38,400 bases of DNA from Thiotrichaceae bacterium (lineage in GTDB: Bacteria > Pseudomonadota > Gammaproteobacteria > Thiotrichales > Thiotrichaceae), in the NCBI GenBank assembly GCA_015486375.1, contig WFRR01000122.1:1-38400 (forward strand), written 5' to 3'. Under the pieces are notes generated by a model. It was not told where the DNA came from, made no database searches, and saw only the letters and a program-made list of their open reading frames with translations. The position numbers and the translations under genes are program-made. Below, in pieces: positions 1 to 38,400 of this stretch. How positions within the stretch are numbered: the stretch's first letter is position 1; the number at the start of each line of letters is the position of its first letter.

Positions 1-32
1 CATTTGAAAAACTTCAAGAGGCTACTGCTTAA
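1..32 (+). CDS. Partial: last codons of a gene resembling the KilA-N gene end
   Basis: The frame starting at base 3 reads F-E-K-L-Q-E-A-T-A followed by TAA at 30-32. The last codons of the KilA-N gene at 24347-25351 read K-K-L-Q-R-A-I-A followed by TAG, and the bases are also largely the same. This suggests that the first bases of the window are the 3' end of a KilA-N paralogue lying to the left. It sits on the far side of the tRNA fragment at 660-704, so it belongs to the flanking chromosome or a neighbouring mobile element, not to this prophage. Only nine codons are visible, so the call is tentative. Confidence 0.25.
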   Translation, partial: FEKLQEATA

Positions 33-160
33 TTGATAGGTAATGCCTGTATTAGTTCAGCAATCGCTTGGATTAATGCAGGTAACCCAAAACTTGCCAA
101 TACCACAGCAAGTCCCCAATAATACATTTTTCTTAATACTTTATGTTCACTACCTAGCAT
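29..160 (-). CDS. Small single-pass membrane protein, 43 aa
   Basis: The ATG at 158-160 opens a 43-residue frame that ends with TAA at 29-31. A charged N-terminus (M-L-G-S-E-H-K-V-L-R-K) is followed by one hydrophobic helix of about 22 residues (YYWGLAVVLASFGLPALIQA) and a short tail. Its start overlaps the stop of the gene at 150-416 by 11 bases, which suggests translational coupling in a two-gene operon. I do not recognise the family. It lies outside the prophage boundary at 660-704. A phage-like small membrane peptide is possible but there is no direct evidence for it. Confidence 0.5.
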   Translation of the reverse strand: MLGSEHKVLRKMYYWGLAVVLASFGLPALIQAIAELIQALPIN

Positions 161-416
161 ATTGATTACGAGAGCCAGTCACCAATACCATTCCAACATA
201 CGTCAAGTTCTCTGGAGTCACTCCAGCACTCTTGAGGGTTGCTATTTTATCACGGATCTTAGTTTTTTCCTGAATAAAGTTTCCAACTTCTAGCATTGCC
301 TTTATACCCCCTGTCTTATTTAACTGGTGTCCTATTTTTCTTACTCTGTTTATGGTGGACTTATCGGTTAGGTAAACAGATCTTTCTTCGCCCGATGATT
401 TGCAATTCTTGGACAT
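150..416 (-). CDS. Hypothetical protein, 88 aa
   Basis: An 88-residue soluble protein, rich in lysine, arginine and threonine, with no signal peptide or membrane segment. The centre (K-A-M-L-E-V-G-N-F-I-Q-E-K-T-K-I-R-D-K-I) is probably helical. I do not recognise a domain. It overlaps the downstream 43-residue membrane protein gene, so the two are probably made together. It lies on the chromosomal side of the tRNA-Val fragment, so it is probably host or a neighbouring element. The start is the first ATG of the frame; no strong ribosome binding site is evident. Confidence 0.5.
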   Translation of the reverse strand: MSKNCKSSGEERSVYLTDKSTINRVRKIGHQLNKTGGIKAMLEVGNFIQEKTKIRDKIATLKSAGVTPENLTYVGMVLVTGSRNQYAR

Positions 417-476
417 TCTTAGAAGTTCTATTTTATATCGAGCTGCCTCAGAAAAGAATCCGAACGTAGATGTATC

Positions 477-548
477 TCAATTTATGCAGCACTTCTTGTA
501 TTTTAAGTTGCTACCACAAGGGCATTTTTCATTTCGTCCAGTTGTCAT
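477..548 (-). CDS. Stand-alone SEC-C zinc-binding peptide, 23 aa
   Basis: The ATG at 546-548 is preceded by AAGGAAATAAAA, a good ribosome binding site, and opens a 23-residue frame ending with TGA-containing sequence at 477. The whole peptide is one SEC-C motif: G-R-N-E-K-C-P-C-G-S-N-L-K-Y-K-K-C-C, with the metal ligands Cys9, Cys11, Cys20 and Cys21. SEC-C motifs normally sit at the C-terminus of SecA and many other proteins, where they bind zinc and contact SecB or ribosomes. Here the frame upstream of the ATG does not look coding, so the motif appears to be an independent mini-protein. It lies just downstream (minus strand) of the tRNA-Val 3' half, on the host side of the junction. Confidence 0.6.
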   Translation of the reverse strand: MTTGRNEKCPCGSNLKYKKCCIN

Positions 549-659
549 TTTTATTTCCTTATTATGGTGCTGACCAGAACCCCATACGAAAAAATACGAA
601 AATTTTTTTAGTAAACGGTGGGGGTATAATTTTAAGTGTTTGAAAGTAAACGAGAATAC

Positions 660-704
660 TGGTAGGCGCGAGTGAATTCGAATCACCGACCCCCACCATG
701 TCAA
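660..704 (-). tRNA. 3' half of tRNA-Val(GAC): prophage attachment site
   Basis: Read on the minus strand from 704 to 660 this is positions 32 to CCA of a tRNA. The loop segment TTGACAT contains anticodon GAC. It is followed by the anticodon stem 3' strand GGTGG, variable loop GGGTC, T-arm GGTGA-TTCGAAT-TCACT, the acceptor 3' strand CGCGCCT, discriminator A and encoded CCA. Spacing after the T-loop is exactly 5+7+1+3. The TTGACATGGTGGGGGTCG stretch matches gammaproteobacterial tRNA-Val(GAC). Beyond 704 the matching 5' anticodon stem is absent, so only the 3' half is here. This is the classic scar of tyrosine-recombinase integration: phage DNA at >704, original tRNA 3' end, then host DNA at <660. 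The intact tRNA should lie at the other prophage end, beyond the window. Confidence 0.85.
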
Positions 705-734
705 TAAGTTACTAAAAACAAGGTAACTTATTGA
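701..734. repeat. 12-bp perfect inverted repeat next to the attachment site
   Basis: TCAATAAGTTAC (701-712) and GTAACTTATTGA (723-734) are perfect inverted repeats separated by 10 bases. The outer arm starts within the TTGA of the tRNA anticodon loop, exactly at the junction between tRNA fragment and phage DNA. It could be an integrase or excisionase site, or a weak AT-rich terminator for the tail operon; there is no run of T after either arm. The rest of the 705-824 gap shows nothing I can name. Confidence 0.5.
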
Positions 735-824
735 TAAATAATCAATTCAAGCTAATAATATCTATTATTTTTTGCTCAGAGTAGTCATTATAGATCAAAT
801 AGATAAGATGGCAATAAAAAAATC

Positions 825-1358
825 TTAAATCTTAATCAGCGTTTTTAAATCTTTTGCTGCCCGCACTTTTGCTTTCCGCATATATTTGAGTTTAAAAGCA
901 TCCTCGATGTAATCCCCGATCTCTAACGCTTCCTGAAATGCTTCATCCACATCTGATTCTGATGCAACTTTTAGCGTGGTCACTTTCCCGTCTACATCAG
1001 TAAATGTCATAGACGACTGTTTACGTGCAATCGCCATAATACGCTTATTATTGATGCGCTCCGCTGTTTTCTCAATACCCGCCTGCTTGTCAGCTTTCCA
1101 TGTATGTCCTGCTTGTGTAGTGACATCAGAGTACAGTGTATCTTGATAATCCGTACTAATTTGCTGTAATTTTTCTGCTTTTTTATCCTTTAATTCTTTT
1201 TCATACAGCTCTGATATATCAACCTCTTCAGCAGTACCCTTCACCAGCTTCCATTTTTTTTCAGTATTAGGAATTTCATAATAGCCTTTTTCGGCTGCCT
1301 CTAAGGTTGTAAAGCCTGTTTGATTGCCTTGCTTATCAAATGTTGCGTAAGTTTTCAT
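825..1358 (-). CDS. Tail fibre assembly-like protein
   Basis: A 177-residue soluble protein, last gene of the late tail operon. I choose the ATG at 1356-1358 (M-K-T-Y-A-T-F) because it overlaps the TGA of the preceding fibre gene as ATGA; a start at 1373 would add five residues. The N-terminal half looks like a small beta-domain with a helical linker (E-L-Y-E-K-E-L-K-D-K-K-A-E-K-L). The C-terminal half (I-S-T-D-Y-Q-D ... A-G-H-T-W-K-A-D) recalls the DUF4376 type found next to phage tail fibre genes. Its position directly behind the fibre gene supports a fibre assembly or capping role. The domain assignment is from memory and is moderate at best. Confidence 0.55.
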   Translation of the reverse strand: MKTYATFDKQGNQTGFTTLEAAEKGYYEIPNTEKKWKLVKGTAEEVDISELYEKELKDKKAEKLQQISTDYQDTLYSDVTTQAGHTWKADKQAGIEKTAERINNKRIMAIARKQSSMTFTDVDGKVTTLKVASESDVDEAFQEALEIGDYIEDAFKLKYMRKAKVRAAKDLKTLIKI

Positions 1359-2446
1359 GATTGTGTATTCCAAAATTCAAAGGCTTTTGTGGTGTTGAGC
1401 TGTAGCGCATTCTGCGTAACGGCGTGATCAATCGATATATTGTCATCCAGCATCGCATTAAAGCCAGAAATTTCATGCTGATAATAAAATTGATAGCCGT
1501 TACTGCTGGTCTGATAATGCCGCGCATTTGAGAGTACAACAGCAATCGTAGTTTTTGCAGGAATAGTGATGGTTGCACTGGTATCTCGATTGGCGCTGCT
1601 TGATGTGTTGGTTGCCAGCTGTTTCCAATTTAGGACAGTCGTTACGCCATCCGCATTAACAACGGGAGTCGCCTGATTAATCTGTATACCCTCATACCCC
1701 GATGACCAATGATTGGAACATTTAGATTTAAAAGTTTTATTAATATCACTTTCAGATTTATTGTGTAGAAAAATAGCAGAAACTATATACGAGGGGTACT
1801 GGTATAAAGAACCTGAACACGCATATTCTGTTTTTTGTTTTTGAAAACCCCAGTTGTCGCCTTTTATAAACTGCATACTTAACGGCACTTCAAAGTTTTT
1901 AAAGCGTCGATCTTGGTTAATACCCGTTAATGCCTCAAAAGGTTTCTGAAAATTATTGCCATTAAACGCACCGTACTCCGAAGTATATCCCATTCCCATG
2001 CAGTCACATCGCTTCATTACACCAAAAATAAAGGGGTTGGCATTCTCAAGCACAGCCCCGTTTTGTTTTATCAGGCTCTGCCCTGCTTGCTGAATCTGTA
2101 ATAGTTGATCGGCTGTTACTGTTTCCGCATATGATTTATAAGCCAATGTTTTTTCGGTCGCAAGTGTTTTTAGTGACTTGGCTGATGACTCAACTAGCGT
2201 TTTTAGAGCTACACCCTCGGTTGCCAGCATTCCTGCGATTAGCAATATACCAGACGCGCTTTCTGTTTTGATTTTTTCAACTTGCTGTTCGCCAAATTCA
2301 ATCAGCATCATTGCTGAAATTTGCAGTTCTAGCTTTTCAATCGAAGAGACAATATAAGCAACCGTCTGTGCATCAGCATCAGGTGCGAGGCTTTTGAGTC
2401 TGTCTTTTAATATGACGATGACATCAATAATTGTTTTTGTAGTCAT
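1355..2446 (-). CDS. Tail fibre / receptor-binding protein
   Basis: 363 residues. Residues 1 to about 130 are helical and probably coiled coil (repeated hydrophobic spacing, many Ala, Leu, Lys and Glu). Residues from about 135 are Gly, Asn, Ser and aromatic rich and predicted beta, with Cys-containing segments (M-K-R-C-D-C-M-G-M-G-Y). This stalk-plus-head layout is typical of a distal fibre or receptor-binding protein. It overlaps the stalk gene upstream (start 2446, previous stop 2443) and the assembly-like gene downstream by ATGA junctions. I do not recognise a named family for the C-terminal domain, which is the part expected to decide host range. Confidence 0.6.
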   Translation of the reverse strand: MTTKTIIDVIVILKDRLKSLAPDADAQTVAYIVSSIEKLELQISAMMLIEFGEQQVEKIKTESASGILLIAGMLATEGVALKTLVESSAKSLKTLATEKTLAYKSYAETVTADQLLQIQQAGQSLIKQNGAVLENANPFIFGVMKRCDCMGMGYTSEYGAFNGNNFQKPFEALTGINQDRRFKNFEVPLSMQFIKGDNWGFQKQKTEYACSGSLYQYPSYIVSAIFLHNKSESDINKTFKSKCSNHWSSGYEGIQINQATPVVNADGVTTVLNWKQLATNTSSSANRDTSATITIPAKTTIAVVLSNARHYQTSSNGYQFYYQHEISGFNAMLDDNISIDHAVTQNALQLNTTKAFEFWNTQS

Positions 2447-3423
2447 AAAAATTTAAATCCCATATAGTGTTCAAAATCCCTTGTATTTGCTTGTTTTAAA
2501 AGCGCAAGGGCATCAGGTGATATTGCTTCAATGTGCGACGTGGCAATCGCAGAGGCTTGCTGTGATAGCGTTTTGGCCTTGTCTGTTTCAGCCTTTAATG
2601 CAGCTGTTTTGTAGTACAATGCTTTGGTATCAACGAGTAAAGATTCACTTTCAGATTTATCACTTTCAACCTGATTCTTATGACTTTTTATCGTTAATTC
2701 CAGCGCATAAATCTGTGTTTTATGGTTATCAATCAGCTTTTCATACGCTGCGATTTTTGTAATATTTTGATCAAAAATAGTTGCCTGATTTTTAACATCT
2801 AAAAAAATATCATCAGAGGCAAGTTTGTTTTTATACACATCTTCTTTGTGACTTCTAATCGTCTTTTCAAGTGCAGTTGCATCTTGTGTGTACTTTAAAA
2901 TGGTATTTTGATAAATATCAATTGTGTTGATATAAGCAGACATAGCTTTGTCGTACTTAATCGTTTTTGCGTAAGTTTCATCTGAAAATATTCGATTGCT
3001 TTCAACCGATTTTCTATGACCTTCAATAGTTTTTTCAAGGTCAGTAATGGTGTTTTTATAGCTCAGTATCGTTTTTTGGTACGTTACTATATCTGCTAAA
3101 TAATTAGCTATTTCAATCGCACTGACTGCGATTGATTTTTCCGATGCTTGTGCATAGCCCACTAATTGCTCAAGCAGTGTTTTAACTTGATTGGACCAGC
3201 CTTTAGCCTCTCCCAATAGGTTGACTAAAAAAACGCCGTAGTGAGGTAATAATGTTTTACTCCAATGCTCTAATGCAGCATCACGCCCTTCGGTTTTTTC
3301 AATAAATCGCACTGTATCGCCGATTTCATACTTAAATGCTGAAAAATCTAAACTTAAATCAGGTAAAGGGTAGGTGCTACCGTCAGGTAGATTTACATCG
3401 ATGTACTTAATATCATCCGCCAT
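2443..3423 (-). CDS. Coiled-coil tail fibre stalk with three 56-residue repeats
   Basis: 326 residues. The N-terminal 70 residues form a small domain (D-V-N-L-P-D-G-S-T-Y-P-L-P) that probably attaches to the tail. From about residue 115 to 290 the protein is a long helical coiled coil built of repeats: L-E-K-T-I at residue 129, L-E-K-T-I at 185 and L-E-L-T-I at 241, each followed by H-(R/K)-x-x-V. The period is exactly 56 residues, which equals eight heptads. The gene is followed by an overlapping receptor-binding-type gene. This suggests a modular fibre shaft whose length can change by duplication of 168-bp units. Confidence 0.6.
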   Translation of the reverse strand: MADDIKYIDVNLPDGSTYPLPDLSLDFSAFKYEIGDTVRFIEKTEGRDAALEHWSKTLLPHYGVFLVNLLGEAKGWSNQVKTLLEQLVGYAQASEKSIAVSAIEIANYLADIVTYQKTILSYKNTITDLEKTIEGHRKSVESNRIFSDETYAKTIKYDKAMSAYINTIDIYQNTILKYTQDATALEKTIRSHKEDVYKNKLASDDIFLDVKNQATIFDQNITKIAAYEKLIDNHKTQIYALELTIKSHKNQVESDKSESESLLVDTKALYYKTAALKAETDKAKTLSQQASAIATSHIEAISPDALALLKQANTRDFEHYMGFKFL

Positions 3424-3790
3424 TTAAAAACTCCAAATTACCCAACTGCTGAGACAATGCAGATAAACCATTACTTAATAACCCAAGATTTTGATTGTTA
3501 TCAACCTCAACCAAATTAATCGACTCTTCAGTAAAAATAGACACAGGTACAAATATCGTTTGAACACTAGAATCCACGCCAATCACCTGAACGGTCGTTT
3601 GATTTTCGGCTGCATCGGTTGCGGTAATATCACTTGATACGACCTCAATAGCCGCATTTTTTTCAGCTTCAAGTTTGTTTAGACGTTCATTAACCACGCC
3701 ATTTTTTTGATCAATGATTGCAACGACTTGACGCGCAAAAACTTGACTGTGTTCAATTTTTGCTTGCTCTATATTGATAGTGTCATTCAT
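3413..3790 (-). CDS. Small tail fibre-region protein
   Basis: 125 residues from the ATG at 3788-3790 (M-N-D-T-I-N), chosen because GGGA lies six bases upstream; an ATG at 3817 would add nine residues. The N-terminal half is helical (A-K-I-E-H-S-Q-V-F-A-R-Q-V-V-A-I-I-D). The middle is a short beta-rich segment (T-T-V-Q-V-I-G-V-D) and the end is helical again. It overlaps the stalk gene by 11 bases. I do not recognise the family; its place in the fibre cluster suggests a connector or minor fibre subunit. Confidence 0.5.
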   Translation of the reverse strand: MNDTINIEQAKIEHSQVFARQVVAIIDQKNGVVNERLNKLEAEKNAAIEVVSSDITATDAAENQTTVQVIGVDSSVQTIFVPVSIFTEESINLVEVDNNQNLGLLSNGLSALSQQLGNLEFLNGG

Positions 3791-3855
3791 TTTTGTTCCC
3801 AAGGTAGGTAACAACATTTATTAATATTGCTACCTACTTACTATTAAGCAGAAAT

Positions 3856-4650
3856 TTACGCGATTAAATCAGCATCTGCCAATGCAACACCTGCCTCTGC
3901 ATACATTGCAGTAATGCCTGCATTCGTGGCCGCTTTGCTACTTACTACCAACTCATCACGAGAGACAAAAGTACCCGCTTGAGTAGCAAGATCATCAGTG
4001 CGCTTACGCTCAGTAACAATCTCACTTCTAAGCTGATCTTCAATACCTTTAGCGCGTGCAAACTCTTCTTCCAGTGCTGTTTTTTGCGCTGAAATTGATT
4101 CGAGCATTTGTGCAATTGTAGATTTGTTAGTCGTATTGTCTTTTTCAAGCGCAATTACCCGCGCATCAAGTAAAACTTTCCATGATTCAAGCGCGTCAAT
4201 GCGGGTCAAGTGATCTGCTAACTTTTGATCCTGAGCGGCATCAACAAGAATTGCTTTTGCAGCAGAGTTTGAAATGTCTTGCTCATTCTTGGTGATACGA
4301 TCATCAAGCGACTCACGCGCAACACGTCCTTCGTCCTGCACATCGATAATTTGCTTGGCAAGTGCAGCAATTTGACTATCTACTGCCGTCTTTAGCGTGG
4401 CAAGTGCGACAGTGTTCGTATCTGCTGTAACCTTAATCGCACCGATTTTCTCATTCAGTGCCGTTAAAATATCACCATCGATTAATTCATTGTGCGCTTT
4501 GACCGATGCAGCCAACGCATCAAAATCTGTTTCATGCAGCGCAAGCTTGCCGTCCACGATCGCGTTAATGACCTTGACTGTATGGACTTCCATTGCGCGT
4601 GCGTGTGCAATAAGCTCTGCTTCAGCTTGTGTTGCTGTTAAATTTGGCAT
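3856..4650 (-). CDS. Long alpha-helical coiled-coil tail protein
   Basis: 264 residues with an almost continuous helical, Ala/Glu/Lys/Asp-rich composition and repeated hydrophobic spacing (for example D-A-L-E-S-W-K-V-L-L-D-A-R-V-I-A-L-E-K-D). The C-terminus is Ala rich (A-G-V-A-L-A-D-A-D-L-I-A). No catalytic motif, signal peptide or membrane segment is visible. In the tail fibre cluster such a protein is likely a fibre shaft or a trimerising connector. No named family recognised. Confidence 0.55.
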   Translation of the reverse strand: MPNLTATQAEAELIAHARAMEVHTVKVINAIVDGKLALHETDFDALAASVKAHNELIDGDILTALNEKIGAIKVTADTNTVALATLKTAVDSQIAALAKQIIDVQDEGRVARESLDDRITKNEQDISNSAAKAILVDAAQDQKLADHLTRIDALESWKVLLDARVIALEKDNTTNKSTIAQMLESISAQKTALEEEFARAKGIEDQLRSEIVTERKRTDDLATQAGTFVSRDELVVSSKAATNAGITAMYAEAGVALADADLIA

Positions 4651-4654
4651 TTTG

Positions 4655-4852
4655 TTAACCTTTATTTAAATTTAAAAAATGAATTACTCTTTGGTTAAAT
4701 GCAGATAATTCAGATTCTGCATAAGCTTGCCGCCAATTTTTGCGTTTTATATCGCTTTCAAAGATATAAAACGTATTCTCTTTTTTAATAAATTTTGCAC
4801 CACCCATTTTCATGAAAGCAGCTTGTCCTGCATTTTTAGTTTTGACTCTCAT
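4655..4852 (-). CDS. Small protein resembling DUF5659
   Basis: 65 residues from the ATG at 4850-4852, which lies ten bases after the stop of the preceding gene; in-frame ATGs at 4900 and 4918 would overlap that gene. The core (Q-A-A-F-M-K-M-G-G-A-K-F-I-K-K-E-N-T-F-Y-I-F-E-S-D) recalls DUF5659: a short helix, then a beta-hairpin, then a basic helix with W-R-Q-A-Y. That family is found in phages and has no assigned reaction. It sits between the tail tip and fibre genes. No strong ribosome binding site supports any of the three starts. Confidence 0.5.
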   Translation of the reverse strand: MRVKTKNAGQAAFMKMGGAKFIKKENTFYIFESDIKRKNWRQAYAESELSAFNQRVIHFLNLNKG

Positions 4853-4862
4853 ATTATAATAG

Positions 4863-5699
4863 CTACGCTTCCCTAAAAATAAGTTCAGTCGAATGTTCAT
4901 CAACGCTGATATGTCCATAACCGCTTGTCGACAAGTTGCCTATAAAGGCATTTTGCTGTTCAAATGCACTGTTTTTATCGTCAGGGTAGGGGTTAATAAA
5001 TGCGCCCTTACCACCCGTTTCTTGCAGCTCATTAAATAGACGTATACGGTCAGATGTCGTTAAGCTGTCAAGCGATGCGGAAGATTCACGCCAGTGACTT
5101 TTATTGCCCGTACTGAGTAATGAGCCACCTCTTGTTCGGCGATCCGCTTGATTGAAACTTTGAGCGAGCGAACCCCCAAAACTAATCCCACGCTCAGGCG
5201 CAAAGGACTGACCTAACGTCATAAAATGCACATCAAGATAATCAGATGCAGATTTTTCATTAACAATAATTTCTGCAGATTGATAAATCGTAGGGTCAAA
5301 ATAGTAAACTATGGCATCATTTGCATTATTGACCGTTGCACCGTAAGCATCCATCCCGACCCGCCATGTACCTAGTGGTATCAAGTAAGACACATATTTA
5401 ATCCCTGAGTCATGCGATATTCCACCCGTTTGATTTTCACCTTTGTATAAAATCAAACGCGCTGTAATCAGCTTTCCGTTCATTTTAATAAAAAATGAAT
5501 CAGCGATTTCGGGCGTATCACGGTTAAACTTAATCGATTGATTACGGGTTGATTTAAAGCGCGTAAAGCGACTACGCCACGTATTAATGGCATTATCTAA
5601 ACCTTTGCCGTTTTGTGTTTCATCTCCTGAAATTTCAGCGTCTAAAAGCTGGTTCTTAATCAATATTCTGATTGTTTTACAACGCGCTCCTACTGTCAC
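4863..5699 (-). CDS. Tail tip / baseplate protein
   Basis: 278 residues starting with GTG at 5697-5699, which overlaps the preceding stop as GTGA with GGAAG upstream. The sequence is beta-rich (L-I-T-A-R-L-I-L-Y-K-G, Y-V-S-Y-L-I-P-L-G-T-W-R-V-G-M-D-A-Y-G). It includes a Gly/Ser/Arg-rich loop around residues 170-200 and a conserved-looking N-P-Y-P-D-D segment near residue 237. It is joined by overlap to the larger tail tip gene and precedes the fibre genes, the usual place for a distal tail or hub protein. No family recognised with certainty. Confidence 0.5.
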   Translation of the reverse strand: MTVGARCKTIRILIKNQLLDAEISGDETQNGKGLDNAINTWRSRFTRFKSTRNQSIKFNRDTPEIADSFFIKMNGKLITARLILYKGENQTGGISHDSGIKYVSYLIPLGTWRVGMDAYGATVNNANDAIVYYFDPTIYQSAEIIVNEKSASDYLDVHFMTLGQSFAPERGISFGGSLAQSFNQADRRTRGGSLLSTGNKSHWRESSASLDSLTTSDRIRLFNELQETGGKGAFINPYPDDKNSAFEQQNAFIGNLSTSGYGHISVDEHSTELIFREA

Positions 5700-7054
5700 T
5701 GCATCACTTCCAAAATAATCACTTGTGAAGATAAATCTTTTTGAAAACTCAGCACAACAACATCATCTGAAAGCATTGAATCATTAATCGTGATTGTGTC
5801 CCCAATTTGCAGCAATACCCCAACTGCTGCTACCTCAATTGTCCATTTTTTTCGGGTGCTTTTGTACTCAAAAACAAGATGATCTAGTTCGCTAGTTGCC
5901 TGATTTTCATCTGTTAATAATGTATCAATGCGTAAATTAGTTTCCTTACCTAAAGTAATCGCACCTGTGTCCTTAGACAGTACTTTATACGCCAACCCAT
6001 AGCGGGCTTTATCTTCTGCTGATAGCCCAGAATCTGAAGTCAATGCTAGAGAACCGTCATCCTGCACTGTAAAATTCCTCGCATAAGCCAGTTCTATTTT
6101 TTCTTTCTTGGCTTCAGTGCTTGATAAACTAATGCTAAAAATATCATCAGCATCTAGTTCAATGACAGGCGTTGATTTTTCAATGCCGATCAACTCATGC
6201 ACACCTTTACTGTTACGTCTTAATGTTAGCCCTAGTGGCTCGATGATCTCTAATATTACTTCCCTGTAAGAGTTGGTGTCAGAGCTATACCATCCAATCT
6301 TATAGTCTTCTTTGCCTTGTAAATTGATGATGGGGGTTGTTGCACTGCTAACATTTGAGAGCAACAAAAGATAATCTACAGCTTTAATCACAGTATCGTG
6401 TTTTTCAGTAATATCACCTGTAATTGCCCCCGCAGGAAAGTTACCTAGCCTTATTTTACCTGCAGCATAATCGTCAGTAACAGATGCAGGCGCTAAGCCT
6501 ATATCGCGCACCGCAATGCTTGTAACTTCACCGCTATTGAACTGATATTCTTGTGTTCCAAAATCTGACAAAATGGGCCTGCAATTAAAAGAGCTACCAA
6601 GGGCAAAAGGGATTAATTGATCATTGATATACGTTGACTCAATTTCTTTATCTAAACGATAGTCTGTGTTATCAAAATTAATGCGATAAATATTATCTTC
6701 CGTACATTCAATATTTTCAATAACTGCCGATAAAACCAACTCAAATTGATCCCGCTCCCAGTCAGCATCACCTAAAAATAACTTGCATTCATCTGTCTCA
6801 AAATCATCTAAAAGCCACATATTGCGATGATCATCAACAAACGTAATATCACCTACACCGCTGGGTGCATCAAAGCTTTCTTCTATCTCAATTAGTTCAA
6901 TTACAAGATCATCATAAATCAAAGTATCTGATGAATAAGGATAATCAGATAGACCATAAATAACCCCTTTATGGTCTATCTCAATCAATACAATGCGACT
7001 ATTTGCACGTCGAATATCTTTTAGCCAGTCGATAAAAAACGATGAATAACTCAT
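5696..7054 (-). CDS. Tail tip (tail-associated) protein
   Basis: 452 residues, directly downstream of the tape measure gene and overlapping it by ATGA (start 7054, previous stop 7051-7053). The sequence is acidic and beta-rich, with segments such as I-V-L-I-E-I-D-H-K-G-V-I-Y-G-L near the N-terminus and V-G-V-L-L-Q-I-G-D-T-I-T-I-N near the C-terminus. In siphoviruses the gene after the tape measure normally encodes a distal tail or tail hub protein, which fits. No lysozyme or peptidase motif is visible, so a wall-degrading role is not supported. Confidence 0.6.
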   Translation of the reverse strand: MSYSSFFIDWLKDIRRANSRIVLIEIDHKGVIYGLSDYPYSSDTLIYDDLVIELIEIEESFDAPSGVGDITFVDDHRNMWLLDDFETDECKLFLGDADWERDQFELVLSAVIENIECTEDNIYRINFDNTDYRLDKEIESTYINDQLIPFALGSSFNCRPILSDFGTQEYQFNSGEVTSIAVRDIGLAPASVTDDYAAGKIRLGNFPAGAITGDITEKHDTVIKAVDYLLLLSNVSSATTPIINLQGKEDYKIGWYSSDTNSYREVILEIIEPLGLTLRRNSKGVHELIGIEKSTPVIELDADDIFSISLSSTEAKKEKIELAYARNFTVQDDGSLALTSDSGLSAEDKARYGLAYKVLSKDTGAITLGKETNLRIDTLLTDENQATSELDHLVFEYKSTRKKWTIEVAAVGVLLQIGDTITINDSMLSDDVVVLSFQKDLSSQVIILEVMQ

Positions 7055-10000
7055 GCCGCTTTTCCTCTGATTCTGATACTTCTTCTCTGCTTTCGATTAG
7101 CAGATTCTGTACTTTTAATACCACGCTCACGCTGATTAATCGCTATATCAGCATAACCTTTCTGTGTGCCATGCAATGCACTTAATTCTGCTTTTAAGTT
7201 GCGTAGTTCAGCTTCTATTTTTGCATTTTTTTCATTCGTTTTTGCTACTTCAGATGTTAAGTTTTTAATCGCAGCAACTAAACCTGTATTATTGTTATTT
7301 GATCCACTATTGCCGACATTTGTTTTAAAGTAACGCTGAATAGCAAAGCGAGCGGGGGCATCTACAACAATTTCATCTTTGTGCAAATTAGCAAGATAAT
7401 TATCATGAGGTATTCCCTCGCTATTACCCGAGCGATAGCTAGGCGGTGCTGATAATGCACTACCCAGAGAAGATTCTTGAGTCGTTGATGTTTGAGGAAT
7501 TTCAACACCTGCCGCGTTCACTGTGACTATTTGTGGTAAACCATTGTATGTATTGTACCCGCCACCAATAGCCGTAGCAGTTTGCCCCTGATCATTTGTC
7601 GCGCTGTACACTGTTGATGTGTAGTCATTGTAAGTACTGACTGTTTGGCTTATCGTGCCATAGCTTGATGCTGGCACGGGTGCTTGAATTTGTATCGCTT
7701 GTATTGAAGCATTAAGCGCGTCAAATAGTGGAGTTAAAACACTCGATAAATCGGTCGGTAATGACCCTAAACTGCCATTGATGATACTCAACCAAACTTC
7801 TTGATCTAGTGACGATTGATACAATTCACTGATGCGTAAATATTCATTTTTAGCTTGTTCCAGCAAATCTTTTTGAGCTGCGACTAAATCTAGCTGTGGA
7901 TCACGCAAGCTGTCAATTTGATCAGCAACACCTTCTAATCCACCTGTGATTAATTGATAATCAGACTGATATGCAACACTGCTACCGTAAATACTACGCG
8001 ATAGCTCTAGGACTTGTTGCCCTGCTTGTGTTACCAGTGCAGCAGATTCGGGGTTGTTACTGTCGTCTTTTAAACGAGCAAATTCAGCCCGCGCTTCTGC
8101 AAGTTGATCGATGGGGATTAAGGTCGATAAATCTGTGTATTTAAGATCGCTAATGTAATTGCGTATTTCTTTCGCTGTATCTTTTAACGTATCAAATACA
8201 TCAATCTGAGATTCATACGTCTCTGTTAATTCGGATAGGCTATTCTGATAGTTTGTACCGACTGCACTGAGCTGTGATTCAAACAGACTCTGTGTAGCCG
8301 CCTCGGCATCATTCGCGGCTTGCATGCGATTCAAGTCAGTAATCATTGAATCGGTTAAACCTTCTAAGCCGTATTTGTAGTTTTGTAGGGCTTCCTTGCC
8401 GTAACGTAGCTCAATATTCTGTTGTTTTAATTGTTCTTTGTAGCCTTGAAACGCTGCATCGATGCGCTGTGTTTCAGCGAGCGAATCGTTTGCGGCTTTT
8501 AAAGACTCGACATCTTCTATCATCGCGTCTGTGAGGTTTTCAATGCCGTATTGATATAATCTTAGACTTTCCGTGCTAAGTGTTAGCTCTCTGTGTTGCT
8601 GCTCTAATTGCGCCCTGTAATTAGCGTAAATCGTTTCTGTTTCTTTTAATTGTTCTGCTGCACTGATTTGCAATTTAGTCTGCTGCAAGCCTTCGATCAT
8701 CGTTTTTGAGTATTCTTTTTCAGCCCAGATTCTGTTTTGTACCTCAACATCAGTGTGGTTTAACTCATACTGATAATCCTGTAATCCTTTCAGCTCAGCA
8801 TCAAAATTATTGGTAATTTGCTGAGTTTTTTCTAATTCTTTTGCTTTGGTACTTAATGCGCTCAGTGTGCTAATCATCGCAGCAGAGTATTCTTTTTCAG
8901 CCCATGCTCTTTTTTGTGTTTCTTCTGCGCTGTGTGTTAAAGAAAATATCTGACTTTCAAGCGATCTTTTGTCATTCTCATAAGCATCTTGCAGACGTTG
9001 CTGTGCTTGTGCGGCTTCATTCGCAGCTTTTGTGGCTTCATCAGTTGCTGTCGTGGCTTTTTTTGTACTATTAGCTGACTTTTTTGCAGCATCTTGAGCT
9101 GAGAACAACGTACTATTGAGCTTCTCTACGCCTGCAATTGCATCCTTTGTCCAACCTTCAGATGACCATGCTTGCTCTCTAAAATCTTTATCGCTTAATG
9201 TTATTTTGTCTGTACTATTTTGAATCGTATTGCTTGTAGCTATCACTGCATCTTGAACACTGCCCAGCTTACCCGTCAATAAATGAATACCTTCACCTAT
9301 TCCCTCGACCACAGTTCCCACTGAACGCGAATCAACTAGCAGTTGCGCCGATTTTATATCATAAAGGTCATTAATATCAGCTATATCTACGTCAGAAGCT
9401 CCTAATTCTGTCGCTGCGTCAATTGCATCTGTTCTAGCAACATTAAGTCGTTCAACAGCAAATGTGCGCTTATCTGTCGTGAGTTTTTGATACTCTAGTC
9501 GAACACCTGACATCATTGTTTGCAAGCTGTTAGCGGTGCTACCTAACTGAGTTAGAACAGGAATAAAAGCACTCAATGAAGCATAAGAAGATTGTCCAGC
9601 GGCAGTTGTTCGGTCCAGTCCTTCTATTAAGTCTCTAAGACTTTCAACTGTTGTAATTTGCGTACCATGTTGCTGATTTAACAGTGTCAGGTCATCAACG
9701 GCTTGATTGTAAATAATCGCTTTTTGCTCAGATTCTGAATAAAGCAAACTTGTATAAGCATCTGTTAAGCTTCCCAGAGTGACTAAAGCGGGAATATAAG
9801 CACTCAGTGCGACATAAGATTCTTGCCCTGCTGCTGTTGTTAAATCTAGACCTTGAATTACATCTTTCAAGGTTTCTGCTGTGTATATGCTTGTATCATT
9901 TTGCTGATTTAAGAGTGATAAATTATCAAAAGACTGATCTATTAACGCTTGTTTTTGCTCAGATTCAGACCACAAGGAGCTATAATATACTGATGATATT

Positions 10001-13000
10001 TGACTTAAATTATCAAGACCGCCCGCTGTTGTTACGAATGAATTCGCTGCATCAATTGCATTCATACCTGTCAAACCAAATTGCAAACCAAGCTGTTCCG
10101 ATATTTGCGTAACACCTTCAACTTCACCGTAAACCCGCCCCAGCGTCTCAGCTAAGTTTTCACCTAAAATTGCATATTGATCAAAGTCAGACCCGATAAC
10201 ACCCTCGAATATCCCGCTTAATGTATTACTCAGCCATTCTTGAATCCGCTTAGTCGCTTCATCTTCGCTAACTTGTTCACCGTTTTCGGTGAGTTGTATG
10301 CGATCAAATTCTTCAACTGAAGCTTGCGATAAGCTAGAACCGAACTCTTGGATGACGCTACGTAAACCTTGCTCCGCCTGTGCCGCACCGAGATCAACGT
10401 TTTGAAACTCGCTTAAACCTGCAATTAAGCTTGCTTGTGTCTCATTAACTTGCGTTGCAACAACGCTTTCTGCAAAGCCTGCAACACCCGTGTCTACAGC
10501 TTCTAAACCTGAATGCAACCCTTCGACAACACTTGCTGCTGACTCATAACCGAAATACTCACTTACCTCAATCATGCTATCTAATGCGCTGTCAAATTGT
10601 GTTTGCAGTGCATCTTTAATTTGTTGCTGTGTATCTGATAAATCTGCGTTGTATTCTGTCCAGTCCTTAGCTTTTTTGATCCATCCACCATCTTTATGCT
10701 TGTCTTGGAACGTTTGCATTTCAACTTGACCACCAGATAATCCAAGTGATAAACCTGACGCGTTATCTGTTGTTTGACCGCCAAACAGCCCGCCGAGAGC
10801 CGCACCTGCTAGCCCGCCGATCACTGCACCGACTGGACCGCCAATTGCCAGGCCTGCCATCGCGCCGCCTGCGCCGCCAATGCCGCCGTATGTACCTTTT
10901 TGCCCCCAGTTTCCTAGAATTCCGCCGATTGCACCTGCTGCACCGAATGCTAGATTTGAGGTGCTAACCCCCGCAGAGAATGTTTTACCTGCTGCATACC
11001 CGAATTTATCAGCAAAACCAACAATGCCTTCGCCGATTGAGTTTCCAAATACTAAACCACCCTTACCAAATATATTGCTACTTTTTCCTAAAAATCCACC
11101 CACACCCCCCAAGCTGCCCACGCCGCTCTGTGGAGCAGGAACACCGCCCGATCCGCCTGCAAAGCTACCTATAACAGATTGAGTGATACCACCTGTAAAC
11201 GGCTGAATCAGCGGTTGTAAGATGTTTTTAGCAAAATAAGACTTTATATCACCCCACCAGTTTTTAAGAATATCGCCCCATGATTCTGTGCCACCCATTA
11301 ACTTATCAGCAATGCTTTCAGATAGATCATCGCCAATGCTAGCAATTTCTTCTGCTGTTTTTTTAGCTTCTTCTATGCGTTTTTTATCAGCTTCAACTTG
11401 TTTCTCTGCTGCTGTGACTACATCGTAACGTGCCATAACCTCTGCTTGTAGCACTGGATTTAGATTTTCTTGTGAAACCTTTAGTGCTTTATAAGCACGC
11501 TCTGATAACGTTAATTTTGCAAATTGATCATCAAGACTTTTTAGCTGATCTTTGTAATATTTTTGCGATTCTTTCTTAAGTTTATTACTCTCTTCGATTG
11601 CCTTGTTAACATCTTTTAATGCTAACAACTCTTTAATCATCGCAGGTTCTAAGCCCTGTTTTTCTTTTTTAAATGCGTAAGCCGCCTCTTTACCTTTTAC
11701 CAGTTCTATATAATGCGCTTCTAGTGCGATTTTTTCATTTTCAAACGCTTTTTGAATACGTTCGTGTTCCTTAGCTAAATCACTTGTCGCTTTTTTAGCA
11801 GCTTTTTGTGCATCTGTTAGTTTGTTGGTAGCTTTCTTGTTTTTTTCAGCTTCTTTTGCTGCGGCTTCCATTGCGCCTGTCGCTTTTGAATGTGTCTTAA
11901 CGCTATTTTCTATCGTCTTGTTAGCAATGCGGGTTGCTTTTTCTAGGTCTTTAAATTGTTTTTCAGCTTTGTAAAACTCATTATTTAATTCTGCTTGAGC
12001 TTGTTTATTTTCAAGTGCAACCACTCGATCTTTTTTAGCTGTCTCTATTTTTAATGCTGACTGGTAATTTGATTCATTTAGATTTAGATTATTCTGTATT
12101 ATTTCCGCGTTATTCTCAGCTAACTGATTTTTATAATTTTCTGTTTCTTTCGCTGCTCTCGCTTGAGCTTCAGCAACATTACCCATTGAATCTGCGTAGG
12201 CTTGAGCTTTAGCGTTAGCCTCTGCTGCCATATCGGTTGCACCAACAGCAGATAAGATGCTTGCTCTTGCATTCTCTAATTTTGCAAATGCACCCAGAAG
12301 AAAATCAACAGCATAAGCACCTGCCACCTTCAAACTATTCATGACTACACTCCAGCCATGACCTATGTGTAAAAACCCATTACTCAGCCTTAACCCCATA
12401 TTACTAAAGAAGGTGCTAACTTCTGATACGGCTATAGAACCGTATTCACTCAACATAGTAAATACCACACTGGCATTTAATGGTAAATCAAGTAGAGAGT
12501 TAATAATACCTTGGATGCTTAGCGAATAATCGCGCTCGTTTTCGATTGCGGATACCTGAATAATGGAATTTACAAGCCCAATCGCACTATCAACATTCGT
12601 AACAATATCGCTTAATCCTGACGAAATATTATCAAACATATCCAGCCAAGCCGAAAAATCATTAGCAAGTTCATCACCGAATTGTCCACTTGCAATTTCA
12701 GAAGCTAATTGCCCAATTGAATCAATAAATTCATCAATTGATTCGCGGTGATTATCAATCCAATCCGCAATTTCTGGAGCAAAAGCAACAGCTATTTCAC
12801 TGCCCATCAGACTAGCTTCTTTACCTACGCCCGTCATTGCTGATTTTAAGTTTTTAAGTTCAGTGTACGCCCTTGAGTAAAGGTCAGCTTCTTCAGACGT
12901 ATTAAACAACTTTCTTTTTTCGGCAATACGCCGAATCTCTTCCAGCGCGACTGCATTATCTTTAAGTATGGGTAGAAGCTTGGAGGCATCATTTGCAAGT

Positions 13001-13587
13001 GCCTCCATTAAAAATACTTCTTCATTTTTCGATAAATCGCTGGTTTTCTCTAATGCCTCATTAATTTTTAATAAGATTTTATCAGGACTTAGGTTTACCA
13101 ACTCTTGAATATCAAGATTTAACTTTTCAAAAATATCTTTCGCTTCACCGCCGCCCGTTGTCGCAAAATCGCCAATCTTATCAGCAACATCTTGCATAAT
13201 ATCGCGCATCTTCTCGCCGTTAAGATTGACCTTTTCGCCCGCCATTTGCCAGAGTTGCATTTGCTCAGTCGCTACACCAAGCTGACTTTGTGTATTTTCT
13301 AGACTATTGTTTAACTCAATAAAATCCTGAGTTGTTTTAGCAATAGCCAGCACACCGCCCGTCATGGATAAGCCCGTCATAGCTGCACTCAATCCAAGCA
13401 CTCTTGAGCGCAGAAGCTCCGCTGCTACTGCTGATTCTCTTAATCTTTGATTATGTCGCGCCCATTCCGCCCGTGAGCGACTAGTTGAGGCTTGCAAGGT
13501 AGTCAGATCACCGCGCAGACGATCAAAAGCAAGCATATCACCTATACGGGTAATGCCTACTTCGATATTTGTGCGGAGTGATGCCAT
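7051..13587 (-). CDS. Tail tape measure protein, 2178 aa
   Basis: 2178 residues, by far the largest gene, lying between the G/GT chaperone genes and the tail tip genes as in lambda-like phages. The N-terminal 60 residues are helical with a hydrophobic stretch (L-S-A-A-M-T-G-L-S-M-T-G-G-V-L-A-I-A). Long coiled coils follow. A Gly/Ala-rich glycine-zipper region at about residues 790-940 could form membrane-inserting helices during DNA entry. Two internal duplications are visible: a 77-residue pair with S-E-S-E-Q-K and T-T-A-A-G-Q (about 1200-1345), and copies with W-A-E-K-E-Y-S spaced 59 residues apart, followed by further copies of about 60 residues. The C-terminus has L-H-K-D-E-I-V-V-D-A-P-A-R, a common tape measure ending. 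At about 0.15 nm per residue the length would predict a tail near 320 nm, if the whole chain spans the tube. Confidence 0.92.
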   Translation of the reverse strand: MASLRTNIEVGITRIGDMLAFDRLRGDLTTLQASTSRSRAEWARHNQRLRESAVAAELLRSRVLGLSAAMTGLSMTGGVLAIAKTTQDFIELNNSLENTQSQLGVATEQMQLWQMAGEKVNLNGEKMRDIMQDVADKIGDFATTGGGEAKDIFEKLNLDIQELVNLSPDKILLKINEALEKTSDLSKNEEVFLMEALANDASKLLPILKDNAVALEEIRRIAEKRKLFNTSEEADLYSRAYTELKNLKSAMTGVGKEASLMGSEIAVAFAPEIADWIDNHRESIDEFIDSIGQLASEIASGQFGDELANDFSAWLDMFDNISSGLSDIVTNVDSAIGLVNSIIQVSAIENERDYSLSIQGIINSLLDLPLNASVVFTMLSEYGSIAVSEVSTFFSNMGLRLSNGFLHIGHGWSVVMNSLKVAGAYAVDFLLGAFAKLENARASILSAVGATDMAAEANAKAQAYADSMGNVAEAQARAAKETENYKNQLAENNAEIIQNNLNLNESNYQSALKIETAKKDRVVALENKQAQAELNNEFYKAEKQFKDLEKATRIANKTIENSVKTHSKATGAMEAAAKEAEKNKKATNKLTDAQKAAKKATSDLAKEHERIQKAFENEKIALEAHYIELVKGKEAAYAFKKEKQGLEPAMIKELLALKDVNKAIEESNKLKKESQKYYKDQLKSLDDQFAKLTLSERAYKALKVSQENLNPVLQAEVMARYDVVTAAEKQVEADKKRIEEAKKTAEEIASIGDDLSESIADKLMGGTESWGDILKNWWGDIKSYFAKNILQPLIQPFTGGITQSVIGSFAGGSGGVPAPQSGVGSLGGVGGFLGKSSNIFGKGGLVFGNSIGEGIVGFADKFGYAAGKTFSAGVSTSNLAFGAAGAIGGILGNWGQKGTYGGIGGAGGAMAGLAIGGPVGAVIGGLAGAALGGLFGGQTTDNASGLSLGLSGGQVEMQTFQDKHKDGGWIKKAKDWTEYNADLSDTQQQIKDALQTQFDSALDSMIEVSEYFGYESAASVVEGLHSGLEAVDTGVAGFAESVVATQVNETQASLIAGLSEFQNVDLGAAQAEQGLRSVIQEFGSSLSQASVEEFDRIQLTENGEQVSEDEATKRIQEWLSNTLSGIFEGVIGSDFDQYAILGENLAETLGRVYGEVEGVTQISEQLGLQFGLTGMNAIDAANSFVTTAGGLDNLSQISSVYYSSLWSESEQKQALIDQSFDNLSLLNQQNDTSIYTAETLKDVIQGLDLTTAAGQESYVALSAYIPALVTLGSLTDAYTSLLYSESEQKAIIYNQAVDDLTLLNQQHGTQITTVESLRDLIEGLDRTTAAGQSSYASLSAFIPVLTQLGSTANSLQTMMSGVRLEYQKLTTDKRTFAVERLNVARTDAIDAATELGASDVDIADINDLYDIKSAQLLVDSRSVGTVVEGIGEGIHLLTGKLGSVQDAVIATSNTIQNSTDKITLSDKDFREQAWSSEGWTKDAIAGVEKLNSTLFSAQDAAKKSANSTKKATTATDEATKAANEAAQAQQRLQDAYENDKRSLESQIFSLTHSAEETQKRAWAEKEYSAAMISTLSALSTKAKELEKTQQITNNFDAELKGLQDYQYELNHTDVEVQNRIWAEKEYSKTMIEGLQQTKLQISAAEQLKETETIYANYRAQLEQQHRELTLSTESLRLYQYGIENLTDAMIEDVESLKAANDSLAETQRIDAAFQGYKEQLKQQNIELRYGKEALQNYKYGLEGLTDSMITDLNRMQAANDAEAATQSLFESQLSAVGTNYQNSLSELTETYESQIDVFDTLKDTAKEIRNYISDLKYTDLSTLIPIDQLAEARAEFARLKDDSNNPESAALVTQAGQQVLELSRSIYGSSVAYQSDYQLITGGLEGVADQIDSLRDPQLDLVAAQKDLLEQAKNEYLRISELYQSSLDQEVWLSIINGSLGSLPTDLSSVLTPLFDALNASIQAIQIQAPVPASSYGTISQTVSTYNDYTSTVYSATNDQGQTATAIGGGYNTYNGLPQIVTVNAAGVEIPQTSTTQESSLGSALSAPPSYRSGNSEGIPHDNYLANLHKDEIVVDAPARFAIQRYFKTNVGNSGSNNNNTGLVAAIKNLTSEVAKTNEKNAKIEAELRNLKAELSALHGTQKGYADIAINQRERGIKSTESANRKQRRSIRIRGKAA

Positions 13588-13632
13588 TAGTTATTTTCCA
13601 TTAAAATCAATAAATACAAGGAATAGAAAACT

Positions 13633-13976
13633 TTATTGCAAGCCATTTGCAATTTCTCTGACACGCCAAAAAACATCCTTAGCTTGTTTTTTTGTAAATC
13701 CGTCTATTTTTAAGCCGTATTGAATTTGCATATAATTAAGTCTCGTTGTGCCATTAATATCTGTGTCAAATAATGCTGATCCGTGCGAAAAGAACCATTT
13801 TACAGCGATCGTATTACCATATAAAACCTCAAATTCGTCGATGTTTTGTGATTTTCTTTCGTGTTGTTTTAAGTGCCGTGAATCCACACCCCAGCTCTTT
13901 AAATCATCCGTATCAATATCACGATCAGCAGCATTATCTTGAGATTTTCCTGATAAAATTTTCCCTATTTTCCGTA
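13633..13976 (-). CDS. T part of the G-T tail assembly chaperone (DUF1799-like), made by -1 frameshift
   Basis: Open frame that continues gene 13965-14387 after a -1 slip at 13977-13983. It contains 114 codons with no stop and runs L-R-K-I-G-K-I-L-S-G ... to A-N-G-L-Q. From about the GTG at 13887 it reads like a DUF1799-type tail chaperone C-terminal domain (V-L-Y-G-N-T-I-A-V-K-W-F-F-S-H-G and L-N-Y-M-Q-I-Q-Y-G-L). The fused product would be about 251 residues (137 + 114). In lambda the GT fusion bridges the tape measure and the tail tube protein; the tape measure gene follows here too. An independent start at GTG 13887 is possible but lacks a clear ribosome binding site. Confidence 0.75.
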
Positions 13977-14387
13977 GTTTTTTCTTTCTAGCTCTCGCAT
14001 CATTCTTTTTGCATCAACACCTGATGATAAACGCATTAAATAAGCATTCCAGTCTTCCCAAATTGCCCAAAAAAGCTCATGGTAATCAAAAACATCACTC
14101 AATGTTTCAGAGTCAATTATCAATTTTTCGCCACCTTCACCTGTTAGATTCCAGCTATCTAAGTGATTGATTAACTTGTCATTTAGGTAGATCGTCATGC
14201 CTTCTATACGCACTTCGCTTATTTCGTCACCCACCATCTCAAACATTTCTTTCTTTTCATCAACAAGTTTTGTTGCAGCTCTTATGCCGAGATAGCCATA
14301 AGTTAATCTTAATTTATCGATAACTTTGCCATTGTTATCTTTAATGAGAGCTTCACTCGTAAATGTCTTTTTCTTTTGAAATTTCAT
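13965..14387 (-). CDS. Tail assembly chaperone G-like
   Basis: 140 residues between the tail tube gene and the tape measure gene, the position of lambda gpG. The sequence starts M-K-F-Q-K-K-K-T-F-T-S-E-A-L and ends in a helical segment (M-M-R-E-L-E-R-K-N-Y-G-K) whose codons include the slippery heptamer. The protein is small and acidic to neutral, with no membrane segment. Family homology to gpG is inferred from position, size and the frameshift architecture, not from a motif. It would coat the tape measure protein during tail assembly. Confidence 0.75.
   Translation of the reverse strand: MKFQKKKTFTSEALIKDNNGKVIDKLRLTYGYLGIRAATKLVDEKKEMFEMVGDEISEVRIEGMTIYLNDKLINHLDSWNLTGEGGEKLIIDSETLSDVFDYHELFWAIWEDWNAYLMRLSSGVDAKRMMRELERKNYGK
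13977..13983 (-). promoter_or_regulatory. Programmed -1 ribosomal frameshift site A AAA AAC
   Basis: On the minus strand codons AGA-AAA-AAC contain the in-phase heptamer A_AAA_AAC (X_XXY_YYZ), four codons before the TAG of the G-like gene. A -1 slip enters exactly the frame of the DUF1799-like open frame, which has no stop up to 13633. A purine-rich GAGAG lies about eight bases upstream and may act as an internal stimulator. No strong downstream hairpin is obvious by eye. Confidence 0.8.
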
Positions 14388-14416
14388 GTGTATTTATATT
14401 CCATTAATTAATTGCA

Positions 14417-15394
14417 TTAAAACAAAGTAAGAACAGGCTTTTTGAGGCACGTAAACGACAATTCTTTACCTAATGTTCCATCCGATAAGTCCGTATCTTT
14501 AACGCCGTGAATTTGTATCTCTTCACAAGAAATTCTCTGTGTATTGCCTGCGCTTGTGCCGTGTTCCATTAGTAGTGACACGCGGGTTATTTTTTCGTGA
14601 GACTCTGCAATTTCGTAAATGTGAAATTCTTTATCCCAATCGGGTTCTTTAATTGTTAAAGAACCTTCAATAGGTTTTGGTTTTAAACGAGTGCGATCAC
14701 AATTTACTGCATTCGTGCGACTGACTTCAAAGCCGCTATAATTTGAGATTGTCATTGCGTGCAAACAAACATCTTTACCCATAATCTGTGCAACAGGTGT
14801 ATTACTTGTCCCGATAGGTAAGGGGTCGGCTTGATCCGTGTAATCAAATACTATTTTGGGAATGCTCTCTTCGACGGGGCGAATGTATTCACCTGTTATA
14901 TCCACGAATTTAAATAATGGATCCTCCTCAGCCTTCCATTCTATGCCAACATAACCCCGTGCGGCTAAAATTGGATAACGACGGTAGCGTTTTTCGCTTG
15001 CTTGATCACCCCTGCCTACTAATCGACGAAACATAACCGTTATGCTATCTACATCAGCTGAATCAGCAATTAAATAGTCATATCCGCCCTGAGGATTTGC
15101 AGCACGATTGAGTCCACAAGCTCTAAGCAAGTCATCAATCGCAGGGATATTATTAATATCACCGCTACCTGCAAAGTCGCAATCAAAGCTAATTTTACTA
15201 TGCTGCCCCGTGGTCACAGTCGTTTGGTATCTGCCGTCGTCGCCGTTGTATTCGCGTTTTTTTGTATTACCTTCATAAATACCGGGCGATAGATTACGGG
15301 TACGGTAAAGCTTCAGGGTGGTAGATTCCGTTCCTTCCGTTTGCTCTATTCCTGCAACGATAAATTTGGAAAGACTTTCAATATCCGTGGGCAT
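14417..15394 (-). CDS. Major tail tube protein
   Basis: 325 residues. The gene lies directly upstream of the G/GT pair, which is the conserved place for the tail tube protein. The N-terminus (I-V-A-G-I-E-Q-T-E-G-T-E-S-T-T-L-K-L-Y-R) and the central part (D-G-R-Y-Q-T-T-V-T-T-G-Q-H-S-K-I-S-F-D-C-D-F) look like the beta-sandwich of siphoviral tube proteins with an early Asp-rich loop. No membrane segment. It would polymerise into the tail tube around the tape measure. Family is inferred from synteny and general sequence character. Confidence 0.75.
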   Translation of the reverse strand: MPTDIESLSKFIVAGIEQTEGTESTTLKLYRTRNLSPGIYEGNTKKREYNGDDGRYQTTVTTGQHSKISFDCDFAGSGDINNIPAIDDLLRACGLNRAANPQGGYDYLIADSADVDSITVMFRRLVGRGDQASEKRYRRYPILAARGYVGIEWKAEEDPLFKFVDITGEYIRPVEESIPKIVFDYTDQADPLPIGTSNTPVAQIMGKDVCLHAMTISNYSGFEVSRTNAVNCDRTRLKPKPIEGSLTIKEPDWDKEFHIYEIAESHEKITRVSLLMEHGTSAGNTQRISCEEIQIHGVKDTDLSDGTLGKELSFTCLKKPVLTLF

Positions 15395-15408
15395 TGTAGT
15401 ACTCCTTG

Positions 15409-15573
15409 CTACTTATTTTTAAGTTTATCTACAGGGACAACGGGGGGTATTTTATCTTTATTTGTCACTGCTTGATCTGTTTGTTGGTTTAAGTCCTTTT
15501 TTCCAAAGGGCTTAGGTTCGGTTTGATGTTTGATGGTGTAACCCTGTTCTTTTGTGCCTTCTAGTACTGCCAT
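15409..15573 (-). CDS. Small basic tail-region protein, 54 aa
   Basis: The ATG at 15571-15573 opens a 54-residue frame ending with TAG at 15409-15411. It starts M-A-V-L-E-G-T-K-E-Q-G-Y-T and ends V-P-V-D-K-L-K-N-K. It is Lys, Gln and Pro rich and probably unstructured. It fits tightly between the tail terminator gene (stop 8 bases upstream) and the tail tube gene. AAGTAGG lies upstream as a possible ribosome binding site. Unknown function; small peptides at this place occur in several phage tail operons. Confidence 0.6.
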   Translation of the reverse strand: MAVLEGTKEQGYTIKHQTEPKPFGKKDLNQQTDQAVTNKDKIPPVVPVDKLKNK

Positions 15574-15581
15574 GCTTATGC

Positions 15582-16334
15582 CTACTTGATTGATGGGATT
15601 CTGTGTGTATCGACATAGCGTTCAATGCGACAAAATAAGCCACCACCGATGTCTGTTATCTTTCCGTCTTTAAAAGATAAAGCTGTGACGCTATCCCTAA
15701 TGGTTTTGCCGATTAATAAGGTTTGCACCTGATCAATTAGATGATCCAGTGCGCTTTCTGATGCTGCCATAATAACAATCGTATAAAGATTTCTGATACG
15801 TTGTCGTATGCAGTTTCCCGTGTAAGGCGACTCGTCGGCTGTAGCATTGGGATACAGCACAGCAATAGCATTACTAGACTGATTTTCAGTAACACCCAAC
15901 GGATAGCTAATTTCTAACTCAATCGCAAAATGATAAAGTTTCTCTTCGGGTTCATAGCTACCGCTGCTTATATCGATAGCATTCATACCTGCTTCCGCTT
16001 CAATTGCATTCGTGATTTTGTCAGCAATCGCACTCAGCGTATCAATATTTTTATCTCGTAAAACAACAAAAAAACGCACGATATGCGCGACTTCTACTGT
16101 GTTAACAACCACCGCATCTGCTGAGCCTAGACTATAAACGCAATCAGGATAGCTGCGCTGTTCGTGCGATGTGACAGGATGCACTTGCTCGGCATTCAAA
16201 TGCTGCGTTAATAGTTCATATAAACGTGCGGAGGCGGGTTTAATCTTTGAGCTACGATCATTATAAATACCGCTGATAACGGGTACACCAATCACTGACA
16301 AAAGCGAGGCGATGGCACTGGTTTGGCTACTCAT
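15582..16334 (-). CDS. Tail terminator / tail completion protein
   Basis: 250 residues, between the gp10-like gene and the tail tube gene, where tail terminator proteins (lambda gpU type) are encoded. The sequence has alternating helix and beta segments. Both halves contain a similar pattern of hydrophobic beta strands next to a helix: V-E-V-A-H-I-V-R-F-F-V-V-L-R-D with I-A-D-K-I-T-N-A-I-E-A in the first, L-Y-T-I-V-I-M-A with L-D-H-L-I-D-Q-V-Q-T-L-L in the second. This could mean two copies of the terminator fold in one chain. The end (C-R-I-E-R-Y-V-D-T-H-R-I-P-S-I) resembles gp37-like tail proteins. Moderate confidence. Confidence 0.55.
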   Translation of the reverse strand: MSSQTSAIASLLSVIGVPVISGIYNDRSSKIKPASARLYELLTQHLNAEQVHPVTSHEQRSYPDCVYSLGSADAVVVNTVEVAHIVRFFVVLRDKNIDTLSAIADKITNAIEAEAGMNAIDISSGSYEPEEKLYHFAIELEISYPLGVTENQSSNAIAVLYPNATADESPYTGNCIRQRIRNLYTIVIMAASESALDHLIDQVQTLLIGKTIRDSVTALSFKDGKITDIGGGLFCRIERYVDTHRIPSIK

Positions 16335-16894
16335 TATATTACCGCTCTAACGCCAAATCTTTCTAAATGTCTGGCTGCACCATGAACAAAATAATCTTCA
16401 AATTGTGGTTGATGTTTGTCATAAATTTTTTCTGATATTTTTCGACCTGTAAATCCGGGGTGATTGACTCTTCTTCCTAGATTGCTATTACCTACAAACA
16501 AGCCACCCCAACTGCCTGAACGACGACGACGGTGGATAGTATGGGGGCTTACACCGTTATTTAAAAATCGTAATAAATACACTTGTAAGCGTTTTTTAGG
16601 CTCTTCCATGTGTCTATCTAGCACTTTTCGGGTCGCCCCAATTTCCATCGAAAAATCATCGACAGGTACACCCACAAAGCTTTTAAACTTCTTGGTCATG
16701 ACTTTGTAGCCAATTGAGGAGCGCAATGTGCCTGTATTAACGGGTATTTCTGCAAGTAAATCTTTTTTTAGTGGCTTGGCTATTTCTCTAACGCCTGCCT
16801 TTTGCGCTTTTTCTTGCAGTAGCGTGCCTTCCATTGCATTCAACAGACGTTTGATTTCTTGGTAATGTAGCATTCTTAGATCGACAGCAGGCAT
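16334..16894 (-). CDS. HK97 gp10-like tail completion protein
   Basis: 186 residues from the ATG at 16892-16894, which overlaps the preceding stop as TAATG; a start at 16924 would run 31 bases into that gene. The motif I-P-V-N-T-G-T-L-R-S-S-I-G is the signature of the HK97 gp10 family, where an N-terminal helix is followed by V-x-T-G-x-L-R. A loop rich in Arg (H-R-R-R-R-S-G-S-W-G-G) and H-P-G-F-T-G follow, also usual in this family. The protein acts in the neck where head and tail join. Order with gp6-like, adaptor and tail terminator genes is canonical. Confidence 0.85.
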   Translation of the reverse strand: MPAVDLRMLHYQEIKRLLNAMEGTLLQEKAQKAGVREIAKPLKKDLLAEIPVNTGTLRSSIGYKVMTKKFKSFVGVPVDDFSMEIGATRKVLDRHMEEPKKRLQVYLLRFLNNGVSPHTIHRRRRSGSWGGLFVGNSNLGRRVNHPGFTGRKISEKIYDKHQPQFEDYFVHGAARHLERFGVRAVI

Positions 16895-17241
16895 TAGCTT
16901 ATTATCCTTGTGGCAATGCGCCACTCACGGTTACGGTTTAGGTAATTCTCTATACCTAATATTTCATATACATCGTCGTTGCATACAATTCTGTGGGCTT
17001 TAGTGGGTTTTAGATCGGGCTGCCAGCGCAGAGTGATTAGGTATTTCGATCCATCGACAAAATGATCGTTTTTATAGTTATAAGTACTACCCGATGATTT
17101 CAAACCGACAGGAAAAGGTCTTACTTCCGCAGGCGCAGTTATTTCATCTTGCCAGTGGTGGGTGGATTGACCTAGTTCTGATTTGCTTTTTACTTTCTTT
17201 TGAAAAGTAATAGTTTGCCGAAGGCGGGCGGAGCGCATCAT
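16894..17241 (-). CDS. Head-tail adaptor (HK97 gp9 / SPP1 gp16 type)
   Basis: 115 residues: M-M-R-S-A-R-L-R-Q-T-I-T-F-Q-K-K-V at the start, then W-Q-D-E-I-T-A-P-A-E-V-R-P at residues 30-42, and a beta-rich end with V-Y-E-I-L-G-I-E-N-Y-L-N-R-N-R-E-W-R-I. This is the pattern of the phage head-tail joining family, a small beta barrel that closes the connector. Translation may start at either of the two first Met codons. The stop overlaps the gp10-like start by one base. Confidence 0.85.
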   Translation of the reverse strand: MMRSARLRQTITFQKKVKSKSELGQSTHHWQDEITAPAEVRPFPVGLKSSGSTYNYKNDHFVDGSKYLITLRWQPDLKPTKAHRIVCNDDVYEILGIENYLNRNREWRIATRIIS

Positions 17242-17262
17242 AATTAACCGATCCTGTACATT

Positions 17263-17784
17263 TTATGAGAGTCCAGCAGGTACTTGTCGGACATTGAGCG
17301 GGGTGGTGGCTTCACGGTTTTCGTACCAATGCGAAGCGATCAACAGTATCGCTCTTTTAATATCAGGTAAAACATTCATATTTTGCCCGACCTGACAATC
17401 AACTTGCAGCGCGTCGGGGCGTTGATAGAGCTTAAAATCTGTACGCTTTAATTGTAAGCTTTTGCCTGCAGAAAAATAATCTTCTTGATTTATTTCTTGT
17501 AGATTATTGTCTTGGTCATAATATTTTACGACATCAATCGACTGTGTGTCTGTGTGTAAATCCATGCTTTTTCTAAGAAATGGAAAGGCATGGCGCACTG
17601 CTTGCATAGCAAAATAACGACCCGTGTAATGCTCTGCATCCGCTCTCGCGGCTTGGATAAGCTGCAAGAGCTTATCGGACTCATTACCTGTGTAGTCGCC
17701 TGAATCTGCAACAAGCATCAAGTTCTGTGCTAACTCTGTCACTGTGACAGGTTCTTGCTCAGGGGGGCGAATGACTGTGTGCAT
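17263..17784 (-). CDS. Head-tail connector protein (gp6-like)
   Basis: 173 residues. The N-terminus (P-P-E-Q-E-P-V-T-V-T-E-L-A-Q-N-L-M-L) and the helix L-L-Q-L-I-Q-A-A-R-A-D-A-E-H-Y-T-G-R are typical of the gp6-like connector family. Near the C-terminus there is I-K-R-A-I-L-L-I-A-S-H-W-Y-E-N-R-E-A, also characteristic. It forms the ring under the portal. It directly follows the capsid gene (start 17784, capsid stop 17785), with no gap. Confidence 0.88.
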   Translation of the reverse strand: MHTVIRPPEQEPVTVTELAQNLMLVADSGDYTGNESDKLLQLIQAARADAEHYTGRYFAMQAVRHAFPFLRKSMDLHTDTQSIDVVKYYDQDNNLQEINQEDYFSAGKSLQLKRTDFKLYQRPDALQVDCQVGQNMNVLPDIKRAILLIASHWYENREATTPLNVRQVPAGLS

Positions 17785-19050
17785 TTATTTTGATTTCCAG
17801 AGTACTTTAGTCAACACTGCGACTGATTCATCGTGACGCATTCCAAAATCATGCGCGGAAATAACGCGTATCAAAGTTTGATTACGACTAAAAGCACTGA
17901 CTAATGTTTTAGTTGCGGGATCAATATAGCTGGCTTCTTGCGAGATTGAGATAGTCGTGTTTTCAGCATCACCAATGATTGCGTCTGTAAAATCAGTTAG
18001 ATAAATTTCTTCAGTGATTTGATTACTGGTTTTAAATGGGTAGCCCCGTAATGTACCATTAGCCATTTCTGGGAATACTTTATTACCATTACCATCAGAA
18101 ATATCCATCAAAAATATCTGAATCGTAGGAGTGAATATCCAACCTGCATTTAGCATTAAGACATTTTTATTGAGCAGTGCCACTTGCATACTGCCCAAAT
18201 CATTTTTGACTTTTTGCACCGTTGAGCCGTCCGAGGCAATCAATGTGTTAGCTGCTGTGACGGAATGACGCAGACCAACAGGTGTATTATTTTTACCGTC
18301 GCCTGAAATGAAGCTTAAATCTTCGCGCAAGCCCTGACTATTTACCATGTCGCGTACGATGATTGACTCAATCGCATCTGTAATACCGCTATAGTTAATC
18401 AGCTCATTTGAAATGGGTACTAATGTTCGCAAACTTTTTGCACTTAACTGTAAATCTCCAAAAGTTTGTGCCGATGCCTTGGTATCATCGCCTTCACTCA
18501 CATAAGATGATGTTGCTCCGCCAATCATTTTGGGAATAGTTAAGTTGCCACTTGGCATGGGTAAAATAGTGGGATTGAATGAACGCACAACAGATACGGG
18601 TGTGAGCAGTTCAATAATCTCTGTCATAAAAGCTTGCGGTACAAGCACTCCACCTGCTGAGCCTTGCGTCGTATTTAGTGCGGCTGCAACATCGGGATCA
18701 TTGAGCGTGTTTTCTGCATAGTTTGCAGCCTCGCGTCCACCATGACCCACTGCACCAATTGCCTTGACCATCCGCGCGACTTTTGCGCCCTTAACTTCAG
18801 GCTTTTTGGGCGTTGCTGCAAAACCTAATGTTCCCTGCACTTCGAGCGGTTTTGCGGCTTCTGCACGCATTTTTTCTGATGCTTCAGCCCGTTCAATTTT
18901 AGCGGTTAGCTGGTCGTTTTCTGCTTTAAGTGTCTCAAATTCTTGCAATTGCTCTGCACTTAATTCTGTGCCACCTGCTTCGATAGCAGCGAGTTGCTGG
19001 GCTTTTTCTGCATTAGCCGCACGTTTGCGACGCATATCGTTAATATCCAT
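17785..19050 (-). CDS. Major capsid protein, HK97 fold
   Basis: 421 residues. Residues 1-70 are a charged coiled coil (M-R-R-K-R-A-A-N-A-E-K-A-Q-Q-L ... L-K-A-E-N-D-Q-L-T-A-K-I-E-R) acting as the scaffold-like delta domain that the protease removes. The HK97-fold domain begins near residue 125 with T-T-Q-G-S-A-G-G-V-L-V-P-Q. Next come P-M-P-S-G-N-L-T-I-P-K and A-S-Y-V-like E-loop residues, then L-V-P-I-S-N-E-L-I. The A-domain end has G-Y-P-F-K-T-S-N-Q-I, all standard for this family. It lies next to protease and portal genes in the usual order. Confidence 0.95.
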   Translation of the reverse strand: MDINDMRRKRAANAEKAQQLAAIEAGGTELSAEQLQEFETLKAENDQLTAKIERAEASEKMRAEAAKPLEVQGTLGFAATPKKPEVKGAKVARMVKAIGAVGHGGREAANYAENTLNDPDVAAALNTTQGSAGGVLVPQAFMTEIIELLTPVSVVRSFNPTILPMPSGNLTIPKMIGGATSSYVSEGDDTKASAQTFGDLQLSAKSLRTLVPISNELINYSGITDAIESIIVRDMVNSQGLREDLSFISGDGKNNTPVGLRHSVTAANTLIASDGSTVQKVKNDLGSMQVALLNKNVLMLNAGWIFTPTIQIFLMDISDGNGNKVFPEMANGTLRGYPFKTSNQITEEIYLTDFTDAIIGDAENTTISISQEASYIDPATKTLVSAFSRNQTLIRVISAHDFGMRHDESVAVLTKVLWKSK

Positions 19051-19069
19051 AATTTCCTTGTCTTACTGA

Positions 19070-20020
19070 TTAAAGTTGCGCTTCCATTGCCATCGCCGCT
19101 GCTTGCGTACTAATAGGCATTTTCGGGGGATGCTGTTCAAGCACTGTTTGCATAATGCTGTTAGCCGCATCCTGTGGATAAGCCAGCCTGTCTGCTAAAC
19201 CTATCTCGATGGCTTTTGCACCGCGATAAGTTTTAGCTTCTGTTGTTTGAATTTCTTTAGGTTTTAAGTTGCGATTACGGGCAACCGTTTGTACAAATAA
19301 ATCGTATAAATCATCTAGCTCTGCAGCAGCTTCTTTAGTGACGGCTTCATAAGGTGATAAGTCGTTTTTATGATAACCACGATAGAAGCTGGTCATGACT
19401 AAACCCGCTTCATCCAGTGCTTTGCTCATATCGACATGTGTCGCAATCACACCAATCGAACCCACTCCTGAAGTCGTTGATACCACGATTTCATCAGCAG
19501 CACTAGCAAGCGCATAAGCGGCTGAATAAGCACTGTAATTAATAATGGCAGTGGAAGGTTTAATAGATCGGGCCTGGTAAATACGTTCAGCAAAATCAAA
19601 ACAGCCAATCGCTGAGCCCCCATTCGAATTAATATCATAAACAATGTGTTTAACCGCATCCGAATCTAAAGCTGCATCTAGCAAACCGCTAAGCTTTTCA
19701 TAGCTAGTGACTTCACTACACTCTGCATCATAGCTACCGCGACGCGTGGTTAAAATACCATGGACGGGTATCACCAATACGCCATTATTAGTTTGGTATT
19801 CTACGGTCTCCGCATCACGCCATTCGCTTAAATGGCTTGGTAGCGCACTAGGGTCTTGTGGATCCACAGTAGTGGCATTTTGAATCAATACATTAGTATC
19901 ACCTTTGCCTAGAATTTTAGGCAAAATAGCTTGCTGCACTGCATCACGTAACTGTGGTGTACACATCAAGGGCGTATTTAATAATTGTGAAGCGAGATAG
20001 GGGTAATTTATTTCTGGCAT
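19070..20020 (-). CDS. Prohead protease, S49 (SppA/protein C) family
   Basis: 316 residues. The S49 fold is visible: V-L-V-I-P-V-H-G-I-L (81-90), Y-D-I-N-S-N-G-G-S (128-136, oxyanion region), and A-Y-S-A-A-Y-A-L-A-S-A-A-D-E-I with Ser166 as likely nucleophile. It continues with G-S-I-G-V-I-A-T-H-V-D-M-S (187-199) and Lys218 in Y-H-K-N-D as the likely catalytic base. The Ser comes in A-Y-S-A-A-Y where SppA has A-A-S-G-G-Y. The enzyme would cleave the capsid delta domain and itself during head maturation. No separate scaffold gene is seen. Confidence 0.93.
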   Translation of the reverse strand: MPEINYPYLASQLLNTPLMCTPQLRDAVQQAILPKILGKGDTNVLIQNATTVDPQDPSALPSHLSEWRDAETVEYQTNNGVLVIPVHGILTTRRGSYDAECSEVTSYEKLSGLLDAALDSDAVKHIVYDINSNGGSAIGCFDFAERIYQARSIKPSTAIINYSAYSAAYALASAADEIVVSTTSGVGSIGVIATHVDMSKALDEAGLVMTSFYRGYHKNDLSPYEAVTKEAAAELDDLYDLFVQTVARNRNLKPKEIQTTEAKTYRGAKAIEIGLADRLAYPQDAANSIMQTVLEQHPPKMPISTQAAAMAMEAQL

Positions 20021-20122
20021 TTAAAAAAGTCCTTTAAGGATAAAAATCACAAGCTCTGGATTCAAGATAAGCGCCACCAATACAATGGTTCTAGTAATTC
20101 TCACTAAATGTTTATCATTCAT
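20021..20122 (-). CDS. Mini membrane protein, 33 aa, between portal and protease
   Basis: ATG at 20120-20122, overlapping the last codons of the portal gene; TAA at 20021-20023 directly abuts the protease ATG (20018-20020). The 33 residues start M-N-D-K-H-L-V-R-I-T-R followed by one hydrophobic helix (T-I-V-L-V-A-L-I-L) and a second short hydrophobic segment (L-V-I-F-I-L-K-G-L-F). The fit to the base between two essential head genes argues that it is translated. Function unknown. Similar tiny membrane peptides occur elsewhere in this phage (27215-27337, 21398-21586). Confidence 0.6.
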   Translation of the reverse strand: MNDKHLVRITRTIVLVALILNPELVIFILKGLF

Positions 20123-21380
20123 TTTTCGCAATTCTTTTAATGGCTTGCATTTCTTTATCGACCTTTTTATTAACGGCTTGTTTTTGGTAATCGCCTGCAT
20201 CTACCATATTCATTGGTTGCAGGTAAATATCACCACCTTGGTCTTTGCTTAGAGGGGGCAGGTTTTCTAAGCGACGTATATCGTTCACTGAGAGCCAACC
20301 CCATTGCCTACCTTGTGCATAAGAGTTAAAGCGGGTTGCCATATCACCCCTTAGTAGCCCCGAAACATTAAATTCAATGTAGTAATCTTTGCGTTCTTCT
20401 TGAGTGAGTAAGTCGCGCATCATAGCGGCTTCATGGCGTTTAACCCACGGCATTAATGAGTACATAACATACTGCAATGCTTGGCTTTCTATATTGGAGA
20501 AGGTCGCTTTATCCAATGATTGAATCATGTGCGGCGGGATATTATAAAGCCGCGCCACCTCATTAATACTGTGCGCCCGACTAGCAAGCAGTTGTGCATC
20601 TTCATTGCTCATGCTAATGGATTTAAATTTAAAACCGTCTTGCAATACAGCTATATCATCAGATGCCCCTAGACCGCGATACAACTTATTCCATTGTGCT
20701 TTTAATGCGTCAACCTGCTCTTTACCTAATGGTTTTGCACCTTGGACCCAATCCCGTTCTAGTGTGCCTTTTAGGTTTGTGCCATTCGAGAATATTTCGC
20801 TCGCATGTTGTTCAGTGGCCAACGCTAAACCAATTCCCTCACGTCCTGCTTGAATAGGTGATAAGCCTACATAAGCATTAGTTTTAAAAGCGGCGATATG
20901 GTGCATTTTGGAATAAGGCACATTAAATTCATTTTGCTCTAGCAGATCAAATACGGGCATACGATTACTATCGACTCGTACAATAACTTGCGATGGGTCA
21001 AGCGGGATAATCGCGTCAATTTCACCCGAGCCGCTACGCATGACGCGATTGTAACTATTGCCGCGCAAGCCCAGCGCGCCCTGCTGATATTCGTGGTAAT
21101 CAAAAGCAGTCATCCAGTCATTAGGAGCGTGGCGTAATTTATCAAATAGGCTGTGGTCAGTGGCTTTGTCTCGATTGCCTTTTTTGTCAGTGCGTCGATA
21201 AAGATTGCAAGGCAGTTGTGCTACGGATTCTGATAACAATCGAACAGCAGCATACACAGCAATAAAACCCATCGCGCTCTCGGGTGTGACGTGAATGCCT
21301 GACTTGCTAGCAGACGCACCCCCTAGCGCAGAACTAAACCAAGATGACGGGCGAGATACACCCGTACTGCGGGTCGCCAT
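20115..21380 (-). CDS. Portal protein, HK97 family
   Basis: 421 residues from the ATG at 21378-21380, preceded by AGAGGA; a GTG at 21398 would add six residues. Features of the HK97 portal family are A-V-Y-A-A-V-R-L-L-S-E-S-V-A-Q-L-P near the N-terminus, L-R-G-N-S-Y and H-H-I-A-A-F-K in the middle. The clip/stem segment N-E-V-A-R-L-Y-N-I-P-P-H-M-I follows, then L-T-Q-E-E-R-K-D-Y-Y-I-E-F-N and the late N-D-I-R-R-L-E-N-L-P-P. It forms the dodecameric ring at one capsid vertex and docks terminase. The C-terminus is Lys rich. Confidence 0.95.
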   Translation of the reverse strand: MATRSTGVSRPSSWFSSALGGASASKSGIHVTPESAMGFIAVYAAVRLLSESVAQLPCNLYRRTDKKGNRDKATDHSLFDKLRHAPNDWMTAFDYHEYQQGALGLRGNSYNRVMRSGSGEIDAIIPLDPSQVIVRVDSNRMPVFDLLEQNEFNVPYSKMHHIAAFKTNAYVGLSPIQAGREGIGLALATEQHASEIFSNGTNLKGTLERDWVQGAKPLGKEQVDALKAQWNKLYRGLGASDDIAVLQDGFKFKSISMSNEDAQLLASRAHSINEVARLYNIPPHMIQSLDKATFSNIESQALQYVMYSLMPWVKRHEAAMMRDLLTQEERKDYYIEFNVSGLLRGDMATRFNSYAQGRQWGWLSVNDIRRLENLPPLSKDQGGDIYLQPMNMVDAGDYQKQAVNKKVDKEMQAIKRIAKNE

Positions 21381-21397
21381 CAGTCCTCTAAAAAACA

Positions 21398-21586
21398 CTA
21401 AGTTTTATCAGCCGAGGTTTGTTTAAGTAGCATGATTTCAGCTCCAATGCTGACATACCAGCTATACCACATACCAAACAACCCACCAAGAATATAAGCA
21501 ACGATGGGTTGCCATTGATACAAGCCGTAAGTAAAGGCTATAAAGCCCATCAAACCCACCAGAAATGTAAATATATCGCTTAGCAT
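21398..21586 (-). CDS. Small two-helix membrane protein
   Basis: 62 residues with two hydrophobic helices (about residues 4-20 and 28-46) and a short Lys-containing tail. It is the first substantial gene after the second late promoter and its terminators, directly before the portal gene. The stop TAG overlaps a possible GTG of the portal gene. Small membrane proteins before the portal occur in many HK97-type phages but their role is unknown. A role as holin is possible but the lysis cassette at 28.3-30.3 kb already has a better candidate. Confidence 0.65.
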   Translation of the reverse strand: MLSDIFTFLVGLMGFIAFTYGLYQWQPIVAYILGGLFGMWYSWYVSIGAEIMLLKQTSADKT

Positions 21587-21588
21587 TA

Positions 21589-21657
21589 CTAAATCAAACC
21601 GCTTGCGATGGCGGATGAAATTCTGTTTCCTGCTTTGCCGGCTATTTTATCTGTCAT
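21589..21657 (-). CDS. Possible 22-aa leader peptide
   Basis: ATG at 21655-21657 preceded by AAGGTAAAA; 22 residues beginning M-T-D-K-I-A-G-K-A-G and ending A-I-A-S-G-L-I, with TAG at 21589-21591, two bases before the next start. It lies between the terminator pair and the portal operon. The good ribosome binding site and tight junction are the only support. An in-frame ATG at 21669 would add four residues. Confidence 0.25.
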   Translation of the reverse strand: MTDKIAGKAGNRISSAIASGLI

Positions 21658-21689
21658 TTTTACCTTCATTCGTATGATTGATTGGGCAT

Positions 21690-21723
21690 AAAAAAAGCCG
21701 ATGATTTCCGTCATCGGCTTTTC
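21690..21723. terminator. Bidirectional intrinsic terminator
   Basis: AAAAGCCGATGA and TCATCGGCTTTT form a perfect 12-bp stem with a six-base loop, and runs of A and T on both sides make it active in both directions. It is the second of two terminators between the late promoter at 21811-21863 and the portal operon. Confidence 0.85.
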
Positions 21724-21732
21724 TTTGGGCAT

Positions 21733-21770
21733 AAAAAAAGCCCGTCGCAGTAAAGTGACGAGCTTTTTTT
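21733..21770. terminator. Bidirectional intrinsic terminator
   Basis: AAAAAAAGC-C-GTC and GAC-A-GCTTTTTTT form a stem with one mismatch and a ten-base loop, flanked by seven A and seven T. On the minus strand it lies about 50 bases after the predicted start of transcription from the late promoter, as tR' follows pR' in lambda. Confidence 0.8.
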
Positions 21771-21810
21771 GTGTTTAAATTCTTTCCTCAGGGACTTTTT
21801 ATCTGTTTGT

Positions 21811-21863
21811 CGCTGAACTATAGTAATTTATACACTAAAAGTGGCACGCAAATCAACCACTTT
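21811..21863 (-). promoter_or_regulatory. Second late promoter, Q-type architecture
   Basis: Minus strand: TTGATT (-35, 21856-21851), an 18-base spacer, TATAAA (-10, 21832-21827), start near 21820, and TATAGT a few bases after it. 27 bases (21837-21863) are identical to 30637-30663, and similarity continues through the -10 and early transcribed region (15 of 20 positions). The element also contains the inverted arms AAAGTGG and CCACTTT. An identical spacer and a -10-like element just after the start are marks of Q-dependent promoters such as lambda pR', where Q binds between -35 and -10. Two terminators follow. Confidence 0.65.
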
Positions 21864-21915
21864 TTTATTTGATTTTTTTACTCACTGTTTTTACAGCATT
21901 TTTTAGGGATTATAT

Positions 21916-22749
21916 TTACTTTTCTGTACTGATGACTTGCTGCTGTACTTCAAGGCGGGTTTGACGATCCTTTTCTGATGCTTGCACGATAAAGACAAAG
22001 AAAGCAACAATGAACATTGATATAATCAGCCCTTTGCCTTTAGTCGGTATAGTTCTACCTGTTTCCGCATAGAAGAAGTTTCTAGGGGCGGGTAATACAA
22101 ACAAGGCTGAAAGCACCAACATACCTCCCGCCAATGGTGCAAAAATCATAAATACAACACCTAATATTAGCAAAACATTCCCCATTAATAATACTAATAG
22201 ATTACTGACTTTCTTCTTGATAAGTGAACCCGTTGAGTGGCTCATCATTTTTATTAAATCTAAAGCAGCAATACAGTCCCCCAGGGCAGAATGATCACCC
22301 CCTTGCAGTTTTTGCCAACGCTCTACCTCCAGATAAGCAGAATAATTGAGCATAACGCAGTTGAATTCATAATCTTTATAAAGAAAGGTTTTATTTGCTT
22401 TTTTAAATGATTGTTTAAGTAGGCGTTTATCGTATTTTGCATTGTAAATTAAGACCAAATTCCCCTTTAGTAGCTGGGTGATTTCATCATAATATGCGTC
22501 AATGGTGGGACAATCCTTTAAATCCTTATATTCAATACCATGAATAGCAGTGGCATCTGCGAATTCTCTTTTCTCTAAAGGCTTAAAACGCTGATTCATC
22601 AAGGTTTTGCCTGATGTATTGATAATGGCCAATTCAATAATTTCATCATCATCCCCTAGTCCCGTTGTTTCTGTGTCCAAGATTACACACTTATTAGGGT
22701 TTCTTAATAGCATTCTTGCCCACTCTATTACTTCTGCCTTTTCACTCAT
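21916..22749 (-). CDS. Membrane-anchored DEDDh exonuclease (DnaQ-like)
   Basis: 277 residues from the ATG at 22747-22749 (AAAGGG upstream; a GTG at 22758 would add three). Residues 20-170 are a DnaQ-like 3'-5' exonuclease. Exo I is I-L-D-T-E-T-T-G-L-G (Asp25, Glu27), Exo II is Y-N-A-K-Y-D (Asp107), and Exo III is H-S-A-L-G-D (His153, Asp158), so the DEDDh set is complete. Unusually, the C-terminal third holds three hydrophobic helices (about 182-202, 204-220, 240-257) and a short charged tail, so the nuclease should sit on the inner face of the membrane. It shares an upstream palindrome with the next exonuclease gene. It lies in the accessory block between terminase and portal genes, so it is not a core phage function; defence or superinfection exclusion is a guess. 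Confidence 0.85.
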   Translation of the reverse strand: MSEKAEVIEWARMLLRNPNKCVILDTETTGLGDDDEIIELAIINTSGKTLMNQRFKPLEKREFADATAIHGIEYKDLKDCPTIDAYYDEITQLLKGNLVLIYNAKYDKRLLKQSFKKANKTFLYKDYEFNCVMLNYSAYLEVERWQKLQGGDHSALGDCIAALDLIKMMSHSTGSLIKKKVSNLLVLLMGNVLLILGVVFMIFAPLAGGMLVLSALFVLPAPRNFFYAETGRTIPTKGKGLIISMFIVAFFVFIVQASEKDRQTRLEVQQQVISTEK

Positions 22750-22810
22750 ACTTATCACCCTTTATCTTTAAGAATCAAGTTACAAACATGATTTTAGTTT
22801 GTCATGAGCA

Positions 22811-22822
22811 ATATGTATACAT
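22811..22822. promoter_or_regulatory. Palindromic operator candidate ATGTATACAT (copy A)
   Basis: The perfect ten-base palindrome ATGTATACAT (22813-22822), within ATATGTATACAT, lies about 64 bases upstream of the membrane exonuclease start. The same core sits about 70 bases upstream of the BRCT exonuclease start (23842-23851). On the minus strand both are followed by ATATT and TCAT. Likely a shared regulator binding site; no regulator is identified. Confidence 0.5.
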
Positions 22823-22896
22823 GTGGACGCGCAAAGCCAGCTCAGCATTGTAAATCTGATGGCTATATTTCAGTAATTGAAGGAATGGACGAGGTT

Positions 22897-23772
22897 TTAT
22901 CCTCTCACCAAAGATAAAAAATCTTGCTCTGTCATTATTCTTATCGGTACTCCTTGCTTTGCAAGTTGCTCAACTTTCTTTTGCTTGCTGCTAATTTTAT
23001 TACCTCTTAGTGCGGCAACTTCAAAAGAACCAACTACAAGTATGGTTATGGTCTTTTTTCTAATGGTGGGCGAAACATAACAACCTGCTTCTGCGGCAAT
23101 TGCAGCAATTTCTCGACGTATTATACTTAGCTTCCCTGTAAAAACGACTTCCTCGCCAAATAAATCCCCATCAGGATTGCCTTCTATTTTGATTACCTTT
23201 AAATAACTGTTATCAGGTGAGTGGATTTGCATAATAGACTTAAAGGAAAGCTGCAACCACTCTTCAATCGTTTTTCCTGACTCTTTAATTGCCGCCAAAA
23301 GTATCATGCCTGATGCTCTCGCATCCTCCAAAGCATCATGATGCTGAAACTCAAACTTAATATAAGCAGCAAGATTAGCCAAACCATAACCTGCATAGGC
23401 GAATTGCTCCCATGTCCGTCTTGCGACTCTAGCACTATCCAGCCAAACACATTGAGGTGGAGGCACATTAATTTTAGCAAAAGCTTGTGTGAGTGCATTT
23501 TTATCAAAGATAGTATGACTAACCACCACAGGAAATTCTGATAAATATCGACTTAATTTGGAGCTAACCTCTAAAAAGGATGGAGAATCCTTAACATCAT
23601 CCTCGTCTATGCCATGAATATCAATATTCATCCAATGAAACCACGTATCAGGGTTAACTAATGTTGACCATGAATCAACTTCTTTTCCATTCTCGAATGC
23701 CACGACCCCTATCTGACAAATACTACCTTGATCAGGATTTGCTGTTTCCACATCAATTACCACGAATCGCAT
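22897..23772 (-). CDS. DEDDh exonuclease with C-terminal BRCT domain
   Basis: 291 residues. The exonuclease domain covers residues 1-165: V-V-I-D-V-E-T-A (Asp7, Glu9), S-H-T-I-F-D (Asp90) and H-H-D-A-L-E-D-A (His145, Asp150). A linker follows, then a BRCT domain from about 206 to the end (V-V-F-T-G-K-L ... I-A-A-E-A-G-C-Y-V-S-P-T-I-R-K-K-T). This two-domain type resembles DNA polymerase III epsilon-like proteins found in bacteria and some phages. The BRCT domain suggests binding to DNA ends or nicks. AGGAGAAATATTT precedes the ATG, a good ribosome binding site. It has its own upstream palindrome. Its partner is the membrane-anchored exonuclease downstream. Confidence 0.9.
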   Translation of the reverse strand: MRFVVIDVETANPDQGSICQIGVVAFENGKEVDSWSTLVNPDTWFHWMNIDIHGIDEDDVKDSPSFLEVSSKLSRYLSEFPVVVSHTIFDKNALTQAFAKINVPPPQCVWLDSARVARRTWEQFAYAGYGLANLAAYIKFEFQHHDALEDARASGMILLAAIKESGKTIEEWLQLSFKSIMQIHSPDNSYLKVIKIEGNPDGDLFGEEVVFTGKLSIIRREIAAIAAEAGCYVSPTIRKKTITILVVGSFEVAALRGNKISSKQKKVEQLAKQGVPIRIMTEQDFLSLVRG

Positions 23773-23836
23773 AAATATTTCTCCTGTTAACTACAACATC
23801 TACCAATTGTCAGATTTTAATCTTAGTGATCTATGA

Positions 23837-23856
23837 TTAATATGTATACATATTAA
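23837..23856. promoter_or_regulatory. 20-bp perfect palindrome (operator copy B)
   Basis: TTAATATGTATACATATTAA reads the same on both strands. Its core ATGTATACAT is shared with 22813-22822. It sits in the intergenic region upstream of the BRCT exonuclease gene, next to the remnant of another exonuclease gene. Confidence 0.6.
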
Positions 23857-23857
23857 A

Positions 23858-23920
23858 GTTCAGATTAATAATTTCATCATTATTATTACCTAACCCCTTT
23901 GTTTCTGTGTATAAATTCAA
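23858..23920 (-). pseudogene. Remnant of a third DnaQ-like exonuclease gene (Exo I region)
   Basis: Minus-strand translation gives Y-T-E-T-K-G-L-G-N-N-N-D-E-I-I-N-L. The membrane exonuclease has D-T-E-T-T-G-L-G-D-D-D-E-I-I-E-L at its Exo I motif, and the DNA is clearly related (both contain AATAATTTCATCAT and GTTTCTGTGT). The first catalytic Asp has become Tyr, and no open frame surrounds the segment. It is probably a decayed paralogue left by recombination within the accessory block. Both this segment and copy B of the palindrome lie together, so an older exonuclease gene may have been partly replaced. Confidence 0.55.
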
Positions 23921-23936
23921 GCATTGGATACTCTAA

Positions 23937-23972
23937 ATATTTAGCCGCCACAGTTTTGTGTTGGCTAAATAT
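23937..23972. repeat. 10-bp inverted repeat (strong hairpin) between divergent genes
   Basis: ATATTTAGCC (23937-23946) and GGCTAAATAT (23963-23972) pair perfectly around a 16-base loop. It lies midway between the minus-strand exonuclease gene and the plus-strand antitoxin/KilA-N operon. It could be a terminator remnant or an operator; there is no T run. Confidence 0.4.
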
Positions 23973-24056
23973 AACCGATATCATAGTTAATTCAGGCACT
24001 TAATTTTATTAATCAAATCCATATTTGATTTTTATGCTAATTCCTAATGAATTATA

Positions 24057-24112
24057 TAGACTGTATTAGCTAATTAGAGCTATAATAGCTAAAATACAAG
24101 GAGGATATGATG
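24057..24112 (+). promoter_or_regulatory. Promoter and ribosome binding site of the antitoxin-KilA-N operon
   Basis: TAGACT (24057-24062) with a perfect TATAAT at 24081-24086, 18 bases between. The -10 region is flanked by TAGCTA palindromes (TTAGCTAATTAGAGC and ATAGCTAAAA), a likely operator for autoregulation by the Phd-like protein. AAGGAGG at 24098-24104 is a very strong ribosome binding site. Confidence 0.6.
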
Positions 24113-24271
24113 AAAGTTACATCAACAGAACTTAAATTAAGGCTAGGCAAATACCTGAAAGAATCTTTTAGAGACCCTGTAATAATCAGCGTTAGAGGGA
24201 ATAAAGAAAATGTACTTTTATCCTTTCATGAATACGAGAGATTAAAGTCAGCAGAGAAACAGGAAAAATAA
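24110..24271 (+). CDS. Phd/YefM-type antitoxin, no toxin partner seen
   Basis: 53 residues from the ATG at 24110 (another ATG directly before it is too close to AAGGAGG). M-K-V-T-S-T-E-L-K-L-R-L-G-K-Y-L-K is the usual start of Phd/YefM antitoxins, and P-V-I-I-S-V-R-G-N-K-E-N-V-L-L-S-F-H-E-Y-E-R-L matches the DNA-binding half (P-V-x-I-T-x-x-G). Only a short tail follows, so most of the C-terminal toxin-neutralising part is missing. No RelE, Doc or YoeB-like gene follows; the next gene on the strand is the KilA-N gene 75 bases on. It may be an autonomous repressor, a solitary antitoxin against host toxins, or a partner of the KilA-N protein. Confidence 0.8.
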   Translation: MKVTSTELKLRLGKYLKESFRDPVIISVRGNKENVLLSFHEYERLKSAEKQEK

Positions 24272-24346
24272 AGATATTCAGTACCTTAAAAGAGCTGTAG
24301 GAAGCCCCTTTAAGGCTAATCAACATGATCTAAATAGGAGATCACT

Positions 24347-25351
24347 ATGACCAGTAATAATATTAACACACCGTTAACACATCGTTCATTTAAAAAATTC
24401 AACATACCCCAAAGGCAAAGCGACGGCTATTTATCAGCAACAGCTATGTGTAGTATGACGCAAAGAAAATTTAGTACTTACTTCAGATCATCAAAAACTA
24501 AAAAATATTTAACAGCACTATCGACCGATGTGCAAATTTGCACATCGGATTTAATTCAAACACTTAAGGGGGGAAATGAAGAGCAAGGAACATGGATTCA
24601 TCCTAAAGCTGCAATCCATTTTGCACAATGGCTTAGCCCTGAATTTGCTGTTCAGGTAACTAATTGGGTATACGACTGGATGACCATAGGTAACACTCCA
24701 TCATTCCAACAAAAAATTCATATACCTACATCTTTAATCCCTCTCAAATACCACGGTTCGACCTTATTATTGGTACAGCACAATAATGCACTCTGGGTTG
24801 ATTTTGAAAGCGTTGTCTCTGCTGCAACACTGGATTATCGCTACCAATCCAAACGCGCTACGCTGGAAACCTTGGATTTAGGTAAGGTTGAAGGTAAATT
24901 ATCCATTATTAGCATGGATAATTTAGCCCTTTGGCTAGAGGGTATTAATATTAAATGCGTTAGTTTAAAGAAACAGTATGTAGTGACTCGTACCAAATAT
25001 GAATTGCATTCTTTTCTTACTGCAAAGATTGCAGAATTACCGCAGCTTATTGAGTCAGAGCCTGAGCAAGTTGAGATGAAGCATTTAGGTCATTACAGCA
25101 TCGATACTGTCATGAAAGAAGTAGCTGAGTTCCATCCTGATTGGATTGTGATTAACCGCAAGGCACTGTCAGAAGATGTTGAGTATGTCGCTGATATATT
25201 AATGGAAACGCAAGCTAAAATTAGACAGCAAGTTGATCCTTTAATTACAATTTTAGGTACACAAGATACTGATAATGAAAAAGAAGCAGAAGAGTTCTGG
25301 AAGCGACGCAAGGCGAAAGCACTTAAGAAACTTCAAAGAGCTATCGCTTAG
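24347..25351 (+). CDS. KilA-N domain protein
   Basis: 334 residues. The KilA-N DNA-binding domain occupies about residues 10-125: D-G-Y-L-S-A-T-A-M-C (20-29), Y-F-R-S-S-K-T-K-K-Y and G-G-N-E-E-Q-G-T-W-I-H-P-K-A-A-I-H-F-A-Q-W-L. That last segment, with W-V-x-D-W-M after it, is diagnostic. The C-terminal 200 residues are mixed alpha/beta with a basic helical end (F-W-K-R-R-K-A-K-A-L-K-K-L-Q-R). TAGGAG precedes the ATG. It is on the opposite strand to all surrounding late genes, with a terminator behind it, so it is probably expressed from the lysogen. KilA-N proteins are often phage anti-repressors or nucleic acid binding; the role here is not known. Confidence 0.9.
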   Translation: MTSNNINTPLTHRSFKKFNIPQRQSDGYLSATAMCSMTQRKFSTYFRSSKTKKYLTALSTDVQICTSDLIQTLKGGNEEQGTWIHPKAAIHFAQWLSPEFAVQVTNWVYDWMTIGNTPSFQQKIHIPTSLIPLKYHGSTLLLVQHNNALWVDFESVVSAATLDYRYQSKRATLETLDLGKVEGKLSIISMDNLALWLEGINIKCVSLKKQYVVTRTKYELHSFLTAKIAELPQLIESEPEQVEMKHLGHYSIDTVMKEVAEFHPDWIVINRKALSEDVEYVADILMETQAKIRQQVDPLITILGTQDTDNEKEAEEFWKRRKAKALKKLQRAIA

Positions 25352-25385
25352 TTAGAAAAATATAAATAAGATACTATCTATACCT

Positions 25386-25423
25386 AAAAAGCCCAAAGAA
25401 CCTTATGTTTCTTGGGCTTTTTT
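25386..25423. terminator. Bidirectional intrinsic terminator
   Basis: AAAAAGCCCAA ... TTGGGCTTTTT forms a long stem with A and T runs on both sides. It separates the convergent KilA-N (+) and terminase large subunit (-) genes and should stop transcription from both. Confidence 0.85.
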
Positions 25424-25441
25424 GTTTTTATAACCCATTGT

Positions 25442-27211
25442 TTAGATATAAATTTCCTCTTCATAGGCAGATTCAGTAGATTCTGTTTCACCACCTAGCA
25501 TTGCACCCACTGCCATTATCAATGACACGGCAGGGTCAATTTTTTCTGATGATTTTTTCTTGTCAGGTTTTACGTTTTCGGCAGGATCAACCACGGCAAC
25601 CACATTGCCCATCGCCCATTTTAGGACAGGATTACCATCATGGTGCAGTTGCTGGGACAAATACAGCCGCTCTAGCTCTTTGGTTGCAGGTGACATAGAT
25701 TTATAGCCCTGCCCCATTGCAACTAATTTATCTTGTAATTCTTCTTTTAAATCTTTAACAAATTGATGAATTGACCAGCGATCTACCGCAATATTAACCA
25801 GTGGTAGATCGTCTAATAGCCCTGTTTGTCCTGATAACCCTGAAATATCTGCGTGGATAAAGTTGTAATCGACTACATTGCCCGGTGTAGCAACCAGCCA
25901 ACCTTGTTCCACCCAAAGGTCGTAAGGTAAACCGCGCTCTTTGACAGCACGCAATACTGCTGCCTCGGGTATCCACGAACGCGACCATGCCCGTTTTTCA
26001 CCGTTGGGAAACACAGCAATCAAACTAAAGCTAGTCAGGTCACTGATACTACCTAAATCTAAACCGCCATAAACCTCACCTGCCCCTTTGAATGATTCGA
26101 GTTCATAGCTTGCCTTACATTGATCCCATTCTTCCAAGTTGCACCAGCTTATCGCATTAGAACGCCATACATTAAAGTTTTTAGTTAATACTCCAAAGCG
26201 AAACACGGGACTATTCAAAGCCTTGGTGACTTCTTTGCGTAGATAATCACGTTTGACTGATCCGCGCATCACGGCTTTACCTTTGCTATCTACACCAATT
26301 TTATACTCTAAATTAGGATTAGCTTTAATCCAGTTTTTTTCATTCTGAAAGTCATCTCCTGCATCCAAAGCGTAAATAATGCAGAAAAAGTTATCGTCCT
26401 GATATTTCCCTTCTAGTACATTGCAACCGTATTCTCGCTTCTGTAAACAAATAGATTCTTCTTTAGGTCGCACTCTTCCTGCTGTTGTGATTGCCCAACA
26501 CAAAGGTTGTGAACGTGAACCCATCCCTGAAATAATAACATTGTAGATTTCAGCAGTTTTATGAGCATGCAATTCATCAACTAACCCTGCGGAAGGGTTT
26601 GCACCGTCAATTGCCTCTGCATCGCGGGATAACGGGATAAAAAAACCATCATTTGAAGGGGCTTCAATTAGGCTTTCAGAGTCTTTTATTTTAATTAAAC
26701 GCTTAACTGAGGGCGCGTAACCAAGCATTTTTCGAGCATCGCGCCACAATCGTTTAGATTGTTCTCTGGTGGTTGCTGCTGCATAGACCTCGGGTGCGCC
26801 TTCGCCATCGAGCAGCAACATAAACCCACCTATACCTGCTAATTTAATGGTTTTACCGTTTTTACGTGCGACTTCTTCATAAACTTCATTGTATCGTCGC
26901 AATCCATCCTTGTTTTGCCAACCGAAAACCACGGATATTATCCAACATTGCCACGCCTCAAGCTGCAATTGCTTACCGCGCCACTCACCTTTATAGTGTT
27001 TTAGGTAGTAAAAGAACACTAAAACCCGTGCTGCTTCGTATTCATTAAAGCTTAAACCACGCAAATGCGCGTTTTCTCGGTCCTTTTCGTCCCTTTTTAC
27101 TGCCAATTTGACCCATTTACAAGCAACAACTGTCCCTGATATTACGTCTTTAGCGTATTCTCGAGCAAGCTTAAGGCAATGCTGAGCTATTTTTTGTTGT
27201 TGTGGGTTCAT
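25442..27211 (-). CDS. Terminase large subunit
   Basis: 589 residues. The ATPase domain has the Walker A variant A-R-K-N-G-K-T (115-121) and Walker B G-L-V-D-E-L-H (209-215), which is the HK97-type terminase pattern. The C-terminal nuclease domain has G-G-L-D-L-G-S-I-S-D-L-T (first Asp), D-R-W-S-I-H-Q-F and a final I-D-P-A-V-S-L-I-M-A (third acidic residue). It pumps DNA into the prohead and cuts it. The start follows the stop of a 40-residue membrane peptide by three bases. Confidence 0.96.
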   Translation of the reverse strand: MNPQQQKIAQHCLKLAREYAKDVISGTVVACKWVKLAVKRDEKDRENAHLRGLSFNEYEAARVLVFFYYLKHYKGEWRGKQLQLEAWQCWIISVVFGWQNKDGLRRYNEVYEEVARKNGKTIKLAGIGGFMLLLDGEGAPEVYAAATTREQSKRLWRDARKMLGYAPSVKRLIKIKDSESLIEAPSNDGFFIPLSRDAEAIDGANPSAGLVDELHAHKTAEIYNVIISGMGSRSQPLCWAITTAGRVRPKEESICLQKREYGCNVLEGKYQDDNFFCIIYALDAGDDFQNEKNWIKANPNLEYKIGVDSKGKAVMRGSVKRDYLRKEVTKALNSPVFRFGVLTKNFNVWRSNAISWCNLEEWDQCKASYELESFKGAGEVYGGLDLGSISDLTSFSLIAVFPNGEKRAWSRSWIPEAAVLRAVKERGLPYDLWVEQGWLVATPGNVVDYNFIHADISGLSGQTGLLDDLPLVNIAVDRWSIHQFVKDLKEELQDKLVAMGQGYKSMSPATKELERLYLSQQLHHDGNPVLKWAMGNVVAVVDPAENVKPDKKKSSEKIDPAVSLIMAVGAMLGGETESTESAYEEEIYI

Positions 27212-27214
27212 TTT

Positions 27215-27337
27215 TTAGCTAAATACCTTTAGCAGCAATGGCATAAGTGTTTCTGCTAGCGAAATAACACCCCATATTGCTAGCAAAGACCACAACAAAG
27301 CCTGATTTTCTTTAATAATTATCCCGAGTTCTTTCAT
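27215..27337 (-). CDS. Mini membrane protein, 40 aa, before terminase large subunit
   Basis: ATG at 27335-27337 with AGGA six bases upstream; TAA at 27215-27217, three bases before the terminase ATG. The 40 residues start M-K-E-L-G-I-I-I-K-E-N-Q followed by one hydrophobic helix of about 20 residues (L-L-W-S-L-L-A-I-W-G-V-I-S-L-A) and a short amphipathic end. An in-frame ATG at 27370 would add 11 residues. Possible coupling to terminase translation. Unknown function. Confidence 0.6.
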   Translation of the reverse strand: MKELGIIIKENQALLWSLLAIWGVISLAETLMPLLLKVFS

Positions 27338-27448
27338 CGTTTTTCCTAGTTTAATTATGTTATAATTCATGAGGTTAATGTTTCCTTTGATTTGGTTATT
27401 AAAATATTGACTGCCTTAAATGCGGTGTGGGAACTTTATTTTAGGCAT

Positions 27449-27479
27449 AAAAAAGCCAGTCGCTGTGACTGGCTTTTTT
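27449..27479. terminator. Bidirectional intrinsic terminator inside the packaging operon
   Basis: AAAAAAGCCAGTC and GACTGGCTTTTTT pair perfectly (13 bp, five-base loop). It lies between terminase small and large subunit genes, both on the minus strand, so late transcription must pass it. Weak -10-like TATAAC around 27360 on the minus strand may reinitiate transcription downstream. Confidence 0.85.
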
Positions 27480-27499
27480 GCGGATGGCTTTCTATCTTT

Positions 27500-27928
27500 T
27501 TAAAGATCAAGCAGATCGGTTTGCTGCGGATTGTTATTGGCTTGCAGAGCTACGCGGGCGGGGGGTGTTAGACCGAGCTGCTTGGCATAACTCAGAATCT
27601 GTTTTAATAAACTTTTCCATGCGGTGAACGTGGCTGTTTCCGCCTCGTAACCCTTTGGGCTTTTTTGTGTTATCCCTACATCATCTAGCTTTATATCTAG
27701 CTCTATAAATCGTGCAACCATTGAGCAGTAAATACCGAGTACATCCTTGTCTAATTCATTGATTATTTTATGTCTACCCAATGATTCAACCAGTTCTGGC
27801 CAATGCTTTTTGGCAAGCGGAGTTAGATAATCGGGGAATTCTGGTAGTTGGTTAAGTGTTGCATCCTCCACCAAGCTAGTTTCAAAGTCGGGGTGATCGG
27901 TAATTTTAGCGACCGCTGTATTTTCCAT
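27500..27928 (-). CDS. Terminase small subunit, P27 family
   Basis: 142 residues. L-T-P-L-A-K-K-H-W-P-E-L-V-E-S-L-G (36-52), L-D-K-D-V-L-G-I-Y-C-S-M-V-A-R-F-I-E-L and S-P-K-G-Y-E ... A-W-K-S-L-L-K-Q-I-L-S-Y-A-K-Q-L-G-L-T-P-P-A-R form the P27-type small terminase pattern. It recognises the packaging site and brings DNA to the large subunit. Located between HNH and large subunit genes as usual, but with a terminator behind it. Confidence 0.88.
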   Translation of the reverse strand: MENTAVAKITDHPDFETSLVEDATLNQLPEFPDYLTPLAKKHWPELVESLGRHKIINELDKDVLGIYCSMVARFIELDIKLDDVGITQKSPKGYEAETATFTAWKSLLKQILSYAKQLGLTPPARVALQANNNPQQTDLLDL

Positions 27929-27939
27929 TGTATTTTCCT

Positions 27940-28293
27940 TTATTTAGTTTTTGGTTGGCGACGATTACCAAAGCCTCCATCATATTTAGCTGTTTTTCGG
28001 TTGTGGTGACTACTGCAAAGTGCGCGTAGATTGTCATAATCCCAAAATATTTCTAAGTCACCCTTGTGCGGTTTAATGTGGTCCACTACATTTGCAGCCA
28101 CCACACGCCCTTCTGCTTCACAATCATGACATAAGGGGTTCATCATCAAAAAGTGCTGTCTGAGTTTCTGCCATTTGTAGTTATAACCCCGTTTTGTAGA
28201 GCTTTCTCGCTGCTGATTAGGGTCATGCTTACTTAAATCTAAAATGGGCAAGTCAGGTGTACTGTAGTGCATTTGCTTAAGTGCTTTGGGCAT
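27940..28293 (-). CDS. HNH endonuclease
   Basis: 117 residues. The zinc site is C-H-D-C (55-58) and C-S-S-H-H (93-97); the catalytic motif is V-V-D-H-I-K-P-H-K-G-D (69-79) with N88 and H97. This is the small HNH type that neighbours terminase in HK97-like phages and is known there to be needed for DNA packaging with terminase. It starts three bases after the stop of the upstream membrane protein gene. Confidence 0.92.
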   Translation of the reverse strand: MPKALKQMHYSTPDLPILDLSKHDPNQQRESSTKRGYNYKWQKLRQHFLMMNPLCHDCEAEGRVVAANVVDHIKPHKGDLEIFWDYDNLRALCSSHHNRKTAKYDGGFGNRRQPKTK

Positions 28294-28295
28294 GA

Positions 28296-28583
28296 TTACT
28301 CTCGGTTATTTTCGGGTGGTTTGCCCTTGTAGGCAATATCATCAACACGTCCTTCTGCTTCTTTGAGCATAATATTTTCTTTTTCCATGATATTAAAAGC
28401 CAAGACTAATTTTAAGCGTGTATTGCGTATACCTTGCATCAAGTAACTGCCCGCCAGCCGATACAGGGCGTACCATTGTATCGCCACCACAACTATCAAA
28501 ATAACGCTTAAAGGTTGAGAAGAAAGGTTGGCAACAAGATCAAGCCATTTAGCAATTTCGGTCGGACTTATATCTAAGCTCAT
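28296..28583 (-). CDS. Small membrane protein of the lysis region
   Basis: 95 residues: a soluble N-terminus (about 23 residues), one hydrophobic helix (L-S-V-I-L-I-V-V-V-A-I-Q-W-Y-A-L-Y), and a charged helical C-terminal part ending K-P-P-E-N-N-R-E. It overlaps the candidate holin gene by 35 bases. A single helix followed by a coiled segment is compatible with an inner-membrane spanin, but there is no Rz1-type lipobox gene nested in it that I can see. Position between holin and HNH supports a lysis-related role only weakly. Confidence 0.5.
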   Translation of the reverse strand: MSLDISPTEIAKWLDLVANLSSQPLSVILIVVVAIQWYALYRLAGSYLMQGIRNTRLKLVLAFNIMEKENIMLKEAEGRVDDIAYKGKPPENNRE

Positions 28584-28908
28584 AGTCTGCTCTCATTTTT
28601 TTAGCTTCTTGTCGTTGTGCATCCTTGTTTTTAATTTTGATTGAGCTGATCCAGCCATCAACTGAAATAATTCCCAATATCGCCACTGTGATTGCCATAA
28701 ATGCCAACAATATCTCCCGCGCGTTAATAATAGGAAAATTTAATATCCATACCCCTAAAACGTAAATACCCACAATCGAAAAGGCTAGTTCTAATAAAAA
28801 CATGCCTTTACGACAAATTCCTCGACTGCGATTGTATTGATAACGCCCAAAAATTAGTCCAAAAATAGCTAGCACAAACATCGTGAGTAAAAAAGATTGA
28901 TCTTGCAC
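28549..28908 (-). CDS. Candidate holin, three membrane helices
   Basis: 119 residues with hydrophobic helices at about 6-20, 36-57 and 64-84, and a strongly charged C-terminal tail (K-I-K-N-K-D-A-Q-R-Q-E-A-K-K-M-R). Three helices with a charged cytoplasmic end is class I holin topology. It lies next to the endolysin and PLA2-like genes. No family motif is decisive, so the call rests on topology and neighbourhood. It would make membrane holes that release the endolysin. Confidence 0.6.
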   Translation of the reverse strand: MQDQSFLLTMFVLAIFGLIFGRYQYNRSRGICRKGMFLLELAFSIVGIYVLGVWILNFPIINAREILLAFMAITVAILGIISVDGWISSIKIKNKDAQRQEAKKMRADYELRYKSDRNC

Positions 28909-28919
28909 TACTAACTCCT

Positions 28920-29429
28920 TTAGCTATGATGCCAGTAGTGCTTTTTACCAATTGCAGTAACGACTGCATGATATTTTTGCGGTAGATTATCAATAGACCA
29001 TGAATAAGCACGACGATAAATAGCTGAACTTTCGTATAGCTTTCGACGAAATGGACTAAGTTTTTCAGGATGATTACGATATTCTTCAATCTTAATAGCT
29101 AAATTAGCTTCTAAATTATTATCTGATTGCATTCTGTGTCTAGGGCTTTTCTGATCCAAGGGAATACTCCATTCCGCGTCGTGAATATGGCATGGTTCAC
29201 GCAAATCAAATGAAAAAAGATGAGTTAGCAATACAGCAATCCATCGATTTACACCTACCCAGCCGCAGCCATTCGATTCAAATTCATTCAGTATTAGATT
29301 TTGTGCTGTTACAGAGAATGAGTATTTATATTCATCCTCAGATATTTTTTTCAACGGCTCTATTTTGCTACGTTTTCTATTTAAGAGCGGTTTAGCTAAT
29401 CCCAGTATTTTCATTAACTTATCTTTCAT
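28920..29429 (-). CDS. Phospholipase A2-like protein in the lysis cassette
   Basis: 169 residues. N-G-C-G (53-56) and P-C-H-I-H-D-A-E-W (79-87) correspond to the calcium-loop and the C-x-x-H-D catalytic helix of PLA2-like proteins, with His83 and Asp84 as the catalytic pair. A following S-D-N-N-L-E-A-N-L (102-110) carries the later Asp, and F-R-R-K-L-Y-E-S-S-A is like the R-R-x-x-Y-Y-x-A end of phage and bacterial members. There is no signal peptide. It starts at the last base of the endolysin gene (both at 29429). Predicted activity is hydrolysis of membrane phospholipid, possibly to help disrupt membranes at lysis. Confidence 0.6.
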   Translation of the reverse strand: MKDKLMKILGLAKPLLNRKRSKIEPLKKISEDEYKYSFSVTAQNLILNEFESNGCGWVGVNRWIAVLLTHLFSFDLREPCHIHDAEWSIPLDQKSPRHRMQSDNNLEANLAIKIEEYRNHPEKLSPFRRKLYESSAIYRRAYSWSIDNLPQKYHAVVTAIGKKHYWHHS

Positions 29430-30289
29430 TAGATGCAGTCCCGATTAAGGCGTTTAAAGATTTTTTTACCATTTTTTGTAAATTGAAGCTCAGAATTGTT
29501 TAAGCAGTAATGTGTGTCTGTATCCAATTTATAAAATTCTGGCACGTATTTTTGCAGACGGAGTAAGATTTTTTTACGATCATCAACACCATTAAATCCA
29601 CCATTAATGGCAATGGTGATATAAAGAAAATCATCATCTAAAGCACGTTTATTGATATTTCCCCATGCACTGCCATGCACCCAATAAAACATCGCGGAAC
29701 GTACAATGTGTTCCAATTCTGTCACTAAAACAGACTTGGGTAGAGCTTTGCCAATGTGGTTAAAATATTTTCTGTAGTTCTCATCATGTGTGATTTCAAT
29801 TAAGCCGCGGCCATGCGCTGCTGCACCGCCTCTGTAGTTATTCCACCGAGCCGGGATTGAACCATCCCGATTTCTGTATTCTTCCACGGCGCAAAAACGG
29901 TCCGATTCATGGCAAATCTGAGCTAAAAAGTGAAAAACGATCAGCGGGTGGGTCATCTTGTAGTAGTCCAACCACTTGTTAATTTCGTCCGCAAATTGTT
30001 GATAAGTGACCTTGGGTGAATTAGGTGTTTTGTAGAATAATCCGCGCACATCACAATTTACAGAGGCAATGACCTTGATTGCTTTCGCGGTCACAACAAA
30101 AGGCTTAGGACTGAGTTCATCTAAATTAATGCGATCCAGCAAATTTTCGTTTTTCATTTTTTGATAAATAGTTGCAAAATTTCTCAAAGATGCTTTAGTT
30201 TGTTTACCATACAAACCATCTGCTTTTATACCTAAAGCAGATTGCAATTGAGCCGTGAGCGTGGCTTTTTCTTTACCTTTTAGTTGCAT
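29429..30289 (-). CDS. Endolysin: peptidoglycan-binding domain plus GH19 lysozyme
   Basis: 286 residues from the ATG at 30287-30289 (AGGA upstream; an ATG at 30322 lies inside a terminator T-run). Residues 8-45 are a PG_binding_1 domain (L-Q-S-A-L-G-I-K-A-D-G-L-Y-G-K-Q-T). The GH19 domain covers about 95-250. It contains F-L-A-Q-I-C-H-E-S-D-R-F with Glu128 as catalytic acid, E-E-Y (137) as second acidic site, H-G-R-G-L-I-E-I-T-H-D-E-N-Y (159-172) and A-I-N-G-G-F-N-G. No signal peptide is seen, so export needs a holin. It cleaves the glycan strand of peptidoglycan. First gene after the late promoter and two terminators. Confidence 0.93.
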   Translation of the reverse strand: MQLKGKEKATLTAQLQSALGIKADGLYGKQTKASLRNFATIYQKMKNENLLDRINLDELSPKPFVVTAKAIKVIASVNCDVRGLFYKTPNSPKVTYQQFADEINKWLDYYKMTHPLIVFHFLAQICHESDRFCAVEEYRNRDGSIPARWNNYRGGAAAHGRGLIEITHDENYRKYFNHIGKALPKSVLVTELEHIVRSAMFYWVHGSAWGNINKRALDDDFLYITIAINGGFNGVDDRKKILLRLQKYVPEFYKLDTDTHYCLNNSELQFTKNGKKIFKRLNRDCI

Positions 30290-30322
30290 TGTTTTTCCTG
30301 TTGTTTTGATAAAATCGAGCAT

Positions 30323-30363
30323 AAAAAAAGCCCAATCAAGGAGAATTGATTGAGCTTTATTTT
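30323..30363. terminator. Intrinsic terminator before the endolysin gene
   Basis: AAAGC-C-CAATCAA and TTGATTG-A-GCTTT pair with one mismatch; on the minus strand the hairpin ends in seven T. Second of two terminators between the late promoter at 30611-30663 and the endolysin start. Confidence 0.75.
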
Positions 30364-30369
30364 GTCCAC

Positions 30370-30406
30370 AAAAAAGGCGTATTACGAAATAATCATAATA
30401 CGCCTT
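30370..30406 (-). terminator. Intrinsic terminator (tR'-like)
   Basis: AAGGCGTATTA and TAATACGCCTT form a perfect 11-bp stem with an 11-base loop; on the minus strand it is followed by a T run. It lies about 210 bases after the predicted late start site. The stretch 30407-30610 holds no gene I can support; it contains a run of C at about 30458 and would be the late leader RNA. Confidence 0.8.
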
Positions 30407-30610
30407 ATGGTTGAAATTCTTTGTTTTTTCTATATTTATTAGTACTTTGAGCTTACCCCCCCCCTTAAAAATCTCAATCCGCCGACAAAGCTATATCCCC
30501 CACGGTCTAGCTAGTAAAAGGCTGTAGGGATACAACTACCCCCTACCTTTGATTTTTTTATTTGATGAAAGTTTGGCGAAATTGAAAGCGATCTGGTTCG
30601 ATTGAAAATA

Positions 30611-30663
30611 ATCTGCACTCTAGAAAAATATACATCAAAAGTGGCACGCAAATCAACCACTTT
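30611..30663 (-). promoter_or_regulatory. First late promoter, Q-type architecture
   Basis: Minus strand: TTGATT (30656-30651), 18-base spacer, TATATT (30632-30627), start near 30620, then TAGAGT just after. 27 bases (30637-30663) are identical to 21837-21863, including the whole spacer apart from its last few bases and the inverted arms AAAGTGG / CCACTTT. It lies 14 bases behind the stop of the 175-residue gene, just as lambda pR' lies behind Q. Two terminators and a 300-base untranslated leader follow before the endolysin gene. Confidence 0.7.
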
Positions 30664-30676
30664 ATTTTTAGCCCCT

Positions 30677-31204
30677 TTATTGCTCATAAAGATTGCGACG
30701 TAAATGAGATGCAACATCTGCTTCAGAGCTATGCAGTAAAGCAATTGCATCATCAACAATGGGTCGAATTGCTTTCGCTTTTGAACGACCGACACAGATT
30801 CGATTTGCTAACCACCGATCGCTTATCTTACCACCTTTGCCACAGTAACCACACCATGCGGCTAACCATAGCGGCGGGAACAAGTCACGACGACCAAGCT
30901 CTGTTTCAAATGACATCGATCTAAAGTGATTACGCTGATCAAAGCCGACACGATAAGCCAAATCTGAAAAATCCCCTAGTATCATCTGTTGATCGTTGGG
31001 GTTAACAAAAGCAAATACAAAAGCTGTTTCAAATGACCTCAGTCCTACCAAGGCCGATAACACATCTTCTCTTGATATACCTGTCACTATACACTTGGCT
31101 CCTTTGTTTTGAGATGCAGCAGATACTGCCATTGTTTTAAAATCCCCCGACGATTTAGGATTCATCATTGTTAATAACTCAATGATACCTTTTGATTCAG
31201 CCAT
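30677..31204 (-). CDS. Candidate late gene regulator in the position of Q
   Basis: 175 residues, soluble, mixed composition. A Trp/Cys-containing stretch W-L-A-A-W-C-G-Y-C-G-K-G-G-K-I-S-D-R-W-L (about 112-131) could be a small helical or metal-binding region. It is followed by a basic helix (V-G-R-S-K-A-K-A-I-R-P-I-V-D-D-A) that resembles a helix-turn-helix. I do not recognise a known antiterminator family by sequence. The location is telling: last gene before a duplicated late promoter with an untranslated leader and terminators, the arrangement of Q-pR'-tR'. GGGGA precedes the start and it has its own promoter. Functional call is inference from context. Confidence 0.55.
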   Translation of the reverse strand: MAESKGIIELLTMMNPKSSGDFKTMAVSAASQNKGAKCIVTGISREDVLSALVGLRSFETAFVFAFVNPNDQQMILGDFSDLAYRVGFDQRNHFRSMSFETELGRRDLFPPLWLAAWCGYCGKGGKISDRWLANRICVGRSKAKAIRPIVDDAIALLHSSEADVASHLRRNLYEQ

Positions 31205-31222
31205 AAATTCCCCACAAATTAA

Positions 31223-31251
31223 ATAACAAAAAAATTAAAATACTTAGTCAA
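31223..31251 (-). promoter_or_regulatory. Promoter of the 175-residue regulator gene
   Basis: Minus strand TTGACT (31251-31246), 17-base AT-rich spacer, TGTTAT (31228-31223), then GTGGGGAATTT before the ATG at 31204. Confidence 0.45.
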
Positions 31252-31272
31252 TAAATTAAATAACTATCAACT

Positions 31273-31791
31273 TCATTCATCACTTCCGAATAATCTATCC
31301 ATAAAACCCTTAGGCATACCGCGCACCGTGCCACCCGTACCACCACCATCATCACCTGTATTACCATCATCAATTGGTTGTGCTATTGGTAAAACAGGAT
31401 CAGCATCACCCGCGACTTTATAGCCCGTCGATTTGATGTGATTGACAAAACTAACACCCTCGTTATTCACACCTGAAACACGTCGATTAATTAACCGCGT
31501 GGTTGAAACAATCAGACCGCGCTTAGCCGCTTCAGTGACACGTACTTGAATCTTTAATGCCTGCGAAAAACGTGGAATATCTAAGCCTTTAGTTTCACCC
31601 TCGAAGTAATACATACCTTGATCAATCCTAAGTTGACCACCCGCATGTAACCAAGCGACGGTGTAACCATCAATGCCGGGGTACTGTTTAATCCAAGCGA
31701 CTGCATCTTGAACACCTGATTGCCGATGCCCTGTTTTACCTGAGGCACAAACACCTGTTGAACTATTGCTGCGATCACTTGAATTAATCAT
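31273..31791 (-). CDS. Hypothetical protein of the replication operon, 172 aa
   Basis: 172 residues. A folded N-terminal part (V-Q-D-A-V-A-W-I-K-Q-Y-P-G-I-D-G-Y-T-V-A-W-L) is followed by a basic helix region (R-V-T-E-A-A-K-R-G-L-I-V-S-T-T-R-L-I-N-R-R-V). A Gly/Asp-rich linker (D-D-G-N-T-G-D-D-G-G-G-T-G-G) leads to a short acidic-hydrophobic tail (F-M-D-R-L-F-G-S-D-E). A flexible linker with such a tail is reminiscent of proteins that dock on replication partners, as SSB does, but the N-terminal part is not recognisable as an OB fold. AAGG lies nine bases before the ATG. It follows the initiator gene by six bases. Confidence 0.55.
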   Translation of the reverse strand: MINSSDRSNSSTGVCASGKTGHRQSGVQDAVAWIKQYPGIDGYTVAWLHAGGQLRIDQGMYYFEGETKGLDIPRFSQALKIQVRVTEAAKRGLIVSTTRLINRRVSGVNNEGVSFVNHIKSTGYKVAGDADPVLPIAQPIDDGNTGDDGGGTGGTVRGMPKGFMDRLFGSDE

Positions 31792-31797
31792 TACTAA

Positions 31798-32742
31798 CTA
31801 CCTTACTTCTTTGTTTGCATTCACTGATTGCATTGCATCGATACGCTGCGTTCTTAGCGTCTGTAGCAATGATCTGTACTGTTTGAATGACTTGCCATCC
31901 GCACACTCAGGAAAGCCGTTTCGCAGGGCATAGGCTGGCAAGGCGTGGTCATATTGAGGAATAGGTGGAATAAAGCCCGTAGCTGCGCTTTGATTGTTAA
32001 CACGGCGATTAGCATTCGCTTTCGTTTTATATTCATTTAAGCCGTTAAGCTGATCGAATTTATCAGGGTTACGAATAAACTGAGTAAGATAGTTAGCAAG
32101 ATGAACATCCCATTCGTGTTGCGATTTCTGAATATGCGCTCTTGCTTCCCAGTGTCCCTGATATTCAATTATCCAATCTATATCGATCTTGGACACATCA
32201 TCTCCACGCTTTGTTAAATAGCTCTTTATCCATTCTCGATTGTATTTCCAATCTAAACTCATGGCGAATCTTTCAACAGAATCACCAATATTTTCTATGT
32301 TGATGTTGTTGTAAAGATGTGGGCTGTACCTTTGATTTACCTCGGGCTGTACCTTTTCATAACTATTTGATTTATTAGGTACATCTAGTGATTTACCTTC
32401 GGTCAACCTATGGTCGTACCTTTTTTGGCCAGAAAAATTCGCAGCTTCAAAAGGCAAGTAAAAAACATGCTTGCCTCGATTAACTAGCAGGGATACTTTG
32501 ATCATTCTTGCAAGTACAGATCGCACTTTGCTACGAGTAGGCGTGCATCCTTTGCGACCATTGACGGTGGGAACAGAGAGCCGTTCGCGTAGGTACGCAT
32601 CGTTAATACGATAAGTAATACCGACCACGCATGTCTCATAGTCCATATTCGAGACCAAACATAAATACAACTTTGATAACTCAGGTGGTTCATCAATCAG
32701 CACATTGAGTGCTTCACTTGAAACTGAAACGATAGCAGCCAT
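31798..32742 (-). CDS. Replication initiator, O-like with DnaT-like C-terminal domain
   Basis: 314 residues. The N-terminal 110 residues look like a winged helix (S-K-V-R-S-V-L-A-R-M-I-K-V-S-L-L-V ... H-V-F-Y-L-P-F) as in phage O-type initiators. Residues about 160-225 (M-S-L-D-W-K-Y-N ... F-I-R-N-P-D-K-F) match the DnaT DNA-binding domain (M-x-L-D-W x P), which loads DnaB. Between them is a polar linker encoded by DNA with iteron-like repeats. Its ATG overlaps the helicase stop as TAATG. It would melt the origin inside its own gene and recruit the phage DnaB next door. Confidence 0.75.
   Translation of the reverse strand: MAAIVSVSSEALNVLIDEPPELSKLYLCLVSNMDYETCVVGITYRINDAYLRERLSVPTVNGRKGCTPTRSKVRSVLARMIKVSLLVNRGKHVFYLPFEAANFSGQKRYDHRLTEGKSLDVPNKSNSYEKVQPEVNQRYSPHLYNNINIENIGDSVERFAMSLDWKYNREWIKSYLTKRGDDVSKIDIDWIIEYQGHWEARAHIQKSQHEWDVHLANYLTQFIRNPDKFDQLNGLNEYKTKANANRRVNNQSAATGFIPPIPQYDHALPAYALRNGFPECADGKSFKQYRSLLQTLRTQRIDAMQSVNANKEVR
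32321..32424. repeat. Iteron-like repeats: candidate phage replication origin
   Basis: GGGCTGTACCTTT occurs at 32321-32333 and 32344-32356 (23 bases apart), with GGTCGTACCTTTT at about 32412-32424 (68 bases, three turns of about 23, further on). An inverted GGTAC at about 32378 and GATTTACCTTC lie between. They sit in the linker part of the initiator gene, as the lambda ori iterons sit in gene O, with AT-rich DNA beside them. Confidence 0.5.
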
Positions 32743-34274
32743 TAGAATTGCCCCTTATTATGCTTTATTGCTGGTGGTGCAAAAGGATGGGTAGGATTGG
32801 GAGTTGGAGCTAGAGCTGTTGAGGTAGGGGTATTATAAGCTTCGTTATTATCAAGATCACGAAACCGTGCGTATTGCCCTTCAAACTTAAGATTAACCGT
32901 GCCAATTTCACCATTACGAAATTTACGAATAATGATCTCGGCTTTGCCCTTTGATCCCGAATCATCGGGTTCATACACTTCATGACGGTACATAAACATA
33001 ATTAGATCAGCATCTTGCTCAATTTCGCCTGAATCGCGCAGGTCGGACATGATTGGGCGTTTATTAGGACGCTCTTCACATTTACGACTGAGTTGTGATA
33101 ATACAATGATGGGTACATTAAACTCTAATGCTGTCTTTTTAAGTTCGCGCGTAATCTCAGATAATTCAAGATTGCGATTTTGAGAAGGTCGTGCAGACTC
33201 CATAAGCTGCAAGTAATCAATGACAATCAAACCTAAGCCATCGTGCTTTGTTTCTAGCTTGCGAACCATTCTGCGACATGAAGCGCGAATATCATGTACA
33301 TTAATTGAGGGCGAAGTATTAATAAATAGATTATGCTTTTTATTCATCAGGCTACTCTCGATACCACTCGCTATCCTTGCCCAGCCTTTACCTCCATTGT
33401 TATTGAGATTCCAAGGATTTCTTACATCACTCAAATTAAGTGAGGCAGCATCAGAGATAATACGTTGCGTTAATTGGTGAACGGGCATTTCGAGCGAAAA
33501 AACCATGACAGCCTTTGTTTCAGCCACCGCCGAGGCTGCATTCATTGCGAAAGTCGTTTTGCCCATTGATGGGCGACCTGCCACGATAATTAGATCGCCT
33601 GCGACAAAACCACTGGTTTGTTTATCTAATGTCGCGCTACCTGTGGTTACGCCTAATAATGGGTTCGTGCTAAGGTCTACCTTGGCTTGCTCACCCATCA
33701 TATTCATCGTATCCCGTAATGCGACATTGAGAGAAACCATCTCGCTTTGCTGCTCAATAAGACTGTTAGAGAGTTTAAATAAACCTGCCTCTGTCTCGCT
33801 GATAATAACTTTCGCACTGTTTTGACCGGGATTAAAAAGCTTTGCGATTTGCTGCGTCAACAGATCAATTCCGCTTCTTAATACATAATTTTCTTGCAGA
33901 ATTTTCGCATAGCCAACCACATTCGCCGCACTCGGGGTATCTTTTGCGATAGTACCTAAATAGGCAAGCCCGCCCGCATCTTCTAGTTGATTGCGCCTAC
34001 CAAGATGGTCTGAAAGGGTAATAACATCTAAGCCTGTTTTTGCAGCATGTAGCTCTAATGCTGCGGTATAGATTAAACGGTGGTCGTGGCGATAAAACAC
34101 ATCTTCTGTAGCGATAATCGATGCAATGCGATCAATACTGTTTTCATCAAGCATAAATGCCCCTAAAACAGATTGCTCGGCTTCGAGCGACCACGGTGGA
34201 ACATTCATTTGCGGGACGTTTAAATGCGTCACATTGTTTGTGTGGTGAAGTTGTGCATTATTATTTTGACTCAT
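32742..34274 (-). CDS. dnaB: Replicative DNA helicase, DnaB family
   Basis: 510 residues. The N-terminal domain has P-P-W-S-L-E-A-E-Q-S-V-L-G-A-F-M-L (26-42). The C-terminal RecA-like ATPase domain has Walker A G-R-P-S-M-G-K-T (233-240), S-L-E-M-P (260-264), Walker B L-I-V-I-D-Y-L-Q-L-M (349-358) and L-S-Q-L-S-R-K-C-E-E-R with D-L-R-D-S-G-E-I-E-Q-D-A-D. Length is a little above the bacterial norm because of polar extensions at both ends. No intein or missing motif. It works with the O/DnaT-like initiator encoded directly downstream. Confidence 0.97.
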   Translation of the reverse strand: MSQNNNAQLHHTNNVTHLNVPQMNVPPWSLEAEQSVLGAFMLDENSIDRIASIIATEDVFYRHDHRLIYTAALELHAAKTGLDVITLSDHLGRRNQLEDAGGLAYLGTIAKDTPSAANVVGYAKILQENYVLRSGIDLLTQQIAKLFNPGQNSAKVIISETEAGLFKLSNSLIEQQSEMVSLNVALRDTMNMMGEQAKVDLSTNPLLGVTTGSATLDKQTSGFVAGDLIIVAGRPSMGKTTFAMNAASAVAETKAVMVFSLEMPVHQLTQRIISDAASLNLSDVRNPWNLNNNGGKGWARIASGIESSLMNKKHNLFINTSPSINVHDIRASCRRMVRKLETKHDGLGLIVIDYLQLMESARPSQNRNLELSEITRELKKTALEFNVPIIVLSQLSRKCEERPNKRPIMSDLRDSGEIEQDADLIMFMYRHEVYEPDDSGSKGKAEIIIRKFRNGEIGTVNLKFEGQYARFRDLDNNEAYNTPTSTALAPTPNPTHPFAPPAIKHNKGQF

Positions 34275-35137
34275 GATTGCACCTCCTCACTTAACTCAAA
34301 CATATCTGTTTGCTTGCCTTTTTCTGATTCTTGCGCCTTTTGATTAATCCATAAATACTCAGTTTTGTGAATGCTGCCTTTGTTGCTTTGAGCGAGAGCA
34401 TTGAAATTAACTATTTTCCAGTCAGCTAATTTATCGCAATAAATATCAGTTTTATATCCAGAAACAATCACTTTTGCGGGACTTTTTATCAAAACATCAA
34501 GCAATGCTTCGTGATCTTTAGTTGTTAATTCGTGACTATAACCACCCAACTTATTATTTCTGGTGCTAAGAACGTAGGGAGGATCGACATAGATTAAGCT
34601 ATCGATAGACTCATAATTCTTTATAATTTCAAGCGCGGGCTTATTTTCAATTACAACAGACTTTAATCGCTTAGCAATGTTGTGCAAATGATCAAAGTCA
34701 TTGTTAAATGCGCTTACAGCGTCAGGATGAGTTCTAAAGCCTGTTTTTCCTTTTCTTGAAATTGCATCGCTTGAGAAACCCATTGCTGACAATATTAAAA
34801 TATTTCGTGCATCTTCAACCGCACTTGATGTTTTACTGTTTTTGGTATTTTGCGAAAGGTCGAACACTTCACGGGAGTAAGGTGTAAAGCGCATCGACTC
34901 AATTAACTCATTTCGCATTGATTGGTTGCGAATTGTTTCAAAGAAGCGGACTAATCTATTGCTTACATCGTTGTAAATTTCAATATGAGAAGGTTCTTTT
35001 CTTAATAGAACGCTTGCCGCGCCGCCAAATGGCTCAATATATTTTTCATGGTCAGGGAAAAAAGAAATAATCCATGGTGCAATGCGCCATTTGCCGCCGT
35101 GGTAGCGGAATGCAGGGCGAGATAAAGGCTTGCTCAT
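34271..35137 (-). CDS. dam: DNA adenine methylase, D12 class (Dam family)
   Basis: 288 residues. R-Y-H-G-G-K (11-16), I-E-P-F-G-G-A (34-40, AdoMet motif I) and Y-V-D-P-P-Y (183-188, catalytic motif IV) are the diagnostic motifs; Y-S-H-E-L-T and V-I-V-S-G-Y follow. It is an orphan methylase in the replication operon, no restriction partner nearby. Likely target is GATC (inferred from the family). It overlaps the helicase gene by ATGA. It could protect phage DNA from restriction or mark the phage origin. Confidence 0.93.
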   Translation of the reverse strand: MSKPLSRPAFRYHGGKWRIAPWIISFFPDHEKYIEPFGGAASVLLRKEPSHIEIYNDVSNRLVRFFETIRNQSMRNELIESMRFTPYSREVFDLSQNTKNSKTSSAVEDARNILILSAMGFSSDAISRKGKTGFRTHPDAVSAFNNDFDHLHNIAKRLKSVVIENKPALEIIKNYESIDSLIYVDPPYVLSTRNNKLGGYSHELTTKDHEALLDVLIKSPAKVIVSGYKTDIYCDKLADWKIVNFNALAQSNKGSIHKTEYLWINQKAQESEKGKQTDMFELSEEVQS

Positions 35138-35310
35138 GATTGATCCCCCTTGCTTAACTCACTATCGACTATCGCCCGATAAGCAGACGGTAAAATAAAA
35201 TAACAGCGCACTAGCACTGCAAATAATTCAGCGTGATTTATTTGATAAATCTGCGCTAAATCGCGGCTACAAGGTATCTGAACCTTGCCTAAATAATTGA
35301 TATATGGCAT
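35134..35310 (-). CDS. Small first gene of the replication operon, 58 aa
   Basis: ATG at 35308-35310 with ATAGGAGGCAATT upstream, one of the strongest ribosome binding sites here; stop TGA overlaps the methylase ATG as ATGA. 58 residues: M-P-Y-I-N-Y-L-G-K-V-Q-I-P-C-S-R-D-L-A-Q-I-Y, then L-F-A-V-L-V-R-C-Y-F-I-L-P-S-A-Y-R. A mostly helical small protein, possibly DNA binding, but no family recognised. Confidence 0.65.
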   Translation of the reverse strand: MPYINYLGKVQIPCSRDLAQIYQINHAELFAVLVRCYFILPSAYRAIVDSELSKGDQS

Positions 35311-35528
35311 AATTGCCTCCTATCTTAGTTAGCCCGTTTCGATACCCAACTCTTTCAAAAATATAGGTATTTAAACGGGTTTTCTTTTGCCTGCAATAAA
35401 CGTCAAACGCCTACCTCAGACCCCAATAAATCGAACACAAACCGCGCTCGATCTCGTAAAGCAAAGAAGGCCACATCGTAATATCAAGTTCTCAATATCA
35501 GAGGATATGGCACAGTTTTTACGCCTTT

Positions 35529-35554
35529 GGGTAATGCGTATGGGTGCATTACCC
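35529..35554. other. Hairpin in a 356-base stretch without a supported gene
   Basis: GGGTAATGC and GCATTACCC pair perfectly around GTATGGGT. The surrounding stretch 35311-35666 is the leader between the Cro-like gene and the replication operon on the minus strand. A plus-strand open frame opening with TTG at 35387 crosses it but looks non-coding. The hairpin could be a nut-type antitermination structure or part of a small RNA; no T run follows, so a simple terminator is less likely. Confidence 0.4.
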
Positions 35555-35666
35555 CCGCTAGCGTGTCGCGGTTATTTTGTAAACTTTCAAAGGCTTATAA
35601 AGCTTATAAGGCATTTTCATGAAACCTTTTTTATTGTTTGGACGTTGATATTTAGTAAGGGCATCT

Positions 35667-35918
35667 TTAAACCCCTATGTCATCTGACTTTTTCAAAAAC
35701 CCTTTGCTTTTTAAAAAAGAACTTAATACGTGCATTTTCTTGAATCCTGCATCTTTTATTTTTTCATTCGCAAACGCAGAGAGCCAAGATGAAGTAAGAC
35801 CCGTTGATTCAGACACAATCATGAAATTGCGTCGATCATTTACCTTGGGTGATGCTTCATCAAGCGCATCTAGCACTTCCTTGTAGCTGTTATTTGCATT
35901 TTCTTTCAATTGATTCAT
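35667..35918 (-). CDS. Cro-like small DNA-binding protein
   Basis: 83 residues from the ATG at 35916-35918. A helix-turn-helix-like region V-S-E-S-T-G-L-T-S-S-W-L-S-A-F-A-N-E-K-I (34-53) is followed by F-K-K-M-H-V-L-S-S-F-L-K-S-K-G-F-L. It is divergent from the repressor gene with operator CAAATATATTTG in between and is the first gene of the leftward operon, the place of Cro. No ribosome binding site precedes the ATG, and the -10-like TTATAT is only a few bases upstream, so the mRNA is probably leaderless. An upstream in-frame ATG at 36005 would read through the operator and is unlikely. Confidence 0.65.
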   Translation of the reverse strand: MNQLKENANNSYKEVLDALDEASPKVNDRRNFMIVSESTGLTSSWLSAFANEKIKDAGFKKMHVLSSFLKSKGFLKKSDDIGV

Positions 35919-35923
35919 GTTGC

Positions 35924-35954
35924 ATATAATCAAATATATTTGAATGTATGTCAA
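35924..35954 (-). promoter_or_regulatory. Leftward early promoter with operator O1
   Basis: Minus strand: perfect TTGACA (35954-35949) and GATTAT/TTATAT (about 35931-35924). The palindromic operator CAAATATATTTG (35931-35942) occupies the spacer, so repressor binding would block the promoter. Drives the Cro-like gene and probably the replication operon. Confidence 0.7.
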
Positions 35955-35977
35955 TACTCTTTTTAACTTACGATCAA

Positions 35978-35992
35978 TATAATTTAAGGATG
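35978..35992 (+). promoter_or_regulatory. Repressor promoter with leaderless start
   Basis: TATAAT at 35978-35983 places the transcription start at or next to the ATG at 35990-35992. No good -35 is visible, as in promoters that need an activator such as lambda PRM. The nearest operator is O1 about 35 bases upstream. Confidence 0.5.
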
Positions 35993-36427
35993 AGATCAAT
36001 AACACACACAGATATTAGTAAAAACTTAGAAGAGCTTATAAAACTAAAAGGAGAACTCTCTAGAAAAGAAATAGAGAGGATGACCGAGAGAGCTGGAACA
36101 AAAGTCACATCCACTACTCTTGGGAACTTCATTAATGACCCTGAATTAAGAAGCCCTTGGATTAAAACAATAATCGCGCTGGCATATGTCCTCAAGGTTG
36201 AGCCGTGGGCATTGATGATTAAGAACTCGCCCTTGGATCAAGTTACAAAGCATCCCATCGAAAAAATTAGTCCAGAAGGGTATTTGCTTCTGTATGCTTT
36301 TGAAAATGCTACAGAAAGTGCTAAATACTCTATGATGGACGCTGCCGCCATTATATTAAGTAATACCAACTCGAAGACTTTTCACGAGATCAAGGACGCT
36401 CAGACAAGATACAGTCAAAGTAAATAG
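35990..36427 (+). CDS. Prophage repressor, helix-turn-helix (XRE-like)
   Basis: 145 residues from the ATG at 35990, which lies just after a perfect TATAAT; an ATG at 35948 would start inside the operator region without a ribosome binding site. The N-terminal half is a helix-turn-helix domain: N-L-E-E-L-I-K-L-K-G-E-L-S-R-K-E-I-E-R-M, then V-T-S-T-T-L-G-N-F-I-N-D-P and I-K-T-I-I-A-L-A-Y-V-L-K-V-E-P-W-A-L. The C-terminal 50 residues are helical (L-L-L-Y-A-F-E-N-A-T-E-S-A-K-Y-S-M-M-D-A-A-A) and may dimerise. There is no LexA/CI-type protease domain, so induction would not be by RecA-stimulated self-cleavage. It lies between leftward operator O1 and rightward operators O2 and O3. Confidence 0.75.
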   Translation: MRSITHTDISKNLEELIKLKGELSRKEIERMTERAGTKVTSTTLGNFINDPELRSPWIKTIIALAYVLKVEPWALMIKNSPLDQVTKHPIEKISPEGYLLLYAFENATESAKYSMMDAAAIILSNTNSKTFHEIKDAQTRYSQSK

Positions 36428-36457
36428 TAAGGATAAATATAAGCACAATACCACTCT

Positions 36458-36483
36458 GCACTCAGTTCATCTGAGTGCTTTCA
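36458..36483 (+). terminator. Hairpin behind the repressor gene
   Basis: GCACTCAG and CTGAGTGC form an 8-bp stem with loop TTCAT followed by TTTC. Probably the repressor transcript end. The gap 36484-36632 shows nothing else I can name. Confidence 0.5.
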
Positions 36484-36632
36484 CCTGACGCAACTCAAAG
36501 AAACCTTAAATACTTAAACCCTCCCTCCTTGCTAGTCATTTGAACCAAAAATAACCCCTCATAAAAATAATATCCCAAACTTTCTATAAATTCCTCTTGA
36601 TAGTAAAAATATCAATATATTCGCACAGCCTT

Positions 36633-36678
36633 CAAATATATTTGTTGACTATACCCTTATCTTCAAATATATTTGAAG
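36633..36678 (+). promoter_or_regulatory. Rightward early promoter with operators O2 and O3
   Basis: TTGACT (36645-36650), 17 bases, TATATT (36668-36673). Operator CAAATATATTTG occurs at 36633-36644, directly before the -35, and at 36664-36675, over the -10; the second is extended to the palindrome CTTCAAATATATTTGAAG. Same operator as at 35931-35942. It drives the plus-strand operon from the Fis-like gene on. Two operators here and one on the other side of the repressor resemble the lambda OL/OR scheme. Confidence 0.8.
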
Positions 36679-36755
36679 ATCGGAAACGCTCGGAATATGC
36701 TTGGCGATTACAGAGTAAAAAAGAAAGAGCATTACATTTAAGGGGAAACACATAA

Positions 36756-37031
36756 ATGACAACAGAATCAACAGTAGTTATTAAAGACAATTTGGAAGAG
36801 GAAGCTAAGCGGCTCTCATTGCGCTTATTAAGCGAAGCAGGCGATGTACCTAAAAACGCCTTTATTTATCGGGGCGTAATGCAGATTGCTGAGAAAGCAG
36901 TATTAAAAGCTACATTGGCATATTGCAAAAATAATCAAAGCCAATCGGCAGAATTGCTCGGCATTAATCGCGCCACGCTTCGCACTAAAGCCGCTCGATT
37001 TAATTTGCTTATTATTAATAAGAAGGGTTAA
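36756..37031 (+). CDS. Fis-like DNA-bending protein
   Basis: 91 residues. The C-terminal half (A-E-K-A-V-L-K-A-T-L-A-Y-C-K-N-N-Q-S-Q-S-A-E-L-L-G-I-N-R-A-T-L) matches the Fis helix-turn-helix region, with N-Q-x-x-A-A-x-x-x-G-I-N-R-x-T-L-R as the signature. The N-terminal 40 residues are polar, with the beta-hairpin part shorter than or different from host Fis. Size is near that of Fis (98 in E. coli). First gene of the rightward early operon. Host Fis aids lambda excision and other site-specific recombination, so a phage copy ahead of the presumed integrase region could serve excision or early gene control. Confidence 0.8.
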   Translation: MTTESTVVIKDNLEEEAKRLSLRLLSEAGDVPKNAFIYRGVMQIAEKAVLKATLAYCKNNQSQSAELLGINRATLRTKAARFNLLIINKKG

Positions 37032-37036
37032 TAGTG

Positions 37037-37303
37037 ATGATTGTATTTTACACATTGGGCGGTGAAAAACTCGGAGAGAGTGATTTTAAAGCCGCTATTC
37101 CTCGTATTAGCGAGGAAGTGATTAAAGGTGGTGAGAGCTACCAAGTGGTAGGTATCACTCACAAATTGAGTAGTGCATTAGGTAAATGCAGCGAAATCAA
37201 AGTGACCTGCAAACTATTAGGTTCTTTTATTAATTATATTCCTGATGCTCATTCTGATGAGTATTTTTCTGAAGAGTCAACTGGACATAAATATGACAAA
37301 TAA
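37037..37303 (+). CDS. Hypothetical early protein, 88 aa
   Basis: Begins at ATG 37037-37039 or GTG 37034-37036, with AAGGG upstream. 88 residues, predicted beta-rich N-terminal part (M-I-V-F-Y-T-L-G-G-E-K-L-G-E-S-D-F) and a middle with S-Y-Q-V-V-G-I-T-H-K-L. The C-terminus is acidic and polar. No family recognised. It overlaps the next gene by 11 bases. Confidence 0.6.
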   Translation: MIVFYTLGGEKLGESDFKAAIPRISEEVIKGGESYQVVGITHKLSSALGKCSEIKVTCKLLGSFINYIPDAHSDEYFSEESTGHKYDK

Positions 37304-37472
37304 AACCGATATTCTTGAAAAATTAAATGATGTTAAAGACTACTTATCAGATATCGACACACCTAGTGAATTATTAGTCGACATACCTGAACTCTTAGAA
37401 GATCAACTGATTTCTAATCTAGTTCATCTCGACGAAATAATTGATTTTATCGAAGAGAATGTAGAAGCATGA
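37293..37472 (+). CDS. Small acidic protein, 59 aa
   Basis: 59 residues from the ATG at 37293 (M-T-N-K-T-D-I-L-E-K-L-N-D-V), which overlaps the end of the previous gene; an ATG at 37245 lies deeper inside it. The protein is strongly acidic and helical (Asp, Glu, Leu, Ile rich). It could be a DNA-mimic or inhibitor type early protein, but there is no direct evidence. It overlaps the next gene by ATGA. Confidence 0.55.
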   Translation: MTNKTDILEKLNDVKDYLSDIDTPSELLVDIPELLEDQLISNLVHLDEIIDFIEENVEA

Positions 37473-37699
37473 AAAATAATGATACAGATTTTTTATTAAG
37501 AAATATTCAGCATCAATATAATCGCGAAATTTTAGAATTAAAGCAACGTCGTCATAAACTTGAACGCATGATTAGCGATATTGATCAGACGTTGGATCAA
37601 ACAGAAAAAAGAGTAAAGGAAGCAAAAAGAATTCAAGCAAATATTAGATCGGGGGGGGATAAAGAAGAGATTACAGAGTCACTTATTAATTTTTATTAA
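37469..37699 (+). CDS. Small coiled-coil protein, 76 aa
   Basis: 76 residues, nearly all helical, with alternating charged residues (E-L-K-Q-R-R-H-K-L-E-R-M-I-S-D-I-D-Q-T-L-D-Q-T-E-K-R-V). Start ATG overlaps the previous stop as ATGA. No family recognised. A terminator follows. Confidence 0.55.
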   Translation: MKNNDTDFLLRNIQHQYNREILELKQRRHKLERMISDIDQTLDQTEKRVKEAKRIQANIRSGGDKEEITESLINFY

Positions 37700-37721
37700 A
37701 AACAATAGAAAAGCAAGATGT

Positions 37722-37759
37722 AAAAAAGCCCGAACCTCAATAAAGAGATCGGGCTTTTT
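37722..37759 (+). terminator. Intrinsic terminator, repeat copy 1
   Basis: AAAAAGCCCGA ... TCGGGCTTTTT with an inner CTC/GAG pair around AATAAA. Part of a 63-bp direct repeat (37722-37784) found again at 38051-38113 with two differences. Confidence 0.85.
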
Positions 37760-37809
37760 AGGTGCAATGATTCAACCAAAATCAAACCCAATAAAGAAAG
37801 GTAATCAAT

Positions 37810-38004
37810 ATGAAATTTTCAAAACAAGCAGAAGATTTATTACACGATGCAGCCAAACTTCACAAAGTAAATCAAGAAGAAGTAGAAGCAGTGGTGATCA
37901 TAATATTTTTAAGATTATTTAGAGGCAACAAAGAAGAAGTCATCCTTATAGAGGCAGGTGATGCATTGATTACTGTCTCTGATAAGCCCAAGGATCTTGA
38001 ATGA
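37810..38004 (+). CDS. Hypothetical protein, 64 aa, in a terminator-flanked cassette
   Basis: 64 residues: M-K-F-S-K-Q-A-E-D-L-L-H-D-A-A-K-L-H-K-V-N helical, then V-V-I-I-I-F-L-R-L-F, then a beta-like V-I-L-I-E-A-G-D-A-L-I-T-V. AAAGGTAATC precedes the ATG. It lies between two copies of a 63-bp repeat, so its expression needs read-through or antitermination from the early promoter, or a local promoter not seen. No family recognised. Confidence 0.55.
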   Translation: MKFSKQAEDLLHDAAKLHKVNQEEVEAVVIIIFLRLFRGNKEEVILIEAGDALITVSDKPKDLE

Positions 38005-38048
38005 ATACATAGTTAAAAAAACATCATGGAAATTTTTTATTCTTCCAT

Positions 38049-38088
38049 AAAAAAAAGCCCGAACCTCAATAAAGAGATCGGGCTTTTT
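38049..38088 (+). terminator. Intrinsic terminator, repeat copy 2
   Basis: Same hairpin as at 37722-37759 (AAAAAGCCCGA / TCGGGCTTTTT), behind the 64-residue gene. Confidence 0.85.
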
Positions 38089-38153
38089 AGGTGCAAAGAT
38101 TCAATCAAAATCATTGCACTTTTATTCACACTTTAAAGATTGGAATACAAAAT

Positions 38154-38381
38154 ATGAAACATCAGCATATACCAGAAACACCTGAATTAGAAGAAAAGGG
38201 GGCAACTGAAGCAAAAATAGAACGCCTTTCAAAAAAAGGCATAGAAATAGTAAAAAAGCCGAACGTAGTGAAAGGTTTACTTAATAGAGTTGTTTTTTTG
38301 AATCATTCTCTACAAACCACATTAAGATTCCACAATCCAGCAGAGAGAAAAATAAATAAATCTTTAAGTTCATCAATATGA
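38154..38381 (+). CDS. Hypothetical protein, 75 aa
   Basis: 75 residues from the ATG at 38154 with GGA ten bases upstream; an ATG at 38091 lies in the terminator-leader repeat and is unlikely. The N-terminus M-K-H-Q-H-I-P-E-T-P-E-L-E-E-K-G is polar and acidic; the rest is basic (K-I-E-R-L-S-K-K-G-I-E-I-V-K-K-P) and ends S-L-S-S-S-I with TGA at 38379-38381. No family recognised. Confidence 0.45.
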   Translation: MKHQHIPETPELEEKGATEAKIERLSKKGIEIVKKPNVVKGLLNRVVFLNHSLQTTLRFHNPAERKINKSLSSSI

Positions 38382-38400
38382 TTTCTATATCGGTCACTGA

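Follow-up and report, generated by a model that had tools for sequence, protein, structure and literature searches.

A palindrome within phage KilA-N genes diversifies together with the predicted recognition helix encoded by the same gene

Results

An insertion between the portal and terminase genes

The window analysed here is a 38,400-nt stretch of DNA from a Thiotrichaceae bacterium (assembly GCA_015486375.1, contig WFRR01000122.1, positions 1-38,400, forward strand). Its portal gene (20115-21398) and TerL gene (25442-27211) are separated by an accessory block with terminators at both edges, as an earlier note on this DNA had described: two terminator-like stem-loops with T/A tracts lie on the portal side (21690-21725 and 21730-21773), and a third, an inverted repeat (I10) of 88% complementarity followed by a T tract, lies between the KilA-N gene and TerL (25386-25422). 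Rfam models gave only weak matches within the block, at the terminators and far below gathering scores. A 62-aa small membrane protein (21398-21586, minus strand; phrog_502, E = 1e-7) is encoded beside the portal gene; in Marinobacter AS1 a small gene (gp3) occupies the corresponding place.

In three annotated relatives (Marinobacter AS1, Burkholderia KS9 and Halomonas QHHSV-1), TerL and portal are adjacent or have one small gene between them, and we therefore regard the 4 kb as an insertion. A closely related contig (L034) retains at the same place a 5' fragment of the first exonuclease gene of the block (86% over 150 bp), together with the same terminators and the portal gene (74%); the terminase side lies outside this contig. 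A portal search of 95 genomes returned, beyond the window's own genome, a single match at 27%. The comparisons with L034 and with the three annotated relatives support the view that the portal-terminase insertion is accessory and variable.

Two different DEDDh exonucleases are encoded in the block, as the earlier note had read them, both on the minus strand. The first (21916-22758; RNase_T, E = 1e-14; PADLOC DEDDh, E = 1e-22) has hydrophobic C-terminal segments, read directly from the sequence, while the second (22897-23772; RNase_T, E = 2e-20; phrog_192, phrog_2561 and phrog_3869) has a C-terminal part resembling ligase/BRCT regions, a putative BRCT domain. DEDDh exonucleases are frequent in phages. 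Both proteins match the generic DEDDh model of PADLOC as well as the candidate model PDC-S48 (E = 1.3e-31 and 1.7e-17). What had been taken for a dead third exonuclease copy does resemble exonuclease 1, but is a remnant of about 90 bp (23820-23910; repeat families D1, D5 and D6) and not a whole copy: it matches that gene in three pieces (79, 77 and 75%), which correspond to sequence upstream of it and to a short piece of its 5' part. A 54-aa Phd/YefM-like ORF follows (24107-24271, plus strand; PF02604, E = 9e-9, 35.4 bits against a cut-off of 29.8). The note had called it a solitary antitoxin-like gene, and no toxin partner was seen: its neighbours, exonuclease 2 and the KilA-N gene, match no toxin family.

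The window's KilA-N protein

The KilA-N gene itself (24347-25351, plus strand; PF04383, E = 9e-22), also recognised earlier, lies between the Phd-like ORF and TerL and not downstream of a repressor; in two phages examined, a KilA-N gene directly follows cI. The C-terminal part of the protein is P22_AR-like, as in phage KilA-N/antirepressor regulators, but below the Pfam cut-off (P22_AR_N, 14.4 bits against 30.7; E = 0.044), and is 61-64% identical to the products of two further genes, C118 and C149, from the window's own genome; the protein also matches phrog_524 (anti-repressor Ant, E = 8e-5). Its KilA-N domain falls in a clade (clade 1) of which four full-length proteins were scanned, three palindromic and one not in the sense described below. 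All four were assigned to BstA, a family of prophage-encoded defence proteins whose self-immunity depends on a DNA element, and the three palindromic proteins tested matched phrog_6287 with E-values of 3e-89 to 4e-47. The BstA C-terminal domain is present in the relatives L007, L136 and L137 but absent from the window protein, which has no PADLOC BstA match and matches phrog_6287 at residues 23-106 (E = 2.8e-10) and no further.

The earlier note saw in the block a cassette benefiting the lysogen, perhaps a phage defence system that combines two nucleases with two DNA-binding regulators; the exonucleases would then be its effectors. The accessory, variable insertion between TerL and portal stands, and the PDC-S48 matches and the richness of the KilA-N clade in BstA would suit a cassette of this kind. 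The lysogen-style promoters do not stand: 16 promoter-like sites were counted against 15.6 in shuffles, which is chance level, and the site preceding the Phd-like and KilA-N ORFs (24057-24086, plus strand, 10/12 consensus matches) belongs to a region without overall excess. In viral scans, neither exonuclease 2 nor the full-length KilA-N protein found a relative, and exonuclease 1 found only L034, so that no recurring association of exonuclease, Phd and KilA-N genes was found in them. A defence role through a BstA-type KilA-N protein is further disfavoured by the P22_AR-like C-terminus and the missing BstA match. We consider this reading of the block unlikely, although it would be compatible with the palindrome described next.

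A palindrome at fixed codons of KilA-N genes

Within the KilA-N coding sequence lies a perfect 24-bp palindrome, CCGATGTGCAAATTTGCACATCGG (24525-24548), lying in the codons of T-D-V-Q-I-C-T-S-D. It has 12-bp arms, has its centre on the codon that aligns with that of the central Ile, and is the sole loopless palindrome with arms of at least 10 in the 38.4 kb; none of 100 shuffles contained its sequence. The earlier account of the block did not include it.

Over 173 unique KilA-N domains from 236 loci, complementarity across 11 pairs was 0.82 at the palindrome centre, compared to 0.08-0.37 at 16 shifted centres. A palindrome of at least 9/11 pairs occupies the same codons in 90 of 125 non-redundant homologues, a set chosen in input order, whereas at control centres in the same genes only 3 of 10,102 reach 9 pairs and none reaches 10. 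The sequence itself varies widely: the 90 palindromic representatives have 49 different arms of 11 nt. Synonymous positions covary across the arms: of the 125 representatives, 112 have complementary bases at wobble pair 5, 96 at pair 8 and 111 at pair 11, compared to 79, 85 and 88 after codon shuffling within amino acids (p<0.0002 each). In two genes (L220 and L221) of clade 2, a second KilA-N family, the palindrome is retained with the reading frame shifted. The palindrome would be dispensable in some genes, as 35 of the 125 representatives have fewer than 9/11 pairs, and so do 43 of the 151 in an enlarged set whose representatives were chosen most palindromic first, which favours palindromic genes. 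That set started from 343 loci, of which 335 had a match (8 dropped), and left 108 palindromic representatives. Two of the scans, with patterns avoiding both helix and site, contributed the best 80 of 92 and the best 80 of 251 loci; the patterns of a further scan avoid the palindrome site. One scan including an on-site pattern (IPPLEQNQ) gave the best 80 of at least 594 loci, and one including an on-helix pattern (KRFAHYME) the best 80 of 96. In the literature covered, mainly open-access papers without preprints, we found no description of a palindrome within KilA-N genes.

Copies outside the gene are rare. A second copy within 5 mismatches is absent at 105 of 108 loci, and none exists in the window, in 673R7, in Proteus V3 or in the first 50 kb of PhiR5_2, an E. 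coli phage with K-12 MG1655 as a host. Operator-like copies are likewise absent upstream: in 900 bp at 107 loci the best match to the palindrome averages 9.51 mismatches, compared to 9.50 for foreign motifs, and L266 is the sole locus with a near-exact upstream copy. A regulon of further operators was rejected on these grounds.

Helix residues follow the bases of the palindrome arms

The codons of the recognition helix lie about 50 bp upstream of the palindrome. In the window the helix begins at 24473-24487 (plus strand; S43, T44, Y45, F46 and R47), where S43, T44 and R47 are alignment positions 44, 45 and 48, numbered on the L007 domain (Met = 4). Among the 108 palindromic representatives of the enlarged set, G at pair 5 is accompanied by Arg48 in 68 of 69 cases. 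All 36 representatives with C at pair 5 have a residue other than Arg at position 48, and 35 of these 36 have His45; L310 is an example of an H45/E48 type. The exception, L398, combines G with H45/S48 in an interrupted gene. Taken together, pairs 5-4 read GG with Asp45 and Arg48 in 60/62 cases, and CG with His45 or Arg45 and a non-Arg residue 48 in 35/35; all of these tables are built from palindromic representatives only. The window obeys the pair-5 rule, with G at pair 5, R47 at position 48 and T44 at position 45.

On a tree from which the columns of helix and site were left out, pair 5 switches 21 times. Supported branches provide 17 independent pairs, and Arg48 changes along with pair 5 in all 17, never in the opposite direction (p = 1.5e-5). 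For pair 6 and residue 44 the count is about 9.9 to 0, with 6.1 without difference (p = 0.002). The rule is tight at pair 5 and weaker at other pairs, and off-diagonal controls also show some association (6.8 to 0.2 for pair 5 and residue 44, 5.8 to 0.6 for pair 6 and Arg48). In clade 2, where the palindrome centre was the best within the region and not fixed, G occurs with Arg/Lys in 10/10 genes and non-G without Arg/Lys in 16/17 (Fisher 1.3e-6, kinship ignored), with L182 as the exception; the clade 2 tree yields one independent pair on supported branches. We conclude that the palindrome and its reader helix diversify together.

Transfer of helix and palindrome as a linked cassette was rejected as unlikely, as columns 50-59 between them are nearly unassociated with the site (normalised MI of 0.00-0.21, where residues 45 and 48 reach 0.86 and 0.96). 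The same observation bears on mutational bias. Template switching at hairpins is known to correct imperfect palindromes in bacteria, and would also produce compensated arms that covary without selection. However, it leaves unexplained the link between arms and helix across ~50 bp with unlinked residues in between, as well as a centre that is fixed in two families and several phyla, and we give this explanation very little credence.

A conserved mRNA hairpin, in which 8-10 pairs form the stem and AAUU the loop, is another way to account for the arms. Self-complementarity would yield such a hairpin, and pair 2 is the least conserved inner pair (62%), as a loop would have it. At the same time pair 1 is kept as a pair (88%), and the arm mismatches comprise 9 G.T or T.G, 18 A.C or C.A and 20 others; this lack of a G.U preference disfavours RNA pairing. 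Further to that, it is the residues of a DNA-binding helix that track the arm bases. A hairpin is thus highly improbable as the explanation.

Comparison with the APSES fold

The predicted structure of one domain, L076 (pLDDT 92.6), aligns with Mbp1 (Z 10.2, rmsd 2.8, 89 aligned) and with the PCG2-DNA complex 4ux5 (Z 9.6, rmsd 3.5, 96 aligned), and the KilA-N model thus has its fold in common with Mbp1/APSES domains (Z 9.6-10.2). In PCG2, helix B lies in the major groove and K62 touches a G, according to the accessible part of the published account (PMC4333399), which describes no intragenic site or coevolving palindrome. Most base contacts in 4ux5 come from the wing and not from helix B, which speaks against the helix-B reading proposed below. 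By eye, positions 45 and 48 correspond to K62 and R65 of PCG2 via the conserved N-A-T, a match not relied on here; the HMMER alignment to Mbp1 places a gap at these positions.

Discussion

We suggest that the palindrome is the cognate double-stranded DNA site for the KilA-N domain encoded by the same gene, which would make it intragenic and self-directed, and assign this reading a probability of roughly 0.8. Since site and reader coevolve, physical binding of the palindrome by the domain can be predicted, and we hold it to be very probable. Each of two KilA-N subunits would occupy a half-site, inserting the N-terminal part of its helix B into the major groove there, with residues 45 and 48 reading base pairs 5 and 4.

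What such binding might achieve is a separate matter. In plain autoregulation, the protein, sitting on a palindrome ~180 bp into its own gene, would block or tune transcription. This fits a site that lies in the gene itself and is usually without a second copy, and sits less well with the lack of operator-like copies at promoters; nor is diversification of specificity, on the scale of 49 arms in 90 genes, obviously favoured by it. We regard autoregulation as a possible use, but a doubtful one.

Self-recognition, as in BstA/aba, is the use that we favour by analogy, though at somewhat less than even odds. Because the sole copy normally lies within the gene, the protein would mark the DNA of its own phage: upon induction, the replicating genome with its cognate site would silence or redirect the KilA-N effectors of the prophage, and rivals with a different palindrome would not be spared. 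In both systems, going by the accessible part of the report on Salmonella phage BTP1 (PMC8585504), the protein is prophage-encoded with a KilA-N or KilA-N-like N-terminal domain, a short DNA element lies in the gene's own locus, and protein and element are specific to each other. According to the same part, however, the aba of BTP1 is a 63-bp element located where the gene begins; it has direct CCCGCC repeats but lacks a palindrome, whereas here a palindrome lies in the codons of the KilA-N domain; the word stem "palindrom" does not occur in it. The DNA near the start codon of the window gene, inspected by eye, contains no CCCGCC repeats. BstA of the BTP1 type, for which self-immunity was shown, differs in N-terminal sequence from the palindromic clade, and a comparable palindrome is missing from the five such genes examined (the top score, 6, is that of L389). 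Candidate reading residues can be named for the palindromic KilA-N genes, unlike for BTP1 BstA.

The window protein also departs from the BstA family at its C-terminus, which is P22_AR-like, and its output may for that reason be regulatory rather than abortive infection. Regulators of phrog_129 (for example SfV orf44 and ST64B sb46; P22_AR) likewise combine a KilA-N domain with interchangeable C-terminal parts, and many of their genes carry a varying palindrome at the corresponding codons; the papers found contain no description of the DNA targets of these KilA-N/antirepressor regulators.

In the accessible part of the BstA report, the mechanism by which aba DNA suppresses BstA is left open, as is the location of the cognate elements belonging to other BstA proteins; the bstA genes of E. 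coli NCTC10963 and K. pneumoniae 52.145 have such elements (PMC8585504). The authors, who also supplied aba on a high-copy plasmid, state that aba in its native place could not be altered without changing the protein. A hypervariable internal palindrome with a residue-to-base rule is a concrete candidate for these points, and as it has four wobble-to-wobble pairs, the DNA element could be altered without a change in the protein. The rule would also amount to a recognition code, given by nature, for a fold (KilA-N/APSES) that phages have in common with cell-cycle regulators of fungi, and would show protein and DNA site coevolving inside one gene. The joint change of helix and palindrome suggests one way in which prophage proteins could distinguish self DNA from the DNA of rivals. 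Tentatively, and short of an even chance, phages and plasmids may share a widespread kind of gene whose DNA-binding domain is encoded over its own, privately diversified palindromic target. Reader and site would then be inherited together and would label self against rival for several effector C-termini, among them that of BstA abortive infection.

Accessory block between the terminase and portal genes

The window belongs to a 2.67 Mb genome (G000, contig C122), and its phage head and tail genes lie on the minus strand. Between the TerL gene (25442-27211) and a 62-aa gene adjoining the portal gene are found two DEDDh exonuclease genes on the minus strand, together with a Phd-like ORF and a KilA-N ORF (24347-25351) on the plus strand. 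Three annotated relatives have the two genes side by side or with a single small gene separating TerL from portal; the four genes therefore form an insertion, bearing out the accessory block proposed in the earlier note; the terminators it had placed at both edges correspond to stem-loops present at each. What had been called a dead third exonuclease copy amounts to a short remnant only, and the proposed lysogen-style promoters did not hold up, promoter-like sites being no commoner than in shuffled sequences. In the close relative L034, exonuclease 1 is truncated at the block's place. The DEDDh exonuclease at 21916-22758, of which L034 has the 5' end only, carries hydrophobic C-terminal segments and is possibly membrane-anchored. 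Toxin-antitoxin-like genes adjoin several palindromic KilA-N genes (L037, L136 and L137; neighbours are a Doc-like gene with a small partner, RelB, and DUF1778 with GNAT); the window's Phd-like ORF is placed likewise.

A palindrome kept as DNA

A terminator scan first flagged a perfect 24-bp palindrome (24525-24548) in the KilA-N coding sequence. At these codons, homologues from E. coli phages, Proteus phages and one genome of the same family have palindromes of another sequence, and a wider set of relatives was therefore collected, all of them loci returned by scans: 63 viral loci, the best 80 of 92 bacterial genome loci and the best 80 of 251 viral loci, followed by 7 plasmid loci and the best 80 of 96 viral loci for a second subclade. 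Among genomes of the phylum, 18 of 398 gave matches. Mean complementarity over 11 pairs was 0.82 at the palindrome centre versus 0.08–0.37 at shifted centres (173 unique domains, 236 loci). At least 9 of the 11 pairs were formed in 90 of 125 representatives, at least 8 in 104 and fewer than 8 in 21, while control centres gave at least 9 in 3 of 10,102 cases; the 9-pair level was missed by 35/125 representatives, or 43/151 in an enlarged set.

What is kept at the palindrome is the DNA. Residues flanking the central one vary in complementary pairs at -2/+2 (Met/Ile, Thr/Val, Val/Thr, Ala/Ala, Leu/Arg) because their codons pair, and synonymous positions pair more than the amino acids demand. Arm mismatches showed no G.U preference. 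In clade 2, a second KilA-N family (phrog_129; 84 loci, 68 unique), 27 of 38 representatives form at least 9 of 11 pairs, the centre being the best within the searched region, and in two members (L220, L221) the palindrome persists with a one-base shift in frame.

Among the matches listed, the closest viral-contig relative of the window's KilA-N gene (L305, 2495-3265; 58%) has a CGCGAATTCGCG-type palindrome, on a contig with a tail-sheath-like gene and a sample number shared with L034. In a set of BstA-like KilA-N genes of clade 1, the window-type group, that lack the palindrome (L011, L138, L299, L300, L291, L304), TGL(P/S)E-like residues replace GIP. One 2.5 Mb genome (G459) holds four copies of a BstA-like KilA-N gene, all of equal score (L395, L411, L415, L417).

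Helix residues follow the arm bases

Outside the central codons, the residues singled out by their mutual information with the arm bases are at helix positions 44, 45, 48 and 49; Q82, K75 and P79 scored lower, and I67, S68 and E69, encoded by the right arm, were set aside. In a confident model of L076, a member from an E. coli phage (mean pLDDT 92.6), positions 44, 45 and 48 are predicted to form the start of the helix after the first helix of the helix-turn-helix (H40-45/H47-60, L076 numbering). Structure comparison matches the KilA-N part of this model to Mbp1 and the PCG2-DNA complex; Foldseek by itself gave no match at E < 0.001. In the PCG2-DNA complex, helix B is inserted in the major groove, where K62 contacts a G (PMC4333399), with the wing providing the majority of contacts. 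The window protein's model is good over the KilA-N part only.

A near-perfect rule links residue 48 to the arm, and it held when the set was enlarged. Across the 108 palindromic members of the 151 representatives, G at pair 5 from the centre occurs with Arg48 in 68/69 cases and C without Arg48 in 36/36; T goes with Leu or Gln at 48, and A with Gln. With pair 4 included, GG accompanies Asp45 and Arg48 (60/62), and CG His45 or Arg45 with a non-Arg residue at 48 (35/35). The window obeys the rule (G, Arg). Arg usually contacts G and Gln contacts A, and the residue-48 rule agrees with this chemistry. On a tree built without helix and site columns the pair 5 base changes 21 times, and in all 17 independent comparisons that fall on supported branches Arg48 follows it. 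The intervening residues 50-59 show hardly any association with the arms, so helix and palindrome were not simply moved as a single linked piece. The same rule holds at the aligned position in clade 2 (10/10 and 16/17), where the tree is poorly supported.

Possible use of the palindrome

A regulon of further operators is argued against by the absence of a second copy within 5 mismatches in 105/108 loci and by upstream regions which, searched for copies ahead of the KilA-N genes, resemble controls. This leaves autoregulation from inside the KilA-N gene, or self-recognition. Upstream second palindromes are rare: one lies ~600 bp ahead of the gene in L266 (2013-2034), with 1 mismatch to the internal copy, and that of L334 (2339-2360) has arms unlike the internal one.

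The window protein shares the putative reader and site with clade 1 and has a P22_AR-like C-terminus, which recurs in the same genome behind what we take to be an AntA-type N-terminus (L035, contig C118, 10237-11241), so that its output may be regulatory. A remnant of this C-terminus also adjoins uvrA (L036, contig C149, 11432-11671). Judged by sequence, these two loci represent domain shuffling among antirepressor-like genes.

The clade 1 proteins tested belong to the BstA family, a prophage defence family in which a DNA element within the locus confers cognate self-immunity (PMC8585504). Since in BTP1, the case studied by experiment, the N-terminus differs and the palindrome is lacking, a role of the palindrome in BstA biology is something we infer. 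Self-immunity requires a private, diversified specificity, and for this reason we prefer self-recognition as in BstA as the most likely use of the palindrome, at somewhat below even odds (roughly 0.45).

What the first reader, a model, noticed from the sequence alone, without database searches (positions are those of the whole stretch)
21811..30663. A Q-type late promoter module is duplicated 8.8 kb apart and splits the late operon
Seen: 27 identical bases at 21837-21863 and 30637-30663, with similarity running on through the -10 and the early transcribed region (about 50 bp in all). On the minus strand both read TTGATT, 18 bases, TATAAA or TATATT, then a -10-like TATAGT or TAGAGT just past the predicted start. 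Both are followed by strong terminators. Known: lambda-type Q proteins bind between -35 and -10 of pR' and act on polymerase paused at a -10-like element, then read through tR'. Inference: the 175-residue gene ending 14 bases before the first copy is the Q analogue, and one factor controls two late units (lysis plus packaging, and head plus tail). A duplicated pR'-tR' module serving separate segments is not something I know to be described for this phage type.
Basis: partly seen in the sequence, partly recalled or inferred. Interest (0 to 1): 0.88.

Follow-up and report, generated by a model that had tools for sequence, protein, structure and literature searches.

The report
Late phage promoter module present twice
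A prophage carries two copies of a compact late promoter, each followed by back-to-back stop signals for transcription, so one viral protein probably switches on two separated gene blocks (lysis and DNA packaging; head and tail), the second copy sitting just after an inserted gene island that cut the block in two.

Summary
On the minus strand a 57-nt element occurs exactly twice (30669-30613 and 21869-21813; 48/57 identical, 27-nt identical core), nowhere else in the host genome, far beyond chance. Similarity covers only -49 to about +8 of a sigma70-like promoter (TTGATT-18-TATATT/TATAAA, then TAGAGT/TATAGT), then stops. Each copy is followed by two tandem intrinsic terminators before the first gene. 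The second module stands at the island's downstream edge. Best explanation: a Q-like antiterminator, probably the 175-aa protein encoded just upstream of copy 1, acts at both modules; copy 2 restarts late transcription after the island. That protein matches no known Q family and has no detectable relatives, so its role rests on position alone. One antiterminator serving two such modules is precedented by Pseudomonas AlpA. Nine distinct known-Q modules (158 loci) and phage AS1 show no second copy. New variant of a known kind; nothing functional was tested.

The parts
30613..30669 (-). Late promoter module copy 1 (P1): -35 TTGATT 30656-30651, -10 TATATT 30632-30627, -10-like TAGAGT 30622-30617, predicted start about 30620
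   Evidence: 57-nt repeat, 84% identical to copy 2; promoter scan
21813..21869 (-). Late promoter module copy 2 (P2): -35 TTGATT 21856-21851, -10 TATAAA 21832-21827, -10-like TATAGT 21822-21817, predicted start about 21820
30637..30663 (-). 27-nt identical core of copy 1, inverted repeat AAAGTGG-N12-CCACTTT flanking the -35 and the start of the spacer; proposed antiterminator-binding element
   Evidence: unique in the genome apart from copy 2
21837..21863 (-). 27-nt identical core of copy 2, same inverted repeat
30327..30406 (-). Two tandem intrinsic terminators between P1 and the endolysin gene (30406-30374, 30358-30327)
   Evidence: terminator scan; folding -19.6 and -15.8 kcal/mol
21690..21770 (-). 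Two tandem intrinsic terminators between P2 and the first head-unit gene
   Evidence: sequence; folding -19.9 and -19.9 kcal/mol
30677..31204 (-). 175-aa protein, candidate Q-like antiterminator (last gene before P1)
   Evidence: position only; no hit in any library or collection
25442..30322 (-). Late unit 1: endolysin, small membrane proteins, HNH, TerS, TerL
   Evidence: Pfam and PHROGs
25386..25425 (-). Terminator ending late unit 1 after TerL; forms on both strands
   Evidence: folding -17.0 on minus and -16.3 on plus strand
21916..25351 (.). Inserted island: 54-aa Phd/YefM-like ORF and KilA-N gene on plus strand, two DEDDh-exonuclease genes on minus strand
   Evidence: absent from the TerL-portal junction of AS1, PG1, PY54 and KS9
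21398..21586 (-). First gene of late unit 2: 62-aa membrane protein, equivalent in position to AS1 gp3 and similar by eye
   Evidence: phrog_502; AS1 gp3 translation
150..21586 (-). Late unit 2: 62-aa gene, portal, protease, capsid, head-tail, tail genes
   Evidence: portal by Pfam and PHROGs; protease, capsid and tail assigned from ORF lengths, order and translations

Best explanation
The prophage has two copies of one antitermination-type late promoter module. RNA polymerase starts at each and, unaided, stops at the tandem terminators within about 50-300 nt. A phage antiterminator, most likely the 175-aa protein made at the end of the early operon, binds the inverted repeat that brackets the -35 and reaches into the -35/-10 spacer, loads onto the early paused polymerase and lets it read through. 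Both late units (lysis plus packaging; head plus tail) thus switch on together. Copy 2 restores late transcription downstream of an island that interrupted the ancestral TerL-portal operon. Shown: the repeat and its limits, the terminators, gene order, the insertion relative to four other phages. Inferred: promoter activity, binding, read-through, identity of the factor.
For: Only two copies in the genome; repeat limited to a promoter footprint. Zero of 9 mismatches fall in the 27-nt core; a run this long has P = 0.016 under random placement. Both copies are followed by two strong terminators before the first gene; P = 0.014 that 8 intergenic minus-strand terminators would load both gaps this way. 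Further terminators lie inside or at the end of unit 1, near 27454 and 25390. Same Q - promoter - terminator - lysozyme - HNH - TerS - TerL - small gene - portal order in AS1 without the island. Pseudomonas Q loci show a GC-rich terminator within about 110 nt of the Q stop. Precedents: AlpA element at -25 to -20 with two terminators before PA0807 (PMC7969949); GafZ binds a palindrome between -10 and -35 (PMC11150451).
Against: The 175-aa protein matches no Q family and has no relatives, so nothing but position links it to the element. The inverted repeat is centred near -30, overlapping the -35, whereas the 21Q element is two direct 6-bp repeats between -35 and -10 (PMC6606751). The -10-like sequence starts 10 nt after the start of the -10, closer than I infer for phages lambda and 21 (about 14 nt, from recalled lambda sequence and the +3 to +15 bubble of 21Q). 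Hexamer matches are not above chance by themselves. The P values are modest and post hoc.
Confidence: 0.7

Rival explanations
1. The inverted repeat is the site of a late transcription activator (working like P2 Ogr or Mu C) that turns on two late promoters; the terminators mainly insulate against upstream transcription and are leaky.
For: Perfect inverted repeat and weak -35 TTGATT; phages with activator-controlled late genes have several late promoters sharing one site (own knowledge of P2 and Mu).
Against: Both terminator pairs lie downstream of the promoter and upstream of the first gene, so they would stop its own transcripts; the site covers the -35 rather than lying upstream of it; the conserved part extends past the start site.
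Confidence: 0.13
2. The repeat is a repressor operator on two constitutive promoters; a repressor bound over -43 to -18 keeps both late units off in the lysogen.
For: An inverted repeat overlapping the -35 is a classic repressor site layout (for the repeat); a single gene could silence both.
Against: It does not explain tandem terminators after each promoter; no third copy near the repressor region at 35-37 kb.
Confidence: 0.07
3. Copy 2 is a by-product of how the island was assembled (duplication or recombination at a short repeat) and is not a working promoter; unit 2 is transcribed by antiterminated polymerase running on from P1.
For: The island itself carries duplicated pieces, with the same ATGTATACATATT box before both exonuclease genes and a remnant of one exonuclease gene. 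Processive antitermination could cross the TerL terminator.
Against: Core 100% conserved while flanks within the module diverged 30%; the diverged positions keep -10 and -10-like motifs; terminators differ between copies, so the whole region was not copied together.
Confidence: 0.1

Closest known systems
Lambdoid Q / pR'-tR' late modules (lambda Q PF03589, phage 21 Q PF06530, phage 82 Q PF06323)
   Same: Regulator-like gene as last early gene, adjacent sigma70-like promoter, -10-like element near the start, terminator before the first late gene
   Different: Candidate regulator unrelated by sequence to any Q family; element is an inverted repeat around the -35; two modules in one phage, against none duplicated in 9 distinct Q modules checked
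AlpA antiterminator of Pseudomonas aeruginosa (PMC7969949)
   Same: One antiterminator acts at two separate promoters sharing an element, each followed by terminators before the first gene (one at alpB, two at PA0807)
   Different: Two separate chromosomal loci (cell-lysis genes and PA0807-PA0829); here both modules lie in one prophage 8.8 kb apart and serve its late genes; relation to AlpA was tested only through the family libraries
GafZ of the Caulobacter gene transfer agent (PMC11150451)
   Same: Antiterminator bound through a palindrome in the -35/-10 region; phage-derived late gene cluster
   Different: GafZ has a single target promoter and works with GafY and IHF; palindrome lies within the spacer
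Marinobacter phage AS1 (MK088078)
   Same: Identical order Q - promoter - terminator - lysozyme - HNH - TerS - TerL - small membrane gene - portal
   Different: Single late module, uninterrupted operon, annotated Q of another kind
Multi-promoter late regulons of phages P2 (Ogr) and Mu (C)
   Same: One phage factor drives several late promoters sharing a site
   Different: Activators acting upstream of the promoter, no promoter-proximal terminators (own knowledge)

Membership tests
Q-type pR'-tR' late module | Promoter directly after the last early gene and before lysis genes | tested here: met
   Copy 1 lies between the 175-aa gene (stop 30677) and the endolysin gene
Q-type pR'-tR' late module | -10-like pause element in the initial transcribed region | tested here: inconclusive
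   TAGAGT and TATAGT present at both, but 10 nt after the start of the -10, closer than inferred for lambda and 21; pausing cannot be tested
Q-type pR'-tR' late module | Intrinsic terminator between promoter and first late gene | tested here: met
   Tandem pairs at both copies
Q-type pR'-tR' late module | Q binding element between -35 and -10 | tested here: inconclusive
   Right arm CCACTTT falls at -24 to -18, left arm lies upstream of the -35; binding untested
Q protein families PF03589, PF06530, PF06323 | Sequence match of the regulator to the family profile | tested here: not met
   No Pfam hit at E up to 10; no significant match to an alignment of 5 Q proteins
AlpA-type two-operon antitermination | Two promoters share an element and each precedes terminators | tested here: met
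AlpA-type two-operon antitermination | Factor-dependent read-through at both promoters | not testable with these tools
   needs reporter or RNA-seq

The most novel reading that the evidence does not exclude
A new kind of phage late antiterminator, unrelated to the three known Q families and recognising an inverted repeat around the -35, whose promoter module was duplicated to rescue a late operon split by an inserted gene island, making portable promoter-terminator modules a route by which phages tolerate insertions in their late operon.
Probability: 0.35. Interest if true: 0.68.

Novelty: new variant of a known kind. Interest (0 to 1): 0.5.

Why it matters
If right, the pair defines the antiterminator's binding element by comparison of two promoters, without experiments, and gives a ready test for an antiterminator with no known relatives. 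It also shows a simple way for a phage to accept an inserted island in the middle of its late operon: copy the 57-nt promoter module downstream of it.

Tried and rejected
Looked for relatives of the 175-aa protein in viral contigs, phages, plasmids, 84,980 species genomes, and 63 family, 369 class and 399 phylum genomes: none. Weak hits at E 0.07-0.08 in two family genomes contain stop codons and were dropped. AlphaFold from the single sequence gave pLDDT 40, so no fold search was made. The core was sought elsewhere: none in viral contigs; two matches in genome contigs, near the number expected by chance, lie in coding sequence in unrelated context. Sigma54 promoter considered because the plus strand reads TGGCACG; rejected because the -12 GC is absent. 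MerR-type activation rejected: 18-nt spacer, dyad centred on the -35 side. The repeat as a hairpin terminator: folds at only -8 to -10 kcal/mol with a 10-nt loop, weaker than the real terminators. Rfam found no RNA family.

Full report
What is there. The window is a whole 38.4-kb contig of a 2.67-Mb genome. On the minus strand it reads as a temperate tailed phage: replication genes (methylase, DnaB), a 172-aa and a 175-aa ORF of unknown kind, endolysin, small membrane proteins, HNH, TerS, TerL, then an island, then a 62-aa membrane protein, portal, protease, capsid and tail genes. No integrase was recognised in the ORFs read.

The repeat. A 57-nt element occurs at 30669-30613 and 21869-21813 with 48 identities, 27 of them consecutive. 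It is the only long interspersed repeat in the window besides one pair at 37722/38051. The longest exact repeat in 60 Markov surrogates was 18 nt, and the genome has no further copy at up to 3 mismatches. The similarity covers a sigma70-like promoter from about -49 to +8 and then falls to background. The core is an inverted repeat, AAAGTGG-TTGATTTGCGTG-CCACTTT, whose middle begins with the -35 hexamer. None of the nine mismatches lies in the core (P = 0.016 for such a run if mismatches fell at random), and the mismatches near the start keep the -10 and -10-like motifs. This pattern fits selection on a protein-binding site, though the test was chosen after seeing the data.

The terminators. Each copy is followed, before the first gene, by two back-to-back intrinsic terminators of -16 to -20 kcal/mol. 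From the predicted starts they begin at about +50 and +97 (copy 2) and +214 and +262 (copy 1). Only a few other clean intergenic terminators exist on this strand: near 27454 inside unit 1, near 25390 after TerL, and two in the early right part. If eight intergenic terminators were scattered by gap length, both module gaps would receive at least two in 1.4% of trials. A promoter followed directly by strong terminators and then by essential late genes makes little sense without antitermination.

The island. Marinobacter phage AS1 has the same order, Q - promoter - terminator - lysozyme - HNH - TerS - TerL - gp3 - portal, with TerL and gp3 overlapping by 7 nt; PG1, PY54 and KS9 also have TerL next to portal or one small gene before it. 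In the window 3.9 kb separate TerL from the gp3-like 62-aa gene: a terminator that forms on both strands, a plus-strand KilA-N gene with a 54-aa Phd/YefM-like ORF (resemblance by eye), and two minus-strand exonuclease genes, each preceded by the box ATGTATACATATT. GC is 38% for its genes and 30% for the intergenic part against 40-41% elsewhere. Module 2 lies between this island and the 62-aa gene. The simplest history is insertion into an ancestral continuous operon, with a copied promoter module restarting late transcription.

The regulator. The 175-aa gene is in the position of Q. It matches nothing in Pfam, PHROGs or NCBIfam at E up to 10, nothing in the PDB, and no genome or phage searched. 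Known Q families also lack sequence similarity to each other (PMC7171158), so absence of similarity does not exclude the role. By eye the stretch DRWLANRICVGRSKAKAI in the C-terminal third resembles a helix-turn-helix; the structure prediction was too poor to confirm it.

Base rate and precedent. Among 158 viral-contig loci with lambda-type or Pseudomonas-type Q genes, which reduce to 9 distinct downstream modules, none has a second copy within the downstream DNA held (up to 10 kb): best score 17 against 30 here. AS1 has none. The sample is small and narrow. The closest precedent is AlpA, one antiterminator acting at two promoters that share an element between -35 and -10, with terminators before each first gene (PMC7969949). 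GafZ uses a palindrome in the same region (PMC11150451). Searches of the open-access papers found no phage with a duplicated Q module, which is weak evidence given the limited library.

Verdict. Observation confirmed; the antitermination reading is the best supported (0.7), the identity of the factor is inferred from position, and the arrangement is a new variant of a known kind rather than a new kind.

Noticed in passing
22810-22822 and 23839-23851: The palindrome-containing box ATGTATACATATT stands before both exonuclease genes of the island and nowhere else in the window (expected 0.14); a shared operator or cassette border.
   Followed up: partly
23854-23940: Apparent remnant of the 5' end of the 280-aa exonuclease gene upstream of the 291-aa one, suggesting the island grew by cassette duplication.
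   Followed up: no
24108-24272 (+): 54-aa ORF with good ribosome site resembling Phd/YefM antitoxins, directly before the KilA-N gene.
   Followed up: no
30464-30456 (-): Run of nine G in the leader RNA of copy 1, a possible slippage-prone tract.
   Followed up: no
37722-37784 and 38051-38113: 63-nt repeat at 97% containing a terminator, in the early right region.
   Followed up: no
27212-27499: TerS-TerL gap holds a terminator and a small membrane-protein ORF of about 50 aa, where AS1 has the two genes touching.
   Followed up: no
21682-21742, 30315-30332, 27450: Several terminators are followed by the same TTTTTTTATGCC-like tail.
   Followed up: no

Follow-up and report, generated by a model that had tools for sequence, protein, structure and literature searches.

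SNIPE (PD-lambda-1) is an inner-membrane GIY-YIG nuclease that cuts phage DNA during injection (PMC13190303). As reported in 2026, its position at the membrane lets the nuclease tell phage from host DNA (PMC13190303), and its relatives carry varied membrane-targeting ends (PMC13190303). The protein considered here, a DEDDh 3'-5' exonuclease encoded in phage DNA, resembles SNIPE in placing a nuclease at the inner membrane (a predicted position in our case), in the variable membrane-targeting ends of its homologues and in being a single-gene accessory system (PMC13190303). However, the nuclease fold is another one, DUF4041 is present in SNIPE, the anchor of our protein is C-terminal, and defence has been proved for SNIPE alone. 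Pfam gave no match to a GIY-YIG domain or to DUF4041 in our protein, and a DEDDh domain was found instead; lacking both SNIPE domains, it is not a member of the SNIPE family.

Concerning the catalytic domain, the likeness is to the exonucleases of PHROG 192 (phage 186 Orf81, VP882, Salinivibrio SMHB1), with 32-39% identity to phage and plasmid members. These proteins are about 190 aa long, anchor-free and encoded in early or replication regions, whereas ours is anchored and encoded in the head module; soluble relatives are also found on plasmids. DEDDh domains combined with membrane helices occur too in gammaproteobacterial membrane proteins of about 700 aa, which differ in being chromosomal and widespread, in possessing an N-terminal sensor-like region and in not being phage genes. 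Two examples, in which the sensor-like region is N-terminal and the DEDDh domain C-terminal, are L314 28-2079 (PAS) and L008 43-2070, of a kind common in the gammaproteobacteria searched. The DEDDh part of our protein also matches PDC-S48, a candidate defence family of PADLOC-DB (E 2e-17), although the match extends over no more of the model than its catalytic part and PDC-S48 is itself a candidate whose function is unproved. The 7.9-kDa exclusion protein of phage Fc02 is DEDDh-like according to its authors (PMC9936078); we dropped a link to it, because it is too short for a DEDDh domain. As kinds, neither the exonuclease family nor phage morons nor membrane-held antiphage nucleases are new; an anchored phage DEDDh exonuclease is a variant of them, of which we found no description in the open-licence full-text papers searched.

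An intact exonuclease with a predicted membrane anchor

The window, that is the whole stretch of DNA analysed, is the complete contig C122 (38,400 bp) of a 2.67-Mb draft genome. It encodes the small and large terminase, portal, S49 protease, capsid, tape measure, endolysin, DnaB and a Dam-type methylase of a phage. An integrase model had no match among the window proteins scanned; the phage may or may not be temperate. The features around the anchored exonuclease are collected in Table 1.

Table 1. Features of the window between the portal and large terminase genes
Feature	Position	Strand	Evidence or remark
Portal protein (one head-module border)	20115..21398	-	PF04860
Small membrane protein adjoining the portal gene	21398..21586	-	homologue of Marinobacter phage AS1 gp3
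Two tandem intrinsic terminator hairpins, between exonuclease and portal module	21690..21773	-	fold z -7.6; similar stretch in relative phage
Membrane-anchored DEDDh 3'-5' exonuclease gene, 277 aa + stop	21916..22749	-	
Hydrophobic anchor, three segments (about residues 184-259)	21973..22200	-	hydropathy, AlphaFold2; topology predicted
RNase_T/DEDDh catalytic domain, residues 22-164 (D25, E27, D107, H153, D158)	22258..22686	-	PF00929, conservation, structure
Palindrome ATGTATACAT, putative operator/promoter element	22813..22822		64-73 nt upstream of anchored exonuclease start
Second DEDDh exonuclease, BRCT-like C-terminal region, without membrane anchor	22897..23772	-	PF00929 E 2e-20
Second ATGTATACAT copy	23842..23851		upstream of BRCT exonuclease
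44-nt remnant of exonuclease Exo I region	23867..23910	-	80% identical to anchored gene
Small ORF, 54 aa	24107..24271	+	weak antitoxin match (phrog_2268, E 0.006)
KilA-N protein, 334 aa	24347..25351	+	PF04383 E 9e-22; phrog_129, phrog_6287
Large terminase (other border of insertion)	25442..27211	-	PF20441/PF03354

The first-pass annotation had placed on these coordinates a protein with complete Exo I, II and III motifs, three hydrophobic helices and a short tail, and had considered that a frameshift or an assembly error might have created the fusion. The minus-strand reading frame is intact and its likely start is the ATG at 22749 (MSEKAEV...), with AAAGGGTGATAAGTATG upstream, so that the limits 21916-22749 were right and the product has 277 aa. 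PF00929 matches residues 22-164 (E 1e-14; MSEK numbering), and PHROG 192 matches the catalytic domain at residues 11-173 of the GTG-start frame (E 2.4e-37). In an alignment of 50 relatives D25, E27, D107 and H153 are invariant and D158 is nearly so; the Exo I, II and III-epsilon motifs are therefore complete, as had been claimed. All the features of the DEDDh superfamily were found, namely Exo I DxE, Exo II NxxxD, Exo III-epsilon HxxxxD and an RNase H-like fold.

In the AlphaFold2 model the nuclease core has a pLDDT mostly of 95-98, and the nearest solved folds are the exonuclease domains of Pol III epsilon, ExoX and DinG, with RNase T and ISG20 also among the structural matches. By sequence, the nearest relatives with solved structures are DNA-type DnaQ/PolC exonucleases. 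Membership of the DNA polymerase III epsilon family was tried and failed, since the score with TIGR01406 (51.9 bits) lies below the family cut-off of 222.7 bits.

Hydrophobic segments lie at about residues 184-202, 200-218 and 240-258 (Kyte-Doolittle, 19-residue maxima near 2.9, 2.5 and 2.4), all three within the C-terminal 100 residues, and a short tail follows the third. AlphaFold2 modelled segments 1 (174 to about 205) and 3 (239-276) as confident helices, while confidence is poor for segment 2 and the following loop, the pLDDT lying below 50 at residues 219-235. Three membrane helices are thus likely, as first described, but for this reason the second is not firm. Positive charges precede helix 1 and separate helices 2 and 3, a pattern which by the positive-inside rule would put the nuclease domain in the cytoplasm. 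Hydropathy, charge pattern and model agree, and from them we infer an anchoring in the inner membrane with a cytoplasmic nuclease.

The possibility of a fusion created by a frameshift was rejected, since the ORF bears no sign of one. As regards the assembly, the start of the gene and the flank just past it recur in an independent metagenome contig, while the fusion itself was seen only once, in this draft-genome contig, so that an assembly error is formally conceivable.

The three-helix anchor has matches in 2 of the 63 genomes of the family, the source genome and another one, in which the matching protein has no nuclease. A search for the module as a mobile domain gave no match in plasmids, phages or viral contigs. 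A weak relative exists in the same family (G011:C298, E 1e-5), with a common LP..RNF motif, and it is perhaps the case that the window protein and G011:C298 share a small reusable anchor module. The corresponding frame (L033 5650-6312) encodes a membrane protein with a long tail and no nuclease, in which LP..RNF in the second helix and the following I-P are as in the window anchor. Four further class-level matches were discarded because the frames behind them were transporter-like or the wrong ones and encoded nothing similar to the anchor.

An accessory insertion between the large terminase and portal genes

In Marinobacter phage AS1 the genes of the large terminase, of the small membrane protein gp3 and of the portal are directly consecutive, whereas in the window 3.86 kb separate the gp3 homologue from the large terminase gene. 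Only 190 bp lie between terminase and portal in Yersinia phage PY54, whose portal is among the closest to that of the window. Extra genes between core genes that are adjacent in relatives are what characterizes a moron, and the anchored exonuclease gene is, judged by this gene order, part of a 3.86-kb accessory insertion in the phage structural region. From the portal side the insertion contains the anchored exonuclease, a DEDDh-BRCT exonuclease and the 44-nt remnant and, on the opposite strand, the antitoxin-like ORF and the KilA-N gene; it ends in two strong terminators (z -7.6). The DnaB and Dam genes of the window are 10 kb from the anchored gene.

The DEDDh-BRCT gene has phrog_192 and DNA-ligase-type C-terminal matches, and it also matches PDC-S48 (E 1e-31). 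The N-terminal part of the KilA-N protein, encoded on the strand opposite to the late genes, matches the model of the BstA abortive-infection family too. The Exo I remnant, whose place is between the genes of the KilA-N protein and the BRCT exonuclease, points to gene duplication and loss within the insertion.

L003, the one close relative phage, with 77% identity in the portal, possesses the start of the exonuclease gene at 86% DNA identity, followed by about 200 bp of unrelated sequence, and the identity resumes about 32 bp past the gene. Since the rest of the gene has been replaced there, this is a spot at which genes are exchanged; since only residues 3-53 are kept, the anchored exonuclease is dispensable. 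In another frame, the replacing sequence (L003 412-614) ends in a different single membrane helix (...LLQFSATLVIIFLIVLAIKYT).

Membrane anchors among related phage exonucleases

When the full protein was the query, 84,980 species genomes yielded no second copy of the complete architecture, and the viral contigs gave no complete homologue but one truncated copy; because both scans work through short exact peptide patterns, they could miss distant copies. Because no complete homologue was retrieved in this way, viral DEDDh relatives were gathered by profile and DNA patterns and then screened for membrane segments outside the catalytic core. Clear segments of this type were present in 7 of the 132 distinct viral DEDDh frames, giving 8 anchored members out of 133 when the window protein is counted.

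The layouts are four, the window included: one or two N-terminal helices, and one or three C-terminal ones. L051 has two N-terminal helices, L153, L070 and L092 have one each, and L065, L235 and L303 have one C-terminal helix each. The starts of the four N-terminally anchored proteins are credible, all four frames having in-frame stops 3-57 nt upstream, Shine-Dalgarno-like stretches and continuous codon composition. Mapped on the best catalytic-domain tree, anchoring requires six changes, of which supported branches force at least three, so that in the PHROG 192-type family the anchored state has changed more than once; on this tree different anchors stand on at least three separate branches. 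The C-terminal one-helix proteins form one clade, for which the last pattern scan gave no further members. Among the HSALGDC relatives in genomes no anchors were seen. C-terminal 'hydrophobic' matches in L058, L060, L061, L259, L286 and L301 were dropped, corresponding to a shared soluble-looking domain, and in L159, L154, L136 and L304 N-terminal cysteine-rich extensions, zinc-ribbon-like by eye, replace the anchors.

These data also bear on other expectations of the first-pass annotation. That DnaQ-like proteins are normally soluble holds for the phage and plasmid family of PHROG 192, otherwise nearly always soluble (the lack of membrane segments is its usual architecture and no formal criterion), but not for the membrane-bound DEDDh proteins of gammaproteobacterial chromosomes. 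The gene is, as expected, a phage accessory and not a housekeeping gene, the anchor occurring in only two family genomes, in one of them without the nuclease. The suggestion to look for other DEDDh proteins with membrane helices led to the seven further members in viral contigs, mostly in structural modules or beside lysogeny genes. It should be noted that viral contigs were the collection searched most deeply, and that every anchored member was found there.

Concerning the neighbourhoods, L065/L267 has tail-tube/tail-assembly genes on one side and the tape measure gene on the other. L092/L270 is preceded by the tape measure gene and a lipoprotein-like gene and followed by an antirepressor. 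The flanking genes of L303 are lambda-type tail genes (minor tail/K-like, tail assembly/I-like), and a lipoprotein gene is there as well. L235 adjoins a minor tail gene and has lipoprotein-like genes nearby, while L051 adjoins an integrase, L153 an HTH regulator and L070 a ParB-like gene. Next to L267, L270 and L303 there are genes for lipoproteins or small membrane proteins. In L270 9170-14249, the L092 gene stands in an accessory run (lipoprotein-like, antirepressor, HATPase and, by eye, HicA-like genes) between tape measure and minor tail genes. For comparison we scanned, at each of eleven soluble loci, one or two neighbours, which were chosen by size. The neighbour was a methyltransferase at four loci, a replication gene at two and a neck gene at one (L069, DEDDh-BRCT), the rest being unclassified; a neighbour of L139 has a beta-helix. 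Structural neighbours were found for 5/8 anchored versus 1/11 soluble loci (Fisher p 0.04, or 0.07 if the L139 beta-helix is counted as structural), in a comparison that is small, only partly blind and includes some soluble loci that are close kin of each other. Given the small sample, the choice of neighbours by size and the kin loci, it is suggestive only that anchored copies favour tail and head modules and soluble relatives stand more often beside methyltransferase or replication genes.

Possible function of the anchored exonuclease

What we observed directly is the architecture, together with an intact set of active-site residues, a location typical of an accessory gene and repeated anchoring in related phage enzymes. 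Our tentative reading, to which we give somewhat less than an even chance, is that the window protein would be a membrane-tethered exonuclease for superinfection exclusion, SNIPE-like in its working but unrelated. The anchor would tie the product to the inner membrane, the catalytic domain facing the cytoplasm, and this accessory (moron) gene would shield the infected or lysogenic cell from other phages. The anchor would keep the nuclease where the linear phage genome enters, the 3' ends of the incoming DNA would be trimmed before end joining, and circularisation could be prevented. Host DNA would be spared because few of its free ends are at the membrane. For this protein we infer insertion into the membrane and its orientation, activity as an enzyme and the substrate, expression in the lysogen, and exclusion itself. 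The presence of an extra gene, the several types of anchor in relatives and their positions, mostly among virion genes or beside lysogeny genes, would fit exclusion. Against it, anchored members are few, the gene is dispensable in the relative phage, and a lone 3'-5' exonuclease may be slower than an endonuclease like SNIPE's on double-stranded DNA.

Other roles have to be weighed against exclusion. A tethered nuclease could degrade short RNA, cyclic nucleotides or DNA fragments produced close to the membrane by host defence, a counter-defence or signal removal protecting the phage and not the lysogen. We regard this as improbable: the membrane is the working site of many host defence effectors, DEDDh enzymes include RNA exonucleases such as the RNase T and ISG20 found among the structural matches, and the gene is on the late-operon strand, but its nearest solved sequence relatives are of the DNA type, its neighbours are not known counter-defence genes, and for a diffusible substrate the repeated gain of anchors would have no evident reason. 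The gene might also encode an anchored version of an ordinary phage exonuclease, used by the phage at a membrane site to replicate, repair or package its own DNA. Its position in the structural region, here and in four relatives, with DnaB and Dam far off in the window, makes this about equally improbable, and the phage 186 homologue Orf81 is annotated as not essential; on the other hand, soluble members are often in replication or methyltransferase modules and the PHROG label of the family is DNA polymerase exonuclease subunit.

Less probable again is an uptake barrier, in which single-stranded DNA arriving by conjugation or transformation, and not phage genomes, would be degraded. A preference for single-stranded ends is shared by many 3'-5' exonucleases, incoming plasmid or transforming DNA passes the membrane as a single strand, and plasmids carry soluble relatives of the enzyme; yet the anchored members all come from the deeply searched viral contigs, mostly within virion modules. 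A decaying accessory gene with no present function, its anchor gained by chance fusion, has a similarly slight chance in our estimate, since the reading frame is unbroken, no catalytic residue has been lost and relatives repeatedly show anchors of other kinds, even if L003 keeps only a fragment and the insertion holds the remnant of another exonuclease copy.

Returning to exclusion, a wider claim, which we consider possible but rather doubtful, is that phages have repeatedly tethered one kind of DEDDh exonuclease by different anchors, forming an undescribed class acting at the injection site, which would tell self from non-self by location and be carried as an add-on of tail and head modules, often with a lipoprotein partner. 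If true, location-based DNA immunity would be more general than one family, the same arrangement having been built several times from an unrelated fold, and the phage-carried anchored exonucleases would be a testable class of exclusion gene.

As for the control of the gene, the anchored exonuclease lies on the late-operon strand, and sigma-70 promoter-like matches (16 versus 15.2 expected) are at chance level; both points weigh against exclusion, and an upstream sigma-70 promoter was not used in our reading because of this count. The palindrome ATGTATACAT has only 2 copies in the window, against 0.13 expected, and each exonuclease gene has one of them 64-79 nt upstream. Its location upstream of both genes suggests either the putative operator of a common regulator or a duplicated control region.
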